A stretch of 38,872 nucleotides of DNA from positions 1 to 38,872 of the forward strand of contig JAURZI010000036.1 of assembly GCA_030653435.1 (NCBI GenBank), in the 5' to 3' direction. Below, one piece after another: positions 1 through 38,872 of the stretch (position 1 is its first letter; each line of letters begins with the position of its first letter). The stretch is from Methylovulum sp. (lineage in GTDB: Bacteria > Pseudomonadota > Gammaproteobacteria > Methylococcales > Methylomonadaceae). A program made the translations under genes and the position numbers. The notes under the pieces are model-generated. The model did not search any database. It was not told the DNA's origin and saw only the letters and a list, made by a program, of their open reading frames with translations.

Positions 1-1
1 C

Positions 2-3000
2 TATGTGCTGACCGAGCAGGAAGTAGGCAAAACCATCACGGTTGAAGTCAGTTACACCGATGGCCACAGCACCGCCGAAGGCCCGTTGTCCAGTACCGCA
101 ACAGCGACAGTGGCGAATGTCAACGACGCGCCGGTTGGCATACCTGTCATTACCGGCAGCGTCACGCAAGGTGCAACGCTGACCGCCGACACCAGCGGCA
201 TCAGCGACGTTGACGGCCTGGGCGTGTTCAGCTATGTCTGGAAGGCCAACGGTACGGTCATAGGCGGTGCAAGCGCCAACACCTATGTACTGACCGAACA
301 GGAAGTGGGCAAAACCATCACGGTTGAAGTCAGTTATACCGATGGCCACAGCACTGCCGAAGGCCCGTTGTCCAGCGCAGCAACAGCAACAGTGACCAAT
401 GCTAACGAAGCGCCGGTTGGCATACCTGTCATTACCGGCAGCGTCACGCAAGGCGCAACGCTGACTGCCGATACCAGCGGTATTACCGACGCCGATGGCC
501 TGGGTGTGTTCAGTTATGTCTGGAAGGCCGGCGGCACCGTCATCGGTAGCGCAAGCGGCAGCACTTATACGTTAACGGAAGCTGAGGTGGGCAAAACCAT
601 CACGGTGGAAGTCAGCTATACCGACGGACACGGCACGGCTGAGCACACCACTAGCATAGCCACGCCAGTGGTTGCCAATGTCAACGATGCGCCAGTCGGT
701 TTGCCGACAATCACCGGCACTGCCCAACAAGGGCAAACCTTGACTGCGGCGACCGCTGGTATCAGTGATGCCGACGGCTTGGGCATCTTCAGCTATATCT
801 GGAAAGCGGATAGCACGACAATCGGCAGCGCAACAGGCAACACTTATACGCTAACCGCTGCGGAAGTGGGAAAAACCATTACCGTCGTGGTCAGCTATAC
901 CGATGGGCACGGCACGGCTGAAAGCATTACCAGCAATGCCACGGCAGCCGTCGCCAGCCTCGGCGAATCGAACAATGCGCCGACTAACCTAAACCTGAGC
1001 GCGACTAACCTGGACGAGAACGTTGCCGCCAACACTGCAATCGGCAGCTTCACCAGCACTGACCCCGATACTGGCAACACCTTCACTTACAGCCTGGTCG
1101 GCGGTGTTGGCAGCACCGATAACAACGCCTTTACCATCAGCGGCAACCAATTGCTGATTAACGGTTCGCCTGATTTTGAAAGTCGGTCCAGTTACAGCAT
1201 CCGCGTCCGCAGCACCGACCAGAGCGGTTTGTTTGTCGATAAGGTCTTGAACATTAATGTCAATGATCAAAATGATGCGCCGCTAGCCGCCCGTGCGTTA
1301 AGCGACCAATCCGCCAGCGAAAACAGCGCGTTCAGCTATACCATACCGGCCAATAGTTTTAGCGATGTCGATGCCGGAGATACCCTCAGCTATAGCGCCA
1401 CGTTGCTGGACGGTTCGGCGTTGCCATCTTGGTTGGCCTTTAACGGCAGCACCCGGACGTTTACCGGCACGCCAAGCGCCGCAGATGCCGGTGCCATCGT
1501 CATTAAAATCACCGCCACCGATGAGGCAAATGCCAGCGTCAGCAGCACATTCGAATTGGATGTTGACGATACCCATAGCAACACCGCGCCGGTATTAAAT
1601 CTCGGCGGTGGCAGCAATGCTGCAGCTTATGGGCTTGCGTTACAGGCGGACGGCAAGCTGCTCGTCGTAGGCTATAGCCAAACTGTCGGCAATAAGGACA
1701 TCGTGTTGCTGCGTTATGACAGTAACGGGCATCTGGACAGCGGCTTCGCCGACGGCGGCAAGGCCAGCACCGCCTTGGGTGCGTTTGATGATATAGGCCG
1801 CGCCGTCGCCATCCAGGCTGATGGCAAAATTCTGGTGGCCGGAACTAGCGACAACGGCAGCAATAGCGATTTTGCCTTATTGCGTTATAACATCGATGGC
1901 AGCCTGGACAGCAGTTTTTCCGGTGACGGCAAACTGACGACAGCACTGGGCTCAGGTGAAGATTATGCTTATGCTGTCAGTGTGCAGGCCGACGGTAAAA
2001 TTCTGGTCGCAGGTTACAGCAGCAATGGCGGCAACGAAGATTTTGCCCTGGTGCGTTATAACAGCAATGGCAGTTTGGATAGCAGTTTTTCCGGTGACGG
2101 CAAAGTCAGCACCGATTTCGGTACCAGCAGTGACTATGCCTACGACATGATTTTGCAAGCCGACGGCAAAATTCTGGTAGTCGGCACCAGCCACGGCAGC
2201 GGCGGCACCCGTTTCGCGCTGGCACGCTATAACACGGACGGCAGTTTGGACACCGGTTTTAGCGGCGACGGCAAAACGACTACCGAATTAGGCCTTTTCG
2301 GTGATGAAGGCTATGCCGTTAGCGTCCAAAGCGACGGTAAAATCCTGGTCGCAGGCGAAACCTGGAATGGTAGCGGCAACGATTTTTCGTTGGTGCGTTA
2401 TCACAGCGACGGCAGCCTGGATACCAGCTTCGACGGCGATGGTAAATTGGTCACCGCATTAAACCTAAGTTATGACTATGCTCGCAGCATGACACTGCAA
2501 AGCGACGGTAAAATCCTCATCGCCGGTTTTAGCCAAGTCGTCGGCCACGCCGAGTTTGCTCTGTTACGCTATAACAGCGATGGCAGCCTGGACAGCAGTT
2601 TTGGCGACGGCGGTCAAGTGACGGCCGAAATAAGCGCTGTGAATGCTTACGGCTATGCCCTCACGGCACAAAGCGATGGCAAAATTCTGCTGGCGGGCTA
2701 TAGCAACGACGGCAGCGGTCAAGCTATTGTCGTCGCGCGCTACAACGCCGACGGCAGCCTAGACAACATCTTCGAAAATTCAGGCAATCCCAGCCCAAGC
2801 GGCCCGGCAACCGTGATTAACGCCAATGCACATCTCTACGATGCCGAATTGGCGGCGCTAGGCCATTACAATGGCACAACGCTAACGTTGGTGCGCCACG
2901 GCGGCGCGGACAGCAGCGATATTTTCAGCGGTAGCGGCCAGCTCAGCCTGGACGGCGGCTTAGCCGTGTTGGCGGGTATCAACATCGGTACTGTCAGCAA

Positions 3001-4051
3001 CCATGACGGCAGTTTGACCATCAGCTTCAACAGTAACGCGACCCAGGAGCGGGTGGATGATGCCTTGTCGGCACTGGCTTACCGTAATACGTCCGGCGGG
3101 CCGTCCGCAGCGGTGGTCATAGAATGGCTGGTGAGCGACGGTAACAACGGTGCACAAGGGCAGGGCGGGGCGATGGTCGTGCACGCCAGCAGCACGGTAT
3201 ACACCGGCGGCGTCAACACCGTGCTGACGCTTAATAACCCGGCAGCCATCGCCTATACCGATACAATGTTCGACGATAACTATGCGACCGTCAACAGCCA
3301 GTTCACCAGCAATGGCGCCAGTGGCGCAAGCCTTAGCTACGGCATAATAGGCGGCTTTGACAACGGCGATGGCAGCATCAGCAAACAAGACAGCTACGGA
3401 TTATTGACGGTAGACCAAAGCACCGGTAGCTACCGCTTCGTGCCCAATGATGCGGCGATAGAACCTTTGCACAGCGCGGCATCCGCCCTCTTTACCATCA
3501 CCGTCAGCAATGGCACGGAAACGGACAGCAAACCCTTGTCCATTACCATTAGCCAAAGCGGCAGCACCGAATCAAACGGCAAAGACAGCCTGGTCGGCAG
3601 TGCAGGCAATGATGTCATCAATGGCTTGGGAGGCAACGACCGCATCAATGGAGCCGCCGGCAAGGATACGGTTGTCGGCGGTAACGGCAACGATCTTATT
3701 AATGGTGGCAACGGAGTTGATAGGCTAACCGGCGGCAACGGTAAAGACGGTTTTGTTTTTAATACGGCGCTAACTGGTGGCATGGACACCGTCACCGATT
3801 TTTCGCCGGTGGCTGACACAATCCGGCTGGACAACAGCATTTTCAGTCAATTGACCGATACCGGCCGCTTAAAAGCCGAAAACTTTGTGATCGCCAGCGC
3901 GGCGCAAGACAGTAATGATTACCTTGTTTACCAATCCGGCACCGGCACCTTGTTTTATGATGCCGATGCCAATGGCGTCGGTGCAGCCGTGGCCATTGCC
4001 AAGCTAGGGGTCAATCTGAATTTGGGGCATGCGGATTTTGTCGTGATTTAG
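2..4051 (+). CDS. Large RTX-type secreted repeat protein (5' end outside window)
   Basis: The frame is open from the window edge, so the N-terminus is missing and 1349 codons are visible. Residues 1-320 are tandem Ig-like repeats of about 94 residues, each with a VWKA..T.IG core and an EVGKTITV strand. Residues 323-424 and 425-527 look like cadherin and dystroglycan-type domains (DENVAANTAIG; PSWLAFNGSTRTFTGTP). Residues 534-926 hold seven delta-60 (DUF5122) repeats of about 52 residues with the signature QADGKILVAG and a DGSLD turn, expected to fold as a beta-propeller. Residues 1190-1252 carry RTX calcium-binding nonapeptides (GGNGNDLIN), followed by an acidic, Asn-rich C-terminus typical of type I secretion signals. 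Inferred role: calcium-folded surface or extracellular protein exported by a type I system, possibly an adhesin. No secretion genes adjoin it here. Confidence 0.88.
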   Translation, partial: YVLTEQEVGKTITVEVSYTDGHSTAEGPLSSTATATVANVNDAPVGIPVITGSVTQGATLTADTSGISDVDGLGVFSYVWKANGTVIGGASANTYVLTEQEVGKTITVEVSYTDGHSTAEGPLSSAATATVTNANEAPVGIPVITGSVTQGATLTADTSGITDADGLGVFSYVWKAGGTVIGSASGSTYTLTEAEVGKTITVEVSYTDGHGTAEHTTSIATPVVANVNDAPVGLPTITGTAQQGQTLTAATAGISDADGLGIFSYIWKADSTTIGSATGNTYTLTAAEVGKTITVVVSYTDGHGTAESITSNATAAVASLGESNNAPTNLNLSATNLDENVAANTAIGSFTSTDPDTGNTFTYSLVGGVGSTDNNAFTISGNQLLINGSPDFESRSSYSIRVRSTDQSGLFVDKVLNINVNDQNDAPLAARALSDQSASENSAFSYTIPANSFSDVDAGDTLSYSATLLDGSALPSWLAFNGSTRTFTGTPSAADAGAIVIKITATDEANASVSSTFELDVDDTHSNTAPVLNLGGGSNAAAYGLALQADGKLLVVGYSQTVGNKDIVLLRYDSNGHLDSGFADGGKASTALGAFDDIGRAVAIQADGKILVAGTSDNGSNSDFALLRYNIDGSLDSSFSGDGKLTTALGSGEDYAYAVSVQADGKILVAGYSSNGGNEDFALVRYNSNGSLDSSFSGDGKVSTDFGTSSDYAYDMILQADGKILVVGTSHGSGGTRFALARYNTDGSLDTGFSGDGKTTTELGLFGDEGYAVSVQSDGKILVAGETWNGSGNDFSLVRYHSDGSLDTSFDGDGKLVTALNLSYDYARSMTLQSDGKILIAGFSQVVGHAEFALLRYNSDGSLDSSFGDGGQVTAEISAVNAYGYALTAQSDGKILLAGYSNDGSGQAIVVARYNADGSLDNIFENSGNPSPSGPATVINANAHLYDAELAALGHYNGTTLTLVRHGGADSSDIFSGSGQLSLDGGLAVLAGINIGTVSNHDGSLTISFNSNATQERVDDALSALAYRNTSGGPSAAVVIEWLVSDGNNGAQGQGGAMVVHASSTVYTGGVNTVLTLNNPAAIAYTDTMFDDNYATVNSQFTSNGASGASLSYGIIGGFDNGDGSISKQDSYGLLTVDQSTGSYRFVPNDAAIEPLHSAASALFTITVSNGTETDSKPLSITISQSGSTESNGKDSLVGSAGNDVINGLGGNDRINGAAGKDTVVGGNGNDLINGGNGVDRLTGGNGKDGFVFNTALTGGMDTVTDFSPVADTIRLDNSIFSQLTDTGRLKAENFVIASAAQDSNDYLVYQSGTGTLFYDADANGVGAAVAIAKLGVNLNLGHADFVVI
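131..955 (+). repeat. Tandem 282-bp coding repeats (Ig-like units)
   Basis: The block starting CCGGTTGGCATACC recurs exactly 282 bp apart (131 and 413) with only scattered silent differences. A more divergent copy follows near 691. The first two units are almost identical at DNA level, which implies recent duplication or gene conversion. Such arrays expand and contract and are prone to assembly collapse. Confidence 0.85.
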
Positions 4052-4173
4052 CGTTGCAGCGGGTACGGATGGATTGCCTTTTCGGGATGGTGGTCGCGTT
4101 ATTTTTCAAGGAAATCAATAACCCGACCATTCATTATGCCGAGCTAGAGGCAAGTCCAGTGATAGTTGAAATA

Positions 4174-5703
4174 TCATTTATGCTGACCTAATACTCCTGA
4201 CACAGGTGTTGGTTTCCAACTGCCGCCTAAGCTTTTGTAGACGGCGATTAAATTCTGTGCAGTTTGTGCTTGGGCTAAGATCAATTGGCTTTGGGCTGTA
4301 TAGAGATTGCGTTGTACATCCAGGACTTCCAAAAAAGAGGCCAAACCTTGTTCGTAACGCCCACGAGCTATTTTGTAAACAGTAAGCTCGGCAGCGACCG
4401 CATTTTCGACAGATTGAGTGTATTTTTCCTGTTCGATATAGGCAGAAAATGAACGTTCGACATCTGATAAGGCACGGATAACGGATTTTTGATAGTTCGC
4501 CAAGGCTTCCTGCTGTTTGGCATCGGCTGTAGCCAGGTTGGCTGATAAGGAACCGTAGCTTAAAATGGGCCACAACACATTCCCTCCCACGCTCCATGAT
4601 TTGCTGCTGACGTTTAACAGATTCCCTGCATTGGTGTTAAACAACCCGATAAATCCTATCAAGGAAATATCGGGAAAAAATTTTGCCATAGCAACTCCTT
4701 GTTGCGCCGTCGCGGAGGCGAGCTTGCGTTCTGCGTTGCGGATATCAGGACGCTGGGCGATCACCGAAGCAGGTGCAGCCAAAAGCAGTTGCTTGTCGCC
4801 AACGGGCAGATCTGGAATTGGCTTAATAAGGCCGTGTGCCGCACCAGATTGTTCTCCCAACAAAACATCCAGACTAAATTCCGATTGCGCCAGCAGACTG
4901 CGGTAATAAGGAATTTGCGCCTGAACTTGTTGCTGCTGTGCCTCAGCTATGGAGACATTCATGCCTGCCGTTTCACCCATATTAAATACCTGATGGGTAA
5001 TGCTTGTAGTTTGCTTGTTCGAGTCGGCAATTTGTTGTGCTATTTGTAATTGGGTTTGAGACTGACGAATCTCAATATAAGTACGGGCGACTTCAGCCAA
5101 GACGCTTATCACGATATCGTCGTGAGCAAGGGACGAAGCTTCCAGTTCCGCTTGCGCTGATTCGGCTTCGCGGCGATGGCCTCCGAATAGATCAAGCTCC
5201 CAACTGGCATCGAAGCCCATTTTGAAAATATTGAACGGTTGCTTCACGGCACTGGATAAACTGGCCGGAGCGCTATCAGGGAAACCGATTTGGTTGGCCT
5301 GACGGTTCGCGCTCGCCATCATATCACCGACCGGAAACAACGCCGCATCCGAGGAAGCACGCACGGCACGGGCTTCGGCAATCCGCGCACTAGCCATCTT
5401 CACGTCCCAATTGCCACGGGTGGCTTTGGTTATCAATTGGTTTAACACAGGATCATGGAAATGCCGCCACCAAGCCAGTTCGGTCTCAGCGCCATTTAAA
5501 ATTTGTCGGCCTTGTGAGGCCAGCCACGCCTTAGGCAAAGAAGTAGCGGGTTGCCGATAATCAGGCCCAACCATGCACGCGGGCAATAAAAGGCCCAGAC
5601 CGATTATGCCAATGGCACGTCGTTTACTGGCATGGATTATGGTGATGCCCATAATTAAAAACAGCATCTTTAGGCTGTTTGATAAACGGCTAATGTCGCG
5701 CAT
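4174..5703 (-). CDS. NodT-family outer-membrane efflux lipoprotein
   Basis: This 509-residue protein is a TolC-like outer-membrane channel of the NodT type. The N-terminus has a hydrophobic stretch ending in a lipobox (LLPAC, Cys43) followed by MVGPDY, the standard start of mature NodT proteins. Two OEP repeats follow (roughly residues 95-290 and 310-490) with helical heptads such as ARTYIEIRQSQTQLQIAQQ. The chosen start has an AAGGA ribosome site 9 bases upstream; the signal sequence is somewhat long, so an internal Met18 start is possible. It is the last gene of the minus-strand export operon, 18 bp after the second permease, and would supply the outer-membrane exit duct for the HlyD/ABC components. 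E. coli ybhGFSR does not carry such a gene next to it. Confidence 0.9.
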   Translation of the reverse strand: MRDISRLSNSLKMLFLIMGITIIHASKRRAIGIIGLGLLLPACMVGPDYRQPATSLPKAWLASQGRQILNGAETELAWWRHFHDPVLNQLITKATRGNWDVKMASARIAEARAVRASSDAALFPVGDMMASANRQANQIGFPDSAPASLSSAVKQPFNIFKMGFDASWELDLFGGHRREAESAQAELEASSLAHDDIVISVLAEVARTYIEIRQSQTQLQIAQQIADSNKQTTSITHQVFNMGETAGMNVSIAEAQQQQVQAQIPYYRSLLAQSEFSLDVLLGEQSGAAHGLIKPIPDLPVGDKQLLLAAPASVIAQRPDIRNAERKLASATAQQGVAMAKFFPDISLIGFIGLFNTNAGNLLNVSSKSWSVGGNVLWPILSYGSLSANLATADAKQQEALANYQKSVIRALSDVERSFSAYIEQEKYTQSVENAVAAELTVYKIARGRYEQGLASFLEVLDVQRNLYTAQSQLILAQAQTAQNLIAVYKSLGGSWKPTPVSGVLGQHK

Positions 5704-5721
5704 GTGTTGATATCCTTGGAA

Positions 5722-6828
5722 TTATCCCAAATGTCGACGAAACATCCAGTTGGCGGCACTTAAGGTTCCGGTGGCAATGACCGCTAAAGGCCACAGGCTT
5801 TGCCATAGCGTCGGCAAGTCGATGTCTTTAAGAAACACGCCTTTCACAATAATAATGAAATGGCGTAAGGGATTCACCCAATCCAGATATTGCAACCCTA
5901 TCGGCATATTCTCAATCGGCGAGACAAAACCCGAAAGCAAAACGGCTGGCATCACAAAACTAAACACGCCGAGAAACGCCTGTTGTTGAGTGGCGCAGAT
6001 GGAAGAAATCAATAGCCCGAATCCGGCTAAGGCAAGGATATAGAACACCATGCTGATATAAAGCAGTACAAAAGAACCGACGAAAGGAATCTGATAGATA
6101 AAAATGCCCGCCAACAGAATGATCGTGGCTTGAAGCATGGCGACCAACATCGCCGGAATGGTTTTACCGACCATAATCATGCCGGGTGTCAATGGCGAGA
6201 CCAGCAGTTGGTCGAAGGTGCCTTGTTCGCGCTCACGGGCGACCGAAAGCGCGGTGACGATCAGGGTGCTGATGGTCGTGATAATCGCTACCAGACTGGG
6301 GACAATATGGCGCACATAATCAAGGTTCGGATTGTACCAATTTCGGATAATCAAGCTGCTGGGGGAGACTCGTTTTTGTCCGGCCAGCCTTTCACTGTTG
6401 TAGGCCATAAGCATTTGCTGCACATATCCCAAGGCAATCTGACCGCTGTTCGAACGGCGGCCATCCAACAAGGCTTGAAGGTTTACCGAACGCCCTGCAG
6501 CAATATTGCGCGAAAAATCGGCGGGAAAACGAATGACAATCAAGGCTTGCTGGTTGTCGAGAACTTGGCGCACGTCCGTTTCACTGTAAAGCGGGATAAG
6601 CTCGCTAAAAGCCTGGGCTTTGGCAAAGCGCTGAATGAGTTCAATAGATGCTTTGCCGCCGTCCTCATTAAAAATCGCCAGCGTATTATTGGTGACTTCC
6701 AGCGTCGCGGCAAAGGGAAACAGCACCAGTTGTAGTAACACCGGCACAATGAGGATTACGCGTCCCTGAGGGTCTCTCAGAAGGGCCTGCAATTCTTTGA
6801 TTACCAGCGTGACAATACGGGAAAACAT
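5722..6828 (-). CDS. ybhR: ABC-2 type permease, YbhR-like
   Basis: This 368-residue inner-membrane protein has the same length as E. coli YbhR. It shows one N-terminal membrane segment after KELQALLRDPQGR, a large periplasmic domain (about residues 50-170), then five hydrophobic segments. The cytoplasmic motif AREREQGTFDQLLVSPLTPG is the hallmark of ABC2_membrane_3 exporters. The gene starts 2 bp after the stop of the preceding permease gene, so the two are almost certainly co-translated as a heterodimer. The fused ATPase upstream should power it. The substrate cannot be read from sequence; E. coli YbhFSR has been linked to drug and cation export. Confidence 0.87.
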   Translation of the reverse strand: MFSRIVTLVIKELQALLRDPQGRVILIVPVLLQLVLFPFAATLEVTNNTLAIFNEDGGKASIELIQRFAKAQAFSELIPLYSETDVRQVLDNQQALIVIRFPADFSRNIAAGRSVNLQALLDGRRSNSGQIALGYVQQMLMAYNSERLAGQKRVSPSSLIIRNWYNPNLDYVRHIVPSLVAIITTISTLIVTALSVAREREQGTFDQLLVSPLTPGMIMVGKTIPAMLVAMLQATIILLAGIFIYQIPFVGSFVLLYISMVFYILALAGFGLLISSICATQQQAFLGVFSFVMPAVLLSGFVSPIENMPIGLQYLDWVNPLRHFIIIVKGVFLKDIDLPTLWQSLWPLAVIATGTLSAANWMFRRHLG

Positions 6829-6830
6829 GC

Positions 6831-7961
6831 TTACTCCAACCTGCGGCGAGTTTTCAATGCCGTCAAACCAATGAAAAAAACCGATGCCAATAGCAAGAAC
6901 AGCCCGCTGCTCAGCAGCAAAGGCCAGACATTTCCGGCCTGAAAAAGTGTTTGCATTGCGGTCACAAAATATCGGGCAGGAATGAGATAGGTAGTGGCCT
7001 GGATCAACGGCGGCATACTGCGGATTTCATAAACAAAACCTGACAGCATCAGCGCAGGCAAAAATGCGGCATTCAATGCGGCTTGGGCGGCATTGAACTG
7101 GTTGCGTAACACCGTTGACAGCAACAGGCCCATACCCAGACTGCTGGCCAAAAACAACGAACCTATGCCCCACAATACCAGCAACGAACCACGAAACGGA
7201 ACTTTCAGGATAAACACCGAAACCCCGACACATAAGAATAAAGACACGATCCCCAGAGCATAATAAGGCAGCAATTTGCTGAGCAACAGTTCGGTGCGGG
7301 TCACAGGCGAGGCCAGCAAGGCTTCCATCGTGCCGCGTTCCCATTCGCGGGCGACCACCAAGGACGTCAGCAAGGTGCCAATCACTGTCATAATGATGGT
7401 AATTGAGCCGGGGATCAGGTAATTGCGGCTCTCGGCAGAGGCGTTATACCAAAAGCGGGATTCAATGCCAATCTCGGCGGTGGGCATCTCGCCCCGCTCG
7501 GCAGCGCGTTGCAGCAACCAGCCGTTCCAGATGCCGCGCACATAATTTTGCACAAAAGTGGCCGTGTTCGGTTCGGCGCCGTCGGTAATCACCTGGAGTG
7601 GCGCGGAATCCATCGGACGTTTGAGTTTTTCGGCAAAATCCGTAGGCACAACGACGAAGCCCCGCACTTGGCCTGCGGACATGGCGTGTTCCAGCTCTGT
7701 TCGGGTCAATCCTGTGGTCACTTGAAAATAGGGGGAACCGTATAGATTGTTGGCAAAACGCCGCGCTTCCGGGCTGGTGTCTTCGAGCACCAGGCCAATA
7801 TGCACGGCCTTCGAGTCGAAATTAATACCATAACCAAAAATGAACAGCAACAGCACCGGAAGCACAAAAGCGATGATGTTGCTGCTGGGGTCGCGCAGGA
7901 TTTGCAGGGTTTCTTTGCGGCAAAGGGCGCTAAGACGGCGGAAGGAAATGCTGCTGCTCAT
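6831..7961 (-). CDS. ybhS: ABC-2 type permease, YbhS-like
   Basis: This 376-residue protein is the partner permease of the downstream YbhR-like protein (E. coli YbhS is 377). It begins with a cytoplasmic stretch [12 protein letters not shown] and one membrane helix (about residues 27-45). A periplasmic domain follows, then the conserved [19 protein letters not shown] loop and C-terminal membrane helices. Its start codon overlaps the stop of the ATPase gene by 4 bp (ATGA), indicating translational coupling. Family assignment is firm; the transported substrate is unknown. Confidence 0.87.
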
Positions 7962-9688
7962 GATGTTACCCCTTCAGATTGCCCCTGCACCAAACTGATG
8001 AAGGCATCCTCCATGGTCGGGTCTGGATTTTCAGGTGTCGCCACTTGCGCCTTAAGTTGGTCGGGCGTACCTGCCGTGATAATTTTGCCACGGAACACCA
8101 AAGCGATGCGGTCACAATATTCGGCCTCGTCCATAAAATGGGTAGTGACCATTACCGTGACCCCTTTTTCTACCACGCCGTTGATATGCGTCCAAAATTC
8201 ACGCCGTGTCACCGGATCGACACCCGAAGTCGGCTCGTCAAGGAAGAGAATGGGCGGTTCGTGCATAATTGCACAAGCCAAAGCCAGACGTTGCTTGAAT
8301 CCCAGCGGCAGGGTATCTGGCGTAGTATCCAAAAACGGCTGTAATTTGAAAACATCGACCATCCCATTGACAACCTCTCTTTGCCGTTCACCTTTCAAGC
8401 CATAAACACCGGAGAAAAATTTTAGGTTTTGTTTAACGCTCAAACCGCCATACAGGGAAAACTTTTGCGCCATATAGCCGAGCTGTTGGCGCGCCAAGCT
8501 CGCGCTGGTTTTCAAATCAATACCCAGCACACGTGCAGTACCCGATGTAGGTGGCAGCAGTCCGCACATCATCCTGAATGTGGTGGATTTTCCCGCGCCA
8601 TTCGGGCCGAGCAATCCGAATATTTCCCCGCGTTTGACCGCGAAATTAACATGGTCGGTGGCGACAAAATCACCAAACATTTTAGTCAGATCGACCGCTT
8701 CAACCACCGTGTCTTGTTCACCAACGATAGTTTTCAAACGCTGTGCCAGCACCGAATCGCCCCCAGGCCCGCCACCCAAAGCTTCGATAAACGCATCTTC
8801 AAAGCGCGGGGCTACCGGGACAAGTTCCGCTTGCCCCCCGGCATCCAAGGCAAGCAGATCAGGAGGCTGGGCATCCGCACGCAACACCAGCCGGACATTA
8901 TGGCCTTGTATCACGCCGTCCATCACTTCAGGGCAACGCAAAGCGCGGGCGAGCAACTGGCGGTGACTACCACTGGCATGGCGGATTTGAAAACTGCGGT
9001 CACGGATACGGTGGGTCATGTCCGATGGTTTGCCATAAAAAAGCAACTGGCCTTCGTTCATCAACAAGACGTCCTCGCATAACTCCGCTTCATCAAGATA
9101 AGCCGTACTCCAAACCACAGTAATACCTTGTCCGATCAGCTCGTGGACCATCTTCCATAGTTCCCGCCGCGAAATCGGATCGACTCCCACACCCGGCTCA
9201 TCCAACAACAATAAACGCGGCTGCCCCAGAAGGGCGCAAGCCAATCCTAGCTTTTGCTTCATACCGCCGGACAATTTTCCGGCAAATCGGCTGCTGAAGC
9301 GCGCCAAATCGGTGAATTCCAACAGGCGTTTGAATGTGGCAATGCGTTCATCACCGAGCACACCGCGCAAGTCCGCATGGAGTTCAAGATTTTCCTGTAC
9401 GGTCAAATCTTCGTAAAGACCGAATTTTTGCGGCATATAACCGACGAATTCGCGCAGTTTCACGGCATCTTGGATGGGGTCAAGGCCATCAACACGGATA
9501 GTGCCGGATGTGGTTTGCAGCAAGCCCGCCATCAAGCGTATCAGCGTTGTTTTACCGGCACCGTCCGGGCCGACTAGGCCAGTAATCCGGCCTGTCCATA
9601 AGGTTGCGGAAATGCCGTTCAAAGCGGGTTTATGGGATTTTGGAAAAATTTTCTGGACGGCTTCAAGAGTGACCAGCGCGTCATTCAT
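7958..9688 (-). CDS. ybhF: Double-domain ABC transporter ATPase, YbhF-like
   Basis: This 576-residue protein fuses two nucleotide-binding domains, matching YbhF (578). Domain 1 has Walker A GPDGAGKT (residues 40-47), signature LSGGMKQ (139-145) and Walker B LLLLDEP ending near 165. Domain 2 starts near residue 335 with Walker A GPNGAGKS and Walker B ILFLDEP. Its signature reads LPLGFKQ rather than LSGGQ, so the two ATP sites are probably unequal. Each domain has a D-loop GVDP and a switch histidine or an Ala/Thr replacement (VWSTAY in domain 1, VTTHFM in domain 2). Domain 1 therefore lacks the switch His while domain 2 has it. It overlaps both neighbouring genes by 4 bp. Confidence 0.9.
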
Positions 9689-10698
9689 AAGGTTTTCGCG
9701 GCAATAGGCGATGCCGGAGCCGCCGTAGCTAATTTGACAGTTACTGGCATACCTTGGCGCAGGCCATCATCGGGATTGGTTACGATGATACGCAGTCGAT
9801 AAACCAGAGCGGTACGCAATTCCGTGGTTTCCACCGATTTGGGGGTGAATTCCGCACGGGGCGAGATGAAACCAATTTGCCCATGGTAGGGTTGCTTAGG
9901 ACGCGAATCGGTATAAACGTCAACTTGGGTGCCAGGATGGAGCTGACCGAGATCGGGTTCATGCACATAGGCGCGGACCCAAACCGGATTTTGCAAAGAC
10001 AGCGAGAATACGGTTGTTCCGGCCGGCAGGATCGCGCCCGCTTCTTGGGCGCGGGTGAGAATGACACCATCCGACGGGGCGGTCAAAACGGCATCTTTCA
10101 CCTGAAGCTCGGCACTGGCTAACGCGGCTTCGGCTTGCGCGAGGTCAGCCTTGGCTTGGGCAATGTCTTCAACCCGAAATCCGGCTTCGAGCAAGGCAAG
10201 ACTTTGCCGTGCAGAAGTAAGCCGCGCTTCAGCTTCACTATAACTGGCTTCGGCATTGTCGCGGTCTTGGGTCGATATGCCTTTTATGGCTAGCGTGTTT
10301 TCCGAACGTTGGAACAAGCGTTTGGCATTAGCCGCTACTGCCTCGCGCTCGCGCACCAGAGACTTGGCTTGCGCTATTTCTTGTGGACGGTTGCCCGTCT
10401 CACGTAACTTCAGACGTTCCCGCATTGATTTGACTTGTGCGGCAGCACTGGCGGCTTGGTTACGGTAAGGTTCAGCATCAAGCTCGGCAATCACCTCGCC
10501 TTGTTTTATCTTATCGCCTTCGTCATAAACGAGTCTGGCTAATCTCCCTGCAACACGAAAGCCCAGATTAACTTCCCGTATATCGACGTTACCGTAAAGT
10601 ACCAGCGCGATTTCTTGTTCGGCACGATGTTTCTGATAAAACCAGCCGATACCTGCAACGGCAGCCAAAATTACGGCAGCTAGGATTATTTTTTTCAT
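9685..10698 (-). CDS. ybhG: HlyD/EmrA-type periplasmic adaptor, YbhG-like
   Basis: This 337-residue membrane fusion protein has an N-terminal membrane anchor (residues 3-20) and a first lipoyl half (NVDIREVNLGFRVAGRL to GEVIAELD). A long alpha-hairpin of coiled coil follows (about residues 75-200, rich in Ala, Glu and Gln), then the second lipoyl half and beta-barrel (TAPSDGVILTRAQEAGAILPAG). This order is that of HlyD_D23 adaptors. The coiled coil should dock onto the NodT channel encoded at the operon end, bridging it to the ABC-2 permeases. It overlaps the regulator gene upstream and the ATPase gene downstream by 4 bp each. Confidence 0.88.
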   Translation of the reverse strand: MKKIILAAVILAAVAGIGWFYQKHRAEQEIALVLYGNVDIREVNLGFRVAGRLARLVYDEGDKIKQGEVIAELDAEPYRNQAASAAAQVKSMRERLKLRETGNRPQEIAQAKSLVREREAVAANAKRLFQRSENTLAIKGISTQDRDNAEASYSEAEARLTSARQSLALLEAGFRVEDIAQAKADLAQAEAALASAELQVKDAVLTAPSDGVILTRAQEAGAILPAGTTVFSLSLQNPVWVRAYVHEPDLGQLHPGTQVDVYTDSRPKQPYHGQIGFISPRAEFTPKSVETTELRTALVYRLRIIVTNPDDGLRQGMPVTVKLATAAPASPIAAKTL

Positions 10699-11261
10699 AA
10701 GATGTCTTCGTCTATGATTTGCGTTAACAAGATCCGAAGCTTCGCCAAATCAACCGGATTGGGTTCATGTAACTGGAATATCCGCCAAAACTTTATACCA
10801 TCTAATGCCGCCAGAACCAGCCAGCTTCTATCTGCGGACAGACCGTCGTCCAGCATCCCTTGCCGGACATCTTGAAAGAATTGGCGCATAGGGTCTAGCA
10901 GTTGTGAATTTCCTGCCATTGCCGCCAGTAAAGGGGCGGCAACCCGCTGCAGCCTTGGAAACAAAGAACTTTCGTTGTCTAGCATGAGCCGCAGCAAGGT
11001 CCGAGCATGACGCCCCCGCCCAATAGGCTCATTCACTAACTCGGAAGTGAAGCTGTCTTCAAGGATTGAGGCTATCCGAAAAACCATGCCTTGCACAATC
11101 GCATCTTTCGAGGGGAAGTGATACAAAAGTCCCCCTTTGCTCAGGCCAGCCCTGGCGGCAACGGTTTCAAGCGTCATATCTCTGACCCCGCGCTCGATCA
11201 CGACAGCTTCCGCCGCATCCAGTATTTGTTCTTGTGTATCGGTTAATTGGGTATTTTTCAT
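10695..11261 (-). CDS. TetR/AcrR-family repressor of the export operon
   Basis: This 188-residue protein has a TetR N-terminal DNA-binding domain: LDAAEAVVIERG leads into the helix-turn-helix TLETVAARAGLSKGGLLYHF (about residues 30-49). The rest is the helical ligand-binding and dimer domain. It is the first gene of the operon and overlaps the adaptor gene by 4 bp. E. coli places CecR (YbiH) in the same position, but this protein is shorter, so orthology is not claimed. A 26-bp perfect palindrome beginning 9 bp before the start codon is the obvious operator. No Shine-Dalgarno sequence precedes the ATG, and the predicted -10 box ends about 9 bp upstream, which suggests a leaderless or very short-leader mRNA. 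Confidence 0.88.
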   Translation of the reverse strand: MKNTQLTDTQEQILDAAEAVVIERGVRDMTLETVAARAGLSKGGLLYHFPSKDAIVQGMVFRIASILEDSFTSELVNEPIGRGRHARTLLRLMLDNESSLFPRLQRVAAPLLAAMAGNSQLLDPMRQFFQDVRQGMLDDGLSADRSWLVLAALDGIKFWRIFQLHEPNPVDLAKLRILLTQIIDEDIL

Positions 11262-11269
11262 ATATCAAA

Positions 11270-11295
11270 GACTATACCGACCAGTCGGTATAGTC
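11270..11295 (-). promoter_or_regulatory. TetR operator overlapping the export-operon promoter
   Basis: The sequence holds a perfect inverted repeat of 12-bp arms (GACTATACCGAC and its complement) around a 2-bp centre. Read on the minus strand, a TTGACT -35-like box starts at its upstream edge and TATAGT, a -10-like box, lies in its far arm 15 bases later. A bound dimer would cover the core promoter. The site is the only strong palindrome between the divergent genes. Identification as the operator is inference from position and symmetry. Confidence 0.82.
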
Positions 11296-11599
11296 AATAT
11301 TTACATTTTTGATTAACACATTGATTTGTATTTAATAATTATCAGATATTTTCAGCAGGAAGGATGCTTGCCCGATATGAATGAGCCATGATCAATTTCC
11401 AGGTTGTCCATTATCCCAAAGTCATCATTACCCATAGCTTATTTTATATGACCGGTACGGTAGCATCCCTTACGAATAGAATGCACCAGATCGGTTAATA
11501 CCCTTTTGGCCTATGTGTGTTTGCGAACAGACTATCCGGTCAGAAATATAGATCATGACCGCTTAGATGTGCCTTAACCCAAAACCCTGGAGTAATACG

Positions 11600-12127
11600 A
11601 TGTCCCAAACACACAATTCAGCCGTAGGTTTGTTTAGCAACCATGAAGATGCCGAAAACGCGGTCAAGGAACTGGAGAAGTCCGGTTACGATATGAAAAA
11701 GCTTTCCGTGGTCGGTAAGGACTATCAAACCGAAGAAAATGTCGTGGGTTACTACAACACTGGAGATCGTGTCGCGATGTGGGGGAAATTCGGTCTATTT
11801 TGGGGCTCGATTTGGGGTCTGCTATTCGGCTCTGCTTTCTTCCTGATTCCAGGAATAGGCCCGGTCATGGTCGGTGGCCCTCTGGTGGCCTGGATTGTCG
11901 GTGCGCTGGAAACGGCTGTTGTCACCGGCGGACTCACTGCCTTGGGCGGTGCGCTTGCGAGCATTGGCATCCCGAAAGACAGCATCATCCAATATGAAAC
12001 GGCACTCAAGGCCCATAAGTTCATGCTCATTGTCCACGGAACGGTAGCTGAAGTCGAAAAAGCCAAAGACATCTTGATGCAAAGCAAGGCGGAAGAAGCG
12101 AGTGTACATGCTGATGCGATGGGCTAA
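11600..12127 (+). CDS. Gly-rich membrane-associated stress protein (general stress 17M/DUF1269-like)
   Basis: This 175-residue protein starts at the ATG preceded by CTGGAG; an earlier in-frame ATG at 11567 lacks a ribosome site. Residues 7-45 form a ferredoxin-like half (VGLFSNHEDAENAVKELEKSG), as in general-stress 17M-type proteins. A Gly/Ala-rich hydrophobic hairpin (about 62-125, with IPGIGPVMVGGP) is followed by the domain's second half (KFMLIVHGTVAEVEKAKDIL). The protein at 14052-14576 has the same plan and shares the PGIGP motif and the TGGLTAL stretch, so the two are paralogues. The function is not established; members of this group respond to stress and sit at the inner membrane. Confidence 0.8.
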   Translation: MSQTHNSAVGLFSNHEDAENAVKELEKSGYDMKKLSVVGKDYQTEENVVGYYNTGDRVAMWGKFGLFWGSIWGLLFGSAFFLIPGIGPVMVGGPLVAWIVGALETAVVTGGLTALGGALASIGIPKDSIIQYETALKAHKFMLIVHGTVAEVEKAKDILMQSKAEEASVHADAMG

Positions 12128-12473
12128 GTCTTCAGGCTAGACTCATTTTTGACTGTCTATCCTACTACTCCCATCTGATCGAGAAAACGTCTAAGTTTTG
12201 AAACCGGCAACGCCTACCGTTACACGAAACGTAGGGCGCGCCGCGCGCCTTTTCCGGTACCGAGCCGCCGATGGTGCGAACAGGCTGAATAATGACCTCT
12301 GACAAATACTTCAACGCTTTTGGACTCAGATGGGAGGAGCAAACCAGGTAACTCTTCTTTAATGTAAGGTATGCTTGCCAGGATTGTGAGTCGTAAACAT
12401 ATCCGTGCGAAGTATGCCGTTCGCGCTATTCCATTGGAGCACTATCCGCTATTCCGTCAAACAGGGAACTACT
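12128..12473. other. Intergenic region with repeat copy A
   Basis: A weak 5-bp hairpin followed by CATTTTTG (12127-12151) may end the upstream transcript. The rest is mainly repeat copy A (12167-12336). The short leader of the next gene follows. No convincing gene is seen. Confidence 0.6.
12167..12336 (-). repeat. Palindromic intergenic repeat, copy A (inverted, internally deleted)
   Basis: Its ends are inverted repeats: ACTCCCATCTGA at the left and TCAGATGGGAG at the right. Read on the minus strand it matches copy C (25085-25281) along its whole length. It lacks about 21 bp that form one arm of the GC-rich internal palindrome. It contains no ORF of note and fits a small non-autonomous element. 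Confidence 0.85.
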
Positions 12474-13451
12474 ATGCCAGCTATAAAAAAAACGTCTTTT
12501 GCTATTGTCCCTTTTATCATCTTCGGCATTATTTTGATAACGGCATTGTTCTTAAAGTATTTTCAACCCATGTTGCCGGAGGTGCTGCAAAATTGGGCGG
12601 AACACTTATCCATTGCCTTAATTGTGGCTGTGGTTATCGGTTTAACGTATGAATATACATCCCATTTATTTCGTGAAGAGATTCTGAAAAATCTTCTACA
12701 CGATAGCCAAGAGCAGGTTTACCAAGCCCTTAAAGCTTATAATGTGCTCACGCCTGTTGAAGTTTTTCGTTTATTAAAAGAGATAGCGGCGCAGATCAAC
12801 CAGACGCCCACGCTGCTTTATCCCGCCCGACCGGACAGCGGGGAATGCACGTTCACGGAAAGCGTAGATTTTTTTGACACGCTGGTCAATATGCAGCCTA
12901 AAGAAATCGTCAAAATACTCAGTACCTGGATAGAGCCGAAAAGCCATAAGAACCTAAAATACCTGGCCAGTGATTTTATCGGCAAATATCAGCTTGTTGA
13001 ACTCGCAGATGAGCTTTGCCGACAGGCCGAGCCCGTTTTACATCTGGGTAACCTAAGCGAAGACGACAGGGGGTGGGTGTTGAATTATATCTGGGCTTAT
13101 TCTCGTTGTGAAAAACCCATGTACAAGATTCTTGGTGATGTGCTGCGTAGCACGTCAGACCACGACATCGAAAAGTGGCTGCTGTTCCTGCCGGTGCAAA
13201 TGCCGTCAATTGAGTTTGGAGCTATGATTAATGCCTATCTGGAACGCGAAGCGCCGATCGCTGACGATAATTTATTGTTGGTCATTCAGGCTGTTGCTGC
13301 TTTACATCGCGCACAAGTGATTGATGGCGTCGCATTGCTGAAAAAATTCCCTGATCGTTTTGGGCTGCATCACCAGGAAGATGTTGAACGTATTTGGAGA
13401 AATTACGCCTTAGTGCCCGAAGATTTGAAAGGCATTTTTTTGTCAGCGTGA
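12474..13451 (+). CDS. Two-helix membrane protein of unknown function
   Basis: I do not recognise this family. The ATG at 12474 follows AGGGA at a good distance and gives 325 residues; the longer frame from 12405 has no ribosome site. Two membrane helices lie near residues 9-28 and 43-60, followed by a long soluble cytoplasmic part. That part is mostly helical, with a short coiled stretch (LFREEILKNLLHDSQEQVYQ) and Trp/Leu-rich segments that may be helical repeats. It stands alone between repeat copy A and the oppositely directed stress cluster. Confidence 0.7.
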   Translation: MPAIKKTSFAIVPFIIFGIILITALFLKYFQPMLPEVLQNWAEHLSIALIVAVVIGLTYEYTSHLFREEILKNLLHDSQEQVYQALKAYNVLTPVEVFRLLKEIAAQINQTPTLLYPARPDSGECTFTESVDFFDTLVNMQPKEIVKILSTWIEPKSHKNLKYLASDFIGKYQLVELADELCRQAEPVLHLGNLSEDDRGWVLNYIWAYSRCEKPMYKILGDVLRSTSDHDIEKWLLFLPVQMPSIEFGAMINAYLEREAPIADDNLLLVIQAVAALHRAQVIDGVALLKKFPDRFGLHHQEDVERIWRNYALVPEDLKGIFLSA

Positions 13452-13555
13452 GTTAAACTCTGATATGTCATCGGCGCTGATGTTTGGGAACCAATAAACG
13501 AAGGCAGCGCGGATCCATTTGAATCCATGCTGCCAGCACTTAACGGCTAAACGGG

Positions 13556-13999
13556 TTAAGCTGTTGCCGCGTCTAAAAGCCGTGCCAACGTGTCGATATG
13601 TGCTTGTTGGGCGGACAGTAGTTTGGGTTCAACCAGCGAACGGATGTCTGGAAGCAGCTCAGTATCCTGCAACACTTCCTGATAGTCGGCCAAACCGCTT
13701 TTTTCGCCTTCCAGCAACGTTTTCAGAACCGCTTCCTTACCTATCATATTGGCTCCACCCAGGATTATTTTTGCCCAAGTGCCCCAAACCCCTGAAGTTT
13801 CAGCCGGCGTTCCGCCAAGCCGACTGGTTAGTGACTGTAAACTGGCAACCGCTTCTTTATGTTGTTCGTAAATGGGCATTAAATGCTCCGAATCGCCTAA
13901 TTCGACATCTTCGCGAAATTTATCCAGGGCTTGTTGATATGTTTCTGTTGCCGATAATTCGTTTTTTAACAATTTTTCGATAGTTTTAAGGTTGTGCAT
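13556..13999 (-). CDS. DUF2383-like (PA2169 family) four-helix-bundle protein
   Basis: The start at 13999 has a GAGGAAT ribosome site and gives 147 residues; longer frames upstream run into the neighbouring gene. The sequence resembles the ferritin-like DUF2383/PA2169 family: NLKTIEKLLKNELSATETYQ, then HLMPIYEQHKEAVASLQ, then TLLEGEKSGLADYQEVL. These helices carry regularly spaced Glu and His residues such as E, H and EGEK..DY, as in metal-binding bundles. Metal binding is an inference. It is the last gene of a minus-strand stress cluster, 52 bp after the Gly-rich protein gene. Confidence 0.8.
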   Translation of the reverse strand: MHNLKTIEKLLKNELSATETYQQALDKFREDVELGDSEHLMPIYEQHKEAVASLQSLTSRLGGTPAETSGVWGTWAKIILGGANMIGKEAVLKTLLEGEKSGLADYQEVLQDTELLPDIRSLVEPKLLSAQQAHIDTLARLLDAATA

Positions 14000-14051
14000 G
14001 AGAATTCCTCTGTGATTATTTATGGATTGAGTGGTTGGTGTATCGTCAAAC

Positions 14052-14576
14052 TTAAACATCATCGACCGATGCTTCCTCAGTCGATGAAATATCCTCGGCA
14101 TGAGCTTGCTCGAAGATAGCTTTCGCATTCTTTTGTGCATCGCTGCTTGCCGTATGTACTGAAATCAAGGCATTTCCTCCCGTGATTTTCCCTTCATAAC
14201 GTTTGGCTTCAAATTCGGGGATACCCACTCCGATTAACGCGCCAGTCAGTCCACCGGTCGCAGCCCCTACTGCCGCACCGCTTAAGGCACCCATAATAGG
14301 GCCTGCGGCGATAAACGGACCGATGCCCGGAATGGCCAAGCTGCCAATTCCGGCTAACCAGCCAAGCACAGCGCCCGCGCCTAAACCTATAGTCCCGCCA
14401 ATAGCCGTGCCTTCCGGAGCCTTGGTGTGCGCTTCATGGGCAAAATCCTGGGTAGTGGATTTGTCAGGAAACAGCACGGATATGTCATTATTCGAAAAAC
14501 CAGCTATCTTCAGGTGGCTAACAATGATTTCTGTCTGGTCGATACTTTGGGCTATACAAAAAACGGCTTTAGTCAT
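14052..14576 (-). CDS. Gly-rich membrane-associated stress protein, paralogue
   Basis: This 174-residue protein has an AAGGAG site before its ATG. Layout: a ferredoxin-like half (FCIAQSIDQTEIIVSHLKIAGF), a Gly/Ala-rich membrane hairpin with AIPGIGPFIAAGP (about residues 55-125), then NALISVHTASSDAQKNAKAIFE. It ends in an acidic tail (EDISSTEEASVDDV). It resembles the protein at 11600-12127 in order and key motifs. Its neighbours, the BON protein and the four-helix protein, are typical companions in envelope-stress clusters. Confidence 0.8.
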   Translation of the reverse strand: MTKAVFCIAQSIDQTEIIVSHLKIAGFSNNDISVLFPDKSTTQDFAHEAHTKAPEGTAIGGTIGLGAGAVLGWLAGIGSLAIPGIGPFIAAGPIMGALSGAAVGAATGGLTGALIGVGIPEFEAKRYEGKITGGNALISVHTASSDAQKNAKAIFEQAHAEDISSTEEASVDDV

Positions 14577-14593
14577 GACATTCTCCTTAGCCT

Positions 14594-15001
14594 TTATGGG
14601 GCTTTGCTTTCAAGTTGGTTATCCAGTTGCACGACACCAGCCATTTGCTTGACGATGTGTTGTAACTGCATTTTTTCGGCTTCATTTTCAACAGGCCCGC
14701 GCAACGTCACCGTGCCGTTACGGGTGATAATTTTTACGTTTTTGGCATTGACGGATAGCCATTTATCTTCAACTAAGGCTTTACGGATATTAGCCGTAAT
14801 ATTGAGGTCGCTTGGATTTTCCTGTTGATCTTCCGGGGTTAATGTCGTGTCGTTCTTATCACGGACATTTATCCGGGTATTTTCCAATTTCGTGTCTAAC
14901 GTCGGAGCAATTGGGGCTTCCTGGCCGGCCCGAACAGGGCCGGTCAGCATCATTAAACTGCCTGTTATGGTGAACAGAACTGACAATAATCGTATGGACA
15001 T
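14594..15001 (-). CDS. Periplasmic BON-domain protein
   Basis: This 135-residue protein has a clear signal peptide (hydrophobic residues 5-22, cleavage near VRAGQ). A Pro/Thr-rich linker is followed by one BON domain (about residues 66-132: DLNITANIRKALVEDKW, NVKIITRNGTVTLRGPV, VVQLDNQL). BON domains of the OsmY type bind membranes or help under envelope stress. An AAGGAG site precedes the ATG. It lies 17 bp upstream of the Gly-rich protein gene in the same direction, so the two are probably co-transcribed. Confidence 0.88.
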   Translation of the reverse strand: MSIRLLSVLFTITGSLMMLTGPVRAGQEAPIAPTLDTKLENTRINVRDKNDTTLTPEDQQENPSDLNITANIRKALVEDKWLSVNAKNVKIITRNGTVTLRGPVENEAEKMQLQHIVKQMAGVVQLDNQLESKAP

Positions 15002-15107
15002 AGTGGTCTCCTTAATGTTAAGTGTTATTTATACCGGTTAAACGGCATCCTTACTGGCTTGCTCCCGCTTATCCAACAAACGGCCTGCCAACTGCCCAAC
15101 GGTATCG

Positions 15108-15626
15108 TTAGTGAACAACTGCATTAGACTTTTGTTGTGCGGAAAAACTTGTCGTCGCATCGGCAACAAGACTGATGCTCCAGCGATTACTCGACAGACG
15201 GTTTAAAAGAAAGTCCGATCCCAATGCGATGCCTAAGGAAACAATCGGACTGTTATGCAGATAAGAACGGTAATGTGCTAACCAGCATTGCTCCGGTTTT
15301 TTTAATGGCCTGTTGGCATCGGCGCTTTTGTCCATAGCGTCATGAATGCCCGATGTAAGCCGGATCCTATCGGCGTAGCCGATCCTGTCTGTCGCATCTA
15401 TCATGATTGCTTTTAAATAGCCAAACAGGAGCCGATGAATTTTAAAATCTGCTGATTTTAAAAAATGTCTAAGCGGGGAGGGTATGTCAGCCCTTGTCGC
15501 CTCATTTAAAGAACGACAGCTAATCTGCTCAAAGTTCTGGGCGATTAATGATTGAAAAAATAGATAAATGACGACTAAAACGATGACCGGAACGCCGATC
15601 AGACAGCCTATGAAGCCTTTACCCAT
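15108..15626 (-). CDS. Membrane-anchored protein of unknown function
   Basis: The start at 15626 has an AGGGGAG site and gives 172 residues. The first 27 residues form a single hydrophobic anchor (GCLIGVPVIVLVVIYLFF). The remainder is a soluble, probably periplasmic, helical domain without motifs I can name. It precedes the BON gene by about 100 bp on the same strand. A 28-codon frame overlaps its 3' end (15038-15124), so a frameshift near 15110 that removes the original C-terminus cannot be excluded. Confidence 0.6.
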   Translation of the reverse strand: MGKGFIGCLIGVPVIVLVVIYLFFQSLIAQNFEQISCRSLNEATRADIPSPLRHFLKSADFKIHRLLFGYLKAIMIDATDRIGYADRIRLTSGIHDAMDKSADANRPLKKPEQCWLAHYRSYLHNSPIVSLGIALGSDFLLNRLSSNRWSISLVADATTSFSAQQKSNAVVH

Positions 15627-15835
15627 GACACACTCCCCTAAGGTATTTGGTGTAAGTTGAACCCCACTCATAGTTCCGACATTTTTCAGGCATTCCCGAA
15701 AGATACTAAAAGACAGGCTGATCCAAGCTGGTAAAAAGTGTACTGAAAAAGCGCGTTAGCGTCGGTGCGCTGTCGCACATTGGTGACAAACTGATTTCTG
15801 TTTGGAAACGATGGTCGGATTATGGGTGACGACGT

Positions 15836-16000
15836 ATGACCATGAATGGCACAAACACCGATAATCCAGTTTGGTTTATTACCGGCTGTTCAACGGCTTT
15901 GGCCGCGAACTTGCCAGTTGGATGCCGGCACTCGAGAGTATTGTTGTTAGCACGTACAGTGCTTACGAAAAACACCAGGCGCGGTAGTGATGGCGGGCAT
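15836..16000 (+). pseudogene. Short-chain dehydrogenase N-terminal remnant, frameshifted
   Basis: The frame reads NPVWFITGCST, the classic first strand and glycine motif of SDR enzymes. It then leaves the family pattern. Adding one base after ACGG restores GFGRELASW, the expected continuation of the NAD(P)-binding loop. Within about 20 further codons a second disruption follows and the similarity is lost. Only the first roughly 45 residues of an enzyme usually about 250 long are present, so it is a decayed fragment. Confidence 0.72.
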
Positions 16001-16039
16001 ATCAGCTATAACCGGGGTTGAAACGGCTATCTTGGTTTG

Positions 16040-16750
16040 TTAAATAAGAGGCGCTACCCACTCGCACAGCACGCCCACACCGGCGGTGATCGCCATCGCT
16101 AATGCACCCCAGAAAGTTACCCGCCCGGCGCCTATCAGCGTATTTGCGCCGCCGGCTTTAGCGGCAATTGCGCCTAGCAGCATCAGGAACGCGAGCGAGG
16201 TTACAGATACCCAGAGCATCAGGCTAGTTTCAGGCGCTAAAGCCGTTACCGCCATCGGCAGCGCTGCACCCACGGCAAAACTGGCGGCCGATGCCAGCGC
16301 AGCTTGTATGGGTTTGGCGCTAAAGGTTTCCGAGATACCCAATTCGTCGCGGGCATGCGTGGCCAGCGCATCATATGCCATCAATTGTTTGGCGACTTGC
16401 GCCGCGAGGTCTGGCGTAAGTCCCCTCGCGATGTAAATGCCGGCCAGTTCACGGTGTTCCGCAGCAGGGTCTTTTTGAAGTTCGGCGCGTTCGCGCATCA
16501 GGTCGGCGTTCTCGGTGTCGGCCTGGGAATGGACAGATACATATTCACCCGCCGCCATCGACATCGCTCCAGCTACCAGGCCGGCAATGCCGGTCACCAG
16601 GATGCTGCTATGGCTGGCATTGGCGGCGGCAACACCGAGCACCAAGCTGGCGGTAGAGACTATGCCATCGTTAGCCCCCAACACCGCTGCACGCAACCAG
16701 CCGATGCGGTCAGTGCGGTGGCGTTCGGGGTGTCGGCGCAAAAATACCAT
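16040..16750 (-). CDS. VIT1/CCC1-family metal transporter
   Basis: This 236-residue membrane protein belongs to the VIT1/CCC1 family of Fe2+/Mn2+ transporters. The first helix region carries LGANDGIVSTASLVLGVAAA, and the second holds GAMSMAAGEYVSVHSQADTE, both diagnostic. A cytoplasmic Glu-rich loop follows (about residues 77-140: ERAELQKDPAAEHRELAGIY). This loop is the metal-binding domain in the family. Three more helices complete the usual five. A GAGG site lies 8 bases before the ATG. The protein probably exports or detoxifies iron or manganese at the inner membrane. Confidence 0.9.
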   Translation of the reverse strand: MVFLRRHPERHRTDRIGWLRAAVLGANDGIVSTASLVLGVAAANASHSSILVTGIAGLVAGAMSMAAGEYVSVHSQADTENADLMRERAELQKDPAAEHRELAGIYIARGLTPDLAAQVAKQLMAYDALATHARDELGISETFSAKPIQAALASAASFAVGAALPMAVTALAPETSLMLWVSVTSLAFLMLLGAIAAKAGGANTLIGAGRVTFWGALAMAITAGVGVLCEWVAPLI

Positions 16751-16793
16751 ATTTAAACCTCGTCTGTTGGTATGCGTTACTGGGGTAGTGATG

Positions 16794-16962
16794 CTGGTTT
16801 CATGGACATTACTCCCATATGAGTCAAAAAGCGTTGAAGTTTTTGCCAGAGGTCATTATTCAGCCTGTTCGCACCGTAGGGCGCGCTGTGCGCGCCATCG
16901 GCGGCTCGGTACCGGAAAAGGCGCGCGCGGCGCGCCCTACGTTTCTGGTTTCATGGACATTA
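16794..16962. repeat. 18-bp direct repeats flanking repeat copy B
   Basis: CTGGTTTCATGGACATTA occurs at 16794-16811 and again at 16945-16962, on either side of the truncated palindromic repeat. The right copy contains the stop codon of the histidine phosphatase gene. The pair could be a long target duplication or the trace of a replication-slippage event. Confidence 0.8.
16811..16944 (+). repeat. Palindromic intergenic repeat, copy B (right end missing)
   Basis: From ACTCCCATATGA onward this closely matches copy C, including both arms of the GC-rich internal palindrome. The match stops after CCCTACGTTT, where an 18-bp direct repeat begins. The roughly 60-bp right part and its terminal inverted repeat are absent. 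Confidence 0.85.
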
Positions 16963-17598
16963 GGTTCCGGCACGTTGCCGCAAGTTTTCCGGCATATAAC
17001 TGCGGTCGCCCAAAACCTCCAGCATCGGTCCATACGTTCCAAACTTGACGATGCTGACAGAAGCTGCCATTGCGTTGATGCGGTCACGGTAACGACCTAT
17101 GTCTATGCCCAGCAGGCTACAGAGTATGATGCGTATCGTGGCTTTATGGGAGACGACCAGCATGTTGCCGGTCTGATGTGTGGATTCTATTTCTGTGATG
17201 ACGGCGAGTGCGCGGGCCGCTACCTGGATGGCGGTTTCGCCATGGGTAGGCGGATTCCAGGCCGGATCGGTCTGCCAACGGATATAGTCTTGTCCATAGT
17301 GTTGCCGGACATAATCGGGTTCCTGGTCTTCCCAGGCGCCGTAATTGATTTCTTTAAGGCCATCCCTAAACTGCATGGGCAAACCTAAGGCATCACATAA
17401 AGGCTGCGCCGTCGCGATGGCCCTCTTCATCGGGCTGATGTAAGCCGCTGTCCAACTCATACTACGGTAGGCGTCGGAGAAAGCTTGCGCCATTTGCCTG
17501 CCTTCAGTCGTCAATTCAGCATCCAATGTTCCGCAAAAAGCGCCGCGTTGGCTGTATGTGGTTTCACCGTGGCGTAGTAAATATAGTTTCAGGCTCAT
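16960..17598 (-). CDS. Histidine phosphatase family protein (phosphoglycerate mutase-like)
   Basis: This 212-residue protein has the RHG motif at residues 9-11 (LLRHGETTYSQRG), the nucleophilic His10. It also has the second arginine (SPMKRAIATAQ), the acid Glu in the loop near EINYGAWE, and the late catalytic His in VVSHKATIRIIL. The order fits the CobC/GpmB/alpha-ribazole phosphatase branch. The substrate is unknown. It follows the phosphoketolase gene by 140 bp on the same strand, so a role in sugar-phosphate metabolism is plausible. Its stop codon lies in the direct repeat flanking copy B, so insertion there may have changed the last residues. Confidence 0.86.
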   Translation of the reverse strand: MSLKLYLLRHGETTYSQRGAFCGTLDAELTTEGRQMAQAFSDAYRSMSWTAAYISPMKRAIATAQPLCDALGLPMQFRDGLKEINYGAWEDQEPDYVRQHYGQDYIRWQTDPAWNPPTHGETAIQVAARALAVITEIESTHQTGNMLVVSHKATIRIILCSLLGIDIGRYRDRINAMAASVSIVKFGTYGPMLEVLGDRSYMPENLRQRAGT

Positions 17599-17650
17599 AA
17601 TTTAGCTTGCTCCATGGTTTGGTCACCGGCTATGTTTCTACACAAAATGA

Positions 17651-17675
17651 ATAGGGTACGCACTGCGTACCCTAT
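17651..17675. promoter_or_regulatory. 25-bp perfect palindrome between phosphoketolase and phosphatase genes
   Basis: Two 12-bp arms (ATAGGGTACGCA and its complement) surround a single central base. The site is in the 140-bp gap on the path from xfp to the phosphatase gene. No good U-tract follows on the minus strand, so a protein-binding site or a processing hairpin is more likely than a simple terminator. Confidence 0.65.
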
Positions 17676-17738
17676 ATAAAAAGCAAACCCGCACAACATA
17701 AGCGATGGCAGGGGAACTTGCTTACTGGCGCGAAAGCC

Positions 17739-20123
17739 CTAGTAAGGCCATTGCCATTGGTCGTCTTCCGGCCTGTCGATACCGTATTCATAAGCGTAGT
17801 TACGGCATTCGATCTGCCGGTCGCGCAGCTTTTCCTTAACATGGGCGCCCGATATCCGTAGCGCCGGGATACGGTCGATAGCATCTATAGCTAGGCTGAA
17901 GCGGTCGGTTTCGTTTTGAATCGCCAGTTCCAGCGGCGTGTTGATGCTGCCTTTTTCCTTGTAACCACGCACATGCAGGTTATTGTGGTTGGTGCGGCGA
18001 TAGGCTAGTCTATGGATTAACCACGGGTAACCATGAAAGTTAAAGATGACGGGTTTATCCAGTGTGAACAAACTGTCAAAGTCGCGATCCGAGAGGCCAT
18101 GCGGATGCTCCATGCTGGGCACTAATTTGTACAGGTCAACGACATTGATAAAGCGGATTTTAAGTTGCGGGAAGTGTTCGCGCAGCAGCACGGTTGCGGC
18201 CAAGGCTTCTTTGGTGGGTATATCGCCGGCGCTCGCCATGACCAGATCCGGTTCATAGCCTTCGTCGTTACTGGCCCACTCCCAGATGCCTATGCCTTTA
18301 GTGCAATGTTTAATTGCCGCATCCATATCCAGGTATTGCAGATGTTTTTGCTTGTCGCAGACGATGACATTGATGTAATCGGTGCTTTTCAAGCAATGGT
18401 CGGCGACCGAGAGCAGGCAGTTCACATCCGGTGGCAGGTAGATACGGGTCACCGAAGGGCTTTTGTTCACGACCAGATCCAGGAAGCCCGGATCCTGATG
18501 GGTGAAGCCATTATGGTCTTGTCGCCAAACGGTGGAGGTGATGAGCAGGTTTAGCGATGATACCGGCGCGCGCCAAGGCACATCTCTGGACATGTCCAGC
18601 CATTTGGCATGCTGGTTGAACATGGAATCAATCACATGTACAAATGCTTCGTAAGTGGAAAAGAAGCCATGCCGCCCGGTCAGCAAATAACCTTCCAGCC
18701 AGCCTTCCAAGGTGTGCTCGGACAGCATTTCCATGACCCGGCCATCAGCCGACAGTTCGCCGCCGTCGGCATCTTCAGGCAGGAAGTCCGCCAGCCAGGT
18801 TTTCTTGCTTGCTGCATAGATGTCATCGAGCTTGTTGGAGCTGTTCTCATCAGGGCCGAACACACGGAAATTGCTCATGTTGGCGCTCATGATATCGCGC
18901 AGGAATTTGCCCAAAGGACGGGTGTTTTCTGCCGAGACTTTGCCTGGGCTTTCCAATGCCAGCGCATAATCCTGGAAAGCGGGCATCCGCAACGCCTTAC
19001 GCAATAGGCCGCCGTTGGCGTGCGGGTTCGCGCTCATGCGCCGTATGCCTTTGGGCGCAAGCGCTTTAAGTTCCGGGATTAATTTTCCACTGGCATCAAA
19101 CAGCTTTTCAGGTTGGTAGCTGTGCAGCCAGTCTTCCAGCATTTTCATGTGCGCGGGATTTTCTTTCATGCCGGCCAGCGGTACCTGATGCGAACGCCAA
19201 AAGCCTTCCACTTTGTGCCCGTCCACGGTTTTTGGCCCGGTCCAACCTTTGGGGCTACGCAAGACAATCATCGGCCAGCGTGGTCGCGTTGGGATGCCGG
19301 TGCTGCGCGCTTCCGCCTGAATTCGGCGGATTTCCAGCACGCAGGTTTCCAGCACGCCTGCCATCAGTTGGTGCATCGTTTCAGGGTCGCTGCCTTCGAC
19401 GAAGTAAGGGGTGTAGCCGTAACCTTGAAACAATTGTTCCAGTTCTTCGTGGGAAATGCGTGATAACAGGCTGGGATTGTTGATCTTGTAACCGTTCAGG
19501 TGCAGTATCGGCAACACTGCGCCATCGCGTATCGGGTTAAGAAATTTATTGGAATGCCAGGATGTCGCCAGCGGGCCGGTTTCCGATTCGCCATCGCCTA
19601 CGACGACCGCTACCAGTAAATCGGGGTTATCGTATGCCGCGCCGTAAGCATGGGATATGCTGTAGCCCAGTTCGCCGCCTTCATGGATGGAGCCGGGCAG
19701 TTCCGGTGTGCAATGGCTGCCTATGCCACCCGGAAAAGAAAACTCCTTGAAGAATTGCAACAGGCCTTCTTCATCTTCGCCCTTGTTGGGGTAAATTTCC
19801 GCATAAGTCCCTTCCAGATAGACCGGCGCTAACACGCCCGGTGCACCGTGACCGGGGCCGGCCAGAAAGATGGCGTTCAGGTCGTATCGGTTAATAAGCC
19901 GGTTGATATGGATATAGATGAAGCTCAAGCCAGGGCTGGAGCCCCAATGCCCTAACAGCCGGTTTTTGATATGTTCCGGTTTGAGCGGTTCTTTCAGTAG
20001 CGGGTTGTCCCGCAGATAAATCATACCGGCAGCCAGATAAGTGCAGGCTTGCCAATAGGCGTTAATATGCTGTAGCTCTTCCGGGCTCAGGGTTACCGGT
20101 GTTGTTGGATCTGTAGTTGTCAT
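17739..20123 (-). CDS. xfp: Xylulose-5-phosphate/fructose-6-phosphate phosphoketolase
   Basis: This thiamine-diphosphate enzyme splits xylulose 5-phosphate or fructose 6-phosphate with phosphate into acetyl phosphate plus a triose or tetrose phosphate, in the cytosol. With the start at 20123 it is 794 residues, the usual family length; an upstream in-frame start at 20210 adds an unlikely extension. Family motifs: GHWGSSPG (58-65), GPGHGAPG (89-96), [17 protein letters not shown] (139-155) and the cofactor-binding GDGESETGP (176-184). The XFP_N, central and XFP_C domains are complete. In methanotrophs of this group phosphoketolase draws carbon from the ribulose monophosphate cycle to acetyl-CoA. 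No acetate kinase gene is adjacent here. Confidence 0.95.
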
Positions 20124-20353
20124 AGGTTGGCTCTTTAAGTGTTGAAGGAATAAAAAATTAAGCGTAGACGGCTGGTAAGCCATAGTAAAGCGGTGGTGGA
20201 GCTGATGCACTAGCGTTTAGCCAATAGCCGTAACGATGGGCATCCGATGCCGATAATGGCTATAGTATAAACATAGAATGATGACGTTTATGTGAGCGAT
20301 ATCAATAAATATCGCCTAATGCGCCAAGAAAGTCAGCAGTGGCATTGCCCCGG

Positions 20354-23300
20354 CTATTCGTGATGATGGGTTTGGCACCATAACATCACGTCATCTGCCG
20401 GCATCGGGCGGGCAATGCCATAACCTTGACCGATGTGACAGCCCATTTCGCGTAATGCCTGAAAATGTTCAGGCGTTTCGACGCCTTCAGCGACAGTCGT
20501 GCGTTTGAAGGTATGCGCCAAAGCAATAACACCCGCCACTATGGCGCAATCTCCCTGATCCACCAGCATATCCCTGACAAAACTTTGATCGATTTTGAGC
20601 GTGTCGGCAGGAAGCCTACGCAAATAAGACAGCGATGAATAACCGGTGCCAAAATCATCCAGCGCGAAACGAATGCCCAGGGCCACGCAGGCGTCGATGA
20701 TTCCGGTCACCGTGGCAATATCCGCCAAGGCAGCGGTTTCGAGAATTTCTATCTGAAGTTGACGGGGCTGCACATCGGGGTACTGGGCCAGTTTTTGTTG
20801 CAATATTTCTACAAAACCAGCGGCTTGCAAATGACTGGCGTCGATATTGATGCTGACATCAAGGTTAAGCCCTTGCTGATTCCAGTAGTCCATTTGCGCC
20901 AAGGCGGTATCGATGACCCATTCCCCAACCTGGATTTCCAACACGGAATTTTCGATAAGCGGGAGAAATTTAGCGGGCGGCAACAACCCACGCTCTGGAT
21001 GACGCCAGCGGATCAATGCTTCAGCACCGACTACTCGATGGTTTTCCAGGGCGACCTTCGGCTGATAAAACAGTTCAAATTCATTGGCCCGCAGTCCCTG
21101 TTCGAGACGTGTCCTTTGTTCGTGGTTAATTCTGATGCGTGCATCTTCATGGGGATCAAAAATGTGGTAACAGTTTTTCCCCCTCTGTTTGGCTAAATAC
21201 ATCGCCTGATCGGCATGACGCAGCAAGGTGTCCGGATCTTCATTATCCAGGGGGTAAAGTGTCACGCCGATACTGGCGGTGACCGTAAACGAATGGTCGT
21301 CAACAATAATGGCTTGCCCAATGCCTGCTAACAGCCGATCCAGGCTGATCTTGCAGGCATCGGCGTTGTCTATGCCCATCAACAGGATGACAAATTCATC
21401 CCCCCCTAAACGGGCTACGGTATCGCCACCGCGTAAACCGCCGCCAATCCGCGCTGCGGTTTCGATCAGCACCTTATCCCCGGCATTATGTCCATAGCTA
21501 TCGTTGATAGGTTTAAATCCATCGAGATCGAGATAGCAGATTGCCAGTAATTTCTGTTCGCGCCGGGTCTGGGCCAGCGCCTGCTGCATACGGTCGACCA
21601 GCAAAACCCGATTCGGGATACCCGTCAGCGCATCATAGTGGGCGATGAATTCGAGCTGTTTTTCATGTTGTTTGAGCAGGCTGATATCGGAGGAGACACC
21701 CACATAATGGGTCACAACGCCTTTATCATTGGTAATGGCAGAAATAGTCGCCCATACCGGATATACGGCACCGTCTTTATGGCGGTTCCACATCTCACCG
21801 GTCCAATGGCCGGTGTTATTAATGGCTTGCCATATTGCGGTATAAAATGTCGCTTCCTGATGACCGGATTTCAGGATGCGCGGATTCTTGCCTATTACTT
21901 CCTGACGCGTATAGCCGGTGATATGGGTAAAGGCAGCATTGACATCAACAATAGTGCTTTGGGCATCGGTAATAATGATGCCCTCCTGCGTGCTTTCGAA
22001 TACCTGTGCGGTTAAGCGCAGCTTTTCGTCGCGTTGTTTGCGTTCGGTGATGTCCTGGTGTATGGAAACCCACACCTTGCCCAGCTCGGCATGATCGAAG
22101 GTGCTGACTGCGGCAAGGCACCAGAACAGGGTGCCATTTTTATGGATGTTGGCTATTTCCCCCCGCCAGTTCCCCGTCCGCTCCAGACTATCGATAATGT
22201 CTAAAGCGACGGCTTCAGGTGTTTTATCCTGATGAGCATTTAAGATAGCAACAGGTTTGCCCAGTAATTCATCCGGCGCATAAGCAAACATCTGTTCAAA
22301 CGACGGGTTAACATAAACAATGCTGGCGTCGTCCGCACGGATAAGACAGAGCCCTTCAGCCATGTTGTTAACCATCTCGGCATACAATCTCAACCAGTTT
22401 TCCGCATGTTTGCGTTCTGTAATGTCGGTGTTAATACCATACCACTTGACAATGCCGCCTTGCTCATCGAAGGCGGGCAAGGCCCTGGCGACACACCAAC
22501 GGTATTCGCCGCTATGATGCAGGACCCGAAATTCCATCTCATAAAGCTGCCCGAATTGTAAGGCGGCCGACCAGCGCTGAAGGGAGTTAGGCAAGTCTTC
22601 TGGATGAACGGTGGTTTGCCAGTTATCCTCTATCATGGCATCAAAGGTACATCCGAAAAAATCGAGCATGCGCTGGTTGACATAATCCACACGCCCGTCT
22701 GGCCGAGCCGTCCAGATTTGATCGGGTATCAGGTCGCTCAGTGTCCGAAAACGCTGTTCACTTTCGCGTAAGGCCTGCGTGGCTATGCGACTTGCGGCGT
22801 CTTTGTCGAGGACATCCAGCGTAAAACCGATATCCGCCACCATCGCGTCAAGCAGACTGATAATCAGCTCATCGAAAACATTTTCTTCGTCATGGTAGAT
22901 GGTCAGCACGACATAAGGAAGGCCGCACCGTAAAATCGGCAAAGCCGCACTGGCATGCCAATTACCGACCTGGCTGGCACGATTTTGCCAGGGTTGGGTT
23001 AAAGGGCTGGTTGCGAAATCCTGGAGCACGACAGCGCGTCTTTCACGCCACGCAGTACCGGTAGGGCCGCAGCCTTCCGGCGCATCCGGGTTAATAGAAA
23101 TGATAATATCGTCCAGATAATCAATATGGGCGCCATGACTCGCAACGGGTTGGATCAAATCACCATCTGCTTGCCTCATGCCGATCCATGCCATTTTCAT
23201 GCCGCCGTGTTCAACGGCGATGCGGCAGACCGCGTCAAAGAGCTCGTTTTCGGTGTCGGCACGGCGGGCCACACGATTGGTTTCTGCTAAGGCCGCATAG

Positions 23301-24985
23301 GCTTGGGTCAGTCTATGGATCTGGGCTTCATGTTGTCTGCGCTCGGTGACATCCCTGAAAATGCCCATGATATGTGGTTTTCCGGCCAGTTCCAGACTGG
23401 CCGCGCTGTTGTCGGCAAACACAATGCTGGCGTCTTTGCGTTTGAACGGCAGTTCGGGGATTAAGCCCGCTTTACCCCGTAGCAGCTGTTCAATTTCAGC
23501 GGTTATGCGGGGCATATCATCGGCATCATGTATATCGCCTACCGTCAGCCTGCCAAGCTCTTCCCGGCTGTAACCGAGCATGCGGCAGATGGCTTGGTTA
23601 AAGTAAACAAAACGTAAGGTTTCTGCATCCGCCACCGCAATGCCGTCTTCACTGCTTTCAAATATAGCCTTCAACATCCGCTCGGAGTTTTTGAGCGCTT
23701 CTTCGGCCTGTTTACGCTGGGTTATATCCTGCACGGTGCCTATCGCACGGTAAGATTGCCATTGCGTCGCAGGCTGCACATCACCTTGCCCATATAAATA
23801 GCGGATCTCGCCGTCTGGCCGAAAAATGCGGAATTCAATGCCGACCGGATGCTTGAGGGACAGGCAATCGTCCAGCCATTGTTGTATCGGGAGTAGATCT
23901 TCCGGATGAAGGCAAGGTAGTAAATGGTCCGGGATAGGGTCGAAATTCAGTGGCGACACGCCGTAAATGCGATAGGTTTCCTCGCTCCAGGTGATCTTGC
24001 CGGTATCGCTGTGCCATAACCAGCTGCCAATCGTTGCCAGGCGTTGCGAGTCCGACAGCCATTGTTCTTTTTCTTGCAGCACAGTAAACATTTGTGCGCG
24101 TTGCTTGATGACCAACGCCAACGTCATGCCGGTCGCCGTCAGTACCAGCAGGTAATACCAGAAATTTTGCAAGCCGGTATCGGCCAAGTCCATGCCAAAA
24201 TAACCAATGTCTTGCGTCGCACCCAGCAAGGCCTGGATGGCGGTCATCACAATAATGAACAAGACACCGTGCCGACCAAACTGTACAGCAGCCCAAACGA
24301 CGAACAGAAACATCCAGTAGCCTCTGGCAAAAGGCCCCACGCTGTCATCAAACCAGCCGAGAAAAACCACCTGTCCGGTCAAAAAAGCCAGTAGAAAAAA
24401 AACGCAGGTGTAGGGCATACGCTGACGGCTGAACCAGCCATCTGGCCATTGCCGCCAAACCAATAACAAAGGCGTACCCAATAAAATGCCGAGGGTGTCC
24501 GCTTGCCACCAATGCAAAATATGATTGAACACCGTTTGTGGTGTCAGATAGTCGCTTATCAGTAGCGTTAGCGGGCCGATCAATGCACTGATGACGGCGC
24601 TAGCTGCGCCAACCAGGGCAATGGCTAGCAAATCACTGGTTTTCGTCAGTGCGATATTAAAACCGGGTATTCGCCGCAAGAGCTCAAGCGCTGCCAGCGA
24701 CTCTAGCGTATTGCCCAAGGCAAGAAAAACAGAGGCCAAAAACGGATCATCGACCATCAGTCCGGCAGCTAACGCGCCAATGAAAACAGCGGGCCAAAAG
24801 CGTTTACCCCATAGCAACAATGCCGCCAGAGCCAGTCCGCCGGGTATCCAGAAAATGGTGACGTTGCCATTAGCCGTTGAAAATGTCAGCACCAGTCTGG
24901 CGAGCAAAGCATAAGCCATCGCCAATCCTAGCATGCGTAGCCAGTCACCTCGTCGATAATTAAATTGGAAGCGATTCATGAGCAT
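20354..24985 (-). CDS. MASE1-PAS-GAF-GGDEF-EAL cyclic-di-GMP signalling protein
   Basis: This 1543-residue inner-membrane sensor combines many modules. Residues 1-300 are a MASE1-type membrane domain of about eight to ten helices. Five PAS domains lie at roughly 305-430, 432-550, 740-870, 872-1000 and 1000-1125, most ending in a DIT(E/Q)RK-type motif. A GAF domain (about 570-725) sits between the second and third PAS. The GGDEF domain has an intact GGDEF at 1194-1198. The EAL domain has an intact EALIRW from 1322, plus DDFGTGYSSLSYL and the AEGVET loop. Both diguanylate cyclase and phosphodiesterase activity are possible. No clear ribosome site distinguishes the first Met from Met3. It stands alone, with repeat copy C just upstream. 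Confidence 0.93.
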   Translation of the reverse strand: MLMNRFQFNYRRGDWLRMLGLAMAYALLARLVLTFSTANGNVTIFWIPGGLALAALLLWGKRFWPAVFIGALAAGLMVDDPFLASVFLALGNTLESLAALELLRRIPGFNIALTKTSDLLAIALVGAASAVISALIGPLTLLISDYLTPQTVFNHILHWWQADTLGILLGTPLLLVWRQWPDGWFSRQRMPYTCVFFLLAFLTGQVVFLGWFDDSVGPFARGYWMFLFVVWAAVQFGRHGVLFIIVMTAIQALLGATQDIGYFGMDLADTGLQNFWYYLLVLTATGMTLALVIKQRAQMFTVLQEKEQWLSDSQRLATIGSWLWHSDTGKITWSEETYRIYGVSPLNFDPIPDHLLPCLHPEDLLPIQQWLDDCLSLKHPVGIEFRIFRPDGEIRYLYGQGDVQPATQWQSYRAIGTVQDITQRKQAEEALKNSERMLKAIFESSEDGIAVADAETLRFVYFNQAICRMLGYSREELGRLTVGDIHDADDMPRITAEIEQLLRGKAGLIPELPFKRKDASIVFADNSAASLELAGKPHIMGIFRDVTERRQHEAQIHRLTQAYAALAETNRVARRADTENELFDAVCRIAVEHGGMKMAWIGMRQADGDLIQPVASHGAHIDYLDDIIISINPDAPEGCGPTGTAWRERRAVVLQDFATSPLTQPWQNRASQVGNWHASAALPILRCGLPYVVLTIYHDEENVFDELIISLLDAMVADIGFTLDVLDKDAASRIATQALRESEQRFRTLSDLIPDQIWTARPDGRVDYVNQRMLDFFGCTFDAMIEDNWQTTVHPEDLPNSLQRWSAALQFGQLYEMEFRVLHHSGEYRWCVARALPAFDEQGGIVKWYGINTDITERKHAENWLRLYAEMVNNMAEGLCLIRADDASIVYVNPSFEQMFAYAPDELLGKPVAILNAHQDKTPEAVALDIIDSLERTGNWRGEIANIHKNGTLFWCLAAVSTFDHAELGKVWVSIHQDITERKQRDEKLRLTAQVFESTQEGIIITDAQSTIVDVNAAFTHITGYTRQEVIGKNPRILKSGHQEATFYTAIWQAINNTGHWTGEMWNRHKDGAVYPVWATISAITNDKGVVTHYVGVSSDISLLKQHEKQLEFIAHYDALTGIPNRVLLVDRMQQALAQTRREQKLLAICYLDLDGFKPINDSYGHNAGDKVLIETAARIGGGLRGGDTVARLGGDEFVILLMGIDNADACKISLDRLLAGIGQAIIVDDHSFTVTASIGVTLYPLDNEDPDTLLRHADQAMYLAKQRGKNCYHIFDPHEDARIRINHEQRTRLEQGLRANEFELFYQPKVALENHRVVGAEALIRWRHPERGLLPPAKFLPLIENSVLEIQVGEWVIDTALAQMDYWNQQGLNLDVSINIDASHLQAAGFVEILQQKLAQYPDVQPRQLQIEILETAALADIATVTGIIDACVALGIRFALDDFGTGYSSLSYLRRLPADTLKIDQSFVRDMLVDQGDCAIVAGVIALAHTFKRTTVAEGVETPEHFQALREMGCHIGQGYGIARPMPADDVMLWCQTHHHE

Positions 24986-25606
24986 GGTTAAATAGTGTTA
25001 GTTTTTCACTCATCTGACTTTTGGGTGCTTGTGTAAAATATATCGTTATGCACTATTCTACGCTATGCACAGAATTATCCTGCTACTCCCATCTGAGTCA
25101 AAAAGCGTTGAAGATTTTGCCAGAGGTCATTATTCAGCCTTTCCCCACCGTAGGGCGCGCTGTGCGCGCCATCGACAGCTCGGTACCGGAAAAGGCGCGC
25201 ACGGCGCGCCCTACGTTTCGTGTGACGGTAAAAGCGTTGCCGATTTTCAAAACTTAGACGTTTTCTCGATCAGATGGGAGTAAAACCACAGTGGGTTTAT
25301 AGTATGGAAAGTTTTCCTCAAAGCGCTAAGCGTTGCCGATGGCGCGCTAATGTTTTGAGTCACGGAGCTGAACATCCTGTACTGCCGTCTAAAATGCAGA
25401 AATAGCGGCTTATGTTCGACACCGAACCGATGGTGGGCAGTTTTTAAGTCAGAGTGTTGATAGGTTCAGGCGCTCAATTGGCTAATCGCTTAGCGTCAAT
25501 AGGTGATTGTAGTTGGCGAGAGCAGGCCTTAATCTGAATGACAGCGATTTCAATAACCCCGTACCAAGCTTAAAAAATAATTCCACTTATCCGACAGGTA
25601 AACATT
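24986..25606. other. Intergenic region with repeat copy C
   Basis: It lies between the divergent signalling protein and the small membrane protein genes. It holds repeat copy C (25085-25281). The remaining roughly 300 bp carry no ORF, terminator or obvious operator that I can support. Confidence 0.6.
25085..25281 (+). repeat. Palindromic intergenic repeat, copy C (complete)
   Basis: This is the most complete copy, 197 bp, with terminal inverted repeats ACTCCCATCTGA and TCAGATGGGAGT. Inside, two 22-bp arms (25149-25170 and 25194-25215) starting CGTAGGGCGCGC pair with one mismatch around a 23-bp spacer. It lacks coding capacity, which fits a MITE-like or palindromic element mobilised in trans. 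Confidence 0.88.
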
Positions 25607-25984
25607 ATGAATGAGATAGTCACTACAGAAAAAGAAGATAAAGACCCCGAAAATTTTGACGCCCTAAAAAAGCTGACCACAACGGTGTATTTGTGCCAGA
25701 TTTTGACTTTTGCGTTGGCAGGATTACCGTTGTTGGTCGGTGTCGGCATTAATTTTTTTAATCGCAATGAAGTGCAGGGGACCTGGCTACAGTCGCATTT
25801 TGACTGGCAAATCAAAACGGTTTGGATGACGCTGGCTGGGTTCGCGTTATCCGGACTGGCTTTTAACATGGGCATGGAGCTGGGTTTATTTATTTTGCTT
25901 CCGACACTGCTGTTATTGGTCTACAGGATAGTCATCGGCTGGGCGGCGTTGACGGCTAATAAACCCGTCAGTGAAAAGAACTGA
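25607..25984 (+). CDS. Small membrane protein, COG3671/DUF4870-like
   Basis: This 125-residue protein has a charged N-terminus and three membrane segments (about residues 27-50, 72-92 and 93-112). The loop motif RNEVQGTWLQSHFDWQIKTVW matches the conserved (N/D)..GTWL.SHF.WQIRTFW pattern of COG3671 predicted membrane proteins. The function is unknown. It stands alone between repeat copy C and the oppositely oriented Crp-like gene. Confidence 0.75.
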   Translation: MNEIVTTEKEDKDPENFDALKKLTTTVYLCQILTFALAGLPLLVGVGINFFNRNEVQGTWLQSHFDWQIKTVWMTLAGFALSGLAFNMGMELGLFILLPTLLLLVYRIVIGWAALTANKPVSEKN

Positions 25985-26067
25985 GTCGTGTTAGGGTTGC
26001 CGTTTCGGCAAAACCCGTTGTGTGCCAGGACCGGCGCATGGTTTAGCGTTGATATATATCGGTTATT

Positions 26068-26802
26068 TCATCGCACCGTATCGGTGAGTGCTGCTACGCC
26101 GGGCAGGGCGGGAAGCAGGCGATCAAATTCAGTTTTAACTACGCGGTAACACTCACAAACCCGCTTTTCCAACCCCGGCCGATCCAGCACATTGATGTGG
26201 CCTCGGCGGTAATGGATCAAACCCGCTTGCTGCAATTTAGCGGCTGCCTCGGTGACGCCTTCACGGCGCACACCCAGCATATTGGCGATCAATTCCTGGG
26301 TCATAACCAGCTCGTTTGAATCGAGCCGGTCAAGGCTTAACAGCAGCCAACGGCAGAGTTGCTGGTCTATTGAATGATGCCGGTTGCAAACCGCCGTTTG
26401 TGCCATCTGGGTAATCAGCGCCTGGGTGTAGCGCAACAACAAACGGAGCATCGGCCCATTTTGACCGGTCTCCTGCAACATTAATCCTCCCCTTAGCCGA
26501 TAGGCGAAGCCCGCACTCTGCACCACGGCGCGATTTGGCATGGAGCGGCCCCCCATAAACAGAGCGACGCCGACAACCCCCTCATTACCAACCACGGCAA
26601 TTTCGGCGGACGCACCATTCTCCATAACGTAAAGCAACGATACGATGCAGGTCGATGGAAAATAGGCGTGGCGCAATTCAGCGCCTGACTCGTATAAAAC
26701 CTGGCCGAGCGGCATAGGCACCTGCTCCAGATAAGGTAAAAGACGTTCATATGCCTCTGACGGCAGGGCGTCGAGGAGATGGTTTTGTCGCGGGTTGCCC
26801 AT
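26068..26802 (-). CDS. Crp/Fnr-family transcription regulator
   Basis: This 244-residue protein has an N-terminal cyclic-nucleotide-like sensor barrel (about residues 15-125: MPLGQVLYESGAELRHAYFP, GNEGVVGVALFMGG). A dimer helix leads to a Crp-type winged helix (about 165-225: LVMTQELIANMLGVRREGVTEAAAKLQQAGLIHYRRG). No Fnr-type cysteine cluster is seen, and the RxS phosphate-binding residues of cAMP-responsive Crp are not evident. The ligand is therefore unknown. It diverges from squalene-hopene cyclase across about 300 bp. Confidence 0.9.
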   Translation of the reverse strand: MGNPRQNHLLDALPSEAYERLLPYLEQVPMPLGQVLYESGAELRHAYFPSTCIVSLLYVMENGASAEIAVVGNEGVVGVALFMGGRSMPNRAVVQSAGFAYRLRGGLMLQETGQNGPMLRLLLRYTQALITQMAQTAVCNRHHSIDQQLCRWLLLSLDRLDSNELVMTQELIANMLGVRREGVTEAAAKLQQAGLIHYRRGHINVLDRPGLEKRVCECYRVVKTEFDRLLPALPGVAALTDTVR

Positions 26803-27103
26803 ATTAGTTATTAGCTTCTTTCATAGTTGTCGGTTAAAGCATGTATAAAACCATATTATTTAACGGGTAAAAAGCAATAGGCTAAAGTTGTCCCTGCCGC
26901 CTAAATAACGCCGAAAAGCTGTTGCTTGGAACCGGCTAGTGGTAAGGTAGCAGCCTTATGCGTGCTACCGCACAGACAGCGGTTCATGTTGTGTTAAGCT
27001 AATCGTCAGCGACTTTAACGACGAGACGGCAACTTGCCAAAAAACAACTCTTTGTGCGTCGAACTAAGCCCTCACAGCAAAGTGAAATCAGAGAAAACTA
27101 AAT
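26803..27103. other. Divergent promoter region of regulator and hopene cyclase
   Basis: The 301-bp spacer holds a hairpin with 7-bp arms (GGTAGCA at 26946-26952, TGCTACC at 26963-26969). No Crp-type TGTGA-N6-TCACA site is evident. Promoters must lie here but cannot be fixed by eye. Confidence 0.5.
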
Positions 27104-29065
27104 ATGTTTAGAGAAAACACTTCGCTTTCCGGTTCGGATGCTGTCTGTACCGGTTCGTCTTATACGCCGTCGAAACTGGATAGGGCGATTGCCGAAGCCC
27201 AAACGCAACTGCTTAGCCTGCAAAACAAGGCCGGCTATTGGGTTTTTGAGCTGGAAGCGGACTGCACGATACCTGCAGAGTACATCTTAATGATGCACTA
27301 TATGGATGAGATTAACGAGGAAATCCAAGCTAAAATTGCAAATTTTTTGCGTACACAGCAAGGCGTTGACGGCAGTTATCCGCTATATAAAGGTGGGGCA
27401 GGTGACATCAGTTGTACTATCAAAGCCTACTACGCAATGAAAATGGCTGGCGACGGTATCCAGGCACTGCATATGGTCAATGCCCGTAAGTGGATATTGG
27501 CGCAGGGAGGAGCCGCGAAGGCCAATGTCTTTACGCGCATCATGCTGGCGATGTTTGAACAGCTGCCTTGGCGGGCTGTTCCCTTCATGCCCGTGGAAAT
27601 CATGTTGCTGCCCAAGTGGTTCCCGTTTCATTTGGACAAGGTGTCTTATTGGTCGCGTACGGTAATGGTGCCCTTGTTTATTCTTTGCACTTACAAGGTC
27701 AAAGCCCGTAACCCACGCAAAATAAACGTGGTCGAGTTGTTTGTCACCAGGCCGGATCAAGAAAAAAATTATTTTTCCCACGTAAAAACGCCGCTAGGCA
27801 AGGGCATTTTGATTGCTGAACGCATGGGACGGTTGATGGAACCGCTGATCCCCGGCTTTGTCCGCCGGAAAGCCACCGCCAAGGCGCAGGCTTGGTTCAC
27901 GGCAAGATTGAATGGCTATGATGGTTTGGGCGCGATTTTTACCGCGATGGTCAATGCTTACGAAGCCATGGATTACTTGGGACTGCCAGCTGACCACGAA
28001 CAGCGGATAGTCGCCAGGGCGGCCATCGACCGCTTGTTGGTCATCAAGGACGACACCGCCTATTGCCAGCCTTGCGTGTCGCCTATTTGGGATACCGGAC
28101 TGGCTGTGCTGGCGTTACAGGAGGTTGACAGTTACGAGGGTAATCCACGCACCCGGCAAGCGCTTAGCGCTGCGTTGCATTGGCTGGCGGCCAAACAATT
28201 GCAGGATGAGCCCGGCGACTGGAGGATTCAGCGCCCCCAGTTGGCTGGCGGCGGCTGGGCTTTCCAGTTCGGCAACAGTTATTATCCCGATGTTGACGAT
28301 ACGGCAGTGGTTGCCCTAGCCCTGCTCCGGTCCGAAGACCAAGCCTTTGCCGAGCATATCAGGCGGGCGGGGGTATGGATTGCGGGCATGCAATCCAAAA
28401 ATGGCGGCTATGGCGCATTTGATGCCGACAACACCAGTTACTATCTCAACCATATACCGTTTGCCGATCATGGCGCACTTCTGGATCCGCCAACCGTCGA
28501 TGTCAGCGCCCGTTGCATCTTATTCCTGGGCAAGCTGCAAAACCAGCATCAGGAGTACAGGGCGGTTATCGACAACAGCATCGCTTATTTGCGTAAAGAG
28601 CAGGAAACCGATGGCTCCTGGTTCGGTCGTTGGGGTACCAACTATATTTATGGCACGTGGTCTGTGTTGACCGGTTTTGAAAATGCCGGTGTCGCTAAAC
28701 ACGACCCCGGCATACGTAAAGCCGTGGTCTGGTTGAAATCCAAGCAACGCGCCGACGGTGGCTGGGGTGAGGGCAACAATAGCTACCACGATCCCAGCGT
28801 GCGCGGTGAATACGTTGCCAGCACAGCCTTCCATACGGCGCTGGCCGTTTTGGCATTGTTAGCGGCGGGAGAAACGGGTTGCTCTGAAATCGAAGCCGGT
28901 GTGGTTTATTTGTTGAAAAACCAGCAGCCTGACGGCTGCTGGCAAGACGACAGCTTTAATGCCCCCGGTTTCCCAAGAGTGTTCTATCTGAAATACCATG
29001 GTTATGATAAATTTTTCCCGCTCTGGGCGCTGGGACGCTATCGTAATGGGCAACACGCGGGCTGA
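27104..29065 (+). CDS. shc: Squalene-hopene cyclase
   Basis: This 653-residue enzyme cyclises squalene to hopene and hopanol at the inner membrane, making the pentacyclic core of hopanoids. The catalytic DVDDTA motif is at residues 396-401 (Asp396, Asp398 and Asp399 correspond to the protonating DXDD). Several QW repeats are visible: Q..DGSYPL near 85, KNGGYGAFD near 430, QETDGSWFGRWG near 505, QRADGGWGEG near 553 and QQPDGCWQDD near 610. The C-terminus YHGYDKFFPLWALGRY is typical. Length and motifs indicate a full, active enzyme. No hpn genes adjoin it; the nearest companion is a methyltransferase gene 960 bp downstream. Confidence 0.96.
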   Translation: MFRENTSLSGSDAVCTGSSYTPSKLDRAIAEAQTQLLSLQNKAGYWVFELEADCTIPAEYILMMHYMDEINEEIQAKIANFLRTQQGVDGSYPLYKGGAGDISCTIKAYYAMKMAGDGIQALHMVNARKWILAQGGAAKANVFTRIMLAMFEQLPWRAVPFMPVEIMLLPKWFPFHLDKVSYWSRTVMVPLFILCTYKVKARNPRKINVVELFVTRPDQEKNYFSHVKTPLGKGILIAERMGRLMEPLIPGFVRRKATAKAQAWFTARLNGYDGLGAIFTAMVNAYEAMDYLGLPADHEQRIVARAAIDRLLVIKDDTAYCQPCVSPIWDTGLAVLALQEVDSYEGNPRTRQALSAALHWLAAKQLQDEPGDWRIQRPQLAGGGWAFQFGNSYYPDVDDTAVVALALLRSEDQAFAEHIRRAGVWIAGMQSKNGGYGAFDADNTSYYLNHIPFADHGALLDPPTVDVSARCILFLGKLQNQHQEYRAVIDNSIAYLRKEQETDGSWFGRWGTNYIYGTWSVLTGFENAGVAKHDPGIRKAVVWLKSKQRADGGWGEGNNSYHDPSVRGEYVASTAFHTALAVLALLAAGETGCSEIEAGVVYLLKNQQPDGCWQDDSFNAPGFPRVFYLKYHGYDKFFPLWALGRYRNGQHAG

Positions 29066-29095
29066 AGATTAACGCATTATGCTTAGGCATGCGTG

Positions 29096-29929
29096 TTATG
29101 GCGCATTTTTCTCGGATACGATCTTAATCGCGCTGGGGTGGCGTATCAGCATAGATGTATGCCCCTTGCTGCGGTTCAGCCAGCCGCGCACTTCAAGCAT
29201 TTTGCCCACATAGCCGTTAAGGTCGGTAAACAAGGGCAACCATTGCCGTTCGATACGAACATCAAACTGGCGGGAAAACTCCAGGTACACGAATTTTCGG
29301 GTATCGCGCAGCCCGGTCACGTTGCCGGTCAAACGCCGCCATTGATAGCCCGGATAGTTGGCTGCGCTAAATGCGGCCACCGGTATCGGCGCATATTCCG
29401 GACGTTGCCACAGCCCGCGTCCAGCTTGCTGCGCCTGCTCTTCAGCGGCAACCAACGCCTTGGCATAAAGCAGGTTAGGCGGATAAAGATTAACGCTGGC
29501 AAGGCCCGCTTCCACCAATTGCAGATTGATGTGGTCTTTGTTTTCGGTGAATACATGCGCCAATGTACGCCCGTATTTATCGGTCTTTTCGGCGCTGGTT
29601 TCCAGGCGCACAGCAGTATTTTTAAGCTTGTCTATCAGCCACTGCTTAGCCTCTTCGCCGCCCGCATCGGCAGGCTGGTTGCGGTGCGCCACCTCCGGTG
29701 TATTGATGCCGAGCAAGCGAATTTTTCGACCATCCTCCAATACTAGCGTATCCCCATCGTAAACCGTTTTCACACGGGAATAGCCATAGCCTGGCTTGAT
29801 ATCGATTGGGATGGCGCCGGCAGACGCCCGATCTGAATAATGCCGACTGCCGTTGCTATCCTGCCATTGGTAAATGCCTGCGTTTGTCGATGCAGGTAGC
29901 GATAATAATAAGATTAACAAAAACATCAT
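29096..29929 (-). CDS. Secreted Staphylococcus-nuclease-type protein with DUF4124 domain
   Basis: This 277-residue protein has a signal peptide (residues 1-17, cleavage near STNAG). A short DUF4124-like segment follows (GIYQWQDSNGSRHYSD), then a thermonuclease fold (about 48-175). Active-site counterparts are visible: DGDT at 58-61, Arg71, Glu79 and Arg121. The position of the calcium-binding Asp40 of S. aureus nuclease is Asn76 here (RLLGINTPE). The C-terminal roughly 90 residues form an extra domain I cannot name. It should act outside the cytoplasm on DNA or RNA if catalytic. It converges with the hopene cyclase gene, 30 bp apart. Confidence 0.85.
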   Translation of the reverse strand: MMFLLILLLSLPASTNAGIYQWQDSNGSRHYSDRASAGAIPIDIKPGYGYSRVKTVYDGDTLVLEDGRKIRLLGINTPEVAHRNQPADAGGEEAKQWLIDKLKNTAVRLETSAEKTDKYGRTLAHVFTENKDHINLQLVEAGLASVNLYPPNLLYAKALVAAEEQAQQAGRGLWQRPEYAPIPVAAFSAANYPGYQWRRLTGNVTGLRDTRKFVYLEFSRQFDVRIERQWLPLFTDLNGYVGKMLEVRGWLNRSKGHTSMLIRHPSAIKIVSEKNAP

Positions 29930-30027
29930 GAAACCTATCCGCTGGCGATAAAGTTGGTGGGGCGGGTTTTTATAAACCGCGCGGCCCTGCTAAGATAGAA
30001 GCAAAATTACTTACCGGAATACTGACT

Positions 30028-30909
30028 ATGAGCAAGCATCAACCCTCACTTAATGGCAACCCTGCATCGCCCGATGATCGGAACAGCGCAGCCCAGGTTA
30101 AATTGCCTTATTTTGACTTTTTACTGGATTTATTGAAAGCAGGTAATGAATCGGTGGTCAAAAGTTTCGGCAAACATGTGCATTGGGGGTATTGGGAATA
30201 TCCCAAGCTGGCCACATTAACCGCAGATGATTTCGAGCAAGCCGCAGAAAACCTAAGCGAGCAGGTGTGCTTGGCGGGTGATGTCCATAACGGCTTGAAA
30301 GTGCTGGATGTAGGCTGCGGTTTTGGCGGCACTGTCGCGCATATCAATGAACGTTTTGTGCGTATGGAGTTGGTCGGCCTGAACCTTGACGAACGTCAGT
30401 TGCAGCGTGCACGGGAAACAATCGAGCCTGATATCCATAACCGCATCAGTTTTCAGCAAGGTGATGCCTGTGCCTTGCCTTTCCCTGACCAGTCATTTGA
30501 TGTGGTCTTGGCGGTTGAATGTATTTTTCATTTCCCTGACCGCAAACAGTTTTTCAAAGAAGCTTACCGAGTCCTCAAACCGGGCGGATATCTGGCCTTA
30601 TCCGATTTTGTAGCCAGCCCGCAATTACTGCCGCTGACTAAAATTAAACTGCCTGAATGGGGGTTTTACGGGAAGTGCAATTTGCAGTTTACCGCCGCGC
30701 ACTATAAAAAGCTGGCCGAACAAACCCAGTTCGATGTTCAGGTTGCACGCAATATTACCGAAAATACCTTGCCGACTTACAGCTATTTAAGGCGTCTGGC
30801 CCGCCAGCAGCGCATCACCAGCAAAAGCGCCGTATTTGAGACCATAGCCGTTGAAGCGCTGAGCAGGTTAGGGTTGTTGCACTATTATATTTATGGATTG
30901 CAAAAGTGA
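30028..30909 (+). CDS. SAM-dependent class I methyltransferase
   Basis: This 293-residue protein has motif I VLDVGCGFGG (residues 92-101), motif II near VGLNLDERQL, the post-motif FQQGDACALPFPDQSFDVVLAVE, and the Ubie/sterol-type segment FFKEAYRVLKPGGYLALSDF. The pattern resembles Methyltransf_11 enzymes acting on lipids, quinones or natural products. The N-terminal HVHWGYWEYP motif is shared with tocopherol/sarcosine-type methyltransferases. The substrate is unknown; nearness to the hopene cyclase is suggestive only. It is followed by a strong terminator. Confidence 0.87.
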   Translation: MSKHQPSLNGNPASPDDRNSAAQVKLPYFDFLLDLLKAGNESVVKSFGKHVHWGYWEYPKLATLTADDFEQAAENLSEQVCLAGDVHNGLKVLDVGCGFGGTVAHINERFVRMELVGLNLDERQLQRARETIEPDIHNRISFQQGDACALPFPDQSFDVVLAVECIFHFPDRKQFFKEAYRVLKPGGYLALSDFVASPQLLPLTKIKLPEWGFYGKCNLQFTAAHYKKLAEQTQFDVQVARNITENTLPTYSYLRRLARQQRITSKSAVFETIAVEALSRLGLLHYYIYGLQK

Positions 30910-30954
30910 CGCCCTAAAAAAGACGCAAACAACAAATAACACCTAGTAAATTCA

Positions 30955-30982
30955 GGGTGTGTAGCGATACACGCCCTTTTTT
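30955..30982 (+). terminator. Rho-independent terminator of the methyltransferase gene
   Basis: A 9-bp stem (GGGTGTGTA / TACACGCCC, one G-U pair) with a GCGA tetraloop is followed directly by six T. It lies 45 bp after the stop codon and marks the left edge of the mobile island. Confidence 0.9.
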
Positions 30983-31011
30983 GTTGCTGTTATTTAGCTG
31001 TTGTTTTGCTC

Positions 31012-31069
31012 TTTTTTACACCTACAATATACCTCATGACGAAATGAGGTGTATTGTAGGTGTAAAAAA
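31012..31069. repeat. Long inverted repeat (26-bp arms) at island edge
   Basis: Arms 31012-31037 and 31044-31069 are complementary with one mismatch around a 6-base loop (GACGAA). The outer six bases are T6/A6 and the core reads ACACCTACAATA. It ends exactly at the apparent ATG of the recombinase fragment. It could be a bidirectional terminator, a recombination site or an element end. Confidence 0.85.
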
Positions 31070-31338
31070 TGCTAATTTCTATTGAAAAACCGAAGGTTGC
31101 GGGTGGAAAGCTATCACTTTTGATGACTTGGGCACTTGATGCGGGCATCAATAAAAAAATCACTTTTCACACCGTGCGACATACTTTTGCCGTTGTCCAA
31201 CTCATGCAAGGCGCATCCGTTTATACCTTGCAAAGGCTTATGGGACATACCAGCATTGCGACTACACAAAAATACGCCGACATTATAAACAGTGAACGTA
31301 AAACAGCGATGAATGCTATACCATCGATAAATTTATAA
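31069..31338 (+). pseudogene. Tyrosine recombinase C-terminal fragment
   Basis: The 89 codons encode only the last part of a phage-type integrase. Present are the HxxR box (HTVRHTFA), the LMGH motif and the nucleophile tyrosine (TSIATTQKYAD). The N-terminal arm, core-binding domain and first catalytic arginine are missing. The ATG lies at the end of a long inverted repeat, without a ribosome site, so the start is probably accidental. It is the remnant of an integrated element. Confidence 0.82.
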
Positions 31339-31361
31339 CCGATAACTCTGAAAATAATACC

Positions 31362-31586
31362 ATGATAACCATAAGCCTTGATGATGATTTAGAAGCATTA
31401 CTTAACAACATGGCGGATAAAGCGCATACCAAACCAGAGCAGCTTGTTAAAGATTTAATCAAGCGTTATGCGGAAACTATTACAGCATCAGAAAGTGATT
31501 TTTTTGATTGCGCCGGTATTTGGCAAGACCGGGACATCGACCAAGAAACCATACGCGCTGGCGCATGGCGGGAAGAACAAAGATGA
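31362..31586 (+). CDS. VapB-like antitoxin
   Basis: This 74-residue protein begins with MITISLDDDLEALLNNMADK, a ribbon-helix-helix strand and helix as in VapB/CopG-like antitoxins. It ends in a polar tail (FFDCAGIWQDRDIDQETIR), the region that would wrap the toxin. Its stop overlaps the start of a VapC-type toxin gene by 4 bp (ATGA), the usual arrangement. Because the toxin gene is interrupted, the antitoxin is now an orphan here. Confidence 0.8.
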   Translation: MITISLDDDLEALLNNMADKAHTKPEQLVKDLIKRYAETITASESDFFDCAGIWQDRDIDQETIRAGAWREEQR

Positions 31587-31714
31587 TTCTGTGTGACACC
31601 AGTATCCTGATTGAATTTTACAAAGGTAATGCGGAAATTGTTCAGGCACTGCGGGCCATAGGCAAGGCTAGGAGTCTGTCGGTCTTTCTGCTATCCCTCA
31701 TTATAAAGGGTTAG
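31583..31714 (+). pseudogene. VapC-type PIN toxin, truncated by insertion sequence
   Basis: The frame begins MILCDTSILIEFYKGN, the first strand of a PIN-domain RNase with its first catalytic Asp (Asp5). After about 29 codons (AIGKA) the reading frame enters the insertion sequence at 31672 and stops at 31714. A full toxin is about 130 residues with three more acidic residues, so this one is inactive. Joining the flanks across the insertion does not give a convincing PIN continuation, so further loss probably occurred. Confidence 0.82.
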
Positions 31715-33213
31715 AATAGCGTAGGATTAGCAATTACGGAAAAGGTAATAAGGCCATTAGCAATCATTTTATCGACATTAACCGAAACGATCCGATCAAC
31801 GTGCCAGGGAACTGCGAGGGTTGGATGGACGAAAACAGTCTGGCTCGTTTTGTGGTGGAGATTATGGAGCAACTGGACACCCGTGCGATAGAGCAGGCGT
31901 ATGGAGGTGGCGGAAGTCCGCCGTACCCGCCCAAGATGATGCTGGCCCTGTTGTTTTACTGTTACGCCAGGGGCATTTTCTCCAGTCGCAAAATGGAGCG
32001 GGCCACCTATGAATTGATCCCCGTCCTGTTCATAACGGGCGGAACCCATCCAGACCATGACAGCATCAACACCTTCCGCAAGCGTTTTTTGAATACGTTA
32101 TCCGACTTGTTTGTCCAGGTGTTACAGATAGCGCATGGCATGGGTGTGTTAAAACTGGGTGACATCAGCCTGGATGGCACCAAGATCAAGGCCAACGCGA
32201 GTAAACACAAAGCCATGAGTTGGGACTATGCGGGTAAGCTGGAAGCCCAACTGCGTAGCGAAATTGACGAACTGATCAGACGAGCCGAGTCGGAAAGTGG
32301 TCAGGGTCAGCAAGAGATCACTATTCCAGCCGAATTACAACGACGGGAAGTCCGGTTGGCAAAAATTGCTGAAGTCAAAGCCGAGTTGAAACGGCGTGCT
32401 GCCGAGCGTTACGCTCAAGAACAAGCCGACTACGTAGCCAAGTTGAAAGAGCGGGAAGAGAAAGAACAGCAACGCGGTCGAAAGCTGGGCGGTAAAGCGC
32501 CAAAAGCCCCCGAACCTGGTCCACAGGCCAAGGATCAAGCTAACTTTACCGACGGTGATTCACGCATCATGCCAACCGCGAGTGGCTTTGAGCAGGCCTA
32601 CAACGCACAGGCCTCAGTGGACATCGCTACGATGCTGATTGTAGGCCAACATGTGAGCCAGAACCCGAATGACAAACAAGAAGTGGCCCCGGCATTAGCC
32701 GTGCTTTCGCGCTTGCCGGACGACCTCGGTAGCATCGCCAAAGCAGCAGCCGATAGTGGTTATTTCAGCAAAGATAACACCCGACAATTTGAGAAGGCAG
32801 CCATTGAGCCTTACATGCCCAATGGCCGACAACATCACAACCCAACGCTGGAGGAGCGTTTTGCCCAAGTCCCCGAAGCACCGAAAGACCCTGATTCAGT
32901 GGACGCGATGGCGCACCGGATGAAGACCGAAGCCGGTAAAAAATTCTATGCCCAACGTAAATCTACCGTAGAACCGGTGTTTGGGATTATCAAAGAAGTC
33001 ATGAACTTTCGACGTTTTATGCTACGGGGCTTGGACTTCGTACGAGGAGAGTGGACACTGGTGTGTCTGGCTTTCAATCTGAAGCGTCTTTGCGTCTTAC
33101 GTTTAGTGTAAGGGAAAATAATGCCAAAAAAAGTGTAATCTTGGCCGATTTGTATGATTTTTTTATGTGTATTTTGAATCAGGACAAGCATGAGCCTTAA
33201 GACCGACAGACTC
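31672..33213 (+). mobile_element. Complete insertion sequence, IS1182/IS5-superfamily type
   Basis: The element is 1542 bp. Perfect 15-bp terminal inverted repeats (GAGTCTGTCGGTCTT and its complement) mark the ends. Both are flanked by the 4-bp target duplication CTAG (31668-31671 and 33214-33217). It carries one DDE transposase. Intact ends and target duplication indicate a recent insertion. Confidence 0.93.
31801..33111 (+). CDS. DDE transposase
   Basis: This 436-residue transposase has an N-terminal DUF772-like domain (YPPKMMLALLFYCYARGIFSS). The DDE residues appear as Asp125 (ISLDGTKIKANAS), Asp318 (AADSGYFS) and Glu391 (STVEPVFGIIK). A charged Lys/Glu-rich coiled insertion lies at about 170-245. 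The plan fits IS1182-like members of the IS5 superfamily. The GTG start gives VPGNCEGWMDENSL; a coding-like frame continues upstream to about 31720 without ATG, so the true start may be earlier. An alternative ATG lies at 31825. Confidence 0.9.
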   Translation: MPGNCEGWMDENSLARFVVEIMEQLDTRAIEQAYGGGGSPPYPPKMMLALLFYCYARGIFSSRKMERATYELIPVLFITGGTHPDHDSINTFRKRFLNTLSDLFVQVLQIAHGMGVLKLGDISLDGTKIKANASKHKAMSWDYAGKLEAQLRSEIDELIRRAESESGQGQQEITIPAELQRREVRLAKIAEVKAELKRRAAERYAQEQADYVAKLKEREEKEQQRGRKLGGKAPKAPEPGPQAKDQANFTDGDSRIMPTASGFEQAYNAQASVDIATMLIVGQHVSQNPNDKQEVAPALAVLSRLPDDLGSIAKAAADSGYFSKDNTRQFEKAAIEPYMPNGRQHHNPTLEERFAQVPEAPKDPDSVDAMAHRMKTEAGKKFYAQRKSTVEPVFGIIKEVMNFRRFMLRGLDFVRGEWTLVCLAFNLKRLCVLRLV

Positions 33214-33500
33214 CTAGGTTTTTTGCCGTAGCAACTGGTTTTATCGACTCTGGGAGTTCTTTTTGCTGAACGAAAATACGGAGTGTCAGTTTTAAAATGA
33301 TCTTGTGATATTTTTGAGGATTTGTAAATTGACACCCCTCAACAATTGCAGATATTCGTGTTCGATCAGGATACTATCCAACTGAAGAAAGGCTGAGTTT
33401 TGTTTTGTTAGTGTTTGATTAAATAATCATCCACATAAACCATGTGGGGGGTAAAGATAAATTGTAGCCAATCCAATGTATTTAAAATAAGGGAGAGTTG
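33214..33500. other. Intergenic region between insertion sequence and HNH gene
   Basis: It is AT-rich. A small hairpin CCACAT/ATGTGG lies near 33431-33447. An open stretch at 33333-33422 lacks a start but ends in a protein-like tail (GYYPTEERLSFVLLVFD). That may be the remnant of a lost gene. No other gene is supported. Confidence 0.5.
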
Positions 33501-35105
33501 ATGAGTTCACTATATTTAAACCGCCTCAGCGCAGACGATCGCAAGGTATTGATTGAAAAACTGCACCAAGCTCAGCATGGCAGTTGCTTTATTTGTGAAA
33601 AACCTGTGGATTTGGTGTTGCACAAGGATGGTATTGACATCGATCATGTAGTCCCTTTGAAAAATGGTGGCAAGGATGATCCCTGCAATTTTGCATTAAC
33701 CCATGCTAGTTGTAATCGTTCTAAGCAAGCATCGAATCTTGAGGTGGCTAGGGTATTACAGCGTTTTTCCGCGCTCAAAGAATGCTTGGAAGTGGAAAAT
33801 CGTAGTCCTAACCTGGGTGATATTCTTAAGCAAGCGGGTGGTGGTAATGCTCAACTGGTTTTTAAGTTGGATGGTGAACGTCTAAGCTATAGCTTGAGTG
33901 CGATAGGCGATGAAAATATCCATTGCGTTCCTGTTTACACCGATGAGTTAAGTGGGTTTCGTTATTTCTTTGCTAAGTTGCCTATTCAGTATTTAGCTCA
34001 TGATGATCGGATAAATCCGCGTGCTATTGGCTCCAATATCAGCAAACTGGTTGATGAGTTTTATCTGAAACGCCCTCAATTACATGTTCCTTTAGCATGG
34101 TTGTCATCGCCAGAAAGCAAGTGTGCAATTCACGTATTCGATGGTCAGCACAAAGCAGCGGCACAAATCATGTTGGGTGCTACGGCTCTGCCAGTACGAG
34201 TGTTCATTGATCCAAACCCTGACACCTTGATCACTACTAATACTAATGCGGGTACTACGCTGAAGCAGGTTGCATTTGATAAGTCGGTGCAACGCCATTT
34301 AGGTAGCACGCTTTATTGGAATCGCGTCGAACGTTATCGCACAGAAACGGGTCGTAAAGAAGATGATTTTGGTTTTAGTGAACGCGATCTTGTGACTTAC
34401 TTTAAGGGACAGTCACGCGAAATGAAACGTTACATCCTTGACGCTGTGCGAGATGGAGTGACTTCCTCACCTGAAAACAAACTGCGTGATTTTATCGATT
34501 ATGGTGGGCGTGGAAAAGAACGCCCATTGTCTTATAGCTCTATCGATAAGACATTCTATTCTTTCTTCGTGCATCAAGAAGTATTAACTACACCGCTAAA
34601 TTACGGAATGGAGAACGGAAATAATCCACGTGAGTTGGAAATGTTACAAATCATCAAACTGATGAACTTGGTTGCAGAGGAAATCTATATAGACAAATTT
34701 GATCCAGACATTGGCACCGATAAAATTGAAAGTCGTCTTCAAAAAGGTGATAACTTTGCGCTAGACCACTTACGTGCTTATCGCATGAGCAAGGAAGAAG
34801 TGTTGTATAACTGGCTAAGATACATTCAGCAAATAGCCAAGTTTTACTTTATCAACACTGGAAAGCCCATTCAAGAAGAAAAGTTGTTTCAATATCAATT
34901 TCCAGAACAGTTGTGGGAGAACATTCGGCACTTTGTGCGTAATCTTTCTACGCTTCCTTTATGGGCCAACAAGGAGCTTTCAGAAACTGTTTTTGGTGGC
35001 AAGCAGAATAATAGCTTTTGGCAAACAGTGTTTGAAACAGGCAAAAGCCCTCATGGTGTGCAGGTGATGGCACAGGCTATTAATCTGGTTGAAATGATTA
35101 AATGA
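33501..35105 (+). CDS. HNH endonuclease fused to a DndB-like DGQH domain
   Basis: This 534-residue protein starts at the ATG preceded by GGGAGAG. Residues 25-80 form an HNH (beta-beta-alpha metal) nuclease: zinc pair Cys29/Cys32, catalytic region Asp48-His49, Asn63, and His68 plus Cys71-Asn72. From about residue 120 a second region begins, with the DGQH motif at 214-217 in [13 protein letters not shown], and [10 protein letters not shown] soon after. This is the signature of DGQHR/DndB proteins, related to ParB-like folds; DndB regulates phosphorothioate DNA modification. The C-terminal roughly 200 residues are helical and unassigned. No dnd genes lie nearby. Inferred role: DNA-targeting nuclease in phage or plasmid defence; the trigger is unknown. 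The gene is AT-rich against its neighbours, suggesting transfer. Confidence 0.83.
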
Positions 35106-35329
35106 ACAAAGTAGGGTTTAATAAATTAGACGAAGCGAATGACTGTTCGATATAGCCTGCCACCCTTTAAGCACTGATTCCATGCGTATGAGTACAACTA
35201 TTGCCGTCCAATTGTACGCTGCAAAATGACTGTTTATTGCCAATATGCAAAATAAGTGAATAGCGCTGTTGCTGTATACTCCGCATCCTAGATTATGCTT
35301 GATTAATAAAAACAAACTTAGATAAATTT

Positions 35330-35905
35330 ATGGGATTTCACAAAGTTAACCTGGAAATGCAGGAATGCCTTTCTTGTATTGATGAATATACGAATAGTTA
35401 TGAACTGATTGAGAGTTTATTTGCTGGTATAAAAGGCTTAAATGATATTTTTCTTTCAGATCTCTTAGAAAGTATAGCTTCTGTAATTGAAGAGATTTAC
35501 AACGATTACGTTAACTTGGGTTTGCTCACTGAAGATGAGGAACCTTATGACGAGGATTCATTTAAAATCACCAAGATCGAAAGAAATTTAGCTGATCGTA
35601 AGATTAGATCTTATGAAAGCATACCTGAAAATATGAAACCTTATTTCCCAAGCGACGAAAAAGAAACAAGTGATCCTAGTGAATTTGAGGTTTACATAGC
35701 TGGCTTGATAGATTCAGATTCTGCTTGGGGTAATATAAAAGATGGGCGGGAATTCTTGGATGAGGCAATTCAAATTATAGGAGATGAACCGTTCGAGAGG
35801 CTATTATGTGACGTTGATGATAATGCCTATACGTTGGCGGAAAATTTAGATCGCCTATACGCTGACTTCATTAATAAAGCAAAAAGAGTCGCATATTTCT
35901 TTTAG
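35330..35905 (+). CDS. Acidic orphan protein of unknown function
   Basis: This 191-residue protein belongs to no family I recognise. It is strongly acidic in the middle (LLTEDEEPYDEDSF) and apparently helical throughout. It has no signal peptide, no membrane segment and only two or three Cys. It lies 224 bp downstream of the HNH-DGQH gene on the same strand and shares its AT-rich composition. A -10-like TATACT at about 35275 suggests its own promoter. No good ribosome site precedes the ATG. The acidic character would suit a DNA mimic or an inhibitor of a nuclease, but that is speculation. Its stop codon lies exactly where the truncated ParM-like gene ends on the other strand. Confidence 0.6.
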   Translation: MGFHKVNLEMQECLSCIDEYTNSYELIESLFAGIKGLNDIFLSDLLESIASVIEEIYNDYVNLGLLTEDEEPYDEDSFKITKIERNLADRKIRSYESIPENMKPYFPSDEKETSDPSEFEVYIAGLIDSDSAWGNIKDGREFLDEAIQIIGDEPFERLLCDVDDNAYTLAENLDRLYADFINKAKRVAYFF

Positions 35906-36387
35906 TCAATAAAACCGCCGACAGGCTGGGGCACGACCCACGCCTCTTTAACATTAACGGCTCTGTTATCGGGGAACACATGCAGCCCCTTGAGGGTTGC
36001 CGCCATGCGGTCTTTGTATCCGGAAAAATAATCAACCGGTAAACCGGTGACCAATAAATCGATGTCTGGCTCGTCCAGGTAATGCAATGCGCCCCTAAAA
36101 AAGGCAAGATGTTGTGGGGTGTTAATATAATCACTCCCCAGAATCCTGCCGGCGTCGTCCTGCCCGGACAGCGTGTCGATGGCGTCCACACCGACAATAT
36201 AAAGCGTCCCGTCGGAACTGAGCACTTCAACCGTGTCCCTTTTTGCCATCACCCCTGCCCCAATCTCGCTTTTTAGTAATTGCGTGGCGACAGAGGGGAA
36301 ATGACTGCAACGGATAGCCCCGTTTTCCTGCTTGCCATAACAAAATTTAGTGTTTCCATAGCCCACGTCAATCGCCCGAACAATCAT
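35902..36387 (-). pseudogene. ParM/PRTRC-D-like actin ATPase, 3'-truncated
   Basis: The 161 codons give the N-terminal half of a plasmid-segregation actin homologue. It opens with IVRAIDVGYGNTKF, the phosphate-1 loop of ParM/StbA proteins. It continues with YIVGVDA and LLVTGLPVDYF, and ends in VVPQPVGGFID just where the family's second nucleotide-binding half should start. Full members are about 320-340 residues. The start has a GGGAG site. The truncation coincides with the end of the acidic orphan gene, so it marks a recombination junction. The wording PRTRC protein D is a best guess within the family. Confidence 0.78.
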
Positions 36388-36590
36388 TAATCACTCCCTT
36401 AACAAGAAAAATACGCCTCAGCTACGCAAACAAAGACAGCAATGCGCCACTGGGCGTCTAAGTGCTTCACAGGTCATCACAGAACGCCTGTCTGTTTCTG
36501 CAAAAACGCTTTTGAAGCTCACAAAGGCCCACTGAAATCCTCAGAAACTCTACAGCGTTTAGCCGACAGCCTGCCCTGATCGATGTTAAA

Positions 36591-36641
36591 TGCCACAGAA
36601 GCTCTGTGAAACTCAGTGAGCCTCTATGGAGGCCAGTGGCA
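36591..36641. repeat. Nested inverted repeat upstream of truncated parM-like gene
   Basis: Outer arms TGCCAC (36591-36596) and GTGGCA (36636-36641) enclose two hairpins: CACAGA/TCTGTG (36594-36608) and GCCTC/GAGGC (36620-36633). The first hairpin overlaps the outer arm, so the structures are partly alternative. Confidence 0.6.
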
Positions 36642-36744
36642 CTTCAACGAATCCTGTTTATCCCGCACCTTGATTAGTTTATCCAGATTTCAAGCATCAC
36701 ATCGGGTCGAAAAACACCCTAAAACAGGCATAACTCAACCCGCC

Positions 36745-36794
36745 CCGCCGTTTAAATACCGGCGGTTGACAACCTGTGCCAGAATCGGGAAAAT
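36745..36794 (+). promoter_or_regulatory. Promoter-like site with adjoining palindrome
   Basis: A consensus -35 box TTGACA (36766-36771) is followed after 17 bases by GAAAAT, a weak -10. An inverted repeat CCGCCG/CGGCGG (36745-36750, 36760-36765) abuts the -35 box and could bind a regulator. It would transcribe rightwards into the structured region. Confidence 0.45.
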
Positions 36795-37562
36795 TTGTCC
36801 CGCTTAAAACAAGATCAGGGAGATCTCGTTCGCAGTGCCAGTTCAGCACTTTAAATAAGGAATCATCGCACCTGGCTATCAGTCTGAGGACGGCATGAAG
36901 CCGCCGGGGGAGTTTTTGAACCTGATAAATAATGATGACTAAGCCGCGGACACTGCGTGTGCCATGATTAAACTGCTGGATTTGATGGCCTGCCGTTTAT
37001 ACCTTCCACTCTACATCCATAGCCTGCCTTGCCAGGCTTTCCTAACTACGTCTGAAACCGAGGTTTCAACGTTTATCTATCCGCAACCCAAACGCGGTTG
37101 CCGTTTGTTTTGATAACGGGTTCGCCCCCAAGAAATTTAGTCACCTAGGCGTTAAACATCCGTTTACCCTTCACTATTCACATCGAAATCGCATGCACTC
37201 CGTGTCCATTTCGAATCACCCATCACCCGATTCTTTTAACAGGTTACCCGCCTTTAAACAGAGACGTTTCAAATATTAGGGCTGTACGCCTTAATTACCG
37301 GACACTTAGGCCGCCTGCACTTGGGGCATAACGGGTCTTTTTATGAATTCCTGTCGTGAAAACGGTAAAACCCGTGTCCTAACCGGACACCGGGCATGAC
37401 TGACACACGCCGGACAGATGGGAAACTTCATTATTCTCGCCTCGCGCCGCGAGTAAGAAATGGTGCAAATCCACTGCCTTTCCACGCAATTTGTCGGGAG
37501 TTTTGTCCTGTGCACCTGCGCTTACCATCGCGAGAACGTGTCCGCGTAGAAAGAGGGATTTA

Positions 37563-37666
37563 GAGCCGTAGGGAACCCTGCTCGTGATGTAAAAAAACTT
37601 AGGACAACCCACGGCTCCACCCCATAACGGTTATTTTCCAACCGTTTCGGAGTGGGGCTGACGAGC
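37563..37666. ncRNA. Structured RNA candidate with two alternative folds
   Basis: Fold 1 pairs GAGCCGT (37563-37569) with ACGGCTC (37611-37617). Fold 2 pairs 37613-37623 with 37649-37659 (one mismatch, some G-U), is capped by AACGGTT/AACCGTT (37626-37646) and enclosed by GCTCGT/ACGAGC (37580-37585, 37661-37666). The folds share 37613-37617 and exclude each other, as in regulatory RNAs. I do not recognise a known class, and the transcribed strand is unknown. Confidence 0.45.
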
Positions 37667-37685
37667 AAACTGATTAAGCCATTAC

Positions 37686-37699
37686 CTGTATTGATACAG
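37686..37699. promoter_or_regulatory. Palindrome upstream of integrase, possible operator
   Basis: CTGTAT-TG-ATACAG is a perfect 6-2-6 palindrome, 165 bp before the recombinase start codon. Size and symmetry suit a helix-turn-helix dimer site. No regulator gene is seen in the window. Confidence 0.45.
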
Positions 37700-37863
37700 A
37701 AATGATAGGGGCACTTCTATTTATTGCCAACAGAAAGACACCTTTATGGATTTAACACAGACGCTGTTTTTACGGCCCGTTTCCGTTATGAAATTTATTG
37801 GCATCCAACAAACTGTCAGGCGGCTTCGCTTTAACTGTTCCGGCGGTCAAATTCTAATTAAGC

Positions 37864-38808
37864 ATGCCCATGTCTAGGAATTACGGCATCGGTTCGCGGG
37901 ACATGGCGGTCGCGGGCAGGCTGGTGGTCAACGGCAAGTTCCACGGCGGCTACCAGTCCAAATACAACCTCGGGCAACGTTGGGGTTATTTCTGCAAATG
38001 GGCGGCAGAAAAAGGCGTGAAGAAAATGGAAAACGTCACTTTTGAACGGGTTGTCGAATACGGACAACAGCTTCAACGCGAATTGGAGGCTGGCGAGCGC
38101 AGTTCTTCGTCGGCACCCAAAAACTATGTGTCCGCCGTGAACACAGTGATGCGCTTGGCGACTGATGGGCAATGGCGATCGGTACAACCTGGTAAAGATT
38201 GCGGCATCGACAAGCGGGTGTATATCCCGACGGAAAGCAAAGCGATGGCCGAGGCGACCCACCAAACCGCACAGCGCGTCGTCGGTGAACGGATCGCTTG
38301 TTTGCTCGAATTACAACGGGCATTCGGTCTGCGCTTTAAAGAGTCCTGTCTGCTGAATGCAAAACTGGCATTGAAGGAAGCCAAAAAATACGGGCGTATC
38401 ACTTTAAAGGCCGGCACCAAAGGCGGAAAATGTCGGATCATCCCCTGCCGTCCGTGCGGCATTACCGCGTTGGAACAGGCTATGTCCCTACAGGACGGCC
38501 GTTCCATGATCCCCAAACATAAAGGCTATGGTGAATTCCGTACGGAATGTTACGAGCAATCCCGTCTTGCCGGAATTTCCTTCCACCCTGAACGCCACGC
38601 TTATGCCCAAGAGCGTTACACTGAAATCACTGGCGCACCTTCCCCCATTCATGCCGGATGGCCTAGGAAAGAACGTATTTTGCGCCTTGCCAGGTATCTA
38701 AAAATCAGCGGGGGCGAGGCGAAAGGGATAGACCATGATGCCCGCCTACAAATATCCATTGAACTCGGACATAACCGGGTAGGAATATCGAATGCTTACC
38801 TTGGCTAG
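37864..38808 (+). CDS. Tyrosine recombinase (Integrase_1 type)
   Basis: This 314-residue protein is apparently full length. The N-terminal half (residues 1-125) is a SAM-like core-binding domain (KYNLGQRWGYFCKWA, YVSAVNTVMRLATDG). The catalytic half has Arg157 (GLRFKE), Lys186 (AGTKGGK), His241-x-x-Arg244-His245 (HPERHAYAQ), His303 (LGHNR) and Tyr312 (SNAYLG). The nucleophile lies only two residues from the end. This resembles the Phage_int_SAM_2/Integrase_1 group found on plasmids and integrative elements of beta- and gammaproteobacteria. No strong ribosome site precedes either Met1 or Met3. The 3' end overlaps the next gene by 17 bp. It likely drives integration or multimer resolution of the element holding the ParM-like gene. 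Confidence 0.88.
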   Translation: MPMSRNYGIGSRDMAVAGRLVVNGKFHGGYQSKYNLGQRWGYFCKWAAEKGVKKMENVTFERVVEYGQQLQRELEAGERSSSSAPKNYVSAVNTVMRLATDGQWRSVQPGKDCGIDKRVYIPTESKAMAEATHQTAQRVVGERIACLLELQRAFGLRFKESCLLNAKLALKEAKKYGRITLKAGTKGGKCRIIPCRPCGITALEQAMSLQDGRSMIPKHKGYGEFRTECYEQSRLAGISFHPERHAYAQERYTEITGAPSPIHAGWPRKERILRLARYLKISGGEAKGIDHDARLQISIELGHNRVGISNAYLG

Positions 38809-38872
38809 CAAAGCGGAAGACTATTTTAGAAATTATGTGCGCGGCGGCGGCAAAGACAACCGCAAAAAACAG
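38792..38872 (+). CDS. Partial gene overlapping the recombinase, open at window end
   Basis: An ATG at 38792 with an AGGA site 7 bases upstream opens a frame of 27 codons that runs to the window edge without a stop (MLTLASKAEDYFRNYVRGGG, then a Lys/Arg-rich stretch). It overlaps the recombinase gene by 17 bp in another frame, so translational coupling is likely. Too little is visible to name it. Its position suggests a partner of the recombinase. Confidence 0.65.
   Translation, partial: MLTLASKAEDYFRNYVRGGGKDNRKKQ

Follow-up and report, generated by a model that had tools for sequence, protein, structure and literature searches.

The window (the whole stretch of 38,872 nucleotides of Methylovulum sp. 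DNA that was analysed) carries a gene for a 534-amino acid protein in which an HNH nuclease domain is followed by a predicted ParB/sulfiredoxin-fold domain with a DGQHK motif. The protein and its relatives are hereafter referred to as the HNH-DGQHK family. The open reading frame given in the first-pass annotation was confirmed: it spans 33501-35105, begins with an ATG behind AGGGAGAG and encodes 534 amino acids. The features of the locus are as follows.

31668..33217, plus strand: transposon copy to the left of the gene, with a DDE transposase ORF at 31801-33111
33490..33497, plus strand: AGGGAGAG, ribosome-binding-site-like, 3 bases ahead of the ATG, read directly in the sequence
33501..35105, plus strand: gene for the 534-aa HNH and ParB-fold (DGQHK) protein, ATG at 33501, ending at 35105 with the stop codon included
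33528..33782, plus strand: HNH nuclease domain, residues 10-94 (C29, C32, D48, H49, N63, N72)
33948..34322, plus strand: ParB/sulfiredoxin-fold domain, residues about 150-274
34140..34154, plus strand: DGQHK motif, residues 214-218, at the predicted nucleotide pocket; invariant and inside the DndB-family profile match
34284..35102, plus strand: C-terminal helical domain, residues 262-534, without a convincing fold match
35330..35905, plus strand: 191-aa ORF next to the gene; no Pfam or NCBIfam family at E<=1, weak PADLOC match (E=0.022)
35902..36387, minus strand: actin-like (PRTRC D-like) gene, 5' part only, with the break near 35903; ALP_N E=3e-27, PRTRC_D E=1e-32, the latter below cut-off
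37864..38808, plus strand: tyrosine-recombinase-like gene near the contig end; Integrase_1 E=2.3e-6

The G+C content of the gene is 0.42, compared to 0.51 for the whole window. The transposon on its left is bounded by 19-bp perfect terminal inverted repeats (31668-31686 and 33199-33217), and several other contigs of this genome begin with parts of it. On the right, the genome of a congener (G008) is 96% identical to the window from position 35903 rightwards and contains an open frame of 335 aa in this region. The HNH protein has no match in G008, and at the DNA level neither has the 191-aa ORF. The broken actin-like gene marks the right border of a foreign module. Since a transposon lies on the left, a broken actin-like gene lies on the right and G008 is without the gene, we place the gene in a rearranged, mobile stretch, and the "mobile island" of the first-pass annotation is a fair description, the genes on the right being of plasmid actin-like and tyrosine-recombinase-like types. 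The window copy is solitary, with the transposon and the broken actin-like gene beside it. The 191-aa neighbour was ruled out as an obligate partner, because a tblastn search against the loci compared found it at its own locus only. A gene for a small methyltransferase at 30028-30909, which has a mad2 match (E=1e-20) over about 125 residues, was considered as a defence gene and rejected, being of Methyltransf_11 type and having DNA matches in many congeners. A segment of about 30 bp (36832-36863) recurs in congeners G002, G003, G007, G008 and G019 and twice more in the window's own genome, on contig C47, and a homologue of staphylococcal nuclease with an N-terminal DUF4124 is encoded at 29099-29929 on the minus strand.

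Domains of the HNH-DGQHK protein

An AlphaFold model of the 534-aa protein (pLDDT 81) consists of an N-terminal HNH fold (residues 10-94), then a ParB/sulfiredoxin fold (about 150-274), then a helical C-terminus. About 200 C-terminal residues had been left unassigned in the first-pass annotation; they belong to a helical domain of some 270 residues (262-534) that was modelled with confidence and for which no convincing match to a known fold was obtained.

The HNH domain matched PF01844 with E=3e-8 and 34.1 bits, compared to a curated cut-off of 21.4, and the same model was matched by all 14 members of alignment A1 (E<=10). Apart from HNH, no family match was found for the window protein in Pfam, NCBIfam and PADLOC at E<=1, or for the 14 aligned members in Pfam at E<=10. 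A sequence search of solved structures gave 15 matches (E 0.022 to 1), most of them on the HNH region and none of them a ParB-type protein. Matches to Cas9 and Septu PtuB in PADLOC, and to Cas9d, IscB and retron models in NCBIfam (the latter far below cut-off), cover only the HNH region (residues 7-101), and the corresponding RNA-guided (Cas9/Cas9d/IscB), Septu and retron readings were dropped.

Every residue named in the first-pass annotation (Cys29, Cys32, Asp48-His49, Asn63, His68, Cys71 and DGQH at 214-217) was found in place. For a residue comparison 21 copies were used; the broken copy L068 was left out, and two others with broken frames (L011 and L013) were entered as their longest open pieces. 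D48, H49, N63, N72 and K75 are identical in all 21, and C32, H68 and C71 are kept in 20, the exception being L014. Because D48-H49, N63 and N72 are all invariant and H68 is missing in one homologue, we prefer the former as the putative catalytic set, an assignment that presumes the usual HNH chemistry. The window protein is a predicted HNH endonuclease, with metal-dependent DNA cleavage as its predicted activity.

The DGQH motif lies at the start of a helix (residues 216-224) within the modelled ParB/sulfiredoxin fold; the structure prediction thus gave a ParB-like fold and not one unlike ParB. A DGQH sequence was present in 47 of 20,000 shuffles of the window protein, so that its occurrence by chance is improbable, but not extremely so. 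D214, G215, Q216, H217 and K218 are identical in 21 of the 21 copies compared, and this invariance is stronger evidence than the presence of the motif. R174 and L243xxxN247 are situated, as judged by eye, at plausible places for the QR pair and the FxxxN motif described as features of the DndB/DGQHR family (PMC4619093).

We used hhalign to compare the family with ten DndB-family proteins, chosen by a DG[QN]HR motif from genomes of the same taxonomic family (one of 11 loci was dropped). Residues 101-534 matched the DndB-family profile with a probability of 55.4% and a score of 41.2, the aligned region being 54 columns that surround the motif; when the full-length family was used, the probability was 49.9% over 34 columns. 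When columns of the DndB alignment were shuffled, the maximum was 0.6% in 60 trials and 3.9%, with a score of 27.3, in 597. The motif is therefore not a bare coincidence, since the DndB profile match is far above the column shuffles. The apparent kinship with the DndB family is remote but above noise; 55% is itself a moderate probability and covers 54 aligned columns. In HMMER searches, within that program's filters, none of the 14 members matched PF14072 (DndB) or PF02195 (ParB) at E<=10, and the window protein matched neither PF14072 nor TIGR03187 at E<=1.

The domain had been called DndB-like in the first-pass annotation, and this claim was upheld in part. The family shares with the DndB/DGQHR family (PF14072, TIGR03187) the DGQH core and the pattern around it, as reflected in the 55.4% profile-profile match, and the ParB/sulfiredoxin fold is predicted. 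Strict membership does not hold: the fifth residue of the motif is K instead of R in all 21 copies, PF14072 is matched by none of the 14 members, and the DGQHK domain, unlike DndB, is fused to an HNH domain and to C-terminal helices. The host genome also differs from that expected of a Dnd system, in that no DndB-family protein and no DndC were found in it. The description "without dnd genes" holds for DndB and DndC, the two proteins that the search covered. A link to phosphorothioation, or DndB-type sensing of phosphorothioates, was found to be unsupported. Sequence has been described as an unreliable predictor of nucleotide specificity within the ParB-CTPase fold (PMC12704722).

Distribution and genomic context of the family

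Including the window, 22 copies were collected: 15 came from 84,980 species genomes searched with a pattern, five from genomes of the window's own taxonomic family and one from an IMG/VR contig. Six of the 237 genomes of that taxonomic family carry the gene, the window's own included, and in a class-wide sample it was present in one of 369 genomes, again the window's own. A search of a plasmid collection found no copy and a search of a phage collection found only an HNH-domain match. Identity to the window protein is 69-81% among the proteobacterial copies compared, 49% for a Verrucomicrobiota MAG and for the IMG/VR copy (on a 102-kb contig), and 43-44% for a Bacillota MAG. The family is rare and patchy, yet conserved. 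dN/dS was 0.03-0.18 in six of the eight pairs computed, two pairs with the window having saturated dS and giving no value, and by this measure the gene is under purifying selection. The frame is broken in three copies (L011, L013 and L068).

A tree built from 20 copies places the window copy together with three copies from ARMADA-like loci (L001, L003 and L011) and one from a MADS-like locus (L067) with support of 99/98; at 95/93 the clade also takes in L002 and L013. Five of the six other members of this clade lie behind a methyltransferase gene, and the solitary window copy therefore nests among methyltransferase-linked copies.

A defence setting, suggested earlier for the window copy, recurred in the survey of homologues. 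Methyltransferase defence operons contain or adjoin ten of the 22 copies: six belong to operons interpreted as ARMADA-like and one to a MADS-like operon, one follows type I restriction genes and two are neighbours of type III restriction genes. The family is thus not confined to housekeeping surroundings, although several copies are found there. In eight of the ten, the gene is downstream of the methyltransferase gene on the same strand; in the other two (L007 and L008) it is convergent with a type III system, whose restriction gene was scanned in L007 and recognised as a homologue in L008. Directly behind the methyltransferase gene are four of the 22 copies (L001, L002, L003 and L067), and in each of these the ATG shares one base with the methyltransferase stop codon, which suggests co-translation of the two genes. 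Elsewhere the two are separated by one ORF (L006, L011), by two (L088), or by hsdS and hsdR, as in L015, where the HNH gene follows a type I hsdM-hsdS-hsdR set.

The ARMADA-like copies (L001, L002, L003, L006, L011 and L088) are downstream of a type IIG/PglX-like methyltransferase gene on the same strand. The methyltransferase was profile-scanned in L001, L006 and L088, and those of L002, L003 and L011 are BLASTP homologues of the L001 protein. A DrmD-like helicase gene (scanned in L001, homologues elsewhere) precedes the methyltransferase in all of them except L006, whose contig begins within the methyltransferase region. On the other side of the HNH gene, L011 continues with a 2112-aa DEAD and MZB helicase and then a UvrD helicase, and L088 with an 1815-aa DEAD and MZB helicase; MZB (PF09369) we take to be the renamed DUF1998. 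In L001 and L003 the HNH gene is followed by Mokosh-like genes (scanned in L001) and by a DruE-like helicase gene that runs off the end of the locus, whereas L002 has another DrmD-like gene and a PDC-M16A gene in this place. ARMADA has been described as ArmA (BrxHII-like), ArmB (PglX-like), ArmC (YprA-like with DUF1998) and ArmD (UvrD) (PMC12458937). By these descriptions, ArmA-, ArmB- and ArmC-type genes adjoin the HNH gene in L011 and L088 and, up to the locus ends, in L001 and L003, while the sets are partial in L002 (ArmA- and ArmB-like only) and L006 (ArmB-like only). We infer the ARMADA naming from the published gene descriptions, the PADLOC labels being DrmD, IIG/DrmMI and DruE. No ARMADA-type genes were seen for the window copy, or for the remaining copies within the stretches examined. 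Relatives of the gene are thus found inside operons like ArmA/ArmB/ArmC(/ArmD) (L011 and L088, partly L001-L003), but the HNH-DGQHK protein is none of the four ARMADA proteins, and no such operon accompanies the window copy within the window. In the main text of the ARMADA preprint, "HNH" occurs only within a reference title (PMC12458937).

Several further observations were made at these loci. In L001 and L003, MkoA- and MkoB-like genes (10642-16990, scanned in L001) lie between the HNH gene and the DruE-like helicase gene. Guest genes seem to be accommodated at the ArmB-ArmC junction, where L088 has ORFs of DUF932 and Mrr_N type. This locus (IMGVR_UViG_3300048599_000897, 102 kb), classed as viral, carries its ARMADA-like operon together with the HNH gene; the contig could also represent a plasmid, a satellite or an island that was misclassified. 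The start of the gene after its operon resembles three-Cys-motif partner proteins.

In the MADS-like locus L067, the HNH gene is located between mad2-like and mad5-like genes, which are followed by mad6- and mad7-like genes (names according to PADLOC labels). This short operon (1552-12424) lies beside a divergent gene with RNase_H_2 and AAA_12 domains.

Among the other copies, L010 and L012 have an EPSP synthase gene as neighbour (identified by scanning in L010 and by homology in L012). With neighbours partly scanned, no defence operon was recognised for the window, L004, L005, L009, L013, L014 and L068. In three species of one genus (L064-L066), the HNH gene stands alone between alaS and lysC (scanned in L066), and this site was surveyed in L064-L066 and L071-L082. 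It is empty in L079 and L080, from the same genus (also that of G585). In other loci it holds a Schlafen-type gene (L072), a Fic gene (L076), an ORC-like ATPase gene with a PIN gene (L075), a PDC-S59-like ATPase gene (L071), a PIN gene (L073), an H-NS gene (scanned in L081) or ORFs without an assigned identity (L074, L077 and L078). Because the site also takes defence- and toxin-type genes, the HNH gene can be regarded as one exchangeable cargo.

Proposed function and alternatives

The combination of a ParB-fold switch with an HNH nuclease is already known, and the HNH-DGQHK family is a variant of it. GmrSD and BrxU combine a ParB-fold DUF262 domain with HNH (PMC4619093, PMC10952713), and in SspE recognition of DNA leads to GTP hydrolysis, which licenses the HNH domain (PMC13251355). 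The HNH-DGQHK family resembles these proteins in having a ParB/Srx-fold domain with a DGQ-type motif and an HNH nuclease, mostly in one polypeptide, and in its defence-island context, BrxU adjoining BREX (PMC10952713). In contrast to them, it has the HNH domain first, in reversed order; this domain is of PF01844 type with Cys29/Cys32, whereas theirs is a C-terminal DUF1524; the motif is DGQHK and not DGQQR; and the helical C-terminus is its own. PF03235 (DUF262) was matched by none of the 14 members, and no PF03235/GmrSD_N protein was found in the whole host genome; in hhalign, residues 101-534 matched a profile of 24 GmrSD_N proteins with 10.9%, away from the motif. Despite the same two fold types, membership in the GmrSD/DUF262 group was ruled out by domain order, motif and profile. 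HNH is also reported as a bacterial fusion partner of the ParB-CTPase fold, and PF02195-PF01844 fusions unite the same pair of fold types in one protein (PMC12704722). That survey, however, was built on PF02195, which our family does not match at E<=10; individual fusions in it may nevertheless belong to our family.

From the parts seen in sequence and model (HNH domain, ParB-type fold, helical C-terminus) we infer the switch, the target and the cutting. We give even weight, for and against, to the proposal that the protein is a self-contained, nucleotide-gated DNA nuclease acting in anti-phage or anti-plasmid defence, with both nuclease and NTP-related activity predicted. The ParB-type domain would bind, and perhaps hydrolyse, an NTP through the DGQHK/R174 pocket. 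The helical C-terminus, as a putative reader of DNA or of a partner, and/or the ParB-type domain would recognise a feature of the DNA, such as modification or a replication or restriction intermediate, and the nucleotide switch would then allow the HNH domain at the N-terminus to cut or nick invading DNA. Such a logic of recognition, hydrolysis and activation has been shown for SspE and proposed for GmrSD/BrxU; by analogy it would operate here with the domains in reverse order. Since copies also stand alone, the protein probably needs no single cognate methyltransferase, and in ARMADA-like, MADS-like and restriction-modification loci it may serve as an added (backup) effector. Tentatively, and with somewhat more doubt than belief, we extend this proposal to an undescribed family of portable, NTP-switched nucleases, a shared mobile effector that joins defence systems of otherwise unrelated kinds (ARMADA-like, MADS-like, restriction-modification) at their methyltransferase genes, where it would provide extra or missing cutting, and that also acts as a one-gene defence at cargo hotspots.

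The interest of the family lies in this repeated placement with methyltransferase genes of unrelated defence systems. How BREX, DISARM, ARMADA, MADS and Druantia restrict unmodified DNA is unknown according to a 2026 article (PMC12904381). GmrSD-type ParB-HNH and other HNH proteins are described as auxiliary effectors near BREX (PMC12839542), HNH proteins are found near Dnd (PMC10853773), and a preprint on Druantia and Zorya concerns another HNH protein, ZorE (PMC13192584). Our literature search, whose scope excluded supplements and most subscription journals, returned no title or abstract start recognisable as describing the HNH-DGQHK family. Present both in ARMADA-like and MADS-like operons and on its own, the protein is a candidate effector of small size that lends itself to direct testing. 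Should it prove active by itself, the annotation "HNH endonuclease" would conceal a one-gene defence system; should it need an operon, it would point to the cutting step of ARMADA-like and MADS-like systems. A ParB-type nucleotide switch would be joined to HNH in the reverse of the GmrSD/SspE order. If the extended proposal is true, the DGQHK pocket and the helical C-terminus, for which no convincing match was obtained, would make the family a third way of joining the two, besides GmrSD-like proteins and PF02195-HNH fusions.

The alternative that fares best, unlikely as we consider it, is that the protein is the restriction partner of the adjoining methyltransferase and cuts DNA left unmarked by it, as the nuclease half of composite R-M-like systems, with solitary copies using other methyltransferases or being relics. 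The position directly behind the methyltransferase gene with a one-base overlap, in three ARMADA-like loci and one MADS-like locus, would be expected of such a partner, as would the location behind type I genes in L015 and the nesting (99/98) of the solitary window copy. However, the methyltransferases match different families and would differ in specificity, while the HNH protein is 70-81% identical to the window protein in eight of the ten loci (L015 and L088 have 43% and 49%). A methyltransferase remnant was sought just upstream of the gene in the window and none was found; the L011 methyltransferase had no match in the window's genome, in a search run without a positive control; and one genus retains three solitary copies that are orthologous and have open frames.

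We assign a lower probability, and would be surprised by its truth, to a suicide (abortive-infection) nuclease, in which the ParB-type domain would sense a change in the nucleotide pool or a phage signal and free the HNH domain to act on both host and phage DNA. A nucleotide-type fold fused to a nuclease fits this, as do the defence-island neighbours and the PIN, Fic and Schlafen-type genes at the cargo site, and the literature already describes backup suicide effectors in operons of this kind (PMC12839542). Against it, no conserved antitoxin-like partner was seen, the 191-aa neighbour being beside no other copy compared; sequence is unable to tell direct restriction from suicide.

It is improbable that the protein is a DndB-like regulator that uses HNH as a DNA-binding module and represses or tunes the methyltransferase operon without cutting. 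ATP-dependent repression of the dnd operon has been described for DndB (PMC12704722), and the remote DndB likeness and the position inside operons would agree with such a role; yet all 21 copies compared have the HNH catalytic residues D48, H49, N63 and N72, for many copies no adjoining operon that could be regulated was found, and neither DndB nor DndC was found in the host genome.

We rejected as highly improbable a selfish or homing-type nuclease spreading as a single gene: single-gene placements at unrelated sites, and copies of a roughly 250-bp dispersed repeat, in inverted orientation, around the gene at alaS-lysC in three species (L064-L066), invite this reading, but the same repeats flank other ORFs there in L071-L074 and are therefore not the gene's own ends, an unsystematic look noticed no disrupted target gene, intron or intein, and placement inside defence operons would be left unexplained. 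In L073 the PIN gene is outside the inverted repeat pair. The repeat has many further matches in the genomes of the genus of L064-L066.
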